Below, piece by piece: positions 1-64,000 of a stretch of DNA of 64,000 nucleotides. The notes beneath the pieces were generated by a model. The model was not told the DNA's origin and searched no databases. It saw only the letters and a program-made list of their open reading frames with translations. Source of the stretch: Calditrichia bacterium. GTDB lineage: Bacteria > Calditrichota > Calditrichia > RBG-13-44-9 > J075. How positions within the stretch are numbered: position 1 is the stretch's first letter; each line of letters opens with the position of its first letter. The position numbers and the translations under genes are program-made. The stretch lies in assembly GCA_028284905.1 (NCBI GenBank), contig JANQQU010000043.1, forward strand, positions 62,001 to 126,000, in the 5' to 3' direction.

Positions 1-932
1 GCCCCGGATGTTCTGTGGGATGTAACATCAATATAGAAAGTCTGGAAGAAGATAATAAGATTTATCGCATCAAACCGGAAGAGAATCAAGCCGTGAACCA
101 ATGGTGGATGTGCGATGATGGCCGTCTGCTTTATCATACCTATGCCAAGCTAAATCGCCTGGAGCACCCGATGATCCGCAAAGGAGATGAGTTGGCGCGG
201 CATCCCTGGCGAATGACCCTGAAAGCGGCCGTCAGTAAATTGAAATCTTTTAACGCCGGCGAAGTCGCTGTTATCGGAAGTGGGTATGCGACGAACGAAG
301 AGAATTACCTCTTGCAAAAAGTGGCTCGGGAAGGCTTCGGCGCCAAACACGTGGCGATCAATGATAATTTCCCGAAGGCAGATGATATCGTTTACAAACA
401 ATTTACCATCAAAGGTGAAAAGCTGCCTAACTTCCAGGGCGCCAGTGACATGCTTAATAGTAAAGACACCCTTAGCGATATTCTCAAAGCAATCGATAAA
501 GGCACGGTAAAAGCGCTCTATTGGCTGGGAGGATGCCCGGAAGATACGCTCAGCGAAGCGCAATTGGATACCCTGAAGCAGCTGGATTACCTCGTCGTTC
601 AGGATATCCGGGAAAGCGCTTTAAGCAGTATCGCCGATGTTGTGCTGCCCGGTGCATCTGCCTATGAAAAAGATGGCACCTTTACCAATTACCAGGGACA
701 GGTGCAGCGGATTCGCCCGGCAATTCTCCCCCCGAAAGCGGCTAAAACCGATTTGGAGATTCTCCAGGAGATAGTCAATCTGCTCGATATGCCAAAGGTG
801 CTCAGTCCCTTGAAAGTCTTCGGCGAAATCGCCGGCACTGTTGATGGCTATGCAGGTATGAGTTACAAGGCCCTCGCGAATACCGGTATTAAAAAAGGGG
901 AAGGCGCAACTGCGACAGAAACTGCCGGGTAA
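1..932 (+). CDS. nuoG: NADH-quinone oxidoreductase subunit G, C-terminal part (cut by left edge)
   Basis: This is the molybdopterin-oxidoreductase-like half of NuoG, the iron-sulfur subunit of the complex I peripheral arm. The reading frame is open at the left edge, so the true start lies outside. The first visible residues form a cysteine cluster (PGCSVGCN), followed about 30 residues later by WMCDDGR, the usual [4Fe-4S] ligand pattern of this domain. The text around it (IKPEENQAVNQWWMCDDGR) is typical of NuoG. Further on, VVLPGASAYEKDGTFTNYQG is the conserved MopB-type segment. Only about 310 residues are visible and the protein ends soon after that domain, so it is of the short type. It heads the visible part of the nuo operon; nuoH starts 42 bases later. 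Confidence 0.93.
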   Translation, partial: PGCSVGCNINIESLEEDNKIYRIKPEENQAVNQWWMCDDGRLLYHTYAKLNRLEHPMIRKGDELARHPWRMTLKAAVSKLKSFNAGEVAVIGSGYATNEENYLLQKVAREGFGAKHVAINDNFPKADDIVYKQFTIKGEKLPNFQGASDMLNSKDTLSDILKAIDKGTVKALYWLGGCPEDTLSEAQLDTLKQLDYLVVQDIRESALSSIADVVLPGASAYEKDGTFTNYQGQVQRIRPAILPPKAAKTDLEILQEIVNLLDMPKVLSPLKVFGEIAGTVDGYAGMSYKALANTGIKKGEGATATETAG

Positions 933-974
933 TCCGGAAGCGTTAGAAAAGCAAAGTATGCGGAGATAGCATTA

Positions 975-2048
975 ATGGAATTTCTATTGTCAATAATCGA
1001 ATCGGTCACGATGTTTTTACTTGTGGATCTAAGCCCTTATCTCAAGGTGTTCTTGATTACCAATTTTCTCATGGTAATGGTAATGGTGCTGACACTGCTG
1101 GAGCGGAGAATTTCTGCCTGGATCCAGGACCGCCACGGACCGAACCGGGTGGGGCCGGGCGGTATCCTGCAACCGATCGCTGACGGAATTAAGCACTTCA
1201 TCAAGGAAGATATCATCCCCGGGCATGTCGACCGATTCCTCTACATCCTCGCCCCGATGGTGGCAATGATTCCCGCGTTGGTAACTTTCGCAGTTATCCC
1301 TTTTGGCGATCAGATGACCATTCCCATATACGACGAACTGGTAACTTTTAAATTCCAAATTGCTGACTTGAATGTTGGCATCCTTTACATTGTTGGTGTT
1401 GCTTCTCTGGGCGTTTATGGGCTCATCGTTGGAGGTTTTGCATCGAACAACAAATATTCGATGCTCGGCGGTCTGCGTTCTTCTGCGCAAATGATTAGCT
1501 ACGAATTACCGATGGGACTGGCGATTGTTGCCGTGGTGCTTCTCGCCGGTTCCCTGCGTTTGAACGATATTGTCGTGGATCAAAGCAGTTTTCTGCACTG
1601 GAATGTTTTTCGTCAACCGCTGGGATTTATTCTCTTCGTCGTCGCGGTGTTTGCGGAAACCAATCGCCTGCCCTTTGACCTGCCGGAAGCGGAGCAGGAA
1701 TTGGTCGGCGGGTATCACACCGAATACAGCTCAATGAAATTTTCCGCTTTTATGATCGCGGAATACACCCATATGATTACTGCAGCAGCACTAATTTCCA
1801 CTCTTTACCTTGGTGGATGGCAGGTACCGGGACTTGCATCGCTGGGACTACCCATTGTGGCGGAGCAGCTCCTGCAAATTCTCGCTTTTGCAGCAAAAAC
1901 CGGCTTCTTCCTGCTGGTGTTTATCTGGGTACGCTGGACGCTTCCGCGTTTTCGCTATGATCAGTTGATGAATATTGGCTGGCGGAAAATGCTGCCGCTT
2001 GGTCTCTTGAATATAATCGTGACAGCAGCATTTGTTGCATTCGTATAA
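975..2048 (+). CDS. nuoH: NADH-quinone oxidoreductase subunit H
   Basis: NuoH is the membrane subunit that joins the peripheral arm to the proton-pumping arm and forms part of the quinone site. The 357-residue product is strongly hydrophobic with about eight or nine membrane segments. It carries the family signatures ERRISAWIQDRHGPNRVGP near residue 43 and ETNRLPFDLPEAEQELVGGY near residue 228, both in loops lining the quinone cavity. The start ATG at 975 is early in the frame and follows a purine-rich stretch. In most operons nuoI follows nuoH; here nuoJ follows after 16 bases, so nuoI is missing from this spot. Confidence 0.97.
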   Translation: MEFLLSIIESVTMFLLVDLSPYLKVFLITNFLMVMVMVLTLLERRISAWIQDRHGPNRVGPGGILQPIADGIKHFIKEDIIPGHVDRFLYILAPMVAMIPALVTFAVIPFGDQMTIPIYDELVTFKFQIADLNVGILYIVGVASLGVYGLIVGGFASNNKYSMLGGLRSSAQMISYELPMGLAIVAVVLLAGSLRLNDIVVDQSSFLHWNVFRQPLGFILFVVAVFAETNRLPFDLPEAEQELVGGYHTEYSSMKFSAFMIAEYTHMITAAALISTLYLGGWQVPGLASLGLPIVAEQLLQILAFAAKTGFFLLVFIWVRWTLPRFRYDQLMNIGWRKMLPLGLLNIIVTAAFVAFV

Positions 2049-2064
2049 CAAAGGATTTTAAGGA

Positions 2065-2619
2065 ATGGCAATCGAAGAAATACTGTTTTGGTTTTTTGCA
2101 GTGGCAGCCGTAGCCGGTGGCTTGGGAGTGGTTTTGCATCCCAATCCTATTAAAAGCGCTTTATTCCTGGTAATGACCTTCTTTGCCCTTGCCGGTGAAT
2201 ATATTCTCTTGATGGGACATTTTGTCGCCATTGTTCATATCGCTGTGTATGCCGGTGCAATTATGGTTTTGTTCTTGTTTGTGATAATGCTGCTCAATGT
2301 GCCGGAAGAAACCCGCCAGGGGGGCGTATGGGGCGCCATGCGCTATGTCGCGCTGGGACTTTTTGTCTTTCTCTCCTTTCAATTAAGCTATTTCGGTTTT
2401 CAGGATTTTTTTGGTGATAAACAGCAATTGGTGAAAGAAACTGAAATCGGCACGGTGGAAAGCATCGGCATGTCCCTTTTCAGCGAATACGTGCTGCCAT
2501 TCGAAATAGCCTCAATATTGTTGATTACGGCGATGGTCGGAGCGATCTATCTCTCCAAATCCAAATTGATTATTGAAGAGAGCAAGAAAAAGAAGGCTGT
2601 AGAAAAGGAAGATCATTAA
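2065..2619 (+). CDS. nuoJ: NADH-quinone oxidoreductase subunit J
   Basis: NuoJ is a small antiporter-associated membrane subunit of complex I. The 184-residue product has five predicted membrane helices and the family pattern HPNPIKSALFLVMTFFALAGEY near residue 25, followed by a helix with VAIVHIAVYAGAIMVLFLFVIMLLN, which contains the conserved glycine and acidic environment of the pi-bulge helix TM3. The C-terminus is a short charged tail rich in lysine and glutamate. It starts 16 bases after nuoH with AAGGA upstream of the ATG, so it is part of the operon. Between it and nuoK lies a word-repeat element. Confidence 0.95.
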   Translation: MAIEEILFWFFAVAAVAGGLGVVLHPNPIKSALFLVMTFFALAGEYILLMGHFVAIVHIAVYAGAIMVLFLFVIMLLNVPEETRQGGVWGAMRYVALGLFVFLSFQLSYFGFQDFFGDKQQLVKETEIGTVESIGMSLFSEYVLPFEIASILLITAMVGAIYLSKSKLIIEESKKKKAVEKEDH

Positions 2620-2625
2620 AAAAGA

Positions 2626-2696
2626 GGCTTAGGGCTTTAGGGGACTAGGGTAGTCTTTCCTAAATCCCTAAACCCCTAAGCCCCTAAACCCCTAAT
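2626..2696. repeat. Word-repeat inverted element, nuoJ-nuoK gap
   Basis: The 89-base gap between nuoJ and nuoK is filled by degenerate 8-base words. The right arm (about 2665-2696) reads TCCCTAAA, CCCCTAAG, CCCCTAAA, CCCCTAAT in direct tandem. The left arm (2628-2649) holds the reverse complement of such words: CTTAGGGC, TTTAGGGG and an imperfect third. GGCTTAGGG at 2626-2634 pairs exactly with CCCTAAGCC at 2674-2682. Transcribed, this would fold into a hairpin inside the operon. It is one of five elements of the same style in the window. Confidence 0.8.
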
Positions 2697-2708
2697 AAAG
2701 GATAAAAA

Positions 2709-3023
2709 ATGGGCACCTTGAGTATCCCTTTACATTATTTTCTGATTTTAGCAGCAGTACTATTCGGATTGGGCGTGATCGGGGTAATTACCCGTCGCAA
2801 TGCGATCGTCATTTTTATGTCTATCGAGTTGATGCTGAATGCTGTAAACCTGACGTTTGTGGCTTTCTCGAATTATCTCAATAACGTCGAAGGGCATATT
2901 TTTGTATTTATGGTGATGGTCGTTGCCGCCGCGGAGGTGGCGGTTGGTCTGGCGATTATTGTGGCGATTTTCCGCTTACGGGAGACTGTTCACGTAGACG
3001 ATATCCGTCTGTTGAAGTGGTAA
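2709..3023 (+). CDS. nuoK: NADH-quinone oxidoreductase subunit K
   Basis: NuoK is the three-helix antiporter-related subunit of complex I. The product has 104 residues, the normal family size. The two membrane glutamates needed for proton transfer are both present: E40 in [16 protein letters not shown] and E76 in [15 protein letters not shown]. The ATG at 2709 follows AAAGG (about 2696-2701) at a sensible distance. It is separated from nuoJ by the word-repeat element and from nuoL by about 80 bases, but gene order makes one transcription unit likely. Confidence 0.96.
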
Positions 3024-3106
3024 CGATGATTTGATGACGACTGGCTGCCGATAGAAAATCGGGATGCGGTGGCCGGATGCTGCTAAACGAAGTTGGAGAC
3101 GTATCA

Positions 3107-5011
3107 ATGCACGATTTTATATGGATCATACCCTTAATGCCGTTGCTCGGCGCGATTATCAACGGGCTTTTCGGTCACATCCTGAAAGGAAAAGCCGGTT
3201 TCATCGCCAGCGTTGCTGTGCTGATATCCTTTCTCTATACCGTCCGGGCATTCTTTATAGTTATGGACGGCACGATTATCCATAATGAGTTGTTTACCTG
3301 GATTCAGGCCGGAGACTTTACCGCTGGTGCCGCTGTTCTGGTTGATCAATTGTCGATTGTGATGATGCTGGTCGTAACCGGCGTTGGTTTTCTGATCCAT
3401 GTCTATTCGAATGGCTACATGCATGGCGATCGCACCGTCGGAAAGTTTTTCTCCTACCTCAATCTTTTCCTCTTTTCAATGTTGATGCTGGTTATGGGTG
3501 ATAACCTCCTGCTGCTCTACCTCGGCTGGGAAGGGGTTGGCGTCTGTTCTTATTTGCTGATTGGATATTTTTACGAGAAAGAATCCGCATCCAAAGCCGG
3601 CCTGAAGGCATTTCTGGCGAACAGGGTAGGGGACTTCGGTTTTGCCATTGGCATCTTCATCATTTTTTCCACCATCGGTACAATAACCTATGCCGGCATT
3701 GAAGGTCAGGTAGACAAGCTGATGGCCGCCGGCGTTGTTACCTCCGCTGCTTTGTTACTCTTCATGGGCGCCTGTGGTAAATCCGCCCAGTTCCCGCTGT
3801 ACATCTGGCTGCCCGATGCGATGGAAGGTCCCACGCCGGTGAGCGCACTGATCCATGCCGCAACGATGGTTACCGCCGGTGTTTACATGGTGGCTCGTCT
3901 TAGCTTCCTGTTTGTGCGCAGTGATGTCGCAATGATGGTTATCGTTATTATCGGTACCTTTACGGCACTGTTCGCGGCAACAATGGCGCTGGTGAATAAT
4001 GATATCAAACGCGTGCTCGCCTATTCTACTATTTCCCAATTGGGATACATGTTCATCGGGGTTGGTGTTGGGGCGTTTGCTGCCGGCGTTTTTCACCTGA
4101 TGACCCACGCCTTTTTTAAAGCGCTGCTCTTCCTCGGTGCCGGTGCAGTCATGCACTCTCTCGCCGATGAAACCGATATCCGGAAGATGGGAAATCTCTA
4201 TGGAAAAATAAAAATTACCGCGTTAACCTTTATTATGGCCTGGCTGGCAATTAGCGGCATCCCGCCATTTAGTGGTTTCTTTTCAAAAGATGAAATCCTC
4301 GCCCATGCATTCTTGTACAGTCCGCTGGTCTGGGTGTTTGGGGCGATTGGCGCTTTCCTGACCGCTTTCTACATGTCCCGCCTGGTATTTCTGACCTTCT
4401 TTGGTGAATCCCGGGTAGAGCCTGAAGTTGAAAAACATATCCACGAAAATCCCCCGGTAATGACCATTCCGCTGATGGTGCTGGCGGTATTATCAGTCGT
4501 CGGTGGTTTAATCGGCATTCCTGCCGGACTGGCATACCTCTGGGGTGGTGAAAATCATTTTGCCAACTTTCTCTCGCCGGTGTTTGCCAATGCCGCGTCT
4601 TACAGCGAGCCGCACCATATTTCCCATGCGCTGGAATATGGCTTGATGGCAGCATCCATCCTGATCGCACTGGGCGGCATCTATCTCGCTTACCTGATGT
4701 ATATCAAGAAGGCGATGGACCCGGATGCGATTGCCAATCGCTTCAGTGGGGCTTATAAGGTGCTTTCAAATAAATATTATGTGGATGAAGGCGTGGAAGC
4801 CGGCATTCTCAATCCGATTGTCCGATTCAGCCAATGGCTCTGGCATTTCGTCGATACCCGGGTGATCGATGGTTTCGTCAATTCGGCGGGAAAAATTGTT
4901 TGGCTGTTAAGCCTGATCGCACGCAGAGTACAAACCGGTTATGTGCAACATTATGCCAGTGTAATGGTGGTCGGTGTAATTTTGATTCTGGCATATTATA
5001 TCTTCCGCTAA
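3107..5011 (+). CDS. nuoL: NADH-quinone oxidoreductase subunit L
   Basis: NuoL is the distal proton-pumping antiporter subunit, with a long lateral helix at its C-terminus. The product of 634 residues has the usual size. Hallmarks include LLLLYLGWEGVGVCSYLLIG with the key membrane glutamate, PLYIWLPDAMEGPTPVSALI, and LVNNDIKRVLAYSTISQLGY. The start is taken at ATG 3107 because GGAG at 3095-3098 lies eight bases upstream and the next residues (MHDFIWIIPLMPLLGA) begin the first membrane helix. The earlier in-frame ATG at 3077 would add ten poorly conserved polar residues. Confidence 0.96.
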   Translation: MHDFIWIIPLMPLLGAIINGLFGHILKGKAGFIASVAVLISFLYTVRAFFIVMDGTIIHNELFTWIQAGDFTAGAAVLVDQLSIVMMLVVTGVGFLIHVYSNGYMHGDRTVGKFFSYLNLFLFSMLMLVMGDNLLLLYLGWEGVGVCSYLLIGYFYEKESASKAGLKAFLANRVGDFGFAIGIFIIFSTIGTITYAGIEGQVDKLMAAGVVTSAALLLFMGACGKSAQFPLYIWLPDAMEGPTPVSALIHAATMVTAGVYMVARLSFLFVRSDVAMMVIVIIGTFTALFAATMALVNNDIKRVLAYSTISQLGYMFIGVGVGAFAAGVFHLMTHAFFKALLFLGAGAVMHSLADETDIRKMGNLYGKIKITALTFIMAWLAISGIPPFSGFFSKDEILAHAFLYSPLVWVFGAIGAFLTAFYMSRLVFLTFFGESRVEPEVEKHIHENPPVMTIPLMVLAVLSVVGGLIGIPAGLAYLWGGENHFANFLSPVFANAASYSEPHHISHALEYGLMAASILIALGGIYLAYLMYIKKAMDPDAIANRFSGAYKVLSNKYYVDEGVEAGILNPIVRFSQWLWHFVDTRVIDGFVNSAGKIVWLLSLIARRVQTGYVQHYASVMVVGVILILAYYIFR

Positions 5012-5054
5012 GACGGTCGAAGGTAGTCAAGATAATAAATGGAGATTCTCATAG

Positions 5055-6596
5055 ATGGAAATGTCTAGTTTACTGAATTGGGTAACTTTTCTGCCGGCAC
5101 TTGGGGCGCTGGTGCTGCTGGCAATTCCCCGTACGGAAACGCAGCTGGTAAAATCCTGGGGACTACTGGTCTCGTTGATTACCTTTTTGGCATCGATCCC
5201 GCTTTTTATCATGTTTGACGGAAACAGTGCTGCAATGCAATTTACCACGCAGATGGATTGGATCCCCGCCATCGGCGCCTCTTACCATGTCGGCATCGAT
5301 GGGCTCAGCATTTTATTGTATGTCCTAACCACATTCATCATGCCCCTGGCGATTTTTGCTTCCTGGAATTCCATCACCGAGCGGGTAAAAGAATACATGA
5401 TCGCCATGCTGATCCTCGAATCGGCAATGCTCGGTGTGTTTATTTCATTAGATCTTATCCTCTTCTATCTTTTCTGGGAAGCGATGCTGATTCCGATGTA
5501 CCTCCTGATTGGTGTCTGGGGTGGTAAACGCCGGATTTATGCAGCCTTAAAATTCGTTGTCTATACGATGGTTGGTTCAGTGCTTATGCTCGTCGCCATC
5601 GTTTTTCTTTATATCCTCAATAATACCTACACCGGTGCTTACAGTTTTGACCTGATGGCGATCATGAATTTAAAAATATCCTTCAGCGCGCAAATCTGGC
5701 TCTTCCTCGCTTTTGCCCTCGCTTTCGCCATTAAGGTGCCGATGTTTCCCTTTCATACCTGGCTGCCGGATGCCCACGTGGAAGCGCCGACGGCCGGTTC
5801 CGTAATTCTGGCCGGAGTACTGTTGAAAATGGGCACTTACGGCCTCTTACGTTTTAACCTGACGCTTTTCCCGCAAGCCTGGGAGTATTTTACACCATTA
5901 TTTCTCTGGCTCGGCGTTATTGGTATTCTTTACGGCGCCTGGGTGGCGATGGTGCAAACCGATATTAAAAAGCTGGTTGCATATTCATCGGTCAGTCACC
6001 TCGGTTTTATTATTCTCGGTATGTTTGCCATGACGGTTACCAGTATGCAGGGGGGCATTCTGCAAATGGTCAATCATGGTGTTTCCAGCGGGGCGCTCTT
6101 TCTGGCGGTTGGGATGATCTACGAGCGGCGCCATACCCGGGAAATTAGTGAATTCGGCGGTGTTACCCGGGTTATGCCGGTGTTTAGCGCTTTCTTCCTG
6201 ATTATCTGTTTGTCATCCCTCGGTTTGCCCGGCACCAATGGGTTTGTCGGAGAATTCCTTATTCTGGTCGGTAGCTATGGCAATTACCCGGTATTTACGA
6301 TTGTCGCAACTGTCGGTATTATTTTCGCCGCGGCATATCTGCTTTGGATGTTCCGCCGGGTCATGTTCGGTCCATTGACGGAAAAGAATAAATCTCTCAC
6401 CGACCTCGATGGACGGGAAATCGCCATTATGATTCCGGTAATCCTGATGATTTTCTGGATTGGCGTTTATCCCTCTACTTTTACCGCAAAAACTGAAAAA
6501 ACCGTCGAAGCGCTGATAGAAAAAGCGAACAAGGCAAAAGCGGAAATGGTGATCGAAGGCCGGAAGCCGATACTGAGTGACTTCCTGGGAGAGTAA
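5055..6596 (+). CDS. nuoM: NADH-quinone oxidoreductase subunit M
   Basis: NuoM is the middle antiporter-like proton-pumping subunit of complex I. The 513-residue protein has about 14 membrane helices. Diagnostic segments are ILFYLFWEAMLIPMYLLIG, with the conserved membrane glutamate, FPFHTWLPDAHVEAPTAGS, and VQTDIKKLVAYSSVSHLGF. GGAG at 5041-5044 precedes the ATG at 5055; an alternative ATG two codons on cannot be excluded. It lies 43 bases after nuoL and 51 before nuoN. Confidence 0.97.
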   Translation: MEMSSLLNWVTFLPALGALVLLAIPRTETQLVKSWGLLVSLITFLASIPLFIMFDGNSAAMQFTTQMDWIPAIGASYHVGIDGLSILLYVLTTFIMPLAIFASWNSITERVKEYMIAMLILESAMLGVFISLDLILFYLFWEAMLIPMYLLIGVWGGKRRIYAALKFVVYTMVGSVLMLVAIVFLYILNNTYTGAYSFDLMAIMNLKISFSAQIWLFLAFALAFAIKVPMFPFHTWLPDAHVEAPTAGSVILAGVLLKMGTYGLLRFNLTLFPQAWEYFTPLFLWLGVIGILYGAWVAMVQTDIKKLVAYSSVSHLGFIILGMFAMTVTSMQGGILQMVNHGVSSGALFLAVGMIYERRHTREISEFGGVTRVMPVFSAFFLIICLSSLGLPGTNGFVGEFLILVGSYGNYPVFTIVATVGIIFAAAYLLWMFRRVMFGPLTEKNKSLTDLDGREIAIMIPVILMIFWIGVYPSTFTAKTEKTVEALIEKANKAKAEMVIEGRKPILSDFLGE

Positions 6597-6647
6597 GCGG
6601 AGTTCAGTTGCTGCCGCGATTGAAGAAAAGTTTGGAAAGGAAATACA

Positions 6648-8096
6648 GTGGTTAACATTAATATTGGCAATGCCGACTTTCTGGCAATCTTACCGATGAT
6701 CGTGCTGAGTTTTACCGGCATTTACCTGCTGGTGCAGGGGGTAATGGCTCCCAGAATGAAAAAATCGGTGCTCTCTTACCTGGGAATTGTCGGCATTCTC
6801 TTCTCGATTATCAGTAACTTCTATCTGCTTACAATTGTAACAGAAGGTGGACAGGCATTCTTTTACGGGATGATTTATCTCGATAAGCTGACAATTATCC
6901 TCAACTTTATCTTTTTGGTAACAGCCGCGCTTTGTCTCTTACTTGTCAATAGCTATTCAACACAGGAAGACATTGAATTCATCGAATTTACACCATTGGT
7001 TATTTTTGCGACCGTCGGTATGATGTTGATGGGCAGCTCCTATAGCCTGATGAGCCTTTTTCTGGGATTGGAAACAATGTCGATTGCACTGTATGCCCTG
7101 GCCGGTTTTCGCAAGTTTAACCGCCGTTCACTGGAGGCTGCTTTAAAATACTTTTTGCTCGGCGCTTTCGCCACCGGGTTTCTCCTTTACGGTATCGCCC
7201 TGCTGTATGGCGCTGCCGGTTCTACCAGTCTGGAAGCGATCGCCAATTTTCTCTCTCAAAATAGCAACCCCGGTATGATGGCTACATTTGGCATTGCGCT
7301 GATGATCATCGGTTTTGCTTTCAAAGTAGCCCTGGTGCCGTTCCATATGTGGACGCCAGACGTTTACCAGGGCGCGCCGATGCCGGTAACGGCATTTATG
7401 GCTGTTGGCGCGAAGGCTGCCGGTTTTGCGGCAATCTTGCGCGTAATTATTGGCGCTGCCGGTGCTGCCGAACCGATTTGGAGTGATTTGCTCTGGTGGT
7501 TAACGGTGATTACCATGACAGGCGGTAACCTGATTGCGTTGGTGCAGAGTGACATCAAGCGGATGCTAGCATATTCCAGTATCGCCCATGCCGGATATAT
7601 TATGATTGGTATTGTCGCTGCCAATGATGTTACCGTCTCGGCAGTTCTATTCTACCTGATCGTCTACATGTTTATGAACATCGGCGCATTTGCTGTTGCC
7701 GGCATTGTTAGTGGTAAAAATGAACGATTTGTCGATATCAAGCACTATGCAGGTTTAGGCAAAGCCCAGCCCTTGCTGGCGTTGGTGATGACGGTTTGCA
7801 TGTTCTCTCTGGCAGGATTCCCGCCAACCGGTGGGTTTATGGGGAAACTTTACATTTTTAAAGCCGCATATCAGTCCGGCTTCCAGACCCTGGTAATTAT
7901 TGGTGCTTTGAACTCCTTGTTGTCTGTTTATTACTACATTCGCGTTGTTGTCGCGATGTATTTTCAGGAAGCGGCGGAAGAGCAAGAGAGTGGTTCAATT
8001 TTACCGGAAGTGGGTCTTGTTCTCCTGATCGCACTGATCGGAATTTTCTATATGGGAATTTTTCCCGGGAACACTTTGACCTGGTTATACTATTAA
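6648..8096 (+). CDS. nuoN: NADH-quinone oxidoreductase subunit N
   Basis: NuoN is the third antiporter-like subunit and the last gene of the visible operon. The 482-residue product has the family signatures SLFLGLETMSIALYALAGF with its conserved glutamate, VPFHMWTPDVYQGAPMPVT, and VQSDIKRMLAYSSIAHAGY. The start codon is GTG at 6648, preceded by GGAAAGG (about 6633-6639). The next genes are unrelated, and a 462-base gap follows, so the operon probably ends here. Confidence 0.96.
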   Translation: MVNINIGNADFLAILPMIVLSFTGIYLLVQGVMAPRMKKSVLSYLGIVGILFSIISNFYLLTIVTEGGQAFFYGMIYLDKLTIILNFIFLVTAALCLLLVNSYSTQEDIEFIEFTPLVIFATVGMMLMGSSYSLMSLFLGLETMSIALYALAGFRKFNRRSLEAALKYFLLGAFATGFLLYGIALLYGAAGSTSLEAIANFLSQNSNPGMMATFGIALMIIGFAFKVALVPFHMWTPDVYQGAPMPVTAFMAVGAKAAGFAAILRVIIGAAGAAEPIWSDLLWWLTVITMTGGNLIALVQSDIKRMLAYSSIAHAGYIMIGIVAANDVTVSAVLFYLIVYMFMNIGAFAVAGIVSGKNERFVDIKHYAGLGKAQPLLALVMTVCMFSLAGFPPTGGFMGKLYIFKAAYQSGFQTLVIIGALNSLLSVYYYIRVVVAMYFQEAAEEQESGSILPEVGLVLLIALIGIFYMGIFPGNTLTWLYY

Positions 8097-8298
8097 TAGA
8101 TAAGTAAGCTTGATAATTTGCTTAAAAATAACTGTTGCTCTAAATATCCGGAATTCGCTGCCGATACTTTAATACAGCCGGCGAATTGCCAGATAGAAAA
8201 AGTATAAAAACGTTAGCTGTATCACGTTATTTTAATTCGCTGGCAACCAATATAGCCGGGTGAAATAAATCAGGCAGGCATGTGAAAAAATGCCCTAA

Positions 8299-8325
8299 TT
8301 GACAAAAAATTGCTTGATTTATTCT
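8299..8325 (+). promoter_or_regulatory. Possible sigma-70-like promoter
   Basis: TTGACA at 8299-8304 is a perfect -35 hexamer. The best -10 candidate is TATTCT at 8320-8325 with a short 15-base spacer and a 4 of 6 match, so the call is weak. It sits upstream of the structured leader of the PorV-like gene. In Bacteroidota-like organisms promoters use other motifs, so this may be chance. Confidence 0.25.
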
Positions 8326-8392
8326 GCGGGAACATCTAAATTGGTTCGCTTTAAAGCTTTTCATTACATCATTAGGAGATGCTTATAGAAAT

Positions 8393-8466
8393 TTGTTAAG
8401 GAAATTAGAAGTTTGAGCAACGATTAATTAACTATTTTTTTTTGATGACAATAGTATCCTTAACAA
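8393..8466 (+). promoter_or_regulatory. 10-bp inverted repeat in leader
   Basis: TTGTTAAGGA at 8393-8402 is exactly complementary to TCCTTAACAA at 8457-8466, with 54 AT-rich bases between, including a T-run near 8434-8443. It may be the closing stem of a folded leader RNA ahead of the attenuator-like hairpins, or a pair of protein-binding half sites. Confidence 0.5.
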
Positions 8467-8480
8467 TTATTTTAAGGGCA

Positions 8481-8533
8481 TCCACTTAGAAGGCCGAAGG
8501 GAAGTGGAATGAATCCATCCGTTCGGTTTTTTT
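8481..8533 (+). terminator. Intrinsic-terminator hairpin with a competing stem (attenuator-like)
   Basis: CCGAA (8494-8498) pairs with TTCGG (8522-8526). Inside this, GG pairs with CC and TGGA (8505-8508) with TCCA (8514-8517), and seven T residues follow (8527-8533): a standard intrinsic terminator. TCCACTT (8481-8487) pairs perfectly with AAGTGGA (8502-8508), which overlaps the left arm of the inner stem, so the two folds exclude each other. It lies 25 bases before the start codon of the next gene. It may attenuate that gene or end a short RNA transcribed from the gap. Confidence 0.6.
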
Positions 8534-8558
8534 GTTTATTTAGCAGGAGGTATCTGTA

Positions 8559-9632
8559 ATGAAATCTTTTCTGAAAACCTTGACAATCACAATGCTGATG
8601 CTGACCAGCTTGTCTCCGATTTTCGCACAAGGCGAAGCAACTGCACTGTTCTTGTTGATTAACCCAGGCGCCCGCCAAAGTGGTATGGGGGAAGCCGGTG
8701 TGGCTACTGCAGCTGATGCAAATGCCATCTACTGGAATCCGGCTGGCCTTGCCTTCCAGTATAATGATCCGGAAGTCGACAGCAAGGGTGAAGCAACATT
8801 GATGCACGTGAACTGGCTGCCTCAGTTCAACTTCAGTGACCTTTACTATGATTATGCTGCAGCCCGTTACCATATGGATGATATTGGCACCGTTGGTTTT
8901 GCACTCCAGTTCATCAATTATGGTGACAATACCCAGACCAGTGACGATGGTACCGTTCTTGGAGAATTCTCCAGTAACGAAGTCGCCGTCTCCGGTAGCT
9001 ATGCGGTAAAAGCGCAGGAGAATCTCGGTATTGGTGTAAATCTGAAATACGTTCTCTCCAGACTCTCACCTGTTCAGGTTGGTACCGAGCAAAGTAAGGG
9101 TGTGGGCAGCACTTTTGCCGTAGACCTTGGTGTGCTTTACAAACCGGGTTTTATTAACCGCCTCAGCCTTGGTGCAAATCTTTCCAATGTTGGCCCGAAA
9201 ATTACCTATATCGACAAAGAGCAAGCCGATCCTATTCCGATGAATATTCGCCTCGGTTTGGCATATAAGATTCTCGATTCGGAGTTCAATAAGCTGACTT
9301 TCGCATATGACGTCAATCGTCTGATGGTACCGCGTGATGACGAAAAACGCCGCGATAGTTTTCTCTCCTATTTTGCCACAGCCTGGGGAGATGGGGATCA
9401 GTTTAATCGCCTCGCCCATGCACTGGGATTTGAATACTGGTACACCGATCTGATTGCCCTTCGTGCCGGTTATTTCTATGAAGATCCGAATTATGGCGAT
9501 CGCCGTTTCTGGACATTCGGTGGCGGTTTCCGGATTTCCTTCGTTGGCGTAGACTTCAGCTACATCCTCGCTTCCGTCGATGAGCATCCGCTTTCCGACA
9601 CGATGCGTTTCTCTTTGATGGCCAGATTCTAA
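8559..9632 (+). CDS. PorV/PorQ-family outer membrane protein
   Basis: The 357-residue product starts with a clear signal peptide ending in SLSPIFAQ. The mature N-terminus (GARQSGMGEAGVATAADANAIYWNPAGLAF) is the signature of the PorV/PorQ (UPF0164-like) family. The rest alternates polar and hydrophobic residues as in a FadL-like beta-barrel and ends in ARF, a typical outer-membrane aromatic C-terminus. PorV helps recognise and shuttle T9SS cargo to the attachment complex; whether this paralogue does so is inference. A strong AGGAGG (8543-8548) precedes the ATG, so expression may be high. The leader has an attenuator-like hairpin, and a terminator follows. Confidence 0.85.
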   Translation: MKSFLKTLTITMLMLTSLSPIFAQGEATALFLLINPGARQSGMGEAGVATAADANAIYWNPAGLAFQYNDPEVDSKGEATLMHVNWLPQFNFSDLYYDYAAARYHMDDIGTVGFALQFINYGDNTQTSDDGTVLGEFSSNEVAVSGSYAVKAQENLGIGVNLKYVLSRLSPVQVGTEQSKGVGSTFAVDLGVLYKPGFINRLSLGANLSNVGPKITYIDKEQADPIPMNIRLGLAYKILDSEFNKLTFAYDVNRLMVPRDDEKRRDSFLSYFATAWGDGDQFNRLAHALGFEYWYTDLIALRAGYFYEDPNYGDRRFWTFGGGFRISFVGVDFSYILASVDEHPLSDTMRFSLMARF

Positions 9633-9653
9633 GCACTAATAAATAACATTTTT

Positions 9654-9690
9654 AAAGGCTGTTTCGAAAAATTCGGGGCAGCCTTTCTTT
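9654..9690 (+). terminator. Intrinsic terminator after the PorV-like gene
   Basis: AAAGGCTG at 9654-9661 is exactly complementary to CAGCCTTT at 9679-9686, with a 17-base loop and a T-rich tail. It lies 22 bases behind the stop codon and separates the PorV-like gene from the following secreted protein gene. Confidence 0.75.
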
Positions 9691-9723
9691 ATGGAATGCG
9701 AATTCGAGGTAATGGTTAATACT

Positions 9724-12700
9724 ATGAAGATCACAGCAGTATGGTGGTTCGCCGGTCTTTTTGGAATGATGTTTTTTTCACCGCTAATTGCCACCCCCTT
9801 TGACACTCCCGACACCTTAAAAGTTTTAGCGATCCGCGTAGAATTCCAGGCGGATGATGACGACAATACAACCGGTAATGGCAAATTCGATTTGAGTCAA
9901 AATACCGAATCATTTCGTATTGATCCTCCGCCACATAATCGCAGCTATTTTGAAGATCATCTGAAGTTTGCCCGGAATTATTTCTACCGGAGCAGCCGTG
10001 GTGCGCTGGAAATGACCTATGATGTTTTCCCACGGGAACAAAACAGTGCTTATCAGCTGGATGCAGAGATGAGCAACTACAATCCCAACACGTCCGTTGC
10101 CGATATCGATGTGGGGATTGCCCGCCTGCTAAGAGATGCCCTGGAGAAAGCAGATGCGGATCCGGCGATCGATTTTTCTCAATATGAATCGGTGATTGTT
10201 TTCCATGCAGGCGTCGGCCGGGATGTCGATTTCGGCTTCGATGAAACGCCGCAGGATATCCCCTCGCTGTTTATTACCAGCCAATTCCTTTCCCGTACTT
10301 TGGGTGTTGATGGTATTGCCGTGGAAGGCGGCAGTCAGATTATCCGTAATGGCATTATTCTCCCCGAAACAGAATCCCAGGAGGGTATTCAACTCGGCTT
10401 GAACGGTATTCTGGTTTCCAATATCGGATCCCAATTGGGTTTTCTGGATCTCTTTAGTCCGGAAACCCGGCGCAGCGGTGTTGGTCGATTCGCGCTGATG
10501 GATGCCGGCCTTTTTAACGGGGATGGTTTGATTCCCTCATTGCCGATGGCCTGGACGCGAATCGATGCCGGTTGGGAAACACCGATTCGTATTCAACAGG
10601 CACAGGATGAGCAGGTAACCATTCATGGCGTGCTTACCGAAGAAAATGAGCGCATTTACAAAGTTCCGATCAGTGAAAAGGAATATTTTCTGCTGGAGAA
10701 TCGGGTGGCTGGTGAAGTAAGCATTGACAGTATCCAGGCAGTACTTTCTGATCAGCGTGGGGAACTGGTATCGATGCGGGAAATTCTCGAAACTAATTTT
10801 GCCGATCAGGTTGTCTTTAGCGATAGCACCGGTGTGTTGGTTGATGTCTTGAATCCGGACATCGGTCTGCCCGGCGGCGGTGTGCTTATCTGGCACATCG
10901 ATGAACGGGTAATTGAAGCAAATCGCGCGGAAAACCGTATTAATGCAGATCCTGATTTCCGGGGTGTTGACCTCGAAGAAGCTGACGGTTCCCAGGATAT
11001 CGGGGCCGAATTTGATTTCCTCAGCGGTGGGGCCGGTTCGGAATTAGGCACGTCTCTGGACCTCTGGTTTGAAGATAACTCCGCACCGCTTTTTGCTGAA
11101 GAAACGCCGGTAAATGAATTTTCGATCTCAAGCATTCCAGGCAGCCAGAGTAACTATAATCGCGCGAATAGCCACATTACCATTAAAAACTTTTCAAAGC
11201 GCGGCACATCGATGACGTTTACGATCGATGTGAATTTCTTTCAGCCGAATTTCCCTGCTTCGGTATCGATGGCAAGATATGGGCAAGTCCAATCGTTGAA
11301 AGCAGCTGATCTCGACGGAAATGGGGCAGAAGAATTATTGCTCACAACCAGCAGCAACAAATTGCTGGTTGTCGATGAAGATCGTCGTAGTGACTGGGGG
11401 AGCGATAGTCTGGAAGTGTTACAGCTACCCGGCGGTTTGGATTTGCAACTGCCACCAGCGATTGGCAATGAACCAAATGCGAATAATATGTTTGTGGTTA
11501 CAGTTGCCGCGAGTGGAGAAGTGTTCGGCTACCGTTTCAATCGCACAACCTCGCAGCTGGATAGTCTTTTCTTCTTTTCTACCGGTAAAATCATAACCAC
11601 CCATCCGGTGATTAATGAAGATCTGCAATCTGTTTATTGGGGAACGGAAAATGGCGTCAGCCAACTGGCGTTTCATGATAATGCCTGGGAGATCAGCGAG
11701 TTAGCCGGAGTTAGCGAAAGTGTGCGCGCAATTCAATTCGCAGGAGATAATAGCCTGCTTGCGGTTGGCAGCAGCGGGCAAGTCTATTCAAATGGCACTG
11801 CCCAGGGGCAAATTCCAACAGATGCCTATTCTCCGGCCGGAAGCAATGCTCTTACCGTAAACGCACAGGGCCAATTTTCTGTGCTTGGCGACCCGAGTGT
11901 TTCCTCTCCGGAGGAAGGCATTCACACTGTAGATGCCCCGTTTATTGCTGTTACTTTTCCGCGTAGTGATGGTCAGGCAGAGGATCAGTTCTCATATATC
12001 ACCAACGGCAACAATCAGATCTATGCGTTTAACTCTAACCTGACCCTCCGTTCCGAATTTCCGGTGAAAGTTTATCCGAAAATTCAGGAGAACGATCTCT
12101 TTCTCAGCCCCTTAAGCGGGGTATTCCCATCTCAGGACAATGTAAATGATGCAGGTATCGTCGTTTGCGATCCGGCCGGTATGCTGGTAGGATATGACGT
12201 TGACGGCAGAATGCTGCCGGATTTTCCCCTGGCCGCGGGCGACTCCGTTATCGCTTCACCTGCCCTGCTGGATATCGATGGCGATGGTGACCAGGAACTG
12301 GCTTGCGTCACGATATCCGGTGGTTTACTGGTATGGGATTTTCCCTCCGGCGACCCGAATAACAATTTTGCCCTGTTCAGCTGGTCACAGCAATATGGGA
12401 ACCCCGGAAACATTAACCGCCTGAGTACCAGCCCCGGAAATACGCCGGCCAGTGGTGGTGATGCACTTCTGGCAGAAGCATATAACTGGCCGAATCCCAA
12501 TAGCGACAACTATACATTTATCCGGTACCGCTTGACTGATAATGCAGAAGTTGCTATTAAGATATTTGATATCGCCGGAGATTTAGTCCAGGAATTCAGT
12601 GGTCCGGGCGTTGGCAACAGTGATAATGAAGTGCGCTGGGATCTATCCAATGTGCAAAGCGGCGTTTACATCGGCCGGATTCAGGCGGATGTCAGCGGCC

Positions 12701-12741
12701 GGAATGAAGTGAAGATAATCAAAATTGCAGTTGTAAAATAA
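9724..12741 (+). CDS. Secreted M6-type metalloprotease homologue lacking the zinc motif, with T9SS domain
   Basis: The product has about 1005 residues. A signal peptide (MKITAVWWFAGLFGMMFFSPLIA) favours ATG 9724; ATGs at 9691 and 9712 are also in frame. The first half follows the M6 (immune-inhibitor-A-like) pattern, including FALMDAGLFNGDG and AWTRIDAGWETP. Where M6 enzymes have HELGHxxGxxD, this protein reads NIGSQLGFLD (N233 to D242): both zinc histidines and the catalytic glutamate are gone. It is therefore probably not a protease. The second half has calcium-loop-like DxDGNG and DIDGDGDQE repeats of FG-GAP propellers, and the last 90 residues (AYNWPNPNSDNYTFIRYRL onward, ending VKIIKIAVVK) are a T9SS/FlgD-like sorting domain. 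Surface location is inferred. Confidence 0.85.
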   Translation: MKITAVWWFAGLFGMMFFSPLIATPFDTPDTLKVLAIRVEFQADDDDNTTGNGKFDLSQNTESFRIDPPPHNRSYFEDHLKFARNYFYRSSRGALEMTYDVFPREQNSAYQLDAEMSNYNPNTSVADIDVGIARLLRDALEKADADPAIDFSQYESVIVFHAGVGRDVDFGFDETPQDIPSLFITSQFLSRTLGVDGIAVEGGSQIIRNGIILPETESQEGIQLGLNGILVSNIGSQLGFLDLFSPETRRSGVGRFALMDAGLFNGDGLIPSLPMAWTRIDAGWETPIRIQQAQDEQVTIHGVLTEENERIYKVPISEKEYFLLENRVAGEVSIDSIQAVLSDQRGELVSMREILETNFADQVVFSDSTGVLVDVLNPDIGLPGGGVLIWHIDERVIEANRAENRINADPDFRGVDLEEADGSQDIGAEFDFLSGGAGSELGTSLDLWFEDNSAPLFAEETPVNEFSISSIPGSQSNYNRANSHITIKNFSKRGTSMTFTIDVNFFQPNFPASVSMARYGQVQSLKAADLDGNGAEELLLTTSSNKLLVVDEDRRSDWGSDSLEVLQLPGGLDLQLPPAIGNEPNANNMFVVTVAASGEVFGYRFNRTTSQLDSLFFFSTGKIITTHPVINEDLQSVYWGTENGVSQLAFHDNAWEISELAGVSESVRAIQFAGDNSLLAVGSSGQVYSNGTAQGQIPTDAYSPAGSNALTVNAQGQFSVLGDPSVSSPEEGIHTVDAPFIAVTFPRSDGQAEDQFSYITNGNNQIYAFNSNLTLRSEFPVKVYPKIQENDLFLSPLSGVFPSQDNVNDAGIVVCDPAGMLVGYDVDGRMLPDFPLAAGDSVIASPALLDIDGDGDQELACVTISGGLLVWDFPSGDPNNNFALFSWSQQYGNPGNINRLSTSPGNTPASGGDALLAEAYNWPNPNSDNYTFIRYRLTDNAEVAIKIFDIAGDLVQEFSGPGVGNSDNEVRWDLSNVQSGVYIGRIQADVSGRNEVKIIKIAVVK

Positions 12742-12797
12742 TGCAGTATCGTATCTAGCGAAAGAACCCTGCGAATAGAGAACGTATCGGAAATTAT

Positions 12798-15700
12798 ATG
12801 ATGATGAATCGACTATACCTGTTGTTATTGCTGATTGGCCTTTTTAGTTCAAGCGCCTGGTCGCAGCTGTATATTTACGAGCCGAACCACCCGGAATTGA
12901 AGTGGGAAACCATTGAAACGGATAACTTTCTGGTTCATTATCACCAGGGAACCCGCAGAACGGCCAATATTGTTGCAGATATTGCCGAGGATATTCACCC
13001 GGCAGTTATCGACTTATACGATTACACGCCTTCAGCAAAAGTAGAGTTCTTTATCGTCGATACCCGCGATTATTCCAATGGCGGCGCTTATTTTTATGAC
13101 AATAAAATCGAGATATGGACGGAAAGCCTTGATTATGTACTGCGCGGCACTCACAATTGGTTGTGGGATGTCATTACCCATGAATATATTCATATAATTT
13201 CCTTGCAAAAATCCCTGAAATTTGGGCAAAAAATTCCTGCAAACTGGTTTCAGGCTTTTGGCTATGAGCGAGAGCGCCGGAAGGATGTGGTGCGCGGTTT
13301 CCCGAATGTACTGGTTTCCTACCCGATATCCGGCGTTGTTGTGCCGGTATGGTTTGCCGAAGGTGTGGCCCAGTATCAATCCAATGCAAAACGGTTTGAC
13401 TACCGCGATTCCCACCGGGAAATGATTCTGCGAGACCGTATTCTCACCGACAATTTTTTGACGCTTTCGGAAATGAATGTTTTCGGGAAAAATAGTATTG
13501 GTAACGAATCCTCTTACAACCAGGGATTTTCATTTTCGAAATTCCTGGCGGAAAAGTATGGCGAAAAAGTGTTGTCGGAGCTTGCCGGTCAGGCATCGAA
13601 TCTCCTGACGCTGACGTTCAATGGCGTCATTAAAAAAGTGACCGGCGAAGATGCGAACGTACTCTATAATGAGTGGAAAGCGCAGCTTACTGAAGAATAC
13701 ACAACCCAGCTTAAAACAGTTCAGCAGAACCTGATTAGCGGGGAAAGCTTTGTCGGTAAAGGCATTGGCAATATGCATCCGCAGCTTTCGCCGGACGGAA
13801 AGAAGGTCGCTTACCTGGCCAGCGGGAAATCCTCCTCACTGGGGTCAAATGTGCTGGTTGTCCAGGATCTGGATACAGATAAGAAAAAGAACATTACTGC
13901 CCGAATTACCGGTTCCTACAGCTGGTCCCCGGATGGCAAATATCTCGCATATTCAAAAGTATGGGAGATTCCGAAAACTCAATCTTTGTTTAACGATCTT
14001 TATATCTACGACCTCGCAAAAGAAAAAGAGTATCGTATTTCGGAGGCTTTTCGCGCCCGTCATCCCGATTGGTCCAACGATGGCAGCAAGCTGACTTTTG
14101 TGGTGCAAAGCGATGGTTTAGCCAATCTTTACACTATGGATATTGATGTTGAAATGGCGCGCAAGGAACTCTCCGCGACGAAAACAACCTATTATGATCT
14201 TGATAAACACCTGTTCCAGGATGAAAAGCCGAGTTCCAAGACAGAAGAACGATTGTCCTTCCGGAAAGTGCGTTACAATGGCGAGAACCTTCGTCAGTTG
14301 ACTCACTTTGTCGATGGCCGGCAAATCTATCATCCCCGCTGGGCGCCGGATGACAGCTATATCATTTTCGATACCTCTACAGATTTTGGTCGGGATATCG
14401 CCAAAGTCCCTGCGAATGGCGGCGAGATGACCTTCGTCGTTAAAACAAAAACGGATGAGCGCTATCCCGATTTCCATCCGAAAACCGGCGAGTTGATTTA
14501 CGCCAGCGATGAAACCGGAATCTATAACGTCTATTTACAAAACCTGGAAAGCGGTGAAAAGCAGGCGCTGACGAACGTTATTGGTGGCGCATTCATGCCG
14601 ACAATCTCTGCTGAAAACGACCTTTTCTTTGCCCTTTATCGCAATCAGGGGTATAAGATTCATCGCATCTCTCAGGCAGCAACGACAGATAATGAGAATC
14701 TCGCTTACATCGACAATTATCAATCGCGGGTGCCAACGCTGGAAAATGCGGATCAATCGGTGACCGATTTCCGGGAAGCACGTCCGTATCGCAATCGATT
14801 TTCTCCGGTAACTTTTATGCCGAGGGTTTGGCTGGACTACGGGACACTGAAACTGGGCTCCTATGTTTATACAACGGAGCTCTTGAACAAGATGTCCTTC
14901 TTTAGTGGCGTCGCTGCAAACGTTAAAGGCGATTACGATCTTTTTGCCATCGCTGATTATGATTTTCTGAAGCATAAGTTCTTTATCGAAATCTTTAATA
15001 CCACCGCGAATATTAATGATACGATTTTCATTCCGGAGTCCCGCGAACAGGATGTTGAACTGGACATTAACTTTAATCTGACGCAGGCCGGTGCCGGTTT
15101 CGAAACAACCGCTTTGCCCTGGAATCTTAGCAAGCTGTTTTATACCCGCCTGGAATATCTCTTCAGTTTTTACCGGGCGAAAATCGGGAACTTCGTTTAT
15201 TTTGACCAGGTGCGGGAAGAAGTGCTGGAGTCACCACCCTTCCGGTATACTTACCTGCGTGGCCATGCCATTAGCCTCCTGTTACGGCATGAAAATGTTA
15301 AGCGAGACCTCGATCGGGCGATTAACCCCAGCGATGGCCGATACATCTCTTTTAAGGCGAAACGGGAATGGAATAAATTCCTCGATGATTTTGCCACAGA
15401 CCGGGTGATTGGGCTGGAAGAATTCAAGAATTATAATTACATGAGTTATGAAGCGAATTGGGAAGAATATTTCTCACTGCCGCTGGCCGATCAGCATACC
15501 TTGACGCTGCGCGCTCAGGGCGCCTTCGTTGATACGGAAGTGGATAGCTTTTTCCATTATTTTGGTGGTGGCCTGGTAGGGATGAAGGGCTATCCCTTTT
15601 ACAGTATCGAAGGGCGTAAACTGCTGATCGGCTCTGCGACCTATCGTTTTCCGCTATTCCGTAATATCAACAAAACATTGCTGAATATGCATCTGCACAA

Positions 15701-15965
15701 ACTTTATCTCGGCGGCTTCTTTCAATACGGTAATGCCTGGTCGGAGGATGGTATTGAGTGGGATGATTTCCTTTCCGATGTTGGTGTGCAGCTCAGGTTG
15801 GATACTTTCTCCTGGAATTTCTTCCCAACGCGAATATTCTTCGAAGCGGCCTATCCATTGAAGGAACATTTTAATGCCGGGACCAGTTATCCGAAAGAAT
15901 GGAAATTCTATTTTGGCGTCCTTTTCGACTTCGATTTACGTTTGGAGAAAAGGCGTTTCTTTTAA
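12798..15965 (+). CDS. Peptidase MA - TolB propeller - Omp85 barrel fusion protein
   Basis: The 1055-residue protein combines three parts. After a signal peptide (cleavage near AWSQ, residue 23) comes a gluzincin-type peptidase MA domain with HEYIH at 128-132 and the downstream glutamate in VWFAEGVAQYQ (E188). Residues about 320-620 hold TolB-like propeller repeats (LSPDGKKVAYLASG, WSPDGKYLAYSK, WAPDDSYIIFDTS, HPKTGELIYASDETG). From about 680 to the C-terminal KRRFF it looks like a BamA/Omp85-type surface antigen barrel (YFGGGLVGMKGYPFYSIEGRKLLIGSATYRFPLF, the usual last strands). The likely location is the outer membrane with the enzyme facing the periplasm. Substrate unknown. It lies 56 bases after the M6-like gene and 40 before the next, so probably within an operon. 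Confidence 0.85.
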   Translation: MMMNRLYLLLLLIGLFSSSAWSQLYIYEPNHPELKWETIETDNFLVHYHQGTRRTANIVADIAEDIHPAVIDLYDYTPSAKVEFFIVDTRDYSNGGAYFYDNKIEIWTESLDYVLRGTHNWLWDVITHEYIHIISLQKSLKFGQKIPANWFQAFGYERERRKDVVRGFPNVLVSYPISGVVVPVWFAEGVAQYQSNAKRFDYRDSHREMILRDRILTDNFLTLSEMNVFGKNSIGNESSYNQGFSFSKFLAEKYGEKVLSELAGQASNLLTLTFNGVIKKVTGEDANVLYNEWKAQLTEEYTTQLKTVQQNLISGESFVGKGIGNMHPQLSPDGKKVAYLASGKSSSLGSNVLVVQDLDTDKKKNITARITGSYSWSPDGKYLAYSKVWEIPKTQSLFNDLYIYDLAKEKEYRISEAFRARHPDWSNDGSKLTFVVQSDGLANLYTMDIDVEMARKELSATKTTYYDLDKHLFQDEKPSSKTEERLSFRKVRYNGENLRQLTHFVDGRQIYHPRWAPDDSYIIFDTSTDFGRDIAKVPANGGEMTFVVKTKTDERYPDFHPKTGELIYASDETGIYNVYLQNLESGEKQALTNVIGGAFMPTISAENDLFFALYRNQGYKIHRISQAATTDNENLAYIDNYQSRVPTLENADQSVTDFREARPYRNRFSPVTFMPRVWLDYGTLKLGSYVYTTELLNKMSFFSGVAANVKGDYDLFAIADYDFLKHKFFIEIFNTTANINDTIFIPESREQDVELDINFNLTQAGAGFETTALPWNLSKLFYTRLEYLFSFYRAKIGNFVYFDQVREEVLESPPFRYTYLRGHAISLLLRHENVKRDLDRAINPSDGRYISFKAKREWNKFLDDFATDRVIGLEEFKNYNYMSYEANWEEYFSLPLADQHTLTLRAQGAFVDTEVDSFFHYFGGGLVGMKGYPFYSIEGRKLLIGSATYRFPLFRNINKTLLNMHLHKLYLGGFFQYGNAWSEDGIEWDDFLSDVGVQLRLDTFSWNFFPTRIFFEAAYPLKEHFNAGTSYPKEWKFYFGVLFDFDLRLEKRRFF

Positions 15966-16005
15966 CCCAAGTAAAGGCTGATAGCCAAAAAACGGGGTAG
16001 TATCA

Positions 16006-16920
16006 ATGAACAAATTTTTGGTTTTTCTTGTCGTTTTTTCTTTGTCAAGTTTCCTCTCCGCGAATGAACCACTGCCGGAGATTACCGACAATATGCTCCT
16101 GAATCGTCTGCAAATGCATCAAACAGTGCGGGCGAATGTGGAAAATGAACAGCAGGATTTTGAGACCACAACTAGTGGTAAAAAGTCCGTCGGAAGAGCA
16201 GTGCTTTTTTCCGCAATTCTCCCCGGTAGCGGACAGTTATATGCTAAATCCTACATCAAGGCGGCAACTTTTCTGGCCATCGAAGCGGTTGCCTGGTCGG
16301 TGAACATCACTTACAATAACCAGGGCGATGAAAAAGATGCGGAATTCAAAGTTTATGCGGAAGAAAACTGGAGTGAGCAGCGCTATTGGTCCTATGTTTA
16401 TCATCGGTTGAATGGGCGCACTGAGGCCTACCCGGAATTCCCCCATGGACAATTCGATAGCGATATTCAGCTGGATAATGCCGGTCGCCCGATTATTCAA
16501 AATTGGGAAGCTGCGGAACAGACGCTGGATCCGTTTGCGTCGACTGAATATTTGAGCGGATTTTCCCATACACTGCCGGATACCCGCACTCAGCAATATT
16601 ATGAAATGATTGGAAAATATCCGTTACAGTTCGGTAACGCCTGGGCCGATGCCAATTTTGAAGCAACTTACCAGGATTTTGGCCAGGGAAACATTACCGA
16701 GCAGAATGAGGCCTATGCTATCATGCGTGATGATGCCAATAAGCTCTATGACCGTGCTGCATATGGTTCGATGATTGCGCTGCTCAACCACTTGTTTTCC
16801 GCAATTGATGCCGGTTTTACGACCCGGCGGTATAATAATCGTGTGTTATCGCTGAGCTATCAGCAAAAGTGGTATAGTGAGCAATATGTTGACATGTTTG
16901 GCGTAACGATGTCCTTCTAA
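16006..16920 (+). CDS. DUF5683-like envelope protein
   Basis: The 304-residue product has an N-terminal signal peptide (MNKFLVFLVVFSLSSFLSA). Residues 62-90 read SVGRAVLFSAILPGSGQLYAK, the hydrophobic PGSGQxY motif of DUF5683-type proteins common in Bacteroidota and relatives, and are followed by a second hydrophobic stretch (FLAIEAVAWSVN). The remainder is acidic and aromatic with no motif I recognise. Function is unknown. It lies downstream of the Omp85 fusion and directly before a shorter paralogue, suggesting a joint role in the envelope. Confidence 0.7.
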   Translation: MNKFLVFLVVFSLSSFLSANEPLPEITDNMLLNRLQMHQTVRANVENEQQDFETTTSGKKSVGRAVLFSAILPGSGQLYAKSYIKAATFLAIEAVAWSVNITYNNQGDEKDAEFKVYAEENWSEQRYWSYVYHRLNGRTEAYPEFPHGQFDSDIQLDNAGRPIIQNWEAAEQTLDPFASTEYLSGFSHTLPDTRTQQYYEMIGKYPLQFGNAWADANFEATYQDFGQGNITEQNEAYAIMRDDANKLYDRAAYGSMIALLNHLFSAIDAGFTTRRYNNRVLSLSYQQKWYSEQYVDMFGVTMSF

Positions 16921-16979
16921 TTCGTTGGTTGTTCCAGTTTCGATCTGCAGAAGATTTTAATCAAGACGAGAAATATCAG

Positions 16980-17780
16980 ATGACTATGAGACAAGTTGTT
17001 GCAAATCTTAATTCCATACTGTTTTTCCTGCTCTGCATGAGCATAAGTAGCGCTTATGGGCAGGCAGATAAAAACAGTGACATTACACCTCAGTTTTCCA
17101 GAGCTGCATTAAGCACCTCATTCGATGAAGCCGCTGAAGGATTTTCCGCTAATCTCTACCAGGATAGCACAACGATGCCGGAGGCTTCCGGCGGGAGCAC
17201 CAGTGCGGGGAATATCTTCCTTTCCCTGTTAGTGCCTGGCCTGGGAGAGTATGCTGCGGGCAATAAAAAGGCTGCAAAATTCTTTTTTGGCACAGAAATT
17301 TTATTGTGGTCAGGGTTTTATGCAAGTCAAACGTATTTAAATGTACTACAGGATGATCTTGAATCCTATGCTGCGCGCCACGCTGGCGTTATAGATGCGG
17401 ATGGTAAAGGTGATCAATACTGGATTGACATCGGATTATCGCCGGATATTTACACGTTCAATGCGAATAAATTACTGGAACGTGATCTTGATGGCCGTTA
17501 CGAGGAAAATAGAGATAATGAATGGGTTTGGGATAGTGAAGATAATCAGATCACTTATGCGCAAAAGCGTATTGACCGGGTGGACTGGAAGAAAAATGCG
17601 AATTTGATCGTCGGGGGATTGGTGCTGAATCGCATTATTAGTGCCATCGATGTGATTCGCATTGTCCGCAAAAACCGTAACCTGGAGAATCAGGCCCGGC
17701 AATCTTATTTGAATTTACGGTATACCGAACTCGCAAACGAGGGCAAGGCTTTACGCATGAACTTGACCGTTCTATTCTAA
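16980..17780 (+). CDS. DUF5683-like envelope protein, second copy
   Basis: The 266-residue product is related to the preceding one. It has a signal peptide (LNSILFFLLCMSISSAYGQ) and the same hydrophobic motif, here NIFLSLLVPGLGEYAAGNKKA, followed by a second hydrophobic segment and an acidic, tyrosine-rich tail. ATG 16980 is chosen; the frame stays open upstream to a TTG at 16929 but those residues are polar and spoil the signal peptide, and ATG 16986 is equally possible. Function is unknown. The pair precede a predicted barrel gene. Confidence 0.65.
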   Translation: MTMRQVVANLNSILFFLLCMSISSAYGQADKNSDITPQFSRAALSTSFDEAAEGFSANLYQDSTTMPEASGGSTSAGNIFLSLLVPGLGEYAAGNKKAAKFFFGTEILLWSGFYASQTYLNVLQDDLESYAARHAGVIDADGKGDQYWIDIGLSPDIYTFNANKLLERDLDGRYEENRDNEWVWDSEDNQITYAQKRIDRVDWKKNANLIVGGLVLNRIISAIDVIRIVRKNRNLENQARQSYLNLRYTELANEGKALRMNLTVLF

Positions 17781-17804
17781 AATAACAACTACGGGGGAAA
17801 ACTT

Positions 17805-18944
17805 ATGCGTTATTTACTGTTTACGGTTACTGTTTTAATGTTTGTTTCTGTTTCACTGTTTGGGCAAGGCAATCGGATTGAGAGCAACTCTGTCCAACTT
17901 TACCGGGAAGGATTGTTCTTAGGGGGAGGCGTTGGATTCGGTGCCGAAATGGAAGCCGCTGAAATCCTTCGCAACAATCCCGCATCTGCTGCAAATTATA
18001 GCAGTCTTACCTGGGGATTAACCACCCAATTTCAAAGCGACGCCGATTTACCACTTGGTTTTGGCGATATAACTATTAATCACCAAAATGGTTTGCTGCC
18101 GCTTGCTTTGGGCATAACTGCTTCGCGGGGAAACCTTTCGTTTGGAGGTGGCTTTTATCGAAAATATTCCCATGATGTAGATTTGGGGGAAATTCCGATA
18201 ACAACACCAATTAATCCCGATGGTTCTCCCGGTGATACTTATCGCCCGATTTTACAAGCCAATATCCATCGCGCAGCGCTTTTTTCCGCATTTACTCTAA
18301 ACCGGAAACCGGCATCTCCTTTTCAGCTAACAATGGCTGTGCAGGCCCAGTTTGATAATCTGCGGGTTAAAGAGACCATTCCCAATGCGGAAGCAACTGT
18401 AAACGAGTGGGTTAGCACTTTCAAGCTTGCTGCTTTGGTAAAGCTTTTAGAAAGAGTTACGCTGGGATTAACCTATGATTTTGGCAATGAATTTGACGGG
18501 GAATTAACCGTCGAAGGTGAATTGTTAGTTATCGATCCGGAAAACGGACTGGGAAATACAACGCCGTTTCTTCAGGAGTTCCCGGATGAACTCAGTGCAT
18601 CATTAAAATTACAGTTGTCGAACATATTTGCCCTTAGTGGTAATCTGCAAAAAATATTCTGGAATCAACTAACCAATTACGGTGAGAATAAATACCATTA
18701 TGATGTTTCCCTGCTGGCATCTCCATCAGCCGTTTGGGACTTTATTGGTGGATTATATCTGCGGGAACGCATTTCCGGCACGGGCATAGTTTTCGAGGAG
18801 TCAACGGTCTACTATGGCTTTTTAGGAGTGCGTCGCAGTCTTGGCAATTTTACCCTAAGTGCCACATACGCGGATAGCCATTTGACCAAAGAAGATTTTT
18901 TCGGACAACGGCTACTGCGACTGGGCGTTTCTCACCGCTTATAA
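17805..18944 (+). CDS. Predicted outer membrane beta-barrel protein
   Basis: The product has 379 residues with a signal peptide ending in SVSLFGQ. The mature part (GGGVGFGAEMEAAEILRNNPASAANYSSLTWGL) resembles the start of FadL/OmpP1-like or PorV-like proteins, with the NPA box, and is followed by alternating beta strands and a C-terminus LGVSHRL. It may be a transporter for hydrophobic compounds or a structural barrel; the sequence does not decide. GGGGG (17791-17795) precedes the ATG. It closes the run of envelope genes that starts at 9724. Confidence 0.7.
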   Translation: MRYLLFTVTVLMFVSVSLFGQGNRIESNSVQLYREGLFLGGGVGFGAEMEAAEILRNNPASAANYSSLTWGLTTQFQSDADLPLGFGDITINHQNGLLPLALGITASRGNLSFGGGFYRKYSHDVDLGEIPITTPINPDGSPGDTYRPILQANIHRAALFSAFTLNRKPASPFQLTMAVQAQFDNLRVKETIPNAEATVNEWVSTFKLAALVKLLERVTLGLTYDFGNEFDGELTVEGELLVIDPENGLGNTTPFLQEFPDELSASLKLQLSNIFALSGNLQKIFWNQLTNYGENKYHYDVSLLASPSAVWDFIGGLYLRERISGTGIVFEESTVYYGFLGVRRSLGNFTLSATYADSHLTKEDFFGQRLLRLGVSHRL

Positions 18945-18967
18945 CCTTCTGAAGATAGTGAAATTCG

Positions 18968-19837
18968 ATGAAAGTATTACTTACCGGTGCATCCGGCTTC
19001 CTCGGTCGTCATTTGCTGGATGCAGCGCCTCCGGCAGCGAATATTCTTGCCCAGTCCCGCCGGGCTTTATCGTTGCCATCAATTCAAGCACTTCCTTTCG
19101 ATTTAACTTCTGAAAATTGGCTGCCGCATTTGCCAACGGACATTGATCTCATTATCCATACTGCTGCCGAAAGCAATCCCAATCGCTGTGAACAGCAGCC
19201 TGCCATTGCAGAAGCAATCAACTATCAAGCAACCGTTCGCCTGGCAGATTTCGCCCGGGATATCGACGCACGTTTCATTTTTACCGCGACAGACCTTATC
19301 TTTGATGGTGAAAAGGGGAATTATAACGAGTTAGATAAACCTGCGCCGGTAAATTTTTACGGAAAAACCAAAATGCGGGCCGAAGAATATCTGCTGGCAA
19401 ACCATCCGGATGCGGTAAGTATTCGCTGTGCATTAATTTTTGGAAAACCGCATGATAATCGAATGACTTTTTCCGCCCAGGTGGTTGCGCAATTACAAGC
19501 TGGTCAACCGGTAAACTTGTTTACGGATGAATACCGCACCCCGGTTTTAGTGAATGACCTCGCAGCTGCAATCTGGGAGTTAAGCGAACTGGACTTTACC
19601 GGTCCTCTGAATATTGGCGGCAGTCAGCGATTGTCTCGCTACGAAATGGGCGAAATTGTTTGCAATTGCCTCAATCTGCCGAGCGATCTGCTCCAGGCAA
19701 AGTTGACGACAGATGTGATACTGCCGGCAAAACGGCCGCGCGATTGCTCCATGGATATTTCCCGGGCAAAAGAATTATTGAAAACACCGCTTCGATCCTA
19801 CGAATCCGCTATGGTAGTAGTGTTGGGCTTAGTATAA
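18968..19837 (+). CDS. RmlD-type NAD(P)-dependent sugar-nucleotide reductase
   Basis: This is an extended short-chain dehydrogenase of 289 residues, in the family of dTDP-4-dehydrorhamnose reductase. The Rossmann motif GASGFLGRHLL occupies residues 7-17, and the catalytic YxxxK is YGKTK within VNFYGKTKMRAEEYL. DLIFDGEKGNY before it and RTPVLVNDLAAAIWEL after it are typical of RmlD. No other rhamnose genes are near, so the true substrate is open; it may act on another nucleotide sugar or a sugar-like cofactor precursor. The CoA-transferase gene starts 21 bases downstream. Confidence 0.85.
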   Translation: MKVLLTGASGFLGRHLLDAAPPAANILAQSRRALSLPSIQALPFDLTSENWLPHLPTDIDLIIHTAAESNPNRCEQQPAIAEAINYQATVRLADFARDIDARFIFTATDLIFDGEKGNYNELDKPAPVNFYGKTKMRAEEYLLANHPDAVSIRCALIFGKPHDNRMTFSAQVVAQLQAGQPVNLFTDEYRTPVLVNDLAAAIWELSELDFTGPLNIGGSQRLSRYEMGEIVCNCLNLPSDLLQAKLTTDVILPAKRPRDCSMDISRAKELLKTPLRSYESAMVVVLGLV

Positions 19838-19858
19838 ATTTAAAATCTAAAGTGAATT

Positions 19859-20989
19859 ATGTTCGAGAAATTAATCGTACTGGAATTAGCCAGTGTGTTG
19901 GCTGGACCAGCAGTGGGCATGTTTTTCGCCGAGCTGGGTGCCACGGTGATTAAAGTGGAAAACCCGGCAAGTGGCGGGGATGTGACCCGCAGCTGGAAAT
20001 TACCTGCAGAGTCAAGCGAGAGTGATATCTCTGCCTATTTCTCCGCGGTGAATTGGGGAAAGCGGTCAATTGCATTAAATGTGGCAGCGCCGGAAAATCG
20101 CCCCTTGTTGGAGAAATTGATTCGTAGGGCTGATATCGTTATTGTCAGCTATAAACCCGGCGATGCGGAAAAATTCCGGCTCGATTACGAGATGCTGCGC
20201 GCAATTAACCCGGAAATTATCTATGGGCATATCACCGGATACGGAAAGGAAGATCCGCGGGTGGGATATGACGCTATTTTGCAAGGTGCCTGCGGGTTTG
20301 TATACATGAATGGGGAGCCGGACGGACCACCGGTGAAAATGCCGGTAGCGCTGATAGATTTACTCGCTGCGCATCAGTTAAAAGAAGGTTTGCTGGTCGC
20401 GCTAATTAAGCGATTGCAAACCGGAGAAGGCGGTTATGTGCATACCTCGTTGGCCGCTTCCGGCATCGCTTCCCTGGCAAATCAGGCGACGAACTGGCTG
20501 GTGGCAGGACATGTGCCTCAGCGGATGGGATCGGAACATCCCAATATCGTCCCCTATGGCAGTATTTACCGAACAGCGGATGCAAAAGAAATAATGCTTG
20601 GTGTCGGTAGCGATGTTCAATTCCGGAAACTTTGCACGATTTTGGAATGCCCCGAGATTGCACAGGATCAGCAATATCAAACAAATCCGCAGCGGGTAAA
20701 AAATCGCGAGGCATTAAATAAGATTTTAGCTGAAAAAATTAAGAAATTAAAGCGGGATGAACTGATGGCAAAGCTTGATGCGGAACGAATTCCCGCCGGT
20801 GGCATCCTGCCGATGCCGGAGGTCTTTCAACAAGCAGCTGGAAAAGAACAATTACTGCATTCAGCTGACATAACCGGCTTGCGAACTATTTCATTTCGTT
20901 TGAATAATCTGCCAATGCCGGCAGATTTAACCCCGCCCCCTGCTTTAAACCAGGATGCCGAAAAGATACTGAATGAGTTGCTGGACTAA
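19859..20989 (+). CDS. CaiB/BaiF family CoA-transferase
   Basis: Family III CoA-transferases move CoA between carboxylic acids through an aspartyl thioester. The 376-residue product begins with LELASVLAGPAVGMFFAELGATVIKVENP and has VNWGKRSIALNV and IVSYKPGDAEKF, all standard for the family. The candidate catalytic aspartate is in PVALIDLLAAHQL. It is somewhat shorter than the usual 390-400 residues. The substrate cannot be told. The start ATG at 19859 lies 21 bases after the reductase gene stop and has only a weak Shine-Dalgarno sequence. Confidence 0.9.
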   Translation: MFEKLIVLELASVLAGPAVGMFFAELGATVIKVENPASGGDVTRSWKLPAESSESDISAYFSAVNWGKRSIALNVAAPENRPLLEKLIRRADIVIVSYKPGDAEKFRLDYEMLRAINPEIIYGHITGYGKEDPRVGYDAILQGACGFVYMNGEPDGPPVKMPVALIDLLAAHQLKEGLLVALIKRLQTGEGGYVHTSLAASGIASLANQATNWLVAGHVPQRMGSEHPNIVPYGSIYRTADAKEIMLGVGSDVQFRKLCTILECPEIAQDQQYQTNPQRVKNREALNKILAEKIKKLKRDELMAKLDAERIPAGGILPMPEVFQQAAGKEQLLHSADITGLRTISFRLNNLPMPADLTPPPALNQDAEKILNELLD

Positions 20990-21034
20990 GCCCGCGATTT
21001 AGTAATAATAAATAGATAATATGATGAGGATGAA

Positions 21035-23449
21035 ATGAGGTCTTGGCGCGGACTGGTATTGCTTTTCTTGCTGCTTTTGTTTTTCGGTGGTATTTATGGC
21101 TATCTCACTTTAAATCGTTTTGAAACCAGCGGTAGTGTCAACCTTGCCGGGTTAAAGAATCCCGTTACCGTTGTTCGGGATGAAAAGGGAATGCCATATC
21201 TTTATGGGGATAGTCTTGAAGATCTTTTCCGGGCGCAGGGATATATCATCGCGCAGGACCGGCTGTTCCAGATGCATCTGACCCGGATGGTCGTCTTGGG
21301 ACGAATTTCCGAAGTTGTCGGTGCGGATGCTGTTGTGCTGGATACGCGCATGCGCACATTGGGATTTCATCGCCAGGCAGGTGAGCATCTGAAAATTTTG
21401 AACGATGAAACGATAAACTATCTCCGGCAATATGTTGCCGGCATTAATGCTTATATCAACGATGGGAAAGATTCTCACCCCCTGGAATTTACCCTGGGAG
21501 GCATTGCACTGGAGAATTGGGCGCCGGTAGACGTCGTAGCGATTATGTATTACATGGGATGGCGCTCTGCCGCAAATATGCAGACGGAAATTCTTTCCCA
21601 GATGATCATCGATAAGATCGGGATTGATAAATTTCAGGAAATAGCTCCAATTAACATCAATCCGGATGATCCGCCGGATTCCCTGCAGGTGGCAGCTTCA
21701 GAAGTTCATCTAAATACAAACATGCGCCCTCAGCTAGCTCGTTACGATTCAACATTGATGGGGTATTTTCACGAAGCGGCGCAGCATCAGGGAATTGGTA
21801 GTAATAACTGGATTAGTGGCAGTGAAATGTCTGCCGGTGGAAAGCCAATTGTTGCCAGCGATCCGCACCTGGATGCACGGATTTTACCCGGTGTTTTCTA
21901 TGCCTGCGGTATGATTTCTCCGGACTTTCGAACGGTTGGCGTAACGGTGCCGGGCATTCCCGGCTTGTTAATCGGCAGAAATGAATACCTGGCAAATGGG
22001 ATAACCAATGCCTATGGCGATGCCCAGGATCTTTATCTCGAGACGCTGGCTCCGGGACAGCCTGACCATTACCTGGAAAATGGCGAAGCGAAGCCTTTCG
22101 AGATTCGAAAAGAAACTTTGCGAGTAAAGGATAAAGAAGCGTCGAATGGTTACCGGGAAAAAGAAATTACTGTCAGGGCTACACCGCGCGGACCGGTTAT
22201 TTCCGGGGTTATGCCCAATCTGAAAACCAAGCGGGTGCTGACCGTACGCTGGGCCCCTTTTGAAAGTATGCAGCCTTCTTTAGGGTTTGAATATCTCTTG
22301 TTATCCAAATCTGCGGCGGAAGTTCGGGAGAAGCTTCGCATGGCCAGCACACTGCACGTCAACGTCACCTTCGCGGATATTGACGGCAATCTCGGCTGGC
22401 AAACCACGGGAAGGTTGCCAATACGCAGCACCGGCGAAAGCATCGCCCCGGTGGACGCGAATCTATACCCGAATAACTGGACCGGCTGGGTGCCTTATGA
22501 GGAAACGCCCGGACAGCTGGGCAGTGAAAAAGGCTGGATTGGCAATGCCAATAATAAGACGACCGCCTGGAATTATCCCTACTATTACTCATCATACTTT
22601 GCCTCATCATACCGCTATAAACGGTTGAAGGAATTGATGGCATTGCCCGGAAAAAAAACGGTTGATGATCATTGGCAGTATCAGCGTGATGAATTAAATG
22701 TGCTGGCAAGAAGTGTGGCACCATTGCTCGTTGAAACGTTAGAAAAACATCCGGAAACAGAAACACTAGCGAGAATAATGGCCGACTGGGATTACCTTGA
22801 TCGTATCGAGTCTCCCGCGCCGACAATCTTTCAAGCGACTTACCGCCATTTGGCAAAATTAACCTACGAAGATGAGCTGGGAGATACCCTGGCAGCCACC
22901 ATGCTGGATACCTGGTATTTCTGGCAGGAACGTTTTCAGAAAATGGTTACTGAGGGGGCATCTCCCTGGTTTGACCGACAGGATACGCCTGATCAGCAGG
23001 AGAATTTGGAAATGTTAATTTTGCTCGCCGGCAAAGCCGCCATCGAGGAGCTCCGTACTTCACTCGGTGAAAATCCCGGTGAGTGGCTTTGGGGAAAAGT
23101 GCATCAGATGACCTATACCAATCCGGCCCGGCGAAGCGGTATCGGCAAAGAATGGATGGGTGATGGGCCTTACCCGATGGGCGGGTCCGGAGAAACGCTC
23201 TATCGGGCGCTTTACAAGTTTAGTGACCCCGGCGAGATTGTCTTTTCCGCCGCGATGCGCATGGTTGCCGATCTTTCCGACCCGGATAAGGTGGTTGCAG
23301 TGCTTAATGGAGGCGAAAGCGCTCGATCCTTTCATCCTTATCAGAAAGATCAGATTCCCACCTATCACAGTGGGAAAAAAATCTATTGGTGGTTTAGCGA
23401 CGCCGCTATTCAAGCCAATAAAATGAGTGAGCTGCGCCTGATGCCCTGA
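21035..23449 (+). CDS. Penicillin acylase family protein
   Basis: This is an Ntn-hydrolase of 804 residues. These enzymes cut themselves into alpha and beta chains and hydrolyse amides such as penicillins or acyl-homoserine lactones. A hydrophobic N-terminal stretch (residues 7-25) is a signal peptide or anchor, so the enzyme is exported. The alpha part has VTVVRDEKGMPYLYGDS and RAQGYIIAQDRLFQM. The beta-chain nucleophile is S256 in GIGSNNWISG, followed by PIVASDPHL. Natural substrate unknown; quorum-signal acylation chemistry is possible but not shown. It follows the CoA-transferase by 45 bases. Confidence 0.92.
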   Translation: MRSWRGLVLLFLLLLFFGGIYGYLTLNRFETSGSVNLAGLKNPVTVVRDEKGMPYLYGDSLEDLFRAQGYIIAQDRLFQMHLTRMVVLGRISEVVGADAVVLDTRMRTLGFHRQAGEHLKILNDETINYLRQYVAGINAYINDGKDSHPLEFTLGGIALENWAPVDVVAIMYYMGWRSAANMQTEILSQMIIDKIGIDKFQEIAPININPDDPPDSLQVAASEVHLNTNMRPQLARYDSTLMGYFHEAAQHQGIGSNNWISGSEMSAGGKPIVASDPHLDARILPGVFYACGMISPDFRTVGVTVPGIPGLLIGRNEYLANGITNAYGDAQDLYLETLAPGQPDHYLENGEAKPFEIRKETLRVKDKEASNGYREKEITVRATPRGPVISGVMPNLKTKRVLTVRWAPFESMQPSLGFEYLLLSKSAAEVREKLRMASTLHVNVTFADIDGNLGWQTTGRLPIRSTGESIAPVDANLYPNNWTGWVPYEETPGQLGSEKGWIGNANNKTTAWNYPYYYSSYFASSYRYKRLKELMALPGKKTVDDHWQYQRDELNVLARSVAPLLVETLEKHPETETLARIMADWDYLDRIESPAPTIFQATYRHLAKLTYEDELGDTLAATMLDTWYFWQERFQKMVTEGASPWFDRQDTPDQQENLEMLILLAGKAAIEELRTSLGENPGEWLWGKVHQMTYTNPARRSGIGKEWMGDGPYPMGGSGETLYRALYKFSDPGEIVFSAAMRMVADLSDPDKVVAVLNGGESARSFHPYQKDQIPTYHSGKKIYWWFSDAAIQANKMSELRLMP

Positions 23450-23502
23450 ATAAGTAAAGCCGATAATATTTGAAAAGATATAATTCAGAGAAACCCCTTC
23501 CA

Positions 23503-24795
23503 ATGTCCGACATACAACCTGCAGTTATTCAGGAGAGTCGCCTGGTCTCCCGCTCACCAATCTATTATGGCTGGCTGATTATGGTGGTCGGCACCTTCGG
23601 CATGATTATGACCGCCCCGGGGCAAACTTATGCCGTTTCTATTTTCATCGAGTATTTCATTCATGACTTGAACTTGAGCCGCTCCCTGGTTAGCAGCATG
23701 TATACCGCCGGCACCCTGGTGGGTAGCTTGGTGTTGCCTTTTGTTGGCCGATTGATCGATCGAAGTGGCCCTCGGAAAACAATGAGTATTATTCTTGTTC
23801 TGTTTGGGGGCGCGTGCTTTTTTATGGGCATCGTGTTTAACGCCTGGATGCTCGCGGTTGGTTTTCTGTTCATTCGAATGCTTGGGCAGGGCAGCTTAAT
23901 GTTAGTCAGCAAACATGTAATCAATCAGTGGTGGGTAAAGCGGCGGGGCACCATAATGGGAATTTCCGGGATGATCGTTTCGCTGCTCGGCCTCGGAGGC
24001 TTTCCCGGGTTAATTAATTGGTTGATCCCGATTTATGGATGGCAGGCGACGTATATGATTCTCGGTATGATCCTCCTCGGCTTTATGCTGCCCCTGACGA
24101 TCATGTTAGTACGTGATCGCCCGGAGAATTACGGATTACTTCCAGACGGAGAAAAGTTGTCTGATAGCAATGAAAACGCTCAGCAAAAGCCCCGGGAGCA
24201 GCACTGGACGCTTCCGGAAGCCCGGACAACCGCTGCTTTTTGGGTGACCAGTGCAGGTGTTGCCACGATAGGCATGCTGTCTACGGCGTTATTTTTTCAC
24301 ATGGTTAGTATCTTTCAGGATAGTGGACTCAGTGCAAATACAGCTGCCTGGGTATACCTGCCAATTGCGGTGACAACCGCCCTGGTGAGTTTGGGCAGCG
24401 GCATTTTGGTGGATCGCATTCCACCGAATATCCTTCTGGCAATTGCCTTGTTTTTGCAGGCTCTTTCTTTGTGGATGGCGCAGTACCTAAGCAGCATTAC
24501 CATGGCAATCAGTTATGGTATTATTCTCGGCACAACGATGGCGTTGATGGCTACCGTGCACAGTGTTGCCTGGGCGAGTTATTTTGGGCGAAACTTTTTG
24601 GGAAGCATTTCGGGAATGGCGACGAGCATACTCATTGTCGGTTCTGCATTAGGACCAATGCCTTTTGGTATTGCCCGGGACCTTTTTGGCAACTATGCGC
24701 TCGTCTTGAATATTTCCGCATTTATCCCTTTTGCATTGGGGATTCTCAGCCTGTTTACGAAAAATCCGAATTTCCTTTACCGCCGATCCGCTTAA
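23503..24795 (+). CDS. MFS transporter, OFA/monocarboxylate-like
   Basis: The product has 430 residues with about 12 membrane segments. The start is taken at ATG 23503 (MSDIQPAVIQES); the frame reaches back to a TTG at 23470. The loop between helices 2 and 3 reads GRLIDRSGPRKTMS, the MFS signature, and LVSKHVINQWWVKRRGTIMGISG is typical of the oxalate/formate antiporter-like and monocarboxylate branches. The last helices end with a short basic tail. The transported compound is unknown; an organic acid would fit the family and the CoA-transferase nearby. Confidence 0.88.
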   Translation: MSDIQPAVIQESRLVSRSPIYYGWLIMVVGTFGMIMTAPGQTYAVSIFIEYFIHDLNLSRSLVSSMYTAGTLVGSLVLPFVGRLIDRSGPRKTMSIILVLFGGACFFMGIVFNAWMLAVGFLFIRMLGQGSLMLVSKHVINQWWVKRRGTIMGISGMIVSLLGLGGFPGLINWLIPIYGWQATYMILGMILLGFMLPLTIMLVRDRPENYGLLPDGEKLSDSNENAQQKPREQHWTLPEARTTAAFWVTSAGVATIGMLSTALFFHMVSIFQDSGLSANTAAWVYLPIAVTTALVSLGSGILVDRIPPNILLAIALFLQALSLWMAQYLSSITMAISYGIILGTTMALMATVHSVAWASYFGRNFLGSISGMATSILIVGSALGPMPFGIARDLFGNYALVLNISAFIPFALGILSLFTKNPNFLYRRSA

Positions 24796-24866
24796 TCAAT
24801 CGTAGTTTACTGCCGAATAAAACAATTTTATTAAAGTCCCCGTAAGCTGGGAAAAAGGACGCCGGT

Positions 24867-25661
24867 ATGAAATTTCAAAAACACGACCCTCATCCGTTTC
24901 TGCAATCCAGTATTGATAAACTCTGGACTTTAAAATCTGATGACCCCACCAGCCAGTATAGCGCGAGAAGCTATCCGGACGGATGCGTCACCATTATCTT
25001 TAACTATGGTGATCCGATCAATCTGACAATTGATGATCGGCCGATTCGCCAGGCGCCCGAAACTGCATATCTTTATGGCAACGTCACCCGGTATTTTCAA
25101 TTTGATCTGCAGGGCACCATAGATCTGATTAGCATTAACTTTAAACCGGGGAAAGTGTTTCCATTATTAAATTTACCCTTAAATGAATTTACCAACCTCG
25201 GCTGGGATTGCCGGGATTTATCTGCAGAAATCGGCGATGAGCTGTTTTCAAAACTGGGAGAATTGTCTTCCGATAATGCACGCATTCAGCAATTGGAAAA
25301 TTGGCTGTTAGGAAAATATGCCTGTGAATTGCTGCATGATCCGATAACGAATTTTGTCACCGGGCAAATATCGCTCACTCATGGTAATCTCAATATCGAA
25401 TCCCTGGCGGATAAAAGCGGTATATCACTTCGTCAGCTGGAACGAAAGTTTCGTCAGCAAGTTGGTATCAGTCCAAAAAGTCTGGGTAATATTATCCGCT
25501 TTCGCCGTATTCAGGATCTCTTGAAATCTTCTGCCAAACAAAGTTTACTGCACATTGCCTACGATCATGGATATTTTGATCATGCACATCTTACCCGGGA
25601 TTTTAAAAAATTTGCCGGTGTCACCCCCAGTTATTTTTCCCAATACCTGCCATATTTTTAA
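24867..25661 (+). CDS. AraC family transcriptional regulator
   Basis: The 264-residue protein has a C-terminal AraC-type double helix-turn-helix (residues about 165-260): LNIESLADKSGISLRQLERKFRQQVGISPKSL and LLHIAYDHGYFDHAHLTRDFKKFAGVTPSYF. The N-terminal half (SARSYPDGCVTIIFNYGDP) is of the DUF6597-like type often found with such regulators and may bind a ligand. The neighbours are an MFS transporter upstream and a CPBP protease downstream, either of which could be its target; no operator is obvious. Confidence 0.92.
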   Translation: MKFQKHDPHPFLQSSIDKLWTLKSDDPTSQYSARSYPDGCVTIIFNYGDPINLTIDDRPIRQAPETAYLYGNVTRYFQFDLQGTIDLISINFKPGKVFPLLNLPLNEFTNLGWDCRDLSAEIGDELFSKLGELSSDNARIQQLENWLLGKYACELLHDPITNFVTGQISLTHGNLNIESLADKSGISLRQLERKFRQQVGISPKSLGNIIRFRRIQDLLKSSAKQSLLHIAYDHGYFDHAHLTRDFKKFAGVTPSYFSQYLPYF

Positions 25662-25770
25662 ATAAATGTCGTTTTTTTACAAAGCAATTTTTTGCGATTG
25701 AAATAGATTGAATAAGTGCCGGGAATTTCCGTGCACGATTGATGTCTAAAAAATTGCAAGGAGTTTGCTT

Positions 25771-26670
25771 ATGTCGAAAGAAAACATCGCAGTTCAACCC
25801 GCTGAACCATCAACCTTTTCCAAATTATGGCAGCGCCTGCCATTGATTATCCGTGCATTAATCTCCGGTTTCATCGTGAACAGCATCGGCGTATTTAGCT
25901 GGATAGCCGTGTTGATGTTTGTGCCCGGCTATTGGGGGATTTTCCTGATGCCTATCTTGTTATTCCTTTACTGGCAATATTTTAGCGGTCGCTGGTGGCC
26001 GGGCAGGAGTGGGGATTATTGCCGAGAGGTCTTTCGTTCGCAAAAACTGAGTGCGGCAATGTGGGGATGGGGAATTAGCGCTGCGTTGCTGCTCGTTCTC
26101 GTTTTCCAATCCGCTTTTGTCGTAACTTTTCGTTTTATCGAATTTCCTGCGGAAAGTTTTACTGCTGCTTATAATCTGGATAATCTGCCAACCTCGCTGG
26201 TTTGGGTGGTCATCGTGCTGGCTGCTTTGGTTGCGGGCATTTGTGAGGAAACCGGCTTTCGGGGCTATATGCAGCAGCCATTGGAGAAAGCTTACGGTCC
26301 ATTTTGGTCAATCGTAATTGTCTCCACTGTTTTTGTGCTGGTGCATTTGCATCAAGCCTGGGCGCCGCCGGTGCTCATCCATATTTTTGCAGTGAGCGCT
26401 ATGGCGGGAGTGTTGGCGTATGCCAGTGGTTCGTTGCTACCGGGAATCATCGCCCATACAGTTCTGGATATCTTTAACTTCTCCTACTGGTGGTCCGATG
26501 TAGCCGGAAGTTATCAACAGCGGCCAATATCCGAAACCGGCGTTGATATGCACCTGATCCTCTGGAGTCTCGTTATGCTGGCTGGATTTATCGCTTTTGT
26601 TGTTGTGACGAGAAAAATAAACCAGGTCCGTCTAGAGGAGAAAAAGACAGCGTCAATGAGTGAAAATTGA
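25771..26670 (+). CDS. CPBP family intramembrane metalloprotease
   Basis: CPBP proteins are membrane-embedded glutamate-type proteases related to CAAX-processing Rce1. The product has 299 residues and about eight membrane helices. The catalytic motif EExxxR is EETGFRGYM, followed by the histidine segment VFVLVHLHQAW and IIAHTVLDIFNF near the end. GGAG upstream of ATG 25771 supports this start over the in-frame TTG at 25765. The N-terminus is a short polar stretch facing the cytoplasm. The target protein is unknown; some family members process bacteriocins or protect from them. Confidence 0.9.
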   Translation: MSKENIAVQPAEPSTFSKLWQRLPLIIRALISGFIVNSIGVFSWIAVLMFVPGYWGIFLMPILLFLYWQYFSGRWWPGRSGDYCREVFRSQKLSAAMWGWGISAALLLVLVFQSAFVVTFRFIEFPAESFTAAYNLDNLPTSLVWVVIVLAALVAGICEETGFRGYMQQPLEKAYGPFWSIVIVSTVFVLVHLHQAWAPPVLIHIFAVSAMAGVLAYASGSLLPGIIAHTVLDIFNFSYWWSDVAGSYQQRPISETGVDMHLILWSLVMLAGFIAFVVVTRKINQVRLEEKKTASMSEN

Positions 26671-26718
26671 ATATTGAATTCTACATGGCGCACAATTTTT
26701 GATATTTGATTTTTGTAT
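26666..26718. repeat. 7-bp word repeats before the giant gene
   Basis: Two stretches of 7-base words flank a 18-base spacer: ATTGAAT twice at 26666-26679 (overlapping the CPBP stop codon), and TTTGATA, TTTGATT, TTTGTAT at 26698-26718. Unlike the other word-repeat elements in the window, the two arms are not clearly complementary. It is listed as a weaker member of the group. Confidence 0.45.
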
Positions 26719-26721
26719 GTT

Positions 26722-26759
26722 GCCCTCTCATCCACCAACATCACATTAAGCGAGAGGGC
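26722..26759 (+). promoter_or_regulatory. Hairpin covering the ribosome-binding site of the giant gene
   Basis: GCCCTCTC at 26722-26729 is exactly complementary to GAGAGGGC at 26752-26759, with a 22-base loop. The right arm contains the only purine-rich ribosome-binding site (GAGAGGG), ending six bases before the ATG at 26765. If folded, the RNA would hide the site, so translation of the 2811-residue protein may be controlled by melting or by a factor binding the loop. Confidence 0.6.
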
Positions 26760-26764
26760 TTCCC

Positions 26765-29700
26765 ATGCTGGACAATTTCGTAAAATCCTACCCCAAACCG
26801 GTAAATGGGGCTGCATTTAAGCATACCGCCATGGTACGGCATAACGGAACAGTCATTGCGTTCGCCGTCAACGAAGATCGAAGAATTTTTTATTCTGTGT
26901 TGGATCTCAACGATCAAAGCACCAAAGGGCCGCTCGATGTCAATTATTGGCAGAACAATCCACAAACATTAACCTTCCCGAACGAAATTGTCACGGTAGG
27001 GGAGGGGCTTTTTGATCCGCTGCAAATGCCGGTTTACAAGAAAGGGAGTAGTGAACCGGAAGCCGCTGGCACGCGGGTGCGGGAGAATGAAAAAGATCAA
27101 TTCCGTTCCACCACCGCCAGTCTTTCCGATAATACCGCTTTTCACGTTATGTCCGACAATAAGTTTGTATACCTCTTTCGCCAATCAGTCGAAAATAGTG
27201 ATGTCGATCTGGCAGCGGGTGTGTTGCTGGTCGATCGCTTCATACTCTCCGGAACAATGTTGTTAAACAAACGCGAAGTGCGTTACCAGCGCAGCCGGAA
27301 CAAATACCAGCCGCAGAGCCGGAAAGACAGCCTCGGTGCGAAGGATATGGAGAAAATTCCATTTTTCGAACCGACACAAAAGCTATCCTTTATCCGCAAC
27401 CTGGTGGATGGCCGCTTTACATCGCTGCTCCTGCCGACCCAAATCGCGAATCTGCAACGTTGGCAAATATTCGCCCATAATGTAAAAACAGGCATGATTG
27501 ATTCGTTCAACATCGAACGCGCTGCCGATGGTCTGTTCAATTTAAAAGGGACACAGCCTTATACTTGTCCCGATCATCCGGAAGTATACAGTCTTAAAGA
27601 CGGCGCCTGTCCGGAGCCGGCGAAAGCTGATGCTACGCAGAACTGCCCCTATGCGCTGATCCCGGTGCTCAGTAAGGAAGGATATGCGGAGTGGGCGCTA
27701 ACATTTGATGGCAGTGATGACAATATCACCCTGGAAAAACCCCTGGATTTTGAGCACGCCAGCTATCAAACAATTGAGTTTTGGCTGCAGGTGGAAGATC
27801 TAACCAACCAGCAAACACTGCTCTCGGTTGAAAATCAGGAAGCCGGCAGTATTTTTATTGATACCGATGGCACTCTCAAATATCTATATCTGGATGAGAA
27901 TGGCGCTACGCAACAGTTTAGTAGTGTTACTGCATTAGAAGCGGGATTCTGGCATCATGTTGTTCTGGTGCGGGACGATGAAGAAAATATGCTCAATTGG
28001 TATATTGATGGCAACCAGGCCAATGATCTCGTCGATATTACCGGCGCTGCCACCGCCAACAGCGGTTTGATTTTCGGTAGTGGCAATTGGGGATTTTTTA
28101 AAGGCAAGATTGACGAAATTCGTATTTGGCAGCGCCCGCGCTATCAGGATGAGCTGCTCACCGATATGCGTCATCGCCTGATCGGGCACGAACCGGGATT
28201 GCTGGTATACTGGCGTTTCGATGAAAGCCGGGGAACGGTTCTCAACGATCAAACTGAAAATGCCTATCGTGGTGTGCTGAATGGCGGCGTTGAATGGGTT
28301 GCCTCGGATGCACCGGTCGGCGATCATCCCGGCGTGCGACGCACCAGTTTCCGTTTTGATGGACGGACGGTGGTATCCGGCATGAGTGCCCTGCTCTATT
28401 ATTATCAGCAACAAAATAAAGGGGGATATGATGCCGAGGACAAACCTCTGAAGACCAATGCCCGGGTAATGTTTGCCGCAGCCACTCATCCGGAAACAGG
28501 AGGCGTGGAGGGTGTCAATCATATTGCCATTCTCGATTTCGGCCTTTCCCGTAGTGGTAAACTTGGGCAGATACCGGACAATATCCTCTTGCAGGATATG
28601 GAAGTTTCTGATGAAGAGCGCCGTTCTTCCCGGGAGATTCAGGAAGAAATTACTTCCCTGGAAAGCCGTGAGCCAGAATTAATTCAACTGATTAACGAAC
28701 TTAATGGAAATCTCAATATTCCTGTGGATACTGACTTTATCGACGCTGCTTATAACTTCCCGGGTGATGAAAACACTGCTACCGCCATCGTTTTCAAAAA
28801 AGAAAATATCACCCTGAATTGGCGTGGTGAGAGCATAGAATATCTGGAAGATGAAAGCACGCTTCCCCAAAAATTGGCAATGGCTAACTGGACATTCCAA
28901 TATGAAGAAGAAGCTGTAAATGTCACATTTACGAAAACGGTTGATGGCGCTTCTGTTAGTAGTGTGGAAATTGTTGATGATACCGCATTAACCCCGGAAC
29001 AAATTGTGGGCACCACGGAATGGCTGGCTGCCTGGTGTGGCTGGGAAAGCACTGCTGGCGAAAGCGAGTCTGCTTTTGTAGTCAATGATAAATACTATTA
29101 TTTCAAAGGCGAGCAGTATCGGGTGTTTGACCGGGAAACCCGAACGTTTAGCGATGTAACAAATATCGATGCTGGCGAATTTCCCGGTTTGTGGACGGAT
29201 GGCATTGATGCCGCATTTCGTGAAAATGATGGCCGGATAATTTTCCTGAAAGGGGCACATTACAAAAGCTATATCCTGGAAGATGAGGTTTATGTTATCG
29301 ATGGGTTCGATACAATACACTCGATTTATCCCGGCGTGCCCTTCCTGTTGGTGCATAGCGAATACCAGGGGAATCCTCCGGTGTTGGCAGATGTCGAAGC
29401 TGAACTGGCTAGTCTGCGCAGCCGATTGTCCGCACTCCGTGTAGAGTTGGCTGCTGCCCAACGCCGGGAGCTGGAAGAGCTGGAAGTCGAAGTGGAAATG
29501 TTTATGATCCACACCGATCCATTTGGCCTCAGCACAATGGGAGGGTTGCTGACCTTTGCCTGGACGGACAATACCCCGCAGCTGTTTGATAGTGCCAATG
29601 GAAAACTTGCCCTTTATTTTCAGGGAGCAAATGAGCAATTCTATGTCACCTATTACGACACAATGACCGGGACAGCTATCTTTTCCGTGCCCGCCGGGAA

Positions 29701-32700
29701 TAATTCGGAATTCTCTTTTCATCCGAGAATCGTTGGGCCGGTTAAAGATACGGTGATTACGATTGAAGGAGACGGCGAAGAAAGTTGCCGGGTAACCCTG
29801 GAAAATCCTGCGGTTAATCTCAGCGAAGTTTGGGAAAAAGTGCCTCGGGAGGCTACGGAATTGGCTGGTGTTCTAAATGGACAGGGCGCGGCCCGTTTTC
29901 TCGGCCGTCTGGATGCACCATTATCCGGCACTGTAAGCCAGGTGAAGCTGGCTATCGATTCGCCAATCATTCTCAATCCGGGACGTGTATTGCAACTGGG
30001 GGCCACTTCCAGTGCCATCCGGGAAATCATTCCATTGACAGCATTGAGCTTTGATGGCGCTGATGATAGCGTCGACTTGCCGGATGGATTGATCGGAGAC
30101 AGCGGTACTATCGAAATGTGGATTCAATTTTCGGAGCAATTGGAGAATCAAACTATTTTTGATGCTTCTACACCGCAAAGTGGTGAGATTAAAGGGAAAT
30201 ACTTTTATATCGATATAAATTCCGGGAAACTTCGGTTTGGACTGGAAGATGATGCTGATGAAGATTTTGATGCCGAAGCGTTGTTCCTGCCACTTGGCAC
30301 CGGCAGCGATTGGCACCATCTCGCCGCGGTATGGGACTATAGCTCTCCCGATAAAGTCGCCATTTTATATCTCGATGGTGTAGAAATCGCGCATAGTGAA
30401 GGGCCGGCTGGCGGCCGCCCGCCATTCCTGAATCCATTTCTCGGGGCATCCCGCAGTGATTACATCACTGAAGGCTTTTTTAAGGGGGCATTGGCCGAAG
30501 TTTCGATTCGTGATCATGTGATGACCCCGGAAGCGATAGCAGCAGAATATAATATCGGTTTACTGGGAATCGATCCCCTGAACTACAATGCTTGCTGGCG
30601 ATTCCATGAGACGACAGATGGGCCAGCCGCAATTGATTATTCTGCCAATGCCCAGAATGGTACCCTGGTTGGTGCGCCTGCGCTGGCAGCAATTGATGGC
30701 GGAGGCAGTGTTGTCAATCTTACCCCGGTTGCGCTGGAAAATGAAATTCCGGTTGGGGAGCCAATCTATACGGATTATGATTATGATGCCAATAAAGAAG
30801 TGAATCACCGGGGCAAGGAGAAAAGCTCGGTGCTGTTTGTTGTCGATGCTGCACAAGCCGAAGGCAGCACTCCGAACAGCCTCACCACCGGTGCTGCAGT
30901 TGCTTCTCCAACTACCCGTTGGATTGCCTACGCGCAGGGCAGCGCAATGGAATTCGATGGACTGAGTAATGATGTAAAACTTGCCGACCTGCAAAAGCTC
31001 CATCAGTTCGATCACGACAGCGATTTAACCATCGAGAGCTGGATTCGCCCGGAGCCGGCGGCTGGAAAAGAATTTGCGCGATTCGTTCATCATTATTCCG
31101 ATAACTCACTTTATTTGGCGGGATATCGCAATACCTATTTGCAGTCTGCCATGAACTTCAATACCGATCGAAATAAAAAGGCCGTTGAATGGGCCAGTCG
31201 CCAACAACATATTCCCTTTTTAGAAATTCAGAACTGGGCCAATGCAGCCATATATGCGGCAATCAGTAAATTCAATAATCCGTCAACTCGAACCCGCGAA
31301 GAAGTTGCCGATGGTGCGGAACGTGCGGCCAGGAATTCCATTAAATCCAATTTTATCTGGCTGCATTATCTGGTCGATTATGAACAAAATCGTGTCGGTG
31401 ATCTGGCAAGGGATTGGGCCTTAAAATGGTTTGATTCGCACAACGATCATGTGGAATGTGCCAATCAGCCGCAACTAAATCCCGGGAATAATCCCTGGAC
31501 TGTTGAGCTCTGGTTTAAAGCGGAACGAACTACCGGGGAAAACATCCTCTACAATAAAGATGTCCTTTATGAAGCTGCGGTTAGAGACGGATATTTTCAG
31601 TTTGCCTGGCAGCCTTCCTGGGTTTGGGTGAAGGTGGATGCCTTTCCGGTTGCTCGTAATCGCTGGTATCACGTTGCCCTGGTTTATGATGGGCAGAAGC
31701 AGAAAGTTTATCGGAATGGCCAGCTGATCTACGAGCGGGATTTACCGGGCAGTATCGGTGAAAATAGCTTGCCGTTGTTAATCGGAGGCCGCTATCTCGG
31801 GAATGTAAAAACTAACTTTTTTGCCGGTGCCATTGATGAAGTACGGGTTTGGAATGTTGCCCGTAGTGCGGAAGAAATACATAACAACCAAATCAAACGC
31901 CTGCGCGGTGATGAAAAAGGATTGATGGGGTATTGGCATTTCGATCGTGTGTTGGCAAAGGATTATTCACCGTATAACAATCATGGCCTCGTTCTTGGAA
32001 CGCCACATGGCACCGCCTCGGCGATGCCGGGATATGCTATCACCGCCGGCATTGGCAATAAAATCAATAATTCGTTTAGTGAAATCTATCTGGAAACGAA
32101 GGAAGTTATTCCATATTTCGAATGGAATCATGTTTCCGCTGTCTACAATGCGGCCTATGCCCTGAAGTTTGACAATGATGCTTCATATCTCGATTGCGGA
32201 AATAATGCATCGCTGGATTTGGGGAAAGATTTAACTCTGGAAGTTTTTTTCCAAATGGATGATTTAGTGCAACCCCGGGGACTTTTGTCGAAGGGCCAGG
32301 AAAACTCCGCTTATTCACTATTCATTACCAAAGAAGGGCGGGTGGCATTTACTTTCCTGGATGAAACCGGCAAGCGGCATTATTTCTATGCGGCTAGTGA
32401 GACTCGGCTGGAAACCGGTGTTTTTTATCGGGTTGCCGTTACCCGCAAGCACGAATCTCAATCGCGGGATGTCACGGAAACACGCACGATAGATGGTGAA
32501 CAATATGAAATCAGCGTTCCGCAAGTCGAAGAATGGGATCATATCGAAATCCATGTCTGTAAATGGAACGGGCAAAATTATGAAACAACGATCGCGCTGA
32601 CGAAAAAATACGGTGGCCCAAAACCGGCAGTCAATTCCGATAAACTACTAATCGGGCGTGCGTCTTCCCGGGATGCAGCGCCGTTCCGGGGAATTATCGG

Positions 32701-35200
32701 TGAAGTGCGGGTTTGGAATCGTGCACTGGAACGGGCGGAAAGCTGTAAAAACATCATTGGTGTAGAGAGCGGATTGATCTCCTGGTGGAAGTTGGATGAA
32801 AACCAGGGGTATGCCGCGGAAGATTTTACCGGTACTAATCATGCATCAATTAATATGGCTAATTGGTTGCGAAATCCCGACCCCGAAGGTGCAGCGTTCA
32901 GGATTCTATTGAACGGCGCTTATCTGGAAACAGCGCAGGTCGCCTCTCCGGGGAACGCTCATCTGGCGCAGGGATTTGGCATTGGTTTAAAGTCTGATGG
33001 CTCTGTGCAGGATGCTTTCAAAGGCACCTTGGAAGAAATGCGCATCTGGCGCACCGTTCGCACCCAGGAGCAGATTCAAGATAACCTTTTCCACCGTCTC
33101 CAGGGAGAAAAGGAAGATCTAATCGCTTATTATACTTTCGACCGGCAAGGGGATGAAGAACTCTCGGAGTTGTCCGATCATTCCTTCCGCGGCAATCATT
33201 TGCAGGTTACGCAGGCCGCATTTGTTGTTTCCGATGCACCGATTTCACATGATGCCTTCCCGGTGCGCAATGCCCTCCTCGCAGTGAAAACACCCTTTCA
33301 TGAGAAGATCCACAGCCGGCCGGGTATTCAGGAGTATGGCGATATGCAATACGATGCCGAAGGAAATTTGATCGGCATATTAAAACGTTGCTACAGCTAT
33401 ATTCGCAATGGCGAATGGTTCCTGATCACCGGTTTCAAGGTTGGTAATCTGGTGACCGAATGGTTGGGGCAGGTGCAGTTTAATCCGGAATTGAAGGGAT
33501 TTGTCGAAGGTGCACCTCCGGTGCCCAGCGAGAACCTTACCGCGGGACCGATCGATCCGGCTATTTTCGATTACGCCAATAGCGCCGCTGTCGAAGTTGT
33601 CGAGGCGGACAATGTCAGCTATACCTACGCGACTTCAAAAGAGGGGGGACTAAATGCCGGCTTCGGCCTTTCCGCCGCCGCTGGTGTCGATACGACAGTC
33701 CTTCTGATTACCGCGCCACTCGGTATCGGAACTGCTCAGGAGATTGCTGATGTTAATGTTCTGGTTGGCGTCGAAGGTAAATTTGACGTCTCTGCCGGCT
33801 GGTCCAGCGAGAACAGCGTTGGTGCCGGTCGTAACCTTACGAAGAGCACAAAAGTTTCGTTGAATGGAAATTGGGAAGATCCGGAGAATAAACTCAATAA
33901 TGCCATGCAACGCCGTTACCAGCCCTTCAATATGGGGTTTGCATTAGTTCAGTCGGAAACAGCGGATGTGTTTGCGTTGCGTCTGGAACACAACCTCGCC
34001 CTGGTTTCCTTCCAGTTCCGTCCCAATCCGGATATTCCCAAGGATTGGAATATTATCCCCTTTCCGATCAATCCCCGTTACACCAAACAGGGCACGCTGG
34101 ACGGCGCGGTAGGATACAATGAGCAGGGGAAGGTTACTGATCCGGATTATCCCAACGCTCGGGAATATGGCGAGCATAGCTATTTTAAACCGAAAGAAGC
34201 CTATAGCCTGAAGAATCGCATCGTCAAGGAAGAACAGGAACTGATCAATTATTTCCGTAGTGTGGACACCAATCTCGGCGGGGCGCAGGATCTTGCTGTC
34301 AACGCTGGTATGGGCATCATCCAGGGCGCGGCCGGTGGAGGCGCCAGTGGCGCGATTGACGGTTTGGTTAAAGCTGTCGGTGGCAGCGGTCTTCCGGAAA
34401 AGCTCGGCAAGCAGAATCTGGTCAATACATATGTCTGGACAGCAGACGGCGGATTCTTTGCGGAAACGACCGAGACGATGCAGATGAAACAGGAAACAAC
34501 TGGCGGTACTTTCAGCTTCTCCGGGGAAATCGGTGGCTCTGTCGGGGTAGATTTCAGCGTTGCCGGTGTTGATGTTTCCCTGGGATTCAGTGCCATGCTG
34601 GGCGGCTCTCTGAACCTGGTAAAAACGAAAAGTAAGACTTCGGAGAATTCCTTCCGTATCGATCTCTCAATCGATATTCCCGGTGATCTGCAGGCCTATG
34701 ATGACGATCTCGTTCGTCTATATGATATCAATGGTAAACCCTTGATTGTTCCCGGTAAAGTCGATGCTTATCGCTTTATGACTTTCTACCTGGAACCGAC
34801 CAACGAGAACTTCGACACCTTTTTCAATAATGTGGTCGATCCCATTTGGTTGCAAGGGAACCATCCCAATGCCCTTGCTTTGAAACAGGCGCAGCAGGCA
34901 GAGAAAAAGCCACCCTGTTGGCGGGTGATGCACCGGGTAACTTTTGTTAGCCGCATTCTGCCGGATATTCCTGACGGCACCGCCCCGGAGCTGGAAAAGA
35001 ATATGAAAGCTGCAAATGTAGAGAGTAATTGGCAGTTGATACAGAAACTTGATCCGTTTGTGCGTAACAAAACCGGTAACTATCTCGAGTTTAGCGAAGC
35101 GATCCGTAAGGCTATCGCCAGTTATCTGCCGGAACTTGCCCCGAATGAAGTGGAAGTGATTGAATATCTCAGCGCCTATTACCAGGTATTTGACGACTAG
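26765..35200 (+). CDS. Giant 2811-residue LamG/hemopexin mosaic protein
   Basis: One uninterrupted frame. There is no signal peptide or lipobox (N-terminus MLDNFVKSYPKPVNGAAFKH). Visible modules: a beta-rich N-terminal region (1-260, with FVYLFRQS and EPTQKLSFIRN); a metal-binding-like CPDHPEV...CPYALIPV segment (266-301); LamG domains at about 308-500 and 1093-1300; a split LamG whose pieces at 1393-1455, about 1755-1796 and 2041-2160 surround two complete LamG domains (about 1557-1755 and 1797-2032); hemopexin-like repeats (764-865: YYYFKGEQYRVFD, IIFLKGAHYKSYI); a short coiled coil (875-912). Residues 2280-2811 contain glycine/alanine-rich and alternating beta segments (for example 2578-2620) and a conserved-looking tail. 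LamG and hemopexin folds usually bind glycans or proteins outside cells. Export without Sec signal would need another route. A pore-forming or toxin role is possible but only a guess. Confidence 0.85.
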   Translation: MLDNFVKSYPKPVNGAAFKHTAMVRHNGTVIAFAVNEDRRIFYSVLDLNDQSTKGPLDVNYWQNNPQTLTFPNEIVTVGEGLFDPLQMPVYKKGSSEPEAAGTRVRENEKDQFRSTTASLSDNTAFHVMSDNKFVYLFRQSVENSDVDLAAGVLLVDRFILSGTMLLNKREVRYQRSRNKYQPQSRKDSLGAKDMEKIPFFEPTQKLSFIRNLVDGRFTSLLLPTQIANLQRWQIFAHNVKTGMIDSFNIERAADGLFNLKGTQPYTCPDHPEVYSLKDGACPEPAKADATQNCPYALIPVLSKEGYAEWALTFDGSDDNITLEKPLDFEHASYQTIEFWLQVEDLTNQQTLLSVENQEAGSIFIDTDGTLKYLYLDENGATQQFSSVTALEAGFWHHVVLVRDDEENMLNWYIDGNQANDLVDITGAATANSGLIFGSGNWGFFKGKIDEIRIWQRPRYQDELLTDMRHRLIGHEPGLLVYWRFDESRGTVLNDQTENAYRGVLNGGVEWVASDAPVGDHPGVRRTSFRFDGRTVVSGMSALLYYYQQQNKGGYDAEDKPLKTNARVMFAAATHPETGGVEGVNHIAILDFGLSRSGKLGQIPDNILLQDMEVSDEERRSSREIQEEITSLESREPELIQLINELNGNLNIPVDTDFIDAAYNFPGDENTATAIVFKKENITLNWRGESIEYLEDESTLPQKLAMANWTFQYEEEAVNVTFTKTVDGASVSSVEIVDDTALTPEQIVGTTEWLAAWCGWESTAGESESAFVVNDKYYYFKGEQYRVFDRETRTFSDVTNIDAGEFPGLWTDGIDAAFRENDGRIIFLKGAHYKSYILEDEVYVIDGFDTIHSIYPGVPFLLVHSEYQGNPPVLADVEAELASLRSRLSALRVELAAAQRRELEELEVEVEMFMIHTDPFGLSTMGGLLTFAWTDNTPQLFDSANGKLALYFQGANEQFYVTYYDTMTGTAIFSVPAGNNSEFSFHPRIVGPVKDTVITIEGDGEESCRVTLENPAVNLSEVWEKVPREATELAGVLNGQGAARFLGRLDAPLSGTVSQVKLAIDSPIILNPGRVLQLGATSSAIREIIPLTALSFDGADDSVDLPDGLIGDSGTIEMWIQFSEQLENQTIFDASTPQSGEIKGKYFYIDINSGKLRFGLEDDADEDFDAEALFLPLGTGSDWHHLAAVWDYSSPDKVAILYLDGVEIAHSEGPAGGRPPFLNPFLGASRSDYITEGFFKGALAEVSIRDHVMTPEAIAAEYNIGLLGIDPLNYNACWRFHETTDGPAAIDYSANAQNGTLVGAPALAAIDGGGSVVNLTPVALENEIPVGEPIYTDYDYDANKEVNHRGKEKSSVLFVVDAAQAEGSTPNSLTTGAAVASPTTRWIAYAQGSAMEFDGLSNDVKLADLQKLHQFDHDSDLTIESWIRPEPAAGKEFARFVHHYSDNSLYLAGYRNTYLQSAMNFNTDRNKKAVEWASRQQHIPFLEIQNWANAAIYAAISKFNNPSTRTREEVADGAERAARNSIKSNFIWLHYLVDYEQNRVGDLARDWALKWFDSHNDHVECANQPQLNPGNNPWTVELWFKAERTTGENILYNKDVLYEAAVRDGYFQFAWQPSWVWVKVDAFPVARNRWYHVALVYDGQKQKVYRNGQLIYERDLPGSIGENSLPLLIGGRYLGNVKTNFFAGAIDEVRVWNVARSAEEIHNNQIKRLRGDEKGLMGYWHFDRVLAKDYSPYNNHGLVLGTPHGTASAMPGYAITAGIGNKINNSFSEIYLETKEVIPYFEWNHVSAVYNAAYALKFDNDASYLDCGNNASLDLGKDLTLEVFFQMDDLVQPRGLLSKGQENSAYSLFITKEGRVAFTFLDETGKRHYFYAASETRLETGVFYRVAVTRKHESQSRDVTETRTIDGEQYEISVPQVEEWDHIEIHVCKWNGQNYETTIALTKKYGGPKPAVNSDKLLIGRASSRDAAPFRGIIGEVRVWNRALERAESCKNIIGVESGLISWWKLDENQGYAAEDFTGTNHASINMANWLRNPDPEGAAFRILLNGAYLETAQVASPGNAHLAQGFGIGLKSDGSVQDAFKGTLEEMRIWRTVRTQEQIQDNLFHRLQGEKEDLIAYYTFDRQGDEELSELSDHSFRGNHLQVTQAAFVVSDAPISHDAFPVRNALLAVKTPFHEKIHSRPGIQEYGDMQYDAEGNLIGILKRCYSYIRNGEWFLITGFKVGNLVTEWLGQVQFNPELKGFVEGAPPVPSENLTAGPIDPAIFDYANSAAVEVVEADNVSYTYATSKEGGLNAGFGLSAAAGVDTTVLLITAPLGIGTAQEIADVNVLVGVEGKFDVSAGWSSENSVGAGRNLTKSTKVSLNGNWEDPENKLNNAMQRRYQPFNMGFALVQSETADVFALRLEHNLALVSFQFRPNPDIPKDWNIIPFPINPRYTKQGTLDGAVGYNEQGKVTDPDYPNAREYGEHSYFKPKEAYSLKNRIVKEEQELINYFRSVDTNLGGAQDLAVNAGMGIIQGAAGGGASGAIDGLVKAVGGSGLPEKLGKQNLVNTYVWTADGGFFAETTETMQMKQETTGGTFSFSGEIGGSVGVDFSVAGVDVSLGFSAMLGGSLNLVKTKSKTSENSFRIDLSIDIPGDLQAYDDDLVRLYDINGKPLIVPGKVDAYRFMTFYLEPTNENFDTFFNNVVDPIWLQGNHPNALALKQAQQAEKKPPCWRVMHRVTFVSRILPDIPDGTAPELEKNMKAANVESNWQLIQKLDPFVRNKTGNYLEFSEAIRKAIASYLPELAPNEVEVIEYLSAYYQVFDD
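27558..27668 (+). other. Cys/His metal-binding-like segment within the giant protein
   Basis: Residues 265-301 read YTCPDHPEVYSLKDGACPEP, then a short insert, then NCPYALIPV. The spacing and text match the heavy-metal-binding module found in CusB-like proteins and P-type ATPases (YTCPMHPxV...PGxCPxCGMxLxPV). Cys268, His271, Cys282 and Cys294 would be the ligands. Metal binding is inferred from similarity only. Confidence 0.5.
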
Positions 35201-35208
35201 ATGAACGT

Positions 35209-35254
35209 CGCCTCTGCATATTTGCAGCTCAGTAAATTTGCAGAGGCGTTTTTT
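35209..35254 (+). terminator. Strong intrinsic terminator after the giant gene
   Basis: CGCCTCTGCA at 35209-35218 is a perfect complement of TGCAGAGGCG at 35239-35248, followed by six T residues (35249-35254). It begins eight bases behind the stop codon and isolates the giant gene from the Nudix gene. Confidence 0.92.
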
Positions 35255-35333
35255 ATCGGTAAAAATCTCTCCGCTTTACAATAGCCAGCTTCGATTTTAT
35301 ATTGTGCCTTCCCAAAAATATGAGGTAATAACT

Positions 35334-35822
35334 ATGGCAGTAGGAAAATTCCGTGCTGGCACCGGCGCTGTTATTTTTCGGGAAGACGGTAAAATACTTG
35401 CTTTCCTCCGCAATAACAGCACTGGTAAGAATAACTGGCAGCTCCCGCAGGGTGGCCTGGAAATAACCGAAAAACCAATCGAGGGAATGATGCGGGAACT
35501 GTATGAAGAAACCGGCCTAAAAAGTAAATCTGTCCAACTGGTTGATGAGTATCCCGACTGGATTGCTTACGAATTTCCCGAGGTCTTCCGCTTGCAGGTG
35601 CAATCGATGGGGCAGGTGCATCGCTGGTTTTTCTTTCGATTTATCGGAGAGGAAAGCGACATTGATCTGATAAATGCTCCGGATGATGAGTTTGAAGATT
35701 GGCGCTGGATGAGCATCGAGGAACTATGTGAAAATACCGCATCTTTTAAAGCACATGTCTATCGCAAGCTGGGCGATTATTTTTCGGACTATTTATCTTT
35801 TGATGAAAAGGCTGCAAAATAA
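35334..35822 (+). CDS. Nudix hydrolase, RppH/Ap4A-hydrolase-like
   Basis: The 162-residue protein has a complete Nudix box: GGLEITEKPIEGMMRELYEETGL, matching GX5EX7REUXEEXGU, which binds the metal and pyrophosphate. The text before it (AGTGAVIFREDGKILAFLRNN...NWQLPQGG) resembles RppH and diadenosine polyphosphate hydrolases, which remove the 5' pyrophosphate of mRNA or cut Ap4A. GAGG at 35322-35325 supports ATG 35334; a longer in-frame start at 35238 falls within the terminator region and is rejected. Probably a single-gene unit. Confidence 0.92.
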   Translation: MAVGKFRAGTGAVIFREDGKILAFLRNNSTGKNNWQLPQGGLEITEKPIEGMMRELYEETGLKSKSVQLVDEYPDWIAYEFPEVFRLQVQSMGQVHRWFFFRFIGEESDIDLINAPDDEFEDWRWMSIEELCENTASFKAHVYRKLGDYFSDYLSFDEKAAK

Positions 35823-35926
35823 AACCGGCCAGATTCTTCAATATTTAATTTTTTTAAAAAATACCTCCCTTTTAGGAATAGATTAGAAATTTGCTATATG
35901 CTAAATCAATAAAAGGGCGATTTCCT

Positions 35927-36967
35927 ATGAAATATTACACATCCTTAACCAGCATTATTATATCGATCCTCTTCTTAGCTTTCTCTTGCAGCAACCTTCT
36001 TCAGCAAGAATATCTTGAAGAGGTAAATAATCTGGTAATCATCAATGCTGATGGAAGTAACAAAAGGGTTCTGATAAATGAACATTATGGCTCAACAGAA
36101 AAATATTTTGTTAATAATGATTCGCAAATTTTGGTTAAAAGATATGATGATTTTGTTCTGCTAAATTTAGACGGATCTGTCGCAAAGAATATTCCCACCC
36201 GCATGCAAATGCGGCGCTCTTGCGTGTCATTCGATCGCTCAAAAGTTGCATTTATTGGCACCGACAAAGATAATAAGCAAGAACTGTATCTAATGGATTA
36301 TGACGGTGATAATCTCGGTGCGATAACTGCTACACCCAACCGGCAAAAACGGTTTCCCAATTTTTCACGCGACGGCAACCGGCTTCTTTACACAACAATG
36401 GGGGAGGGAAGTGGAGCCATCAATATCGTTGATGTTTCATCCGGTCAGGTTACTATTCTGGTGCAAGATTCAGGCAGTGGCCGGAGATCAGCAATACCTT
36501 ATTGGAGTCCCATCTTTAGTAATGATGATGCCTCTGTGTTTTTCATTTATGACTATTGGAATGATGAAAGAGCCGGCTATCAAAAAGCCCTCTGTTCCAT
36601 CGATACCAGCGGAAGTGATTTAAAAGTTGTTGAAAATGATGTAAGTGGATTGGGAAATATTAGAACTGCCTCAAATTACGATAAAATATTTTTTGTCGGT
36701 TATGGCAGTTCATTACATCTTTTTACCTCAGATTATGATGGATTGAACAAGAGTGATTTAGGGGAGACACCTCTCAATACATTTATAGATTTATCGCTTA
36801 ACGATGAAAAGCTTGTGTTTGGGCCAGAGGAGTCCAATGAAGCTGATATTGTTATTGTGAATATTGATGGATCTGGTAAAACAATACTCTCAGAAGGTGT
36901 CTCACCGACAATATCGACTGACGGCAGTAAGGTCTTGTTTGTAAAAAAGGCATATCAGGAATATTAA
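35927..36967 (+). CDS. TolB-like propeller lipoprotein
   Basis: The 346-residue product starts with a lipoprotein signal (MKYYTSLTSIIISILFLAFSCS), with the lipidated cysteine near residue 21. The mature part has repeats of the TolB/WD40-like PD40 type: LVIINADGSNKRVLIN, LYLMDYDGDNLGAITATPNRQKRFPNFSRDGNRLLYT, LHLFTSDYDGLNKSDL, IVIVNIDGSGKTIL, each about 45 residues. It probably forms a beta propeller anchored in the periplasm. ATG 35927 has AAGGG upstream. No function can be assigned; such proteins often scaffold other envelope proteins. Confidence 0.8.
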   Translation: MKYYTSLTSIIISILFLAFSCSNLLQQEYLEEVNNLVIINADGSNKRVLINEHYGSTEKYFVNNDSQILVKRYDDFVLLNLDGSVAKNIPTRMQMRRSCVSFDRSKVAFIGTDKDNKQELYLMDYDGDNLGAITATPNRQKRFPNFSRDGNRLLYTTMGEGSGAINIVDVSSGQVTILVQDSGSGRRSAIPYWSPIFSNDDASVFFIYDYWNDERAGYQKALCSIDTSGSDLKVVENDVSGLGNIRTASNYDKIFFVGYGSSLHLFTSDYDGLNKSDLGETPLNTFIDLSLNDEKLVFGPEESNEADIVIVNIDGSGKTILSEGVSPTISTDGSKVLFVKKAYQEY

Positions 36968-37039
36968 ATCCAGGCCTGATTCTAAGTAGAATTGTCAAGA
37001 AGCTTAAGTAAAGCATATTCATTTCGTAAGGAATGGCTA

Positions 37040-37625
37040 ATGAGGCCCTACTTCCATATAATTTTATCTTTAACCGCCGTTTTTAATATCCAACTCCCAG
37101 CTCAAATCAATTTTGGAGACACTCGTCCAATCAATGTCAACTATTTGCATGGCGATATAAATGACATGATTGCCGGAGATATCAATAATGATGGATATGA
37201 AGGTTTAGTTGTGTTGGCGACCCGGGAACTCGGTTGGTATGAGAATCAAGACGGTCTTGATCGTCCACGAATCTATCATAAGATCAATTCCGTCGGTAAT
37301 CTTTGGGGACAGGGTAAATATGTGAGTTCATGCATTATGGTCAAATTAGCCGATTTTGATAATGACAATGATCAGGATATTCTGATTGGAATTTCAGATC
37401 GATTTACAACAGGGATTACTGTTTTTGAAAACCTAAATGGCAAGGGGAATCTTTCAACAGGGAAAAATGCTTTTGATAATTCAAACAGCTTTGCTCGATC
37501 GGGAGATGTCTGCTGGTGCCCAGCAAATCATCTGGAAAACCAGCTGGCAAGCCAGTGGTATTTACTTTATCGAAATGCGTGCGGATAATTTTCAGCAAGT
37601 TCGAAAATCCATCTTGATAAATTGA
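37040..37625 (+). pseudogene. Decayed FG-GAP repeat protein with T9SS tail (frameshift and internal deletion)
   Basis: From ATG 37040 the frame codes a signal peptide (MRPYFHIILSLTAVFNIQLPAQ) and two FG-GAP-type repeats (DMIAGDINNDGYEGLVVL, VKLADFDNDNDQDILIGI). It then runs into meaningless sequence and stops at 37588. In another frame, from about 37480 to 37625, lies the end of a T9SS sorting domain (SWQASGIYFIEMRADNFQQV, then RKSILIN). An intact relative would have many more repeats between them, so a large internal deletion plus a frameshift is the simplest reading. A sequencing error could explain the frameshift but not the missing middle. Confidence 0.75.
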
Positions 37626-37700
37626 TTATTCTCACCCGTTTTATAGGGGAAGCAGCCGATTTCAGGTATATGAATAAGAATACTCAACAAAGGATTTTTT

Positions 37701-40307
37701 ATGCGTATACCGAAATCGTTCTCGTTTTTATTTTTAGGTTTATTTTTTCTGGCTTCCTCTCTTTTCGCCCGCCAGGATTATCATACAGTAGAAGTCTCCG
37801 ACGGCAATGGCAATATGGTGGAAATGATCCGCTGCGCCACGCCGGAAGATGCACCCGGAGAAACCCATGCACCAGAGAATATGGCTGCCTGGAAAGCCGC
37901 TAATACCCGGCTTCTGGAAAGTGATATTACCATTCCGGTTGCGTTTCATATTATTACAAACAATGCTGGCTTCGGGATGGTGGATTATTGGCAATTGGAA
38001 GCCCAAATAGATACTATGAACGCCAGCTTTGCCGGCACCGGCTTTAACTTTCACCTCTTGAGTGTGGATACAACTGCGAATACTACCTGGTATAATGGCA
38101 ACGATGAGGATGGCTTTAAGCGAGCCCTGGCAGTAGATCCAGCCCGGGTACTCAATTTTTATATTGCCGGATTAGGCGGTGGCTTACTTGGTTGGGCTTA
38201 TCTTCCCTGGTCCTTCCCTGAAGACAATGATTTACACGGCGTCGTAGTGCTGAACGAATCTTTGCCGGGTGGCAATTCAGCACCTTTCAACCTTGGCGCT
38301 ACCGGGACCCATGAAGTTGGTCATTATCTCGGATTATATCATACCTTTTCCGGAGGTTGTAATCCCCCTGGTGATGAAGTAGACGACACACCCTACCAGC
38401 AATCTCCCAGCTCCGGATGCCCGCAGGGACGGGATAGTTGTCCCGCGCCTGGCGAAGACCCGATCCATAATTACATGGATTATAGCAGTGATGCTTGTAT
38501 GTACGAGTTTACGCCCGGCCAGGCAGATCGAATGAACTGGGCCGTTCAAAATTACAAACCCAGTCTGCTTACTGGTTTTACTGCGCCGCAGTCACCGGAA
38601 TCTTTCAGCGTCTACAGCGATTACCAAACCCCGAATTCAATGGGGCTGGAGTGGATAAATCCGGAGCGCACGCTCGGTGGCGATACCCTCAACGTAGGTA
38701 GTTACCATATTATGATCGAAAGAAATGGTGCTTTGGTGGATTCACTCAATGATGGTAGCAGCACCTATGTCGATAGCAGTCTGGAAGATGGCAGCCGATA
38801 CAATTATCGTATTTATACCCGGATCGATACAAATGGCGTGCGTAGCTTACCACGCGATGCCAGCTGGATCGCCGGTGGCGCGCCGGAACCGAATCCTCCC
38901 ACAGAAATTATCGCTAATGGAAATACTGAGCAAGTGAGCTTTTCCTGGATTAATCCTTCTAAAAATATTGATGGCACACCGATGGATGATTTTGCCGGTG
39001 TTCGCTTATATCGGGATAGCGTTTGGGTGCATACTTTTGAACGGAATTCCTCAGATACTTCGGCAACTGATTCGGCAACTTATATCTTGCCAGAACCGGG
39101 CTACTACTACTGGTACATCGCTGCTGTCGATAATGAAACTGAAGCAAATATCAGCACGACTTCTCCCGAATTTCTGTCTCCGTTGCAATGGCCGGTTATC
39201 GACTATCTCGTTCAACCGGGTGAGCCATTCTTTGGGTACTGGACACACTTTCAGGCCGAAATAGATACCCGGGCAGTCAATCCTCCCAGTGCCCCTTACA
39301 CCCTAAATCTCAACGGCAATATTAATGGCCGAGATGTGCTGGAAATGCGCCCCGTGGACCTCAGCGATGCTGCTGGCAGTGGTTTAGTGCTTTCATATCA
39401 TTATCAGCCGCAGGGCAATGGCGCAGCGCCCAGTGAGAATGACAGTCTTCGTCTGTTCATGAAAAATGAACAAGGGGACTGGCTGAGAATTCTCGGTTAT
39501 GGTGGAACCGAGTTGCAACCATTTACAGAGGAGCGGATTGATCTGGACACGTTGACCCTCTCCGCTGGTACTGTCTTTCATGATTCTTTTCAATTCCGGC
39601 TCAGCATCAGGGCAAATCCTAATCCGTTTAATCCCGTCGACGACTGGTTTGTGGATAACATCTTCTTCGGAATTCCCCAGGCTCATATCGCGACTGAAAC
39701 GGATTCACTTCATATGCCCCCGGTTATTGCCGGTAATACCACTACAGCCAGTTTTGAGGTGCAGAATGTGGGCTTGAATTTCTTGGAGGTGCTTAATGTT
39801 GTTTCCACCAATCCGGTCTTCAGCGTCGATCAACCGGTATTCTCCGTACTCGGTGGCACTCACGAAGATCTGGTCGTAGAATTCTCACCAACTCAAACCG
39901 GTCTGGAAACCGGCTGGCTGCATATTATCCATACGGCGCCAAATGTCGACACTATATCTGTTTATCTCTCGGGAGAAGCTAGCTTAGTGGGCATTGAATT
40001 GCCGGAAGGATTACCGATGACGTACGATATCAGCCCCAATTATCCAAACCCGTTTAATCCCTCAACGCTGATTCAGTATCAGCTGCCATCCAATAGCAGC
40101 GTGGCATTAAATATCTACAACATGCTGGGACAGCGTGTTCGCACCCTGGTTAATGATCGCAAGAACGCCGGTTATCATCAGGTAGTTTGGGATGGCATTA
40201 ATGAGCAAGGTCAGCAGGTCGCCAGCGGCATTTACATCTATCGCTTTGTTGCATCGAATGGCGCTGACAAGTTTCAAAAAGTGCGCAAAATGATATTGTT
40301 GAAATAG
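37701..40307 (+). CDS. Secreted M43 (pappalysin-like) metalloprotease with T9SS domain, copy 1
   Basis: The 868-residue protein begins with a signal peptide (ending SSLFARQ). The catalytic domain (about 75-290) has the full zinc motif HEVGHYLGLYH at 204-214 and the Met-turn region IHNYMDYSSDACMYEFTPGQ. NGNMVEMIRCAT before it (C45) may be a cysteine switch keeping the enzyme inactive, as in other M43 members. Then come two fibronectin-III-like domains (298-495), a jelly-roll-like region (496-660), a HYDIN/ASH-like domain (661-760: ASFEVQNVGLNFLEVLNV) and a T9SS/FlgD-like domain with YPNPFNPSTLIQYQLP near residue 781. Secretion by T9SS is inferred. A paralogue follows directly. Confidence 0.93.
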   Translation: MRIPKSFSFLFLGLFFLASSLFARQDYHTVEVSDGNGNMVEMIRCATPEDAPGETHAPENMAAWKAANTRLLESDITIPVAFHIITNNAGFGMVDYWQLEAQIDTMNASFAGTGFNFHLLSVDTTANTTWYNGNDEDGFKRALAVDPARVLNFYIAGLGGGLLGWAYLPWSFPEDNDLHGVVVLNESLPGGNSAPFNLGATGTHEVGHYLGLYHTFSGGCNPPGDEVDDTPYQQSPSSGCPQGRDSCPAPGEDPIHNYMDYSSDACMYEFTPGQADRMNWAVQNYKPSLLTGFTAPQSPESFSVYSDYQTPNSMGLEWINPERTLGGDTLNVGSYHIMIERNGALVDSLNDGSSTYVDSSLEDGSRYNYRIYTRIDTNGVRSLPRDASWIAGGAPEPNPPTEIIANGNTEQVSFSWINPSKNIDGTPMDDFAGVRLYRDSVWVHTFERNSSDTSATDSATYILPEPGYYYWYIAAVDNETEANISTTSPEFLSPLQWPVIDYLVQPGEPFFGYWTHFQAEIDTRAVNPPSAPYTLNLNGNINGRDVLEMRPVDLSDAAGSGLVLSYHYQPQGNGAAPSENDSLRLFMKNEQGDWLRILGYGGTELQPFTEERIDLDTLTLSAGTVFHDSFQFRLSIRANPNPFNPVDDWFVDNIFFGIPQAHIATETDSLHMPPVIAGNTTTASFEVQNVGLNFLEVLNVVSTNPVFSVDQPVFSVLGGTHEDLVVEFSPTQTGLETGWLHIIHTAPNVDTISVYLSGEASLVGIELPEGLPMTYDISPNYPNPFNPSTLIQYQLPSNSSVALNIYNMLGQRVRTLVNDRKNAGYHQVVWDGINEQGQQVASGIYIYRFVASNGADKFQKVRKMILLK

Positions 40308-40367
40308 TGAATGATTGATTGACGTCTGATGGCGAAGTGATTGATTTAAAAGTATTGTGAGGAGAAG

Positions 40368-42644
40368 ATGATTCAGAAGGTTGTTTTATTAATAGTTCTG
40401 CTAGTGTCAGGAGTTATTGCGCAAGGTGATTTGTCGAAAGTGATGGTGCGAAACAATAACGGAAATATGGTGGAAATGATTCGTTGCGCTACAGCTGATA
40501 TCAATCCGGAAACAATTTCACATGACATTTTGACCCCGCGGAATAATGGGGAAAACAGCACCATTCTAGGACGCATCGGGGTTGCTTTCCATATCATTAC
40601 CAGTAGCAGCGGCGCCGGAATGGTCGATTACTGGCAATTGGAAGCACAAATCGACTCCATGAATGCAGCTTTTGAGGATGCCGGTGTTTCTTTCTTCATT
40701 ACACACGTGGATACGATTGCCAACGATGCCTGGTATAATGTCGGTTACGAATCTCCCGAAGAAGCGCAAATGAAACAAGCGCTGGCAATCGACCCGGCAA
40801 CGACCTTGAATTATTATTGGGCCAATTTGGGCCAGGGCTTGTTGGGGTGGGCGACTTTCCCCTGGATGTTTCCCGAAGAAAGCTTTATGCATGGTGTTGT
40901 TTGTTTGAATGAATCTGCCCCGGGAGGAAATGCCGCTCCTTTTAATTTGGGTGCAACCGGCACTCATGAAGTTGGCCATTATGTCGGACTTTATCACACA
41001 TTCCAGGGAGGCTGTAGTGCACCGGGGGATGAAGTTGATGATACGCCGGCAGAAGCATCACCAGCCTCCGGTTGCCCAATTGGCCGTGATACCTGTCCCA
41101 GTCCGGGAGAGGATCCGATCCATAATTTTATGGACTATTCCTCCGATGCCTGCATGTACGAATTTACCCCGGGACAGTTTGAGCGTATGGAGTGGGCCCT
41201 GGCAATGTTCAAACCCAATTTGCTGGAATTACCACTGGCACCGGAAGCACCGGAAATGTTAACGGCATACAGCGATTATACCATGGCATCCGAAATGTCT
41301 CTGCAATGGAGCGATCCCCGCTCGATTTTATCCGGCGATACATTGTCTGCTGATGCGTTTCATATTGTTGTGGAACGAAATGGCGAGATTGTCGATTCGA
41401 TTGCCGGTGGCCTGGAAAGTTTTCTGGACAGCGGACTGGTTGACGGAGAACTCTATCGCTATTTGATCTATGCTGTTATTGACAGTAATGGTCTCAGTGG
41501 CGGAACCATAGAAGCTGCCTGGATTGCCGGAGGATCGCCAACACCCAATGGCGCAACGAATTTTAACCTGAGTGGGAATGATACTCAAATCCAATTGTAT
41601 TGGGATGCACCGGCTGCAAATATCGACGGTACACCGATGGATGACTATGCCGGGATAAATCTTTATCGCGGGGAAGAGTGGGTGGCGACAATTGAAAGGT
41701 CCAGCAGTGATACCGCCAGTAGTGATACGGCAATATATGATTTACCGGAACCCGGGTATTTTGATTGGTATATAACCGTGCTGGATAATGAAGATCCTGC
41801 AAATGAAAGCGAACCGACTCAGCCGCTTGGCACTCCGTTAAGTGTCCCCTTTATCGATAATTTCAATCTGCCCGGTGAGCCGAACAGTGGTACCTGGCTG
41901 AATCGCAATGCTGAGGTAAATGACAAAGCGGATAATCCACCCAGTGGAGGATATGCACTAAATCTGAACGGGCATCCGGTTGGTGGCGACACGCTGGATT
42001 TAAAACCACTTGATTTAAGCGGTGTTGCCGGCAGTGGTATGATTTTCTCCTATTATTATCAAGCGCAGGGATTAGGTAATATGCCCCAGCCCGGGGATAG
42101 CTTGCTCGTTTACTTCAAAAATAGCGAAGATGAATGGGTGCCAATCGTTGGCTATGATGGTATGCCATTGCAACCTTTTACCGCAGAAGAAATTTCCCTG
42201 GACGGCCTGGATGCAGGAGCCGGCACTTTTTTCCACAGTCAGTTTCAGGTGCGCTTTCGCAGTATTGGCGGCACTGGCTTTTTCCCAAATGATGATTGGT
42301 TTATCGATGATTTACAGCTGACCAATAATCCGGTTGCAGTAGCAGATATTCCCGGCAATTTACCGAAGCAATTTGCGGTTAGTGCCAATTATCCCAATCC
42401 GTTTAACCCGTCAACGACCATTCGTTACGAGTTGCCAATTGCTGCAAATGTCAATATTACGATTTATAATACCCTTGGTCAGCAAGTGCGGGTATTGTTG
42501 GATGAGCAAAATGCCGCCGGTCAGTATGAAATCCAGTGGGATGGGCGAGATGCTAAAGGGCATCCCGTCGCCAGTGGCCTGTACCTCTATCGTTTCGAAT
42601 CCGCACAATTTCAGCAATCCCGAAAAATGATGCTGTTAAAGTAG
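40368..42644 (+). CDS. Secreted M43 (pappalysin-like) metalloprotease with T9SS domain, copy 2
   Basis: This 758-residue paralogue of the upstream gene shares the signal peptide type, the NGNMVEMIRCAT propeptide motif, the zinc site HEVGHYVGLYH (200-210), NFMDYSSDACMYEFTPGQ, the fibronectin-III-like domains, the jelly-roll-like region and the sorting domain with YPNPFNPSTTIRYELP. It lacks the HYDIN-like domain, which explains most of the 110-residue difference. GAGGAG stands before the ATG. The two genes lie 60 bases apart and look like a tandem duplication followed by domain gain or loss. A perfect terminator follows. Confidence 0.93.
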   Translation: MIQKVVLLIVLLVSGVIAQGDLSKVMVRNNNGNMVEMIRCATADINPETISHDILTPRNNGENSTILGRIGVAFHIITSSSGAGMVDYWQLEAQIDSMNAAFEDAGVSFFITHVDTIANDAWYNVGYESPEEAQMKQALAIDPATTLNYYWANLGQGLLGWATFPWMFPEESFMHGVVCLNESAPGGNAAPFNLGATGTHEVGHYVGLYHTFQGGCSAPGDEVDDTPAEASPASGCPIGRDTCPSPGEDPIHNFMDYSSDACMYEFTPGQFERMEWALAMFKPNLLELPLAPEAPEMLTAYSDYTMASEMSLQWSDPRSILSGDTLSADAFHIVVERNGEIVDSIAGGLESFLDSGLVDGELYRYLIYAVIDSNGLSGGTIEAAWIAGGSPTPNGATNFNLSGNDTQIQLYWDAPAANIDGTPMDDYAGINLYRGEEWVATIERSSSDTASSDTAIYDLPEPGYFDWYITVLDNEDPANESEPTQPLGTPLSVPFIDNFNLPGEPNSGTWLNRNAEVNDKADNPPSGGYALNLNGHPVGGDTLDLKPLDLSGVAGSGMIFSYYYQAQGLGNMPQPGDSLLVYFKNSEDEWVPIVGYDGMPLQPFTAEEISLDGLDAGAGTFFHSQFQVRFRSIGGTGFFPNDDWFIDDLQLTNNPVAVADIPGNLPKQFAVSANYPNPFNPSTTIRYELPIAANVNITIYNTLGQQVRVLLDEQNAAGQYEIQWDGRDAKGHPVASGLYLYRFESAQFQQSRKMMLLK

Positions 42645-42657
42645 CTTGCTTATGAAA

Positions 42658-42703
42658 CTGCATGCAAAGCTGTAAGTGATTGCTTTGCATGCAGCTTTAT
42701 TTT
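42658..42703 (+). terminator. Intrinsic terminator after the M43 pair
   Basis: CTGCATGCAAAGC at 42658-42670 is a perfect 13-base complement of GCTTTGCATGCAG at 42682-42694; the loop is 11 bases and a T-rich tail follows (CTTTATTTT). It lies 14 bases behind the stop codon. Confidence 0.9.
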
Positions 42704-42864
42704 GGAATATTCCCTTCCTTTATATCTACGAATTTACTTCCAGTTTTTTAATCCTCGTTAATTCTACTTTTTTTTCAAAAATTAAAAAAAACAATAACAT
42801 TCTGCTAAGTATGTAGTATATTGAACTGATATCATTTTAATATCATTATGTAAAGGAGAGCGCC

Positions 42865-43752
42865 ATGATACAAGAAAAAGTGACCAAACAGATGAGCGGT
42901 TGGACGATGTTGATCGTCGTTTTAGCAATGATCGCTGTTACTATCCTGAGTTTTATTCAGGCGATTAGTTGGATTGATCAGTATATGGATTCCGCCGGGA
43001 TTCCGCTTTTACTTTTTTCCATTCTTATGATTCCTACAATAATAATCACGGCAAGAGGTTTTTTTACTGTCGAACCAAATGAAGGCGTAGTACTGTTATT
43101 GTTCGGTAAATACAAGGGCACCGAAAAGGAGTCCGGGTTCCGCTGGGCAAACCCCTTTTACAGCCGGAAGAAGATCTCCCTGCGAGTACGCAATTTCGAT
43201 AGTGATAAACTGAAGGTGAATGATAAAAAAGGAAATCCAATTATGATTTCCGCGGTAGTGGTCTGGCGGGTCGTCGATACAGCACATGCGGTATTTCAAG
43301 TTGATGATTTTGAGCATTACGTGCGGGTGCAGTCGGAGTCGGCAGTGCGCCATCTCGCCAGCCGTTATTCCTATGATGACACCGAAGGTGAAATGTTAAG
43401 TCTGCGCTCATCCATCGATGAAGTATCCGAAGGATTAAAAACAGAAATTCAGGACAGGGTCGATACCGCCGGCGTTGTTGTTGATGAAGCACGAATTAAT
43501 CACCTCGCTTATGCCCCGGAAATTGCTAGTGCCATGTTGCAGCGCCAGCAGGCGGAAGCAATTATCGATGCGCGCACCAAGATCGTCGACGGCGCAGTCG
43601 GGATGGTGCAAATGGCGCTGAATCACCTAAAAGAAGAAGGAGTGATTGAACTGGATGAGGAGCGCAAAGCCAACATGGTTAGCAACTTGATGGTCGTGCT
43701 TTGCTCCGACCGGGCGACACAACCAATTATCAATACCGGATCATTGTATTAA
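42865..43752 (+). CDS. SPFH domain membrane protein (stomatin/prohibitin family)
   Basis: The 295-residue product has two N-terminal membrane segments (about residues 15-65) and then an SPFH domain: [97 protein letters not shown] proteins oligomerise in membrane microdomains and often control membrane proteases. AAAGGAG stands before the ATG at 42865. A small ribbon-helix-helix gene follows after two hairpins, an association I recognise from other Bacteroidota-like genomes. Confidence 0.93.
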
Positions 43753-43766
43753 TAATGCACTCAAAA

Positions 43767-43818
43767 TTTCATTCCATGAATGAAAATGAGTTCCCCGGCC
43801 AATCCCCGGGGAACTTTT
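43767..43818 (+). terminator. Two hairpins between the SPFH and ribbon-helix-helix genes
   Basis: TTTCATTC at 43767-43774 pairs with GAATGAAA at 43778-43785 around a 3-base loop. Just behind it GTTCCCCGG (43790-43798) pairs with CCGGGGAAC (43806-43814) and is followed by four T residues. The second hairpin looks like a partial terminator, which would lower but not abolish expression of the small gene downstream. Confidence 0.7.
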
Positions 43819-43867
43819 GCTATTCATTTGAAATTTTCAGAATAACCGATCACAATCGGGTAGAATT

Positions 43868-44035
43868 ATGTCAAAAAAGAAATCTGTATTACTTCGTATA
43901 AACCCGGAATTATGGGACGATCTGAACGCCTGGGCAAAAGATGAGCTGCGCAGCCTGAACGGGCAGATCGAATATATACTCCGCGAAGCCGTCCGCCAGC
44001 GCAAAAAGAAACGCCGGAAGGATGAAGATGAATGA
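43868..44035 (+). CDS. Small Arc-type ribbon-helix-helix protein
   Basis: A 55-residue frame: MSKKKSVLLRINPELWDDLN, then a helix AWAKDELRSLNGQIEYILRE and a basic tail rich in lysine and arginine ending KDEDE. The short beta strand (SVLLRINPEL) followed by two helices matches the Arc/CopG fold, which binds DNA as a dimer; the NGQIEYILREA part is typical of Arc-like proteins. It lies behind the SPFH gene and may regulate it or act with it. No strong ribosome-binding site is visible, so it may be translated weakly. Confidence 0.8.
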   Translation: MSKKKSVLLRINPELWDDLNAWAKDELRSLNGQIEYILREAVRQRKKKRRKDEDE

Positions 44036-44037
44036 AT

Positions 44038-44131
44038 ATTCGTTGTTCGTTGCTCGCAAAAGCTATGAAAAACATTCTCTGATATCTACTAATTAAAAGC
44101 GAACAACGAGCAGCGATCAACGAACAACGAT
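44038..44131. repeat. Word-repeat inverted element upstream of glpK
   Basis: The left arm (44038-44057) contains the 7-base words CGTTGTT and CGTTGCT plus CGC. The right arm (44099-44131) has AACAACG, AGCAGCG, ATCAACG, AACAACG in tandem. Bases 44113-44131 are complementary to the left arm with about three mismatches. The 41 bases between are AT-rich. It fills the gap between the ribbon-helix-helix gene and glpK. Confidence 0.8.
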
Positions 44132-44197
44132 CTCATCTCCAATCCCCCCTTGCACTTTTCCCCCCACGCCATTACTTTCTATAGCTGACCAAACTGA

Positions 44198-45706
<1,509 letters not shown>

Positions 45707-45771
45707 TAATCAACGGATTTCTGCTCAGTTTGTAATTCAGATTAATTACCTAAAAATAAGGAGAGTAGAGA

Positions 45772-47379
45772 ATGGATTTGATAAACACTTTCATCGTTAC
45801 TGTCTTTTTGATCTTGATTTTTGTTGCGACCGTTTCCGCTCAGCAGCCGGCTGATAACAATATCAAAGCGGCTATTTATGAAATTGATCGCGCTGAGAAA
45901 CAAATTGCCGGGGCCGCTGCCAACCAGGCATCTAAACTGAAACGTATCGCACGGATGATCGAGAGCGCGGAATCTCAGCTGCAGTCCTCCCCCAATAAAA
46001 GTGATCCATCATGGACTTCAGCCCAGGAACGGCTGAATGCCTTGAAATCACAGATGGAAGTATTGACAAAACCGCAGCCGGCAAACCCTGCCGTAGCCAA
46101 TCAGCTTTCAGCGACGGATTTGAATCTTTTGGGCGCTATAGATCGGCAGACCGATGGATTCATTCGTCAACTAAACGAGTATAAACCCGCTGACTATCAA
46201 CGCCTACAAGAGAACCTGTTTCGCCGGGTAAACGACCTCAAGCGGCAGTATCGCGGATTGGCTAATCCTGCACACCCGCAAGCGATTGTCGTTGCTCAAA
46301 AAGTGCTGGCGGTGGAGAAGCAAATTAATGATCAGCTTGCCAGTGCTGCTGCGCAGGAAAAGGCCTTAGGCGATGTAACAGCGGAGAAGCAAGCTGAAGT
46401 AACAACTGAGAAACAAACTAATGATCAGGGTACCGCACAGGAAGATGCCCTGGGCGACGTAACAACGAAGGTCGCCAAAATTCGGGAACGTATGCATCCC
46501 AGCAACCGTTCCTGGTTTGGTTCTCCGGTACCAACTGCGCCATTAACTGAAGAGAAGATAAAAGCCTTTACCGAGGAAATGACCACCTGGAAAACAAATG
46601 CACAGCAGGATTTGAGCTACCTGGAAAGTATCGAGGGCAAGACAACAAAAGTTAACGTTCGCGATTTAAAACAGCAGGTAGAACGGGAACTCACCAGTAT
46701 CGATCGCTATAATCAGGAAATGTCAAATAGAATTGAACAGCACCTTGCCGGCACCGATCAGATTTCCACTTATGTCGATAAAATACCGGCGTACCGGGCG
46801 GAAGATGAGATTGCTAAATTACAATACAGCTTGCATCTGCTAAATCTAGGAGCGGAATTTGATAAAGCTGTCGGCCATCAGCCGAAACCGACCGCCGAGC
46901 GCGAGCAGCTGTATACCAAGGCGATTGCGACAATTAAAACGAATGCAGAGGCGGCCAAAGTTGCAGAGGCAGTAAAAGCAAAAACAACGGCCAGGACCAA
47001 CACAAAAAAATCATCCGCTGCGCCTAAAAAATTGACTCCACAACGCATCGAACTTTACGGATCGACCCTTATCGAGGTAACTGCTGAAGGGGAAGTCTGG
47101 ATTAATGGTGATAAAGCCGGGGACATTACTGCTGATGGGGAAATTTGGGTCTCCGGAAACAAAGAAGGGGATATCACCAAAGATGGGGAAGTCTGGAAAG
47201 CCGGTAATAAGGTCGGCGATATTACATCGAAAGGGGAAGTTTGGCGGGAAGGCAACCAGATAGGCAATGTTGAATCTGATGGCACAATCTGGATCAATAG
47301 CTCCCGGGAAGGTTGGTTTAAAGGTGGCAATCCTGCTTATGCGGCAGCAATCATTTTTTACGGATTTTTTAATCTCTAA
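45772..47379 (+). CDS. Exported protein with five 16-residue C-terminal repeats
   Basis: I do not recognise this 535-residue protein. It has a signal peptide (LILIFVATVSAQQ). Residues 25-200 and 255-400 are helical, charged and probably coiled coil. A short duplicated stretch (EKALGDVTAEKQ and EDALGDVTTKVA) lies at 196-234. Residues 435-514 are five exact 16-residue units of the form DITxDGEVWxxGNKxG, which would make a beta-hairpin array. The last 20 residues are hydrophobic (AYAAAIIFYGFFNL). It stands between glpK (65-base gap) and glpD (46-base gap) on the same strand, so it is co-transcribed and may serve glycerol uptake or the envelope; this is inference. Confidence 0.85.
   Translation: MDLINTFIVTVFLILIFVATVSAQQPADNNIKAAIYEIDRAEKQIAGAAANQASKLKRIARMIESAESQLQSSPNKSDPSWTSAQERLNALKSQMEVLTKPQPANPAVANQLSATDLNLLGAIDRQTDGFIRQLNEYKPADYQRLQENLFRRVNDLKRQYRGLANPAHPQAIVVAQKVLAVEKQINDQLASAAAQEKALGDVTAEKQAEVTTEKQTNDQGTAQEDALGDVTTKVAKIRERMHPSNRSWFGSPVPTAPLTEEKIKAFTEEMTTWKTNAQQDLSYLESIEGKTTKVNVRDLKQQVERELTSIDRYNQEMSNRIEQHLAGTDQISTYVDKIPAYRAEDEIAKLQYSLHLLNLGAEFDKAVGHQPKPTAEREQLYTKAIATIKTNAEAAKVAEAVKAKTTARTNTKKSSAAPKKLTPQRIELYGSTLIEVTAEGEVWINGDKAGDITADGEIWVSGNKEGDITKDGEVWKAGNKVGDITSKGEVWREGNQIGNVESDGTIWINSSREGWFKGGNPAYAAAIIFYGFFNL
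47074..47313 (+). repeat. Five 48-bp coding repeats
   Basis: These bases code for the five 16-residue units (residues 435-514) of the exported protein in the glp operon. The DNA units are diverged at third positions (GGGGAAGT, GGGGAAAT variants around the GEVW codons), so they are old and held by selection rather than recently copied. Confidence 0.8.
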
Positions 47380-47425
47380 AATCAAATCGGTTAATCATAA
47401 TCTCAATTTTTAACAGGAATTCCAC

Positions 47426-48988
47426 ATGCAGCGCGAGCAGTTCATCAACATTTTTAAAAAAGATCCACCGAAGTTTTGGGACGTAATAATTATCGGCGGC
47501 GGTGCTACCGGTTTGGGAGCGGCGGTCGATGCGGCCTCCCGCGGGTATAAAACCTTGTTGTTGGAACAACATGATTTTTCCAAAGGCACATCGAGCCGGA
47601 GCACAAAGCTGGTGCATGGCGGTGTTCGTTATCTGCAGCAGGGAAATGTTTCTTTGGTCATCGAAGCGCTGCACGAGCGCGGTTTATTGATTCAAAATGC
47701 GCCGCACCTGGTTTCCCATCAGGCTTTCATTGTCCCTAATTATGATTGGTGGGAAGGACCGTTTTATGGTGTCGGTCTAAAAGTGTACGATTTACTCGCC
47801 GGGAAGCTCGGCTTAGGTCCCTCGAAGAATCTCTCCCGGGAAGAGACGTTGGAAAAAATACCCACTTTGGAGCCAAAAGGCTTACGCGGTGGCGTCATTT
47901 ATTATGACGGGCAATTCGACGATTCCCGCCTGGCAATAAATCTAGCCCAAACTGCTGTTGACCAAGGTGCTGTTGCGATTAATTATATGCGCGTTACCGG
48001 CCTCTTGAAATCCGGCAATATGATTATCGGGGTTAAAGCCCGGGACGAAGAAAGCGGTAAGGAGTATAAAATCAATGGACGGGTAGTAATTAATGCCACC
48101 GGCGTTTTTACCGATGAAGTGTTGAGAATGGATAATCCTTCCGCCGCTAAAATAATATCTCCCAGCCAGGGCGTTCACATTGTTTTGGACAAAGAATTCC
48201 TCCCCAGCGACACCGCAGTCATGGTTCCGCAAACTGATGATGGAAGAGTGCTCTTCGCCGTGCCCTGGCACAATCGTGTTATTGTTGGTACCACAGACAC
48301 TCCGGTCGAGACGCCCAGTTTGGAGCCGGTTGCCCTGGAAGAAGAGATTGAATTTATCCTCAAACATGCCGCACAGTATCTCACCAAAGATCCCCATCGG
48401 GAAGATGTGCTCAGTGTTTTTGCCGGACTTAGGCCGTTGGTAAGTCCGGAAGGAGCGGAGAATACTGCGGATATTTCCCGTGATCATTATATCGTAGTAT
48501 CAGCATCCGGATTGGTAACGGTCACTGGTGGAAAGTGGACAACTTATCGCAAAATGGGGGAAGATGTGATCGACCAGGCGGCAATGGTCGCAGGATTGAA
48601 CAGCAAAGCATGCCGCACGAAAGACCTCCGTATTCATGGCTGGCTAAAGGACATTGATGAAAGTGAGCCGCTGTCCTATTATGGCACCGATTCAATTTTT
48701 ATTCAGCGCCTCGTAGATAAAAAACCGGAACTGGGAGAAAAACTGCATCCTGATTTGCCCTATACCCGGGCGGAGGTGGTTTGGGCGGTAAGAAATGAGA
48801 TGGCCAGAACTTTGGAGGATGTCCTCTCCCGCCGCACCCGCGCGCTCTTGCTAAATGCCCGTGCCAGTCTGGAATGTGCCCCCGATGTCTCCAAATTGAT
48901 GGCGAAAGAGCTAAGACGCGGATACAGCTGGCGGAAAAAACAGCTGGCCGAGTTTGAGAAGATCGCGAAAGGATACTTGCTGAGTTGA
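47426..48988 (+). CDS. glpD: Glycerol-3-phosphate dehydrogenase, FAD-dependent
   Basis: GlpD oxidises glycerol-3-phosphate to dihydroxyacetone phosphate at the membrane and passes electrons to quinone. The 520-residue product has the FAD-binding motif DVIIIGGGATGLGAAVDAAS (about residues 18-37), then LLLEQHDFSKGTSSRSTKLV and HGGVRYLQQG, all characteristic. FAGLRPLVSPEGAENTADISRDHYI and TGGKWTTYRKM are the later signatures. The C-terminal helical domain is present. It ends the glp operon; its neighbour on the right is convergent, with a word-repeat element between. Confidence 0.97.
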   Translation: MQREQFINIFKKDPPKFWDVIIIGGGATGLGAAVDAASRGYKTLLLEQHDFSKGTSSRSTKLVHGGVRYLQQGNVSLVIEALHERGLLIQNAPHLVSHQAFIVPNYDWWEGPFYGVGLKVYDLLAGKLGLGPSKNLSREETLEKIPTLEPKGLRGGVIYYDGQFDDSRLAINLAQTAVDQGAVAINYMRVTGLLKSGNMIIGVKARDEESGKEYKINGRVVINATGVFTDEVLRMDNPSAAKIISPSQGVHIVLDKEFLPSDTAVMVPQTDDGRVLFAVPWHNRVIVGTTDTPVETPSLEPVALEEEIEFILKHAAQYLTKDPHREDVLSVFAGLRPLVSPEGAENTADISRDHYIVVSASGLVTVTGGKWTTYRKMGEDVIDQAAMVAGLNSKACRTKDLRIHGWLKDIDESEPLSYYGTDSIFIQRLVDKKPELGEKLHPDLPYTRAEVVWAVRNEMARTLEDVLSRRTRALLLNARASLECAPDVSKLMAKELRRGYSWRKKQLAEFEKIAKGYLLS

Positions 48989-48990
48989 TT

Positions 48991-49186
48991 AAATGGGCAA
49001 ATGGGCAAATGGGCAATCTTGTAAATTTGTAGAGTAAAAATAGCTTGTCTTACCTATTCTATGAGTATCATGCTGCTCATCTGCTCATCTGCTCATCTGC
49101 TCATCTGCTCATCTGCTCATCTGCTCATCTGCTCATCTGCTCATCTGCTCATCTGCAAATTTGCCCATTTGCCTATTTGCCCATTC
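48991..49186. repeat. Word-repeat inverted element with ten CTGCTCAT copies
   Basis: Between the convergent glpD and dehalogenase genes. The left arm is AAATGGGC three times in tandem (48991-49014). The right arm is its reverse complement, GCCCATTT, GCCTATTT, GCCCATTC (49163-49186), 24 bases with two mismatches. The loop holds ten perfect tandem copies of the 8-base word CTGCTCAT (49073-49152). The right arm reaches the dehalogenase stop codon. It may serve as a two-way terminator. Confidence 0.9.
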
Positions 49187-50083
49187 TTACGGATTCGCCT
49201 GAATAAACTTCACCACCGCTTCAGCCAATACTTCCCCTTTATCTTCCTGAAGAAAATGCCCGGCTTTTTTGATGGTTGTATGGGCTTGCCCCTCTGCGCC
49301 GGGAACTACTTTTCGGAAATATTTGTCCAGTCCGCGCATAATCGGATCGGAGTCACTAAACGCTGTAAGTAATGGCTTTTCCCATTTTTTCAATACTTCC
49401 CATGCTGCACGGTTCGCATCGCTGGCGGGATCATCGGGGCGAATGGGGACCAGTTTGGGAAACATGCGTGCCCCGGCTTTATAACTTTCATCGGGGTAAG
49501 GGGCATTGTAAGCAGCGCGGATTTCCGGAGAGGGCTTATTAACGCAGCCCAGTGCAACAATTCTACCGGCATTAAAACGAGGAATCATCTGGGCGTAAAA
49601 TTGCCAGATTTTAAATATCAATGGCGCTTTCAGGTCGCCGGTCGGCAAAGTGGTGTTTGCGACGACAATTCTTTTGAACCTTTCAGGATTCTCTGCTGCC
49701 ATTCTTAAGCCCAGCAAGCCGCCCCAATCCTGGCAAACCAAAGTGATATTCTTTAAATCCAGATTCTTTATTAACTGAACCAGCCAGTCCATGTGAGATT
49801 GATAGGAATATGCTTTCCGGTCCGCCGGTTTGTCTGACCGGCCAAAACCAATCAAATCCGGCGCAATTACCCGGTAACCCGCTTCCTTAACCACAGGAAT
49901 CATTTTACGGTAGAGGTAAGACCAGGAAGGCTCTCCGTGAAGCATCAGAACCACTTCATCGGGATTCTCGCCTTCATCTACGTAATGCATGCGCAGTTGG
50001 TCCGCAACTTCGCTATAGTGGGGCTGAAATGGATAACCGGGCAGATTTTCAAATCGTTCATCCGGGGTGCGTAGAATATTCAT
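49187..50083 (-). CDS. Haloalkane dehalogenase-like alpha/beta hydrolase
   Basis: The 298-residue protein matches the HLD-I type of haloalkane dehalogenase, which replaces halogen by hydroxyl on alkyl halides. Visible are HGEPSWSYLYRKM (oxyanion hole), the nucleophile D119 with halide-binding W120 in LVCQDWGGLLGLR, a candidate acid D246 in FSDSDP, and the base H276 in KKAGHFLQED. APDLIGFGRSDKP is typical too. Its start overlaps the end of the esterase gene by 26 bases, so the two are translationally coupled. Real dehalogenase activity needs the second halide-stabilising residue, which I cannot place with certainty; related epoxide hydrolases are less likely. Confidence 0.85.
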   Translation of the reverse strand: MNILRTPDERFENLPGYPFQPHYSEVADQLRMHYVDEGENPDEVVLMLHGEPSWSYLYRKMIPVVKEAGYRVIAPDLIGFGRSDKPADRKAYSYQSHMDWLVQLIKNLDLKNITLVCQDWGGLLGLRMAAENPERFKRIVVANTTLPTGDLKAPLIFKIWQFYAQMIPRFNAGRIVALGCVNKPSPEIRAAYNAPYPDESYKAGARMFPKLVPIRPDDPASDANRAAWEVLKKWEKPLLTAFSDSDPIMRGLDKYFRKVVPGAEGQAHTTIKKAGHFLQEDKGEVLAEAVVKFIQANP

Positions 50084-50999
50084 AGGCCTTCGGCTCCGTT
50101 TTCTGGTTAAAGGTGCTTTTTATAAAGTTTGCGATATCGCGATTCGCCCGGCGACTTTCCGGGAGCAAGTGTATGAAGAACTGCCAAACATGCCACATAT
50201 GCGGCCAAATAGTGATGTCTACATCAACGCCGGCTGTGCGGGCATTTTCTGCCAGACGAATACTGTCATCCAACAATATTTCATCGTTTCCCGCCTGGAT
50301 GAATAATGGCGGCAAGCCTTGCAAATCTGCGAAGAGGGGAGAAATTAGTGGATGTCCGGGACTCGCCTCCTGGCAATAATGTTTAACAAAGAGATCAATT
50401 GCATCCCGCCGTAAGTAGGGATCAGAATGCTGGCGATTTTCAATCGAGTCGCCGCTGACGGTCAGATCCGTCCAGGGAGAAAGCAGGATCGCTGCTTTTG
50501 GTAAAGGTATATTTTCACTGCGTAAAGAAATTAGTAACGATAATGACATCCCGCCACCGGCGGAATCTCCGGCGATAATAATGTTCTCTGCGGAAAATCC
50601 TTCCGCCAGCAATGCTTTATATGCGGTTAAAACATCGGTAAGACCCGCAGGAAACGGATGCTCCGGTGCCAATCGATAATCAATCAATAGTGCTGGAATG
50701 TTGCTCTGCTTTGCCAGGGATGCAACGAGGTGGCGGTGAGAGCGCGGTGAGCCGGAAACATAGCCGCCACCGTGAATATAAAACAAAAGTTTGTCTGCAG
50801 GAGCATCAGGAAAAGTGAGCCACTCACAGGGAACAGCACCGACATTCGCTTTGCGGCAAATTAAATTTCTGGGAAGCGGGAAACGTTCTCCCACCTGGTT
50901 AAGGAGTTCCCGCCGATTTGCAATCGGTGCAGAGATGTCGTAGCGCGAAGAACGATATTTTAAATAAGCCCGCAGTAAGCGGCTTCGCAGACTGGGCAT
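50058..50999 (-). CDS. HSL-family alpha/beta hydrolase (esterase)
   Basis: A 313-residue esterase of the hormone-sensitive-lipase family. It has the oxyanion motif HGGG in LLFYIHGGGYVSGSPRSH, DYRLAPEHPFPAGLTD, and the nucleophile serine in GDSAGGGMSLSL; the acid and histidine are in AGNDEILLDDS and WPHMWHVWQFF. ATG 50999 is chosen because AGAGGAG lies a few bases before it; the open frame continues upstream to 51095 inside the preceding gene. It overlaps the dehalogenase gene and follows the DUF1330-like gene by one base, forming a tight three-gene operon on the minus strand. Confidence 0.9.
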   Translation of the reverse strand: MPSLRSRLLRAYLKYRSSRYDISAPIANRRELLNQVGERFPLPRNLICRKANVGAVPCEWLTFPDAPADKLLFYIHGGGYVSGSPRSHRHLVASLAKQSNIPALLIDYRLAPEHPFPAGLTDVLTAYKALLAEGFSAENIIIAGDSAGGGMSLSLLISLRSENIPLPKAAILLSPWTDLTVSGDSIENRQHSDPYLRRDAIDLFVKHYCQEASPGHPLISPLFADLQGLPPLFIQAGNDEILLDDSIRLAENARTAGVDVDITIWPHMWHVWQFFIHLLPESRRANRDIANFIKSTFNQKTEPKAYEYSTHPG

Positions 51000-51000
51000 A

Positions 51001-51429
51001 TCACTCCTCTGATTTTTCTGATGGTTGATTCCAAATCGCATAGTTGGTTGTCGTCGCATAGAGGCCACCATATTCCAGGGCAATAGTGCGGTCACTGGAA
51101 ATGTGACGATATTCTTCGCTCATAATCATGCTTAAAAAATGCTGCTGGGAGGGATATTCAACCAGCAGAAACATGTGCGGGGACTGCTCATCATCTCCGA
51201 TAATGGTATATTGCACAGTTCCCTGCCAGAGAACTTTGCCACCGGCTTTCTGCAGTAGTGGCAGCACATTCTTACTATACCGTTGGTAGGCCGCCGCGCC
51301 GCTTTCCTCGCCATTATCGGTATGCGTTTTAAAGTGCAGGATGTTCACCATTACCAACGGTGTATCGTTCGGGGCGCTCATTAGCTGCTTTATCTGTTGT
51401 TCCGTGGGAAGGACCTGGTTTTCCAGCAT
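51001..51429 (-). CDS. DUF1330-like small protein
   Basis: This 142-residue protein has the text of a dimeric alpha/beta-barrel (ABM/DUF1330-like) domain: LVMVNILHFKTH, AAAYQRYSKNVLPLLQKAGGKVLWQG, MFLLVEYPSQQHFLSMIMSEEYRHI. Such proteins bind small hydrophobic compounds or act in oxidation of aromatics, but most have no known role. It is the first gene of the minus-strand operon with the esterase and the dehalogenase, which suggests use of an organic compound. Its 5' side faces the divergent acyl-CoA dehydrogenase gene. Confidence 0.8.
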   Translation of the reverse strand: MLENQVLPTEQQIKQLMSAPNDTPLVMVNILHFKTHTDNGEESGAAAYQRYSKNVLPLLQKAGGKVLWQGTVQYTIIGDDEQSPHMFLLVEYPSQQHFLSMIMSEEYRHISSDRTIALEYGGLYATTTNYAIWNQPSEKSEE

Positions 51430-51606
51430 TTTCTCAAGCTCCGAAAAATAAATTTTTTGTTGAATTATCTTTGGCGCGTTAGCGGAATAATTTGTATTAT
51501 TGAACAGTGTTCGGTTTTTCGTAAAAAATTACCCAACGTGTGAGAATCTATCGCTCAGTAAGGAAATAATCAAGAAATAACCCTGCTTGGGTCAAAAGGA
51601 GAAAAT
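51430..51606. promoter_or_regulatory. Divergent promoter region
   Basis: This 177-base AT-rich gap separates the DUF1330-like gene (minus) from the acyl-CoA dehydrogenase gene (plus), so it should hold both promoters. AT-rich hexamers occur (for example AATAATTTGTATTATTG near 51486), but no confident -35/-10 pair or operator can be named. Confidence 0.4.
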
Positions 51607-53409
51607 ATGGCCAGTGAATATGTCGATATGCGTAACCTGAAGTTCCTCGTTAACGAAGTACACCGCGCTGCGGAATTAACGGAATATCCTTACTTTGCGG
51701 ACCACGAAAGCGAAACGCTGGACATGATGCTCGACGCAGCCAAGCAACTGGCGGATGATCATATGTTCCCTTATCTGGAAGAGTGCGATCGCTTTGGTGT
51801 GCTGTTTGAAGACGGGAAAGTGACGGTACATCCGCAGGTGGCAAAAGTGATGAAAGCGATGGGGGAGAACGGCTGGATTGGTTCAACATTTTCCTACGAC
51901 GATGGGGGAATGCAGCTACCGCACATGATTGCCTTTGTGGCAGAATATATTTTCGAAGCTGCTAACAATAATCTTACCGGCTATCCGGGACTGACCGGTG
52001 GTGCCGCTCGCCTGATCGTTTCATTTGGCAGCGATGAATTAAAGGAAACCTATGTACCAAATATGATGGCCGGGAAATGGCAGGGCACCATGGCCCTTAC
52101 CGAGCCGCAGGCGGGTAGCTCATTGTCGGATATTACCACTTCTGCCACACCGCAGGACGATGGCAGTTACAAAATTCAAGGCACGAAAATCTTTATCTCC
52201 AGTGGCGATTATGAGAGCACGGAAAATGTGATACACCTAATGCTCGCTCGCATCGACGGTGCGCCGAAAGGCACCAAAGGAATATCATTGTTTGTGGTAC
52301 CGAAGCATCGCCTGGAAAATGGCCAGTTGGTAGCGAATGATGTGATTACCGCCGGCATCTTTCATAAAATGGGGCAGAACGGTTACGTCACCACCCATCT
52401 CTCTATGGGAGAAAATGATAACTGCCATGGCTATCTGGTCGGGGAAGCCCATCGTGGTCTGGCCTATATGTTTCAGATGATGAATGGGGCGCGGATTGCT
52501 GTCGGCATCGGCGCATCGTCAATTGCTTCTGCGGCATATCATGCTTCGCTGCAATATGCCAATGAGCGCCCGCAGGGACGCCGTTGGGGAGATCGTAGTC
52601 TGGATCAACCGCAAACCCTGATTATCAATCACCCCGATATTCGGCGGATGCTTTTAGTTCAACGGGCGATTAGCGAAGGTTCGATTAGCCTGGCGATTCA
52701 GTGTGCGCGTTACTCAGACTTAATGCATGTCAGCGAAGGCGATGAGAAGAAAAAATACGATATGCTGCTGGAAATTTTAACTCCGGTTTGTAAAACCTAT
52801 CCCTCTGAAGAAGGGATTCGCTCCGTTAGTAATGGTATTCAGATTCTTGGCGGCTATGGATACTGTAAGGATTTTCCCATGGAGCAGTATTATCGCGATA
52901 TCCGTATTATGGCCCTTTATGAAGGAACCACCGGTATACAATCTTTAGACTTATTGGGACGAAAAGTTGTTATGGATAACGGCGCCGCTTTCCGTTTATT
53001 GATGGGGGAAATCCAGGAAACGCTGCAGGCAGCCGGCGCGATTCAATCACTGAAAAATTATAGCCAGTTGCTCGGAAAAGAGCTGAAACGATTAGCGGAT
53101 GTCACTCAGCACCTCGCGGCAATTGCCCAGAAAGGCGATATTGAATTATTCCTCGCCGACGCAACGGTTTATATGGAATTGTTTGGTTTGGTAACAGTCG
53201 CCTGGCAGTGGTTGAAACAAGGGGTGATTTCCGAACAGGCATTAAGCAATGTCGCGTTAAGCGACGGGGAAAAACAGTTCTACCAGGGCAAAATTCATGT
53301 AATGAAATTTTTCTTCGTTTATGAGTTGCCAAAAGCTGCTGGACTGGCAAAAACGTTATTGTCTGCGGAAAGTCTGACGGTCTTAAAGGAGACAGAAGCG
53401 GTTTTCTAA
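51607..53409 (+). CDS. Acyl-CoA dehydrogenase, long (DmdC/AidB-like) type
   Basis: This flavoprotein removes two hydrogens from the alpha-beta carbons of an acyl-CoA. At 600 residues it belongs to the long branch with an extra C-terminal helical domain, which includes 3-methylmercaptopropionyl-CoA dehydrogenase (DmdC). Visible are MALTEPQAGSSLSDITTSA, KIFISSGDYE, MGQNGYVTTHLSMGEN, and the candidate catalytic glutamate E439 in YEGTTGIQSLDLLGRKV. GGAG precedes the ATG at 51607. The substrate is open: DMSP genes are not seen nearby, so a fatty acyl-CoA is as likely. Confidence 0.93.
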   Translation: MASEYVDMRNLKFLVNEVHRAAELTEYPYFADHESETLDMMLDAAKQLADDHMFPYLEECDRFGVLFEDGKVTVHPQVAKVMKAMGENGWIGSTFSYDDGGMQLPHMIAFVAEYIFEAANNNLTGYPGLTGGAARLIVSFGSDELKETYVPNMMAGKWQGTMALTEPQAGSSLSDITTSATPQDDGSYKIQGTKIFISSGDYESTENVIHLMLARIDGAPKGTKGISLFVVPKHRLENGQLVANDVITAGIFHKMGQNGYVTTHLSMGENDNCHGYLVGEAHRGLAYMFQMMNGARIAVGIGASSIASAAYHASLQYANERPQGRRWGDRSLDQPQTLIINHPDIRRMLLVQRAISEGSISLAIQCARYSDLMHVSEGDEKKKYDMLLEILTPVCKTYPSEEGIRSVSNGIQILGGYGYCKDFPMEQYYRDIRIMALYEGTTGIQSLDLLGRKVVMDNGAAFRLLMGEIQETLQAAGAIQSLKNYSQLLGKELKRLADVTQHLAAIAQKGDIELFLADATVYMELFGLVTVAWQWLKQGVISEQALSNVALSDGEKQFYQGKIHVMKFFFVYELPKAAGLAKTLLSAESLTVLKETEAVF

Positions 53410-53477
53410 GAACATATAGCGGTAAATTTTAATGTAGATGTTTTGCCTGTTGATCTAATAAATATCCGGAGTGGAAA

Positions 53478-54779
53478 ATGAGTAATATGCTTGGTCGTTC
53501 CCTAACGTTGCCCTGTGGTGCAGTTTTGAAGAATCGCTTATTTAAATCTGCGATGACGGAAGGACTGGCAACGCCCGATGGTAAAGCGACTGATCTTCAT
53601 GCGCAACTCTATAAAACCTGGGCCGAGGGCGGCTGTGGTGTATTAGTCAGCGGCAACGTAATGGTTGATCATCGTTACCTGGAACGCCCCGGCAATGTGG
53701 TCATCGATCATAATGGCGGCGAAGAAATGCTTCGCGCCTGGGCTGCCGCTGCCACGGTAGATGACACTCATCTCTGGATGCAAATTAGTCACCCCGGCAG
53801 GCAATGCACCCGCCTGGTTAGTGGAAAACCGGTCTCGGCATCTGATGTGCAATTAAAAATTCTCGGCAATTTTGCCCGCCCGCGTGCATTGGGCGAGCAG
53901 GAAATTCCGGAAATTATTCAACAGTACGCCCGGGTGGCAAAAGTTGCTCAGGAAACCGGCTTTACCGGTGTGCAGGTGCATGGCGCCCATGGATATCTCA
54001 TCAGTCAGTTTTTATCCCCGATTACCAATCGCCGTAACGACCAGTGGGGGGGCAGTTTGGAAAACCGCGCCCGCCTGCTCCTGGAAACTGTCCGGGCAGT
54101 TCGGAAAGCCGTCGGGAATGATTATCCGGTTGCGATTAAATTAAACTCTGCGGATTTTCAGAAAGGCGGTTTTAACCTGAAGGAATCTCAACAGGTGGTC
54201 GAATGGCTGAATGAAGAACCCGTCGATCTTCTGGAAATTTCCGGCGGCACATATGAGCAACCGCGATTGTTGAATTATAAAGGAAAAAGCAAGAACATTG
54301 AAGAACCGTTGCGGGAAAGTACTCGAAAGCGGGAAGCTTACTTCCTGGAATACGCGAAAGCGATACGGGAAGTCGCCAAAATGCCCCTGGCGGTTACCGG
54401 CGGATTCCGCAATGCTGAATTTATGAGCGAAACCCTGGAAAGCGAAGCCGTGGATATTATCGGTATAGCCCGGCCATTATGCTCGGAACCGGATCTGCCC
54501 AACCGTTTAATTGCAGATAATGCGACTGCGGCGATTCGATACGAAGACAATATTCGACTGGGAAACGGTTTCTGGGGACCGAATAGTAATAATAGTTCGC
54601 TGAAAGCATTGAACGCACAGGCGGGTGCAGCCTGGTATTATCGACAAATTATCCATTTGGCTAAAAATGAACCGGTGAATCCCACCCTAACCGCCCGCCA
54701 GGCACTGATCGATCATTACCGTGATGAGTTCCGCATCGGACTGGCTCGCCGCAAACTAATGAAAGCCTCCCAGGCCTAA
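53478..54779 (+). CDS. NADH:flavin oxidoreductase, old yellow enzyme family
   Basis: The 433-residue product carries an FMN-binding TIM barrel of the OYE family. It has NRLFKSAMTEGLATPDGKATD, LWMQISHPGRQCTR, GVQVHGAHGYLISQFLSPITNRRNDQWGGSLENRARLL (flavin and substrate binding) and PLAVTGGFRNAEFM near the phosphate site. It lacks the second, NADPH-binding domain of 2,4-dienoyl-CoA reductase FadH, so it is a stand-alone ene-reductase. It follows the acyl-CoA dehydrogenase by 68 bases and may reduce unsaturated acyl intermediates, though family members are promiscuous. Confidence 0.92.
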   Translation: MSNMLGRSLTLPCGAVLKNRLFKSAMTEGLATPDGKATDLHAQLYKTWAEGGCGVLVSGNVMVDHRYLERPGNVVIDHNGGEEMLRAWAAAATVDDTHLWMQISHPGRQCTRLVSGKPVSASDVQLKILGNFARPRALGEQEIPEIIQQYARVAKVAQETGFTGVQVHGAHGYLISQFLSPITNRRNDQWGGSLENRARLLLETVRAVRKAVGNDYPVAIKLNSADFQKGGFNLKESQQVVEWLNEEPVDLLEISGGTYEQPRLLNYKGKSKNIEEPLRESTRKREAYFLEYAKAIREVAKMPLAVTGGFRNAEFMSETLESEAVDIIGIARPLCSEPDLPNRLIADNATAAIRYEDNIRLGNGFWGPNSNNSSLKALNAQAGAAWYYRQIIHLAKNEPVNPTLTARQALIDHYRDEFRIGLARRKLMKASQA

Positions 54780-54925
54780 ATGATTTCCGGAAAATTTCTT
54801 AAAAAAGGCCCTTGCCGGCATTTTGAGAAGTCTCCGAAAATTGCTATATTCCAAGCTGGATAACCGGCTTTACGATTTAAGAAATAAGCCGAAGCAGAAA
54901 ACCTGAAAGATTATCAAAAACCGGG

Positions 54926-56752
54926 ATGCAAACTATGGAACTGACCAGATTATTTGATTTCATTTACTATCAAAATGAAAAACAACCGCAAGCAGAATGT
55001 ATGGCACATCGCCCAGAGGGAGAGTGGATCTATTACAGCACGCAGGAGGTCATTGATTTAGGTAACCAGGTCAGCACCGGTCTGCTGAAACTCGGTGTAA
55101 AGCCCGGGGATAAAATTGCCGTGGCAACCTATAAAAATCGTCCGGAATGGGCGATTGTCGACCTGGGCATCCAGCAAATCGGGGCGATCAACGTGCCGGT
55201 CTATCCTACCATTAGCGCCGCGGACTATGAATACATCTTTAACGATGCCGAAGTGAAATACTGTTTTGTTGGCAGTGGCGATCTTTACGAAAAAACCGAA
55301 ATCGCCCAAAAGAAAGTACCGTCACTGAAGCAGATCTTCACCTTTGACAAACAACCGGGGAAACCCTACTGGAAAGATATGTTTGGCGATGCCGATCATG
55401 AAAAAGTCGCAAAACTCCGGGAGAAAATAAAGCCGGATGAACTGGCAACGATCATTTATACTTCCGGCACCACCGGTAATCCCAAGGGGGTTATGCTCTC
55501 TCATACCAATATTGTTCATGTCGTTTTGGAAACTATTGAAATTCTCCAGGTGGACAAATCCGGAGAAAAAGTGCTTAGCTTTCTGCCGCTCTGTCATATT
55601 TTTGAGCGTGCAGTGCTTTATGGTTATATCTACAAAGGGGTCAGTATCCACTTTGTTGGTGTGGATAATCTTGGCGGTGAAGATGGGGATCTGAAATCGG
55701 TTAAACCGGTCTTCTTTACCACGGTGCCGAGATTGCTGGAAAAAGTGTATGAAGCAATTTACAATAAAGGGTTGGCGCTGAGCGGCGTTAAGAAAAAATT
55801 GTTTTTCTGGGCGCTGAGCCTTACCGATGATTACGAATATGATCAAAAGCAGGATGGTTTAAAGTGGAAGATTGCTGATAAACTCATCTTCTCGAAGTGG
55901 CGGGAAGGTGTCGGTGGAAATGTGCGCGGTATTGTCAGTGGTGCGGCGGCCTGCCCCCGGAAGATAGCCCAGGTATTTTCCGCTGCCGGTATTCCGGTGC
56001 GGGAAGGATATGGCTTAACGGAAACATCACCGGTGCTTACTGTCGGCCGTTTTGTCGAAAATGGTTCGTTGCTGGGCACCGTTGGTTATTCTATCGATAA
56101 AGTCGATTTAATGATAGATGATAGCGATGGCACCTACGCCAAGGACGAGGGAGAAATTCTTGCCAAGGGACCGAATATCATGATGGGTTATTACAATAAG
56201 CCGGAAGAAACGGCGAAGGTGATGAAAGATATTGATGGGGAAACCTGGTTTTGTACCGGGGATATCGGCAAGCTGATTGATGGCCCGGGTGGGAAACAAT
56301 TCCTGAAAATCACCGATCGTAAGAAACAATTGCTGAAAACATCCGGTGGCAAATATGTCGCTCCGGCGCCGATCGAGAACAAACTGAAAGAGAACTTTCT
56401 GATTGAACAAATCATGGTAGTAGGGGAGAAGCGTAAATTTGTGTCTGCCTTGATTGTCCCCAGTGTTGATGCTTTGAAAGACTGGTGCAGCAAAAACAAC
56501 GTTTCCTGGACAACGCTGGAAGATGCAGTGAAAAACCCCGAGGTGCTGCGGGCCTATCAGAAAATTATTGATGGTTATAATCCTGACTTTAGTCATATCG
56601 AGCAAATCAAAAAGTTTGCCTTGTTGTCCGCCCAGTGGCTGCCGGTCACCGAGGATGGGTCCAAGCCGGAACTGACGCCGACGATGAAGCTGAAACGCCG
56701 GGTGATTTTGGAGAAATACGAGACGGAAATCGAAGGAATTTATAACGTCTAA
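54926..56752 (+). CDS. Long-chain fatty acid-CoA ligase (FadD15-like)
   Basis: AMP-forming acyl-CoA synthetase: it activates a fatty acid with ATP and CoA. The 608-residue protein has the AMP-binding P-loop IIYTSGTTGNPKGVMLSHTN (from about residue 174), FLPLCHIFERAVLYG, VREGYGLTETSPVLTVG, and the hinge FLKITDRKKQLLKTSGGKYVAP. These are characteristic of the bacterial FadD15/ACSL-like branch for long chains. ATG 54935 is an alternative start with equal support. It probably supplies the acyl-CoA dehydrogenase encoded upstream. The Mo-enzyme gene begins 13 bases after it. Confidence 0.95.
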   Translation: MQTMELTRLFDFIYYQNEKQPQAECMAHRPEGEWIYYSTQEVIDLGNQVSTGLLKLGVKPGDKIAVATYKNRPEWAIVDLGIQQIGAINVPVYPTISAADYEYIFNDAEVKYCFVGSGDLYEKTEIAQKKVPSLKQIFTFDKQPGKPYWKDMFGDADHEKVAKLREKIKPDELATIIYTSGTTGNPKGVMLSHTNIVHVVLETIEILQVDKSGEKVLSFLPLCHIFERAVLYGYIYKGVSIHFVGVDNLGGEDGDLKSVKPVFFTTVPRLLEKVYEAIYNKGLALSGVKKKLFFWALSLTDDYEYDQKQDGLKWKIADKLIFSKWREGVGGNVRGIVSGAAACPRKIAQVFSAAGIPVREGYGLTETSPVLTVGRFVENGSLLGTVGYSIDKVDLMIDDSDGTYAKDEGEILAKGPNIMMGYYNKPEETAKVMKDIDGETWFCTGDIGKLIDGPGGKQFLKITDRKKQLLKTSGGKYVAPAPIENKLKENFLIEQIMVVGEKRKFVSALIVPSVDALKDWCSKNNVSWTTLEDAVKNPEVLRAYQKIIDGYNPDFSHIEQIKKFALLSAQWLPVTEDGSKPELTPTMKLKRRVILEKYETEIEGIYNV

Positions 56753-56765
56753 ACGGGAGCTGGCA

Positions 56766-58985
56766 ATGAAAAACGGCGCGGTACAACAGATTCATTATCG
56801 CACTTGCAATCTCTGTGAGGCAATGTGTGGTATCGAAATTACCCTGGCAGCTAATCAGATTGTGGCGATTCGCGGGGATAAAGATGATCCGCTTAGCAAA
56901 GGACACATCTGCCCGAAAGCGGTCGCGCTTCAAGATATCTACAATGATCCGAATCGCCTAAAGAAGCCGCAGCGCCGCACCGATGCCGGCTGGGAAGAAA
57001 TTTCCTGGGAAGAAGCATTTGACGAAGTGGTAGAAAAATTTACAAGCATTCAGGAAGAATATGGTGCAAACGCCCTCGGTGTATATCTTGGGAATCCCAA
57101 TGTGCACAATACCGGCAGCATGCTCTATGTTACCCAGTTGAACCGGGCGCTTGGCAGTAAAAATCGTTTTTCCGCAACATCTGTCGATCAACTGCCCCAT
57201 CATCTTGCCAGTCTGTTTATGTTTGGTCATCAACTGCTCTTTCCGGTCCCGGATATTGATCGCACGGATTTTTTTCTGGTGCTGGGGGCAAATCCCCTCG
57301 CCTCCAATGGCAGCATGATGACTGCCCCGGGCATGGAAAATCGCCTGAAAGCTTTGCGGAAGCGTGGTGGCCGTTTCGTTTTGATTGACCCCCGAAAAAC
57401 GGAATCTGCAGCGTTGGCCGATGATCATCTCTTTATTCGCCCCGGCACAGATGTGCTCTTCCTGCTGGCCTTTGTAAATGTGCTTTTTGCCGAAGGTTTG
57501 GTGAAGCCGGGTAGGCTGGAGGAGTTTACCGATGGCATAGATGCCTTGAAAGCTGCGGTCGCCGATTATACACCCGCAGAAGTTGCGGATGTAACTGGCA
57601 TTTCAGCAAAGCAGATAAAGCAGCTGGCGAAAGAATTTGCCAGAGCGGAATCTGCGGTATGCTACGGCCGTATGGGGGTTTCCACGCAGGCGTTTGGTGC
57701 ACTTTGCCAGTGGTTGATCTACAGTATCAATATTCTTACCGGTAATCTCGATGCGCCTGGCGGTGCAATGTTCGCCAATCCGGCTATTGATCTGGTGAAG
57801 TTGACCGCTGGCCGTGGACAGCGGGGCAGTTTCGCGAAACGGCACAGCCGGGTGCGAAATCTCCCATCCAATGGTGGTGAATTCCCTGCCGCGGCAATGG
57901 CGGAAGAAATTTTAACGCCCGGGGAAGGGCAGATTAAAGCGATGTTAACGATTGCTGGCAATCCGGTGCTCTCAACGCCGAATGGCGGACAACTGGACAA
58001 GGCCCTGGAAAGCCTGGAGTATATGGTCGCTATCGATATTTACATCAATGAAACCACTCGTCACGCCAATATCATTTTGCCCCCGGCGTCGGGATTGGAG
58101 AATGATCATTATGATTTGGTTTTTCATCTCCTCGCGGTTCGTAACACTGCGAAATACTCTCCGGCGCTGTTCGAGCCAGAACCCGGCTGCAAACGGGATT
58201 GGGAAATTTTTCGGGAGCTCTATCAACGTTTACGGAGCCGCCGTAAACGTAAATCATCTTTAGGGGCGCGCTTTCAGGAGTGGCTAAGCTGGTTGCCGCC
58301 GCATCGTGTACTGGATATTGGGTTGCGTAGTGGTCCTCATGGCAATTGGGATGGGAAAAAATTCAGCGGCCTGTCTTTAAGGAAGCTGAAGAAACATCCC
58401 CATGGTGTTGATCTTGGCCCTTTAACGCCCTGCCTGCCCAAGCGACTTTTTACCCGCTCGAAGCGAATTGAGCTGGCACCGGAAATTTATCTAAACGATC
58501 TCCCGCGCGTTAAGCAATTACTGACAGATAAATCGACTACGACGGAAGATCGTCCCTTGTTACTTATTGGCCGCCGCCATGTCCGCAGTAATAATTCCTG
58601 GATGCATAACAGCGCCCGTCTGGTGAAAGGTAAAAATCGTTGCACCGTGATGATCCATCCTGAGGATGCTGCCAAACTAAAAATCGAAGATCAGGCAACA
58701 GTGACTGTCGCTTCCGCCGTTGGTGAGGTTCAATTACCCGCTGAAGTTACCGATGGTATTATGCCCGGTGTTGTCAGTATCCCGCATGGCTGGGGACATG
58801 GCCGGAAAGGTGTGGTCCAGGATGTCGCCGCCGCCCATCCCGGAGTTAGTGTGAATGATCTGACGGATCATCGCCTAATCGATGAACTTTCCGGAAACGC
58901 TGCTGTGAATGGCGTCCCGGTTTCAGTCAGCACTGTCGCTGCTGGTCGGAAAAAACCGGCTAAAGCCGCGAGCATGGACGCCTGA
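56766..58985 (+). CDS. Molybdopterin oxidoreductase (Mo/W-bisMGD family)
   Basis: The 739-residue enzyme has an N-terminal [4Fe-4S] motif CxxCxxxCx27C with C14, C17, C21 and C49, then GHICPKAVALQDIYNDPNRLK, VLGANPLASNGSMMTAPGM, FVLIDPRKTESA, and a C-terminal cofactor-binding domain (VMIHPEDAAKLKIEDQATVTV...GVVSIPHGWGHG). It lacks a Tat signal, so it should be cytoplasmic. Such stand-alone family members act as oxidoreductases of unknown substrates. It lies 13 bases after the acyl-CoA ligase and 3 before the next gene, so it is in the same operon and may act in degradation of the same acids. Confidence 0.92.
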   Translation: MKNGAVQQIHYRTCNLCEAMCGIEITLAANQIVAIRGDKDDPLSKGHICPKAVALQDIYNDPNRLKKPQRRTDAGWEEISWEEAFDEVVEKFTSIQEEYGANALGVYLGNPNVHNTGSMLYVTQLNRALGSKNRFSATSVDQLPHHLASLFMFGHQLLFPVPDIDRTDFFLVLGANPLASNGSMMTAPGMENRLKALRKRGGRFVLIDPRKTESAALADDHLFIRPGTDVLFLLAFVNVLFAEGLVKPGRLEEFTDGIDALKAAVADYTPAEVADVTGISAKQIKQLAKEFARAESAVCYGRMGVSTQAFGALCQWLIYSINILTGNLDAPGGAMFANPAIDLVKLTAGRGQRGSFAKRHSRVRNLPSNGGEFPAAAMAEEILTPGEGQIKAMLTIAGNPVLSTPNGGQLDKALESLEYMVAIDIYINETTRHANIILPPASGLENDHYDLVFHLLAVRNTAKYSPALFEPEPGCKRDWEIFRELYQRLRSRRKRKSSLGARFQEWLSWLPPHRVLDIGLRSGPHGNWDGKKFSGLSLRKLKKHPHGVDLGPLTPCLPKRLFTRSKRIELAPEIYLNDLPRVKQLLTDKSTTTEDRPLLLIGRRHVRSNNSWMHNSARLVKGKNRCTVMIHPEDAAKLKIEDQATVTVASAVGEVQLPAEVTDGIMPGVVSIPHGWGHGRKGVVQDVAAAHPGVSVNDLTDHRLIDELSGNAAVNGVPVSVSTVAAGRKKPAKAASMDA

Positions 58986-58988
58986 TGA

Positions 58989-60242
58989 GTGAAAGGCTAT
59001 TTCGAAAGCCCCTGGCCTGCTGAAGATGGTGGTCCACAACGCCTGCAAGCTGTGAACGGTCTTTCCGGTTTGCGTATGCAACCGGGAGAAAAACTGCAGG
59101 TAACCCGCCGTTGGTTACACCTTGCCCACATGGTTGTTTTACGAGCGCCCGGCGAGGTTTACCTGATGACCAGCAGCGGACTACAGCATCGTTACCTCGG
59201 CATAGCGACCACCAATGCCCGCATACATAAACTTGAGCTCATCTCATTAAAAACAATCTGCAAATCTCCGAAATTGCTTGGTGGTCCCTTTTGGCCATCC
59301 GGGGTTGCCGTTCATCGTAACGGGGATCTGTATGTGACATACGGTCGCTGGTGTCATCGTCTCAGTAAAGAATGTGAATTGCGCCGCTCCTTTCGCCTCC
59401 CCTGCGATATTGCTTATAACTCACTGATCATCCTTGATAATGGGCTGTTGGTGATGAAGCCATTTAGCGATCAGGAGAATGCCCGTATTACCGTTTTGGA
59501 CCCTGAAACACTGGCACCGGTATGCGATGATGTAATAGCGCCGGAGCCTTCTATTGCCCGCCTAAGCAGCAAAGGGAATAGCGTTTATCTTATCGGTGTT
59601 CGTAGCACATATCGTTACGACTGGGATTCGCAAAGGGAATGCCTCCGGCAGGATAAAAGCTGGGTGTGTGATTACATCGGAAACAGCCGGCAATCCTATG
59701 GCTGGGATGCAGTGATCAGCGAAAACGATGTGTGGTTTATGGATAATGGCAAACATACATATTTTAACTCTATGCTCGGACAAGGTGTTCAGCGAACGCC
59801 GCTTAATATTGTGCGGATTAATCAACTAGATCCGGAAAACAAAACGATTCTGCCTGTGTGCGGTTTACCGGGAGGTAGTGTCACTAACCCCCCTTTCTAT
59901 AATGAAAAGCGGAGAGTTTTGCTGACTTTTGATTCTGCCAATGCTCGCTTGAAGGCCTTTCGCCATAATCCTGCGAATAATGCATTGTTGCCTATTTGGG
60001 AAAAGAAGAATTTCGGCATGTCCAGCCATGTGCTTTATTTTCCGAATAGTGGGGAAATTGTCTTGAATGATTTTGATCGCTGGCGAGGGGAACACTGCGT
60101 TTTGTTGGATTTGGAAAGCGGTCGAGAGCTGGGTAGGGTAAGAATGAACAGTTGGTTCCAGGCAGTTATCTTTCCTGCCCCCGGTTGGCATCGTGACTTT
60201 TATTACCTCACCTTTGATAAGATCGCCCGGGTGTTTGTTTAG
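58989..60242 (+). CDS. Unknown propeller-like protein coupled to the Mo-enzyme
   Basis: I do not recognise this 417-residue protein. It begins with GTG right after the Mo-enzyme stop, which points to coupled translation. The sequence has no signal peptide and alternates short beta strands with phrases such as GVAVHRNGDLYVTYGR, NSLIILDNGLLVMKPFSD, ARITVLDPETLAPV and GEIVLNDFDRWRGEHCVLLDLESG, as in a beta propeller with about six blades. Several tryptophans and cysteines are present but no metal motif. It may help the Mo-enzyme or bind its substrate; this is inference. Confidence 0.8.
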   Translation: MKGYFESPWPAEDGGPQRLQAVNGLSGLRMQPGEKLQVTRRWLHLAHMVVLRAPGEVYLMTSSGLQHRYLGIATTNARIHKLELISLKTICKSPKLLGGPFWPSGVAVHRNGDLYVTYGRWCHRLSKECELRRSFRLPCDIAYNSLIILDNGLLVMKPFSDQENARITVLDPETLAPVCDDVIAPEPSIARLSSKGNSVYLIGVRSTYRYDWDSQRECLRQDKSWVCDYIGNSRQSYGWDAVISENDVWFMDNGKHTYFNSMLGQGVQRTPLNIVRINQLDPENKTILPVCGLPGGSVTNPPFYNEKRRVLLTFDSANARLKAFRHNPANNALLPIWEKKNFGMSSHVLYFPNSGEIVLNDFDRWRGEHCVLLDLESGRELGRVRMNSWFQAVIFPAPGWHRDFYYLTFDKIARVFV

Positions 60243-60319
60243 CACCCGGAAAGAATTTTCTCTGATTGCAACTATATAGCAATATTCCTACCTTTTCTAA
60301 TAACGTTATTTGATGTTTG

Positions 60320-60352
60320 AGGAGCAGTAAATATTTGTCGCTCCTGATTTTT
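60320..60352 (+). terminator. Possible terminator of the acyl-CoA/Mo-enzyme operon
   Basis: AGGAGC at 60320-60325 pairs with GCTCCT at 60340-60345 and is followed by GATTTTT. The stem is short, so the call is weak; it lies about 78 bases behind the stop codon. Confidence 0.4.
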
Positions 60353-60404
60353 CGCAGTGCCTTGCTCTGAAACCAATTTTCTGAATAGATAAAAAGGAGT
60401 GAGT

Positions 60405-61820
60405 ATGAAACGTGCTGCCATCCCCCCGTATAGCCTGGAAAATATCCGAAAATTTGTTGTCGGTATCGAGAAAAGAGTGCCCTTACTCAACGGCGAAATG
60501 GTATCGTATGTCAATTTTGACAATGGCGCAAGCACCCCAATTCTAACCCCGGTGCTGGAGAAAGTGAATGAGTTCATGCATTGGTATAGCAGCGTTCATC
60601 GCGGCAGCGGGTTTAAATCCGCCCTGTCTACCCGCATGCATGATGAATCGCGGGAAATTGTCGCCCGATTTGTAAATATTGACCAGAAAGATCACACGAT
60701 TATTTTTGGGAAGAATGCCACGGAGGCGATTAATAAGTTAGCGCATCGATTTCCTTTGGAGGAGAATCAGATAGTCCTGGTGAGTTCGATGGAGCATCAT
60801 TCCAATGATTTACCCTGGCGCTCCCGCACTAAAGTGGTTCATATCGGCGTCGATGAAAAGGGGCGTCTTCAAAAAGATGACCTGGTTGCCCGCCTGGAAG
60901 AATATGGGAAGCGAGTGGCGTTGTTTGCCGTAACCGGCGCTTCCAACGTCACCGGATGGGTGAATGATATCCATGATCTTGCTGAAACCTGCCATCAGTT
61001 TGGGGTGCCGATTATGGTCGATGCCGCGCAACTGGCCCCGCATCGGAAAATCGATATGCGTCCGCAAAGCGATCCTGGCCATATCGATTACCTGGCCTTT
61101 TCTGCCCATAAGATTTATGCGCCACTGGGCGCTGGTGTACTCATTGCCGATAAAGATGCCTTCGCGGAAGGCGATCCTGATATGGTTGGCGGCGGCACGG
61201 TTGATATCGTTTCCTTCGATTATACCTACTGGGCGGAAGTGCCGGAAAAAGAAGAAGCCGGCAGTCCCAATACCGTTGGTATTGTTGCCCTGGCAAAAGC
61301 CCTGTTGGTAATGGAGGCGCTGGGTATGGAGAAAATTGCTGCCCACGAAACACATTTAACCGGCTATTTGCTCCGGGCGTTGCGGGATTTTCCTGAAATC
61401 ACAATTTATGGAGGAGATGATCCTGATAATCTGGAAAACCGTATGGGCGTAGTTGCCTTTAATGTCGATGGTTTGCCGGATGCATTAGTGGCGGCAATTC
61501 TTAGCCGGGAAGGGGGTATCGGCGTGCGAAACGGTTGTTTCTGTGCACATCCTTATTTAAAATGTTTACTGCATTTATCGGAAGACGATACCCGGAAACT
61601 GGAGGAAAATATTCTCAGTCATCATCGGGTAGATATTCCCGGGGCGGTGCGCGTTAGCTTCGGCATTTATAACACCATCGAAGAAATTGACCGATTTCTG
61701 TTAACCCTGAGAAAAATTGTTGCGCGTAACTGGGATGGAGAATACGAACTGGATGAATACACCGGCGAGTATCAACTTAAAGATAAAACTATCGAGTTTG
61801 AAGAATACTTTCACTTCTAG
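60405..61820 (+). CDS. Class V aminotransferase, cysteine-desulfurase-like
   Basis: A pyridoxal-phosphate enzyme of 471 residues. The cofactor lysine is K236 in LAFSAHKIYAPLGAGVL. YVNFDNGASTPILTPVLEKV, HRGSGFKSALSTRMHDESRE and VLVSSMEHHSNDLPWR match cysteine desulfurases and relatives (SufS/CsdA type). RNGCFCAHPYLKCLL near residue 378 holds C380 at the place of the catalytic cysteine, though SufS has RxGHHCAxP. A 60-residue C-terminal extension is acidic. No suf genes are near, so a role in sulfur transfer or selenium/kynurenine-type chemistry is open. AGGAG precedes ATG 60405. Confidence 0.88.
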   Translation: MKRAAIPPYSLENIRKFVVGIEKRVPLLNGEMVSYVNFDNGASTPILTPVLEKVNEFMHWYSSVHRGSGFKSALSTRMHDESREIVARFVNIDQKDHTIIFGKNATEAINKLAHRFPLEENQIVLVSSMEHHSNDLPWRSRTKVVHIGVDEKGRLQKDDLVARLEEYGKRVALFAVTGASNVTGWVNDIHDLAETCHQFGVPIMVDAAQLAPHRKIDMRPQSDPGHIDYLAFSAHKIYAPLGAGVLIADKDAFAEGDPDMVGGGTVDIVSFDYTYWAEVPEKEEAGSPNTVGIVALAKALLVMEALGMEKIAAHETHLTGYLLRALRDFPEITIYGGDDPDNLENRMGVVAFNVDGLPDALVAAILSREGGIGVRNGCFCAHPYLKCLLHLSEDDTRKLEENILSHHRVDIPGAVRVSFGIYNTIEEIDRFLLTLRKIVARNWDGEYELDEYTGEYQLKDKTIEFEEYFHF

Positions 61821-61881
61821 AACCAAAAATCAGCTTTAGAAGTCTAATTAATATCTAAATGTAGCGGAATGTCTAGTTATT

Positions 61882-62037
61882 GCCCGCGGAACACGCGAAT
61901 GGCGCGAAAGAATTGTTTAAAAAGAAAAAACTAAATTAGGGGACTAATATTTCGAATATTCTGGTTCCAACAGATCGATTTGTTGGAAAAGCAACTTTGT
62001 TTATTCGCTTTTCGTGTAATTGGCGTGTTTCGTGGGC
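61882..62037. repeat. Word-repeat inverted element upstream of the YjbR-like gene
   Basis: The left arm (61882-61912) begins GCCCGCGGAACACGCGAATG. The reverse complement of the right arm (62004-62037) begins GCCCACGAAACACGCCAATT. About 22 of 28 aligned bases agree. Each arm consists of degenerate CACGAA-type words. The 90 bases between are AT-rich and not coding. It occupies most of the 260-base gap before the next gene. Confidence 0.75.
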
Positions 62038-62080
62038 CTCTTTTATTAATTGTTAATGTAATAGAAAAGAAAGTGTCTGT

Positions 62081-62425
62081 ATGAAAGCAGCTAAAGTGCA
62101 AGAAATCTGCCGGAAATTACCCGGAGCTACTGAGGAAGTTCTTTGGGAAGATAACCTGGTTTTCAAAGTTGGCGGTAAGATGTTTACCGTTACCGGCCTC
62201 CAGGAAGATAGCCGGTATTCTTTCAAATGCCCGGATGATATGTTTGATGTCATCAGTCAATTACCCGGTATTATCCCGGCACCTTATCTCGCCCGGGCGA
62301 AATGGGTGCAGATAGATCCTGCCAGTTGTGAATTGGGGGATGAACAGATTGAAACATTAGTCCGCCAGTCTTATGATGTCGTATTTGCCCGCCTGCCAAA
62401 AAAGATGCAAAAAACGATTAAGTAA
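62081..62425 (+). CDS. MmcQ/YjbR-family protein
   Basis: The 114-residue product matches the YjbR (CyaY-like fold) family: EICRKLPGATEEVLWEDNLVFKVGGKMFTVTGL, then CPDDMFDVISQLPGIIPAPYLARAKWVQID and a closing helix LVRQSYDVVFARLPKK. Some members bind DNA, but the role is not known for most. It appears to be a single gene, with the word-repeat element upstream and about 300 non-coding bases downstream. Confidence 0.9.
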   Translation: MKAAKVQEICRKLPGATEEVLWEDNLVFKVGGKMFTVTGLQEDSRYSFKCPDDMFDVISQLPGIIPAPYLARAKWVQIDPASCELGDEQIETLVRQSYDVVFARLPKKMQKTIK

Positions 62426-62725
62426 GCCTGTGAATATGCTAATTAATGTTCCCAACAAAATAGGCCATTTGATTTCTGCAAGTTGGCATATTATCTTTTC
62501 CGGCCACTCACAGATGAATAATCCTGAAATCGTTGTGTAATGAATGTTTTTCAGAGAATGTTTCTGAGAATTTTAAGGGGTGGCGGGTTGATTTTCTAGG
62601 AAAGTATTGGTAATTTTAAAAATGTTACAAACACAATATTTATTATTTCTTAAAACAGGTTCAGAATACGATTGGAACACTATCTTAAAAGTTCTAATGC
62701 AAATCCGAAATGACAGGTCGTATCT
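62426..62725. other. Gene-free 300-base gap
   Basis: No frame here looks coding. AATATGC at 62433-62439 pairs with GCATATT at 62486-62492, a long-looped weak hairpin that could end the YjbR-like gene. The right part (about 62600-62700) is AT-rich and probably contains the promoter of the lipoprotein gene, but no clear hexamers are seen. Confidence 0.5.
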
Positions 62726-64000
62726 ATGATGAAATGCACCCGCCTATTAAAACATCTACCGAAATTTAGTTGGCTGCTTATACTGCTGTTAGTTGCTTGT
62801 ACCGAAAAGACGCCTGAGATAAGCTGGGCGTATAATAACAATGAAATCTTCCGGAAAGATTCAGCTTTGCCAGATTCGATTCGAGTCGATATCTATTTGG
62901 ACGCCACCACCTCCATGCTGGGATTTAGTAGAAACAGCAATAGCACTTATAACCGTTTCCTGGAAGAGTTGGAGACGACTGCCGGTGTTGGTTGGAAATC
63001 TGCCGATGTTCGTTTGTTCAAGTTTGGTACAAGAATCAAGGAAATCAGCGAGCGGCAGTATAAGAATGCTAATCAAAGGGCGTTCTATTCCGAACCGGGG
63101 ATTTTCGAAAAAACCAATATTGACCTGGTGATTAATCAAACCGATAGCTCCCGGGTGAGCGTGGTAATTACCGATTTGTTTCAGGATGACAATGATGTGA
63201 TCTCAATTGTTCGCCAGATTAAAGATCGTTGCTTCAAACAAAATGTCCGTGTCGCTTTTCTCGGTATCCCCAGCGAATTTGACGGACGCATCTTCGACTT
63301 ACGTCCCGGCGTCGCCCCTTATAACTATAAATCCCGTGATGGAGACAGCGATTCCTACCGGCCATTCTATGTGTTGATGTTCGGCGATCCGAAAAATATT
63401 GAACATCTCTTCGAGAATTTAAAATCGCAGGATTTTGTGAAAGAAGAGAATTTCTTGTTGATTTCTCCCTACCTGATGCGTGATTTAAATATCTCTCTAA
63501 AGAAAACCCGCGATTCCAAAGGCCTCAACAATATTGCCCGGAAAAAATCCGACCCGGAGAATCTTTTCCGTTTTTCACTGCGGGATGGCTATGAGGAAGG
63601 CGTTATTGAAACCTCCATTGAGTATCAGCGCAATCACCGCACACCGGATTTTAACGCTGCCAAACTGGACCTGCTGGCATTTAAAAAGCAATCCCGGCCT
63701 GGCGAAAAAAGCGTTGCAAATGATAGTTCGAAAACCTCGGACATTGAAATGCTGGAAATGGGTCGCAATGAAGATGGTAAGCTTTTCGGTAAACTTAAGC
63801 TGAAACTTTCCGGCGACAAAGGCTATCATTCCTATTTGGTTAAGATGAATAGTGATAAAATTAATGGGTTATTGGTGCCGCAATGGGTGAAGGATTTTTC
63901 ATCGACCAATCCTACCCGCACCCGGGATGCCAATAAAACCCTTAACCTGGAAAAGTTTGTCAATGATTTGCTGCGGGCAAATTTGGCACTTTCCCAGCCG
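62726..64000 (+). CDS. Lipoprotein with vWA-like domain (cut by right edge)
   Basis: The frame opens at ATG 62726 (a second ATG follows at once) and stays open for 425 codons to the right edge. The N-terminus has a lipobox (WLLILLLVACTEK, cysteine near residue 25). Residues about 51-180 look like a von Willebrand A domain: RVDIYLDATTSMLGF supplies DxTxS, FEKTNIDLVI a threonine, and VSVVITDLFQDD an aspartate, which together could form a MIDAS metal site. The rest is unlike anything I know, though LSGDKGYHSYLVKM suggests a second beta domain. The partner and function are unknown. Confidence 0.8.
   Translation, partial: MMKCTRLLKHLPKFSWLLILLLVACTEKTPEISWAYNNNEIFRKDSALPDSIRVDIYLDATTSMLGFSRNSNSTYNRFLEELETTAGVGWKSADVRLFKFGTRIKEISERQYKNANQRAFYSEPGIFEKTNIDLVINQTDSSRVSVVITDLFQDDNDVISIVRQIKDRCFKQNVRVAFLGIPSEFDGRIFDLRPGVAPYNYKSRDGDSDSYRPFYVLMFGDPKNIEHLFENLKSQDFVKEENFLLISPYLMRDLNISLKKTRDSKGLNNIARKKSDPENLFRFSLRDGYEEGVIETSIEYQRNHRTPDFNAAKLDLLAFKKQSRPGEKSVANDSSKTSDIEMLEMGRNEDGKLFGKLKLKLSGDKGYHSYLVKMNSDKINGLLVPQWVKDFSSTNPTRTRDANKTLNLEKFVNDLLRANLALSQP

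Follow-up and report, generated by a model that had tools for sequence, protein, structure and literature searches.

Omp85 barrels joined to further domains have been described in two subfamilies. In WD40-Omp85 proteins a TolB/WD40-like propeller is joined to the barrel, an arrangement that the original survey likens to a fusion of BamA and BamB (Heinz and Lithgow 2014, PMC4104836). The same survey describes Metallo-Omp85 proteins, in which an N-terminal domain termed a metalloprotease (PF00149) is attached to an Omp85 barrel, and for which periplasmic quality control was proposed. In PlpD, another Omp85 protein, the enzyme domain stays in the periplasm (PMC11116518).

Here we describe a gene in a 64,000-nucleotide stretch of a Calditrichia genome (the window) whose product joins a zinc peptidase of the gluzincin type, a TolB-like propeller and an Omp85 barrel. 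Its active site is conserved, it lies in an operon with genes of the type IX secretion system (T9SS), and it co-occurs with a neighbouring M6-like protein (M6i) that has lost its own active site; in related operons that lack the gene the M6 protein is intact, with two exceptions. We suggest that catalysis may have moved from the M6 protein to its neighbour.

Zinc peptidase, propeller and Omp85 barrel in one chain

An earlier note on this DNA had read the gene as an intact HEYIH/E188 gluzincin site fused through PD40 repeats to a BamA-like barrel, and Pfam matches, a structural model and fold searches all agree with that arrangement in a single chain (Table 1). The translated reading frame matched the Pfam families Peptidase_MA_2 (E 1.6e-8), PD40 (1.1e-10) and DPPIV_N, and an AlphaFold model of the full chain, made from an input of 51 aligned sequences, had a pLDDT of 88 and a pTM of 0.88. 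A Foldseek search with this model returned TolB first, followed by BamA of F. johnsoniae and Fusobacterium.

Table 1. Positions of the peptidase gene, its domains and motifs, and its operon neighbours in the window
Feature	Coordinates	Strand	Evidence or remark
porV, T9SS outer-membrane shuttle protein	8559..9632	+	NF033710, 252 bits (cut-off 250)
M6i, T9SS-dependent M6-like inactivated metalloprotease; type A sorting domain; NIGSQ replacing HExxH	9691..12741	+	NF052323, E 2.8e-189
Whole gene: gluzincin, TolB-like propeller, Omp85 barrel; 1055 aa, ATG start	12798..15965	+	ORF, Pfam, AlphaFold model
Probable Sec signal peptide, residues ~1-22, without lipobox cysteine	12798..12863	+	MMMNRLYLLLLLIGLFSSSAWSQ; low-confidence N-terminus of the model
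Gluzincin (Peptidase MA clan) domain, residues ~30-312	12885..13733	+	Best conserved portion of the chain
HEYIH zinc/catalytic motif, residues 128-132	13179..13193	+	H128, E129, H132 invariant
Third zinc ligand E188, within WFAEG	13359..13361	+	Invariant
TolB/PD40-like beta-propeller, residues ~313-650; variable loop ~450-500	13734..14747	+	
16-strand Omp85 barrel, residues ~661-1048, immediately C-terminal to the propeller	14778..15941	+	
Omp85 loop-6 region, strands 11/12, GG..G.KGYPF, residues ~923-934	15564..15599	+	TamA alignment
DUF5683 gene, downstream in the conserved cluster	16006..16920	+	PF18935
Second DUF5683-like gene, in the cluster of many relatives	16929..17780	+	Homologue in 48/110 loci

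In fold, the isolated protease domain matched the gluzincins M61, M1, M30 and M9, and it has both the HExxH motif and the downstream Glu ligand that mark gluzincins of the Peptidase MA clan; no M48 match was present among the Pfam families listed for the protein. We looked for loss of the zinc ligands and found none, as H128, E129, H132 and E188 are kept in 97 of 97 aligned rows and in all 42 further Bacteroidota orthologues, two sets with at least one genome in common. Mean column identity was 61% in the protease domain versus 35% in the barrel, and by this measure the strongest constraint falls on the peptidase domain. The protein is thus predicted, from its sequence, to be an active zinc peptidase; a literature search returned no biochemistry for any member of the family.

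The propeller is best described as TolB-like and not as TolB, as it matches the NCBIfam TolB model (5.7e-29) with 101 bits, under the equivalog cut-off of 343. It runs straight into the barrel, with no POTRA domain seen in the model; at least one such domain is usual, and not universal, in the Omp85 superfamily. By itself the barrel of the window protein reached no Omp85 model in a profile search. We nevertheless assign it to Omp85 because 14 of 51 relatives match PF01103 (best 2.2e-13), the family profile matches TamA across the GG...RGY loop-6 motif (E 0.0023), the model contains 16 strands at high confidence, and the barrel fold matches (9n2d, 9ccg) include BamA of Flavobacterium johnsoniae and Fusobacterium. 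Together these results rule out a C-terminal barrel of another type.

Loop 6, which is conserved and lies between strands 11 and 12 of the model, reads KGYPF in the window protein and RGYPF in most relatives, corresponding to the (V/I)RG(F/Y) motif of Omp85 proteins. Column 930 is R or K and column 932 is Y in 43/43 rows, and the G of the motif is S in 18 of them. The position of this loop, together with the strand number, fits the topology common among Omp85 proteins, in which the N-terminus is periplasmic.

Orthologues were found in Calditrichota, KSB1, Ignavibacteria, Neomarinimicrobiota, Latescibacterota, Zixibacteria, Rhodothermales and Balneolaceae, and within the class to which the window belongs all relatives searched yielded a strong orthologue or fragments of it. 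The nearest named relative of the window protein is encoded by a Calditrichota genome (~60% identity). The window's genome also carries diverged paralogues, one of which, on another contig (L002:1024-4113), has Peptidase_MA_2, PD40 and Omp85 all above the Pfam cut-off. The three-part architecture is therefore not unique to the gene at 12798-15965 and does not by itself set that gene apart.

A T9SS operon with reciprocal active sites

As a single-copy orthologue, the gene keeps its fixed place in a T9SS operon across many phyla of the FCB group. The conserved order is porU (where present), porV, M6i, the peptidase gene and DUF5683. Among loci with room to score each position, M6i is immediately upstream in 94 of 98, PorV is upstream in 55 of 58, and DUF5683 follows within 700 bases in 87 of 90. 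porU adjoins porV in 22 loci, and also in the fully read operons L129 and L130; in the window's genome it lies outside the operon, on the opposite strand and ~21 kb upstream. The translocon protein SprA was found in 25/25 tested genomes that carry the gene, which, taken with its place among T9SS genes, marks it as a putative T9SS accessory.

The two adjoining DUF5683-like proteins (16006-17780), constant downstream neighbours, share a PGxGQ/E-like motif, and three successive Proton_antipo_M subunits of complex I or Mrp type (3077-8096) lie directly upstream of porV. Tandem M43 metallopeptidases (37701-40307 and 40368-42644) both end in T9SS sorting domains, one of them below the Pfam cut-off, and are possible candidate substrates of the operon's system. 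A 2811-aa reading frame (26765-35200) with at least five Laminin_G_3 (concanavalin A-like) domains is likely to encode a giant surface protein.

Across 198 Bacteroidota genomes, which are related to one another and are not independent samples, the peptidase gene and M6i occurred in exactly the same 78, all SprA-positive; given this relatedness, the Fisher value computed for the co-occurrence is not to be taken as a probability. One further genome (G087) was left out of this count, as its weak match (1.3e-22, part of the chain) was taken as a paralogue. At least seven of the 78 genomes keep both genes even though these lie on different contigs or at a great distance from each other on the same contig. 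SprA was present in 154 of the 198 genomes, and about half of these (76/154) have neither gene; thus, the peptidase is not a core T9SS component. The earlier note had proposed a self-contained outer-membrane device for quality control or processing. The tie to porV and often porU, and the invariable co-occurrence with a dead M6 in this sample, tell against the self-contained part of that proposal; the protein may still serve in quality control or processing at the outer membrane.

We also considered whether either protein replaces a known component. As a replacement for PorZ, neither M6i nor the Omp85 peptidase fits, as 72 of the 78 pair-carrying genomes also have PorZ and only six lack a match. 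The peptidase is similarly rejected as a stand-in for the sortase PorU, as 73 of the 78 also have PorU, with no match in the other five. Five genomes (G145, G165, G191, G202 and G254) have SprA, M6i and the peptidase but lack matches to both PorU and PorZ, apparently representing a T9SS without the known sortase. The pair is thus not tied solely to sortase-dependent anchoring.

The state of the M6 active site follows the presence of the peptidase gene. In an earlier set, none of 61 M6i proteins encoded beside the gene contained HExxHxxG. Two SprA-positive genomes without the gene (G042 and G048) have the same operon with an M6 protein bearing an intact HEFGHQLG, and nothing lies between M6 and DUF5683; a diverged peptidase copy hidden downstream of M6 was ruled out, as the family profile finds none and the next gene is DUF5683. 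We therefore searched 386 relatives of G042, took 80 of the matches with their flanks and scored the loci with a porV or porU link for the state of M6 and the presence of the peptidase gene. A dead M6 accompanied the peptidase gene at 22 porU/porV-linked loci, which in part overlap the set of 61 (for example L209/L036 and L208/L081), and a live M6 accompanied it at none. Without the gene, M6 was live (HExxH) at 31 of 33 loci with room and dead at two; six further linked loci had no room downstream to score. The two exceptions, L217 and L278, are porV-linked, and absence of the peptidase gene was judged there downstream of M6 only.

Two operons with a live M6 and no Omp85 peptidase also encode long PorV homologues, of 820 aa (L175:3741-6200) and 893 aa (L176:3766-6444). 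A long insertion interrupts PorV in both, and the one in L175 contains Reg_prop propeller repeats.

In a maximum-likelihood tree of M6 proteins, built with active-site columns removed and rooted at the midpoint, two changes are needed for each trait, the M6 active site and the presence of the peptidase gene, which rules out many independent switches as the source of the pattern. M6 inactivation and arrival of the peptidase gene fall on the same branch. The reciprocal pattern thus amounts in essence to a single ancient switch, with two exceptions, that has been held since then across many families. We take the live M6 as the ancestral state because an enzyme becomes a pseudo-enzyme more easily than the reverse, which the midpoint-rooted tree does not prove.

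A proposed catalytic hand-over and its alternatives

We think it probable, if only narrowly, that an outer-membrane-anchored metallopeptidase dedicated to the T9SS took over catalysis and that M6 was kept as a non-catalytic partner. After export to the periplasm by way of its signal peptide, the chain would insert its Omp85-type barrel into the outer membrane, with the zinc peptidase and propeller most likely on the periplasmic face, given the usual Omp85 topology and the parallel with PlpD; the propeller is probably a docking site for a substrate or a partner protein. M6i, with its type A sorting domain, is expected to be exported through SprA and to bind PorV. An ancestral M6 protease, belonging to the surface-attachment module of the T9SS, may have lost catalysis when the outer-membrane gluzincin joined the operon. 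The gluzincin would then do the cutting, by which T9SS cargo or components are processed or cleared, and M6i would remain as a scaffold or regulator. The Omp85 peptidase would be the blade, and M6i the non-catalytic part, of a single T9SS processing unit in which the two may partner physically.

A broader version of this proposal is offered tentatively, as we give it somewhat less than even weight. It holds that, in the ancestor of a large share of T9SS bacteria, a secreted M6 protease ceded its catalytic role to the Omp85 gluzincin encoded next to it, that the dead M6 was retained as a surface scaffold, and that a live membrane peptidase and a fixed pseudo-peptidase together make up a previously undescribed T9SS processing module that works across the outer membrane. 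The weak point of a hand-over is the conflict of compartments. The M6 export signal suggests action outside the cell, whereas the peptidase is predicted to be periplasmic; a direct replacement therefore needs explanation, and the change would not be a simple swap.

The chief rival is outer-membrane quality control of the kind performed by BepA, in which a periplasmic protease would degrade stalled or misfolded SprA, PorV or T9SS cargo at its own barrel, with M6i as a client or sensor. There is a precedent, as BepA, a periplasmic zinc peptidase, either promotes LptD maturation or degrades LptD on the BAM complex (PMC8423444). The joining of peptidase, propeller and Omp85 barrel in one chain and the presence of SprA in all genomes carrying the gene are consistent with such a role, and the predicted topology fits it with no added assumptions. 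However, quality control leaves unexplained why M6 is dead exactly where the peptidase gene is present and why the gene and M6i co-occur so strictly, and other SprA-positive genomes manage without the gene. We consider this explanation doubtful, while still giving it real weight.

Shared descent could also produce the pattern, if both features were gained by chance on one branch and the operon was conserved by hitch-hiking, with no functional tie between the two proteins. The essentially single switch in the M6 tree is what this would predict. However, the pair is co-retained in 78/78 genomes, including those in which the genes are not adjacent, and the active site and operon have been maintained across many phyla, making vertical inheritance alone improbable. 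Least probable of all, and in our judgement very unlikely, is that the barrel exports or displays its own peptidase and propeller at the surface in direct replacement of M6: this would remove the compartment conflict and, as M6 has a T9SS sorting domain, make the exchange like for like, but the 16 strands and the loop 6 between strands 11 and 12 fit an Omp85 topology with a periplasmic N-terminus, and PlpD, formerly thought to export its enzyme domain, keeps it in the periplasm (PMC11116518).

If catalysis did pass from M6 to the Omp85 peptidase, a proteolytic step would be added to the T9SS and a new job to the Omp85 barrel, and the pair would be a clear example from nature of a protease turning into a pseudo-protease while its neighbour took on the chemistry. 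Research on the T9SS has relied on a small number of model Bacteroidota (P. gingivalis, F. johnsoniae and C. hutchinsonii). The outer-membrane peptidase and its pseudo-peptidase partner, of which we found no description in the literature searched, are present in about half of the T9SS-bearing Bacteroidota sampled and in many genomes from other phyla of the FCB group. Balneolaceae and Rhodothermales, which both carry the gene according to our orthologue search, have cultured members, which would make tests feasible.

Comparison with known systems

The pair shares with the PorU-PorV-PorQ-PorZ attachment module an operon that contains porV and often porU. The literature searched mentions neither an Omp85 protein nor a zinc peptidase as part of that module, and a search for porU/porV operons with a metalloprotease and an Omp85 protein found no description. 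Unlike the attachment module, the peptidase gene persists in genomes without PorU and PorZ matches. The constant neighbour and co-occurring partner of the gene, the NF052323 M6i protein, is a secreted pseudo-peptidase and not a barrel.

BepA resembles the window protein as an HExxH zinc peptidase that works beside an Omp85 protein, but it is a separate protein of another peptidase family (M48) and has no T9SS operon. It is soluble and has a TPR domain. PlpD and other patatin-like Omp85 proteins are similar in tethering a periplasmic enzyme domain to an Omp85 barrel; they differ in that the enzyme is lipolytic, a POTRA domain is present, and there is no propeller and no T9SS link.

The PF00149 domain of Metallo-Omp85 proteins, a calcineurin-like phosphoesterase domain that has no HExxH motif, had no match in the window protein in the Pfam search. 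Metallo-Omp85 proteins, for which the survey mentions no propeller, carry a different enzyme from the gluzincin of the window. WD40-Omp85 proteins are closer, as a propeller is joined to an Omp85 barrel in both. The main text of the survey (PMC4104836), as far as it was accessible, mentions neither a peptidase ahead of the propeller nor a T9SS link, and some members may share the full architecture. Our literature search found no T9SS link for either subfamily.

Enzyme-bearing Omp85 proteins are already known, and the T9SS-linked protein belongs among them. It is also already known that M6i is an inactivated metalloprotease dependent on the T9SS, as NCBI names it so (NF052323). What is new, as far as our searches of the literature go, is its live partner anchored by an Omp85 barrel, the strict co-occurrence of the two, and the reciprocal states of their active sites.
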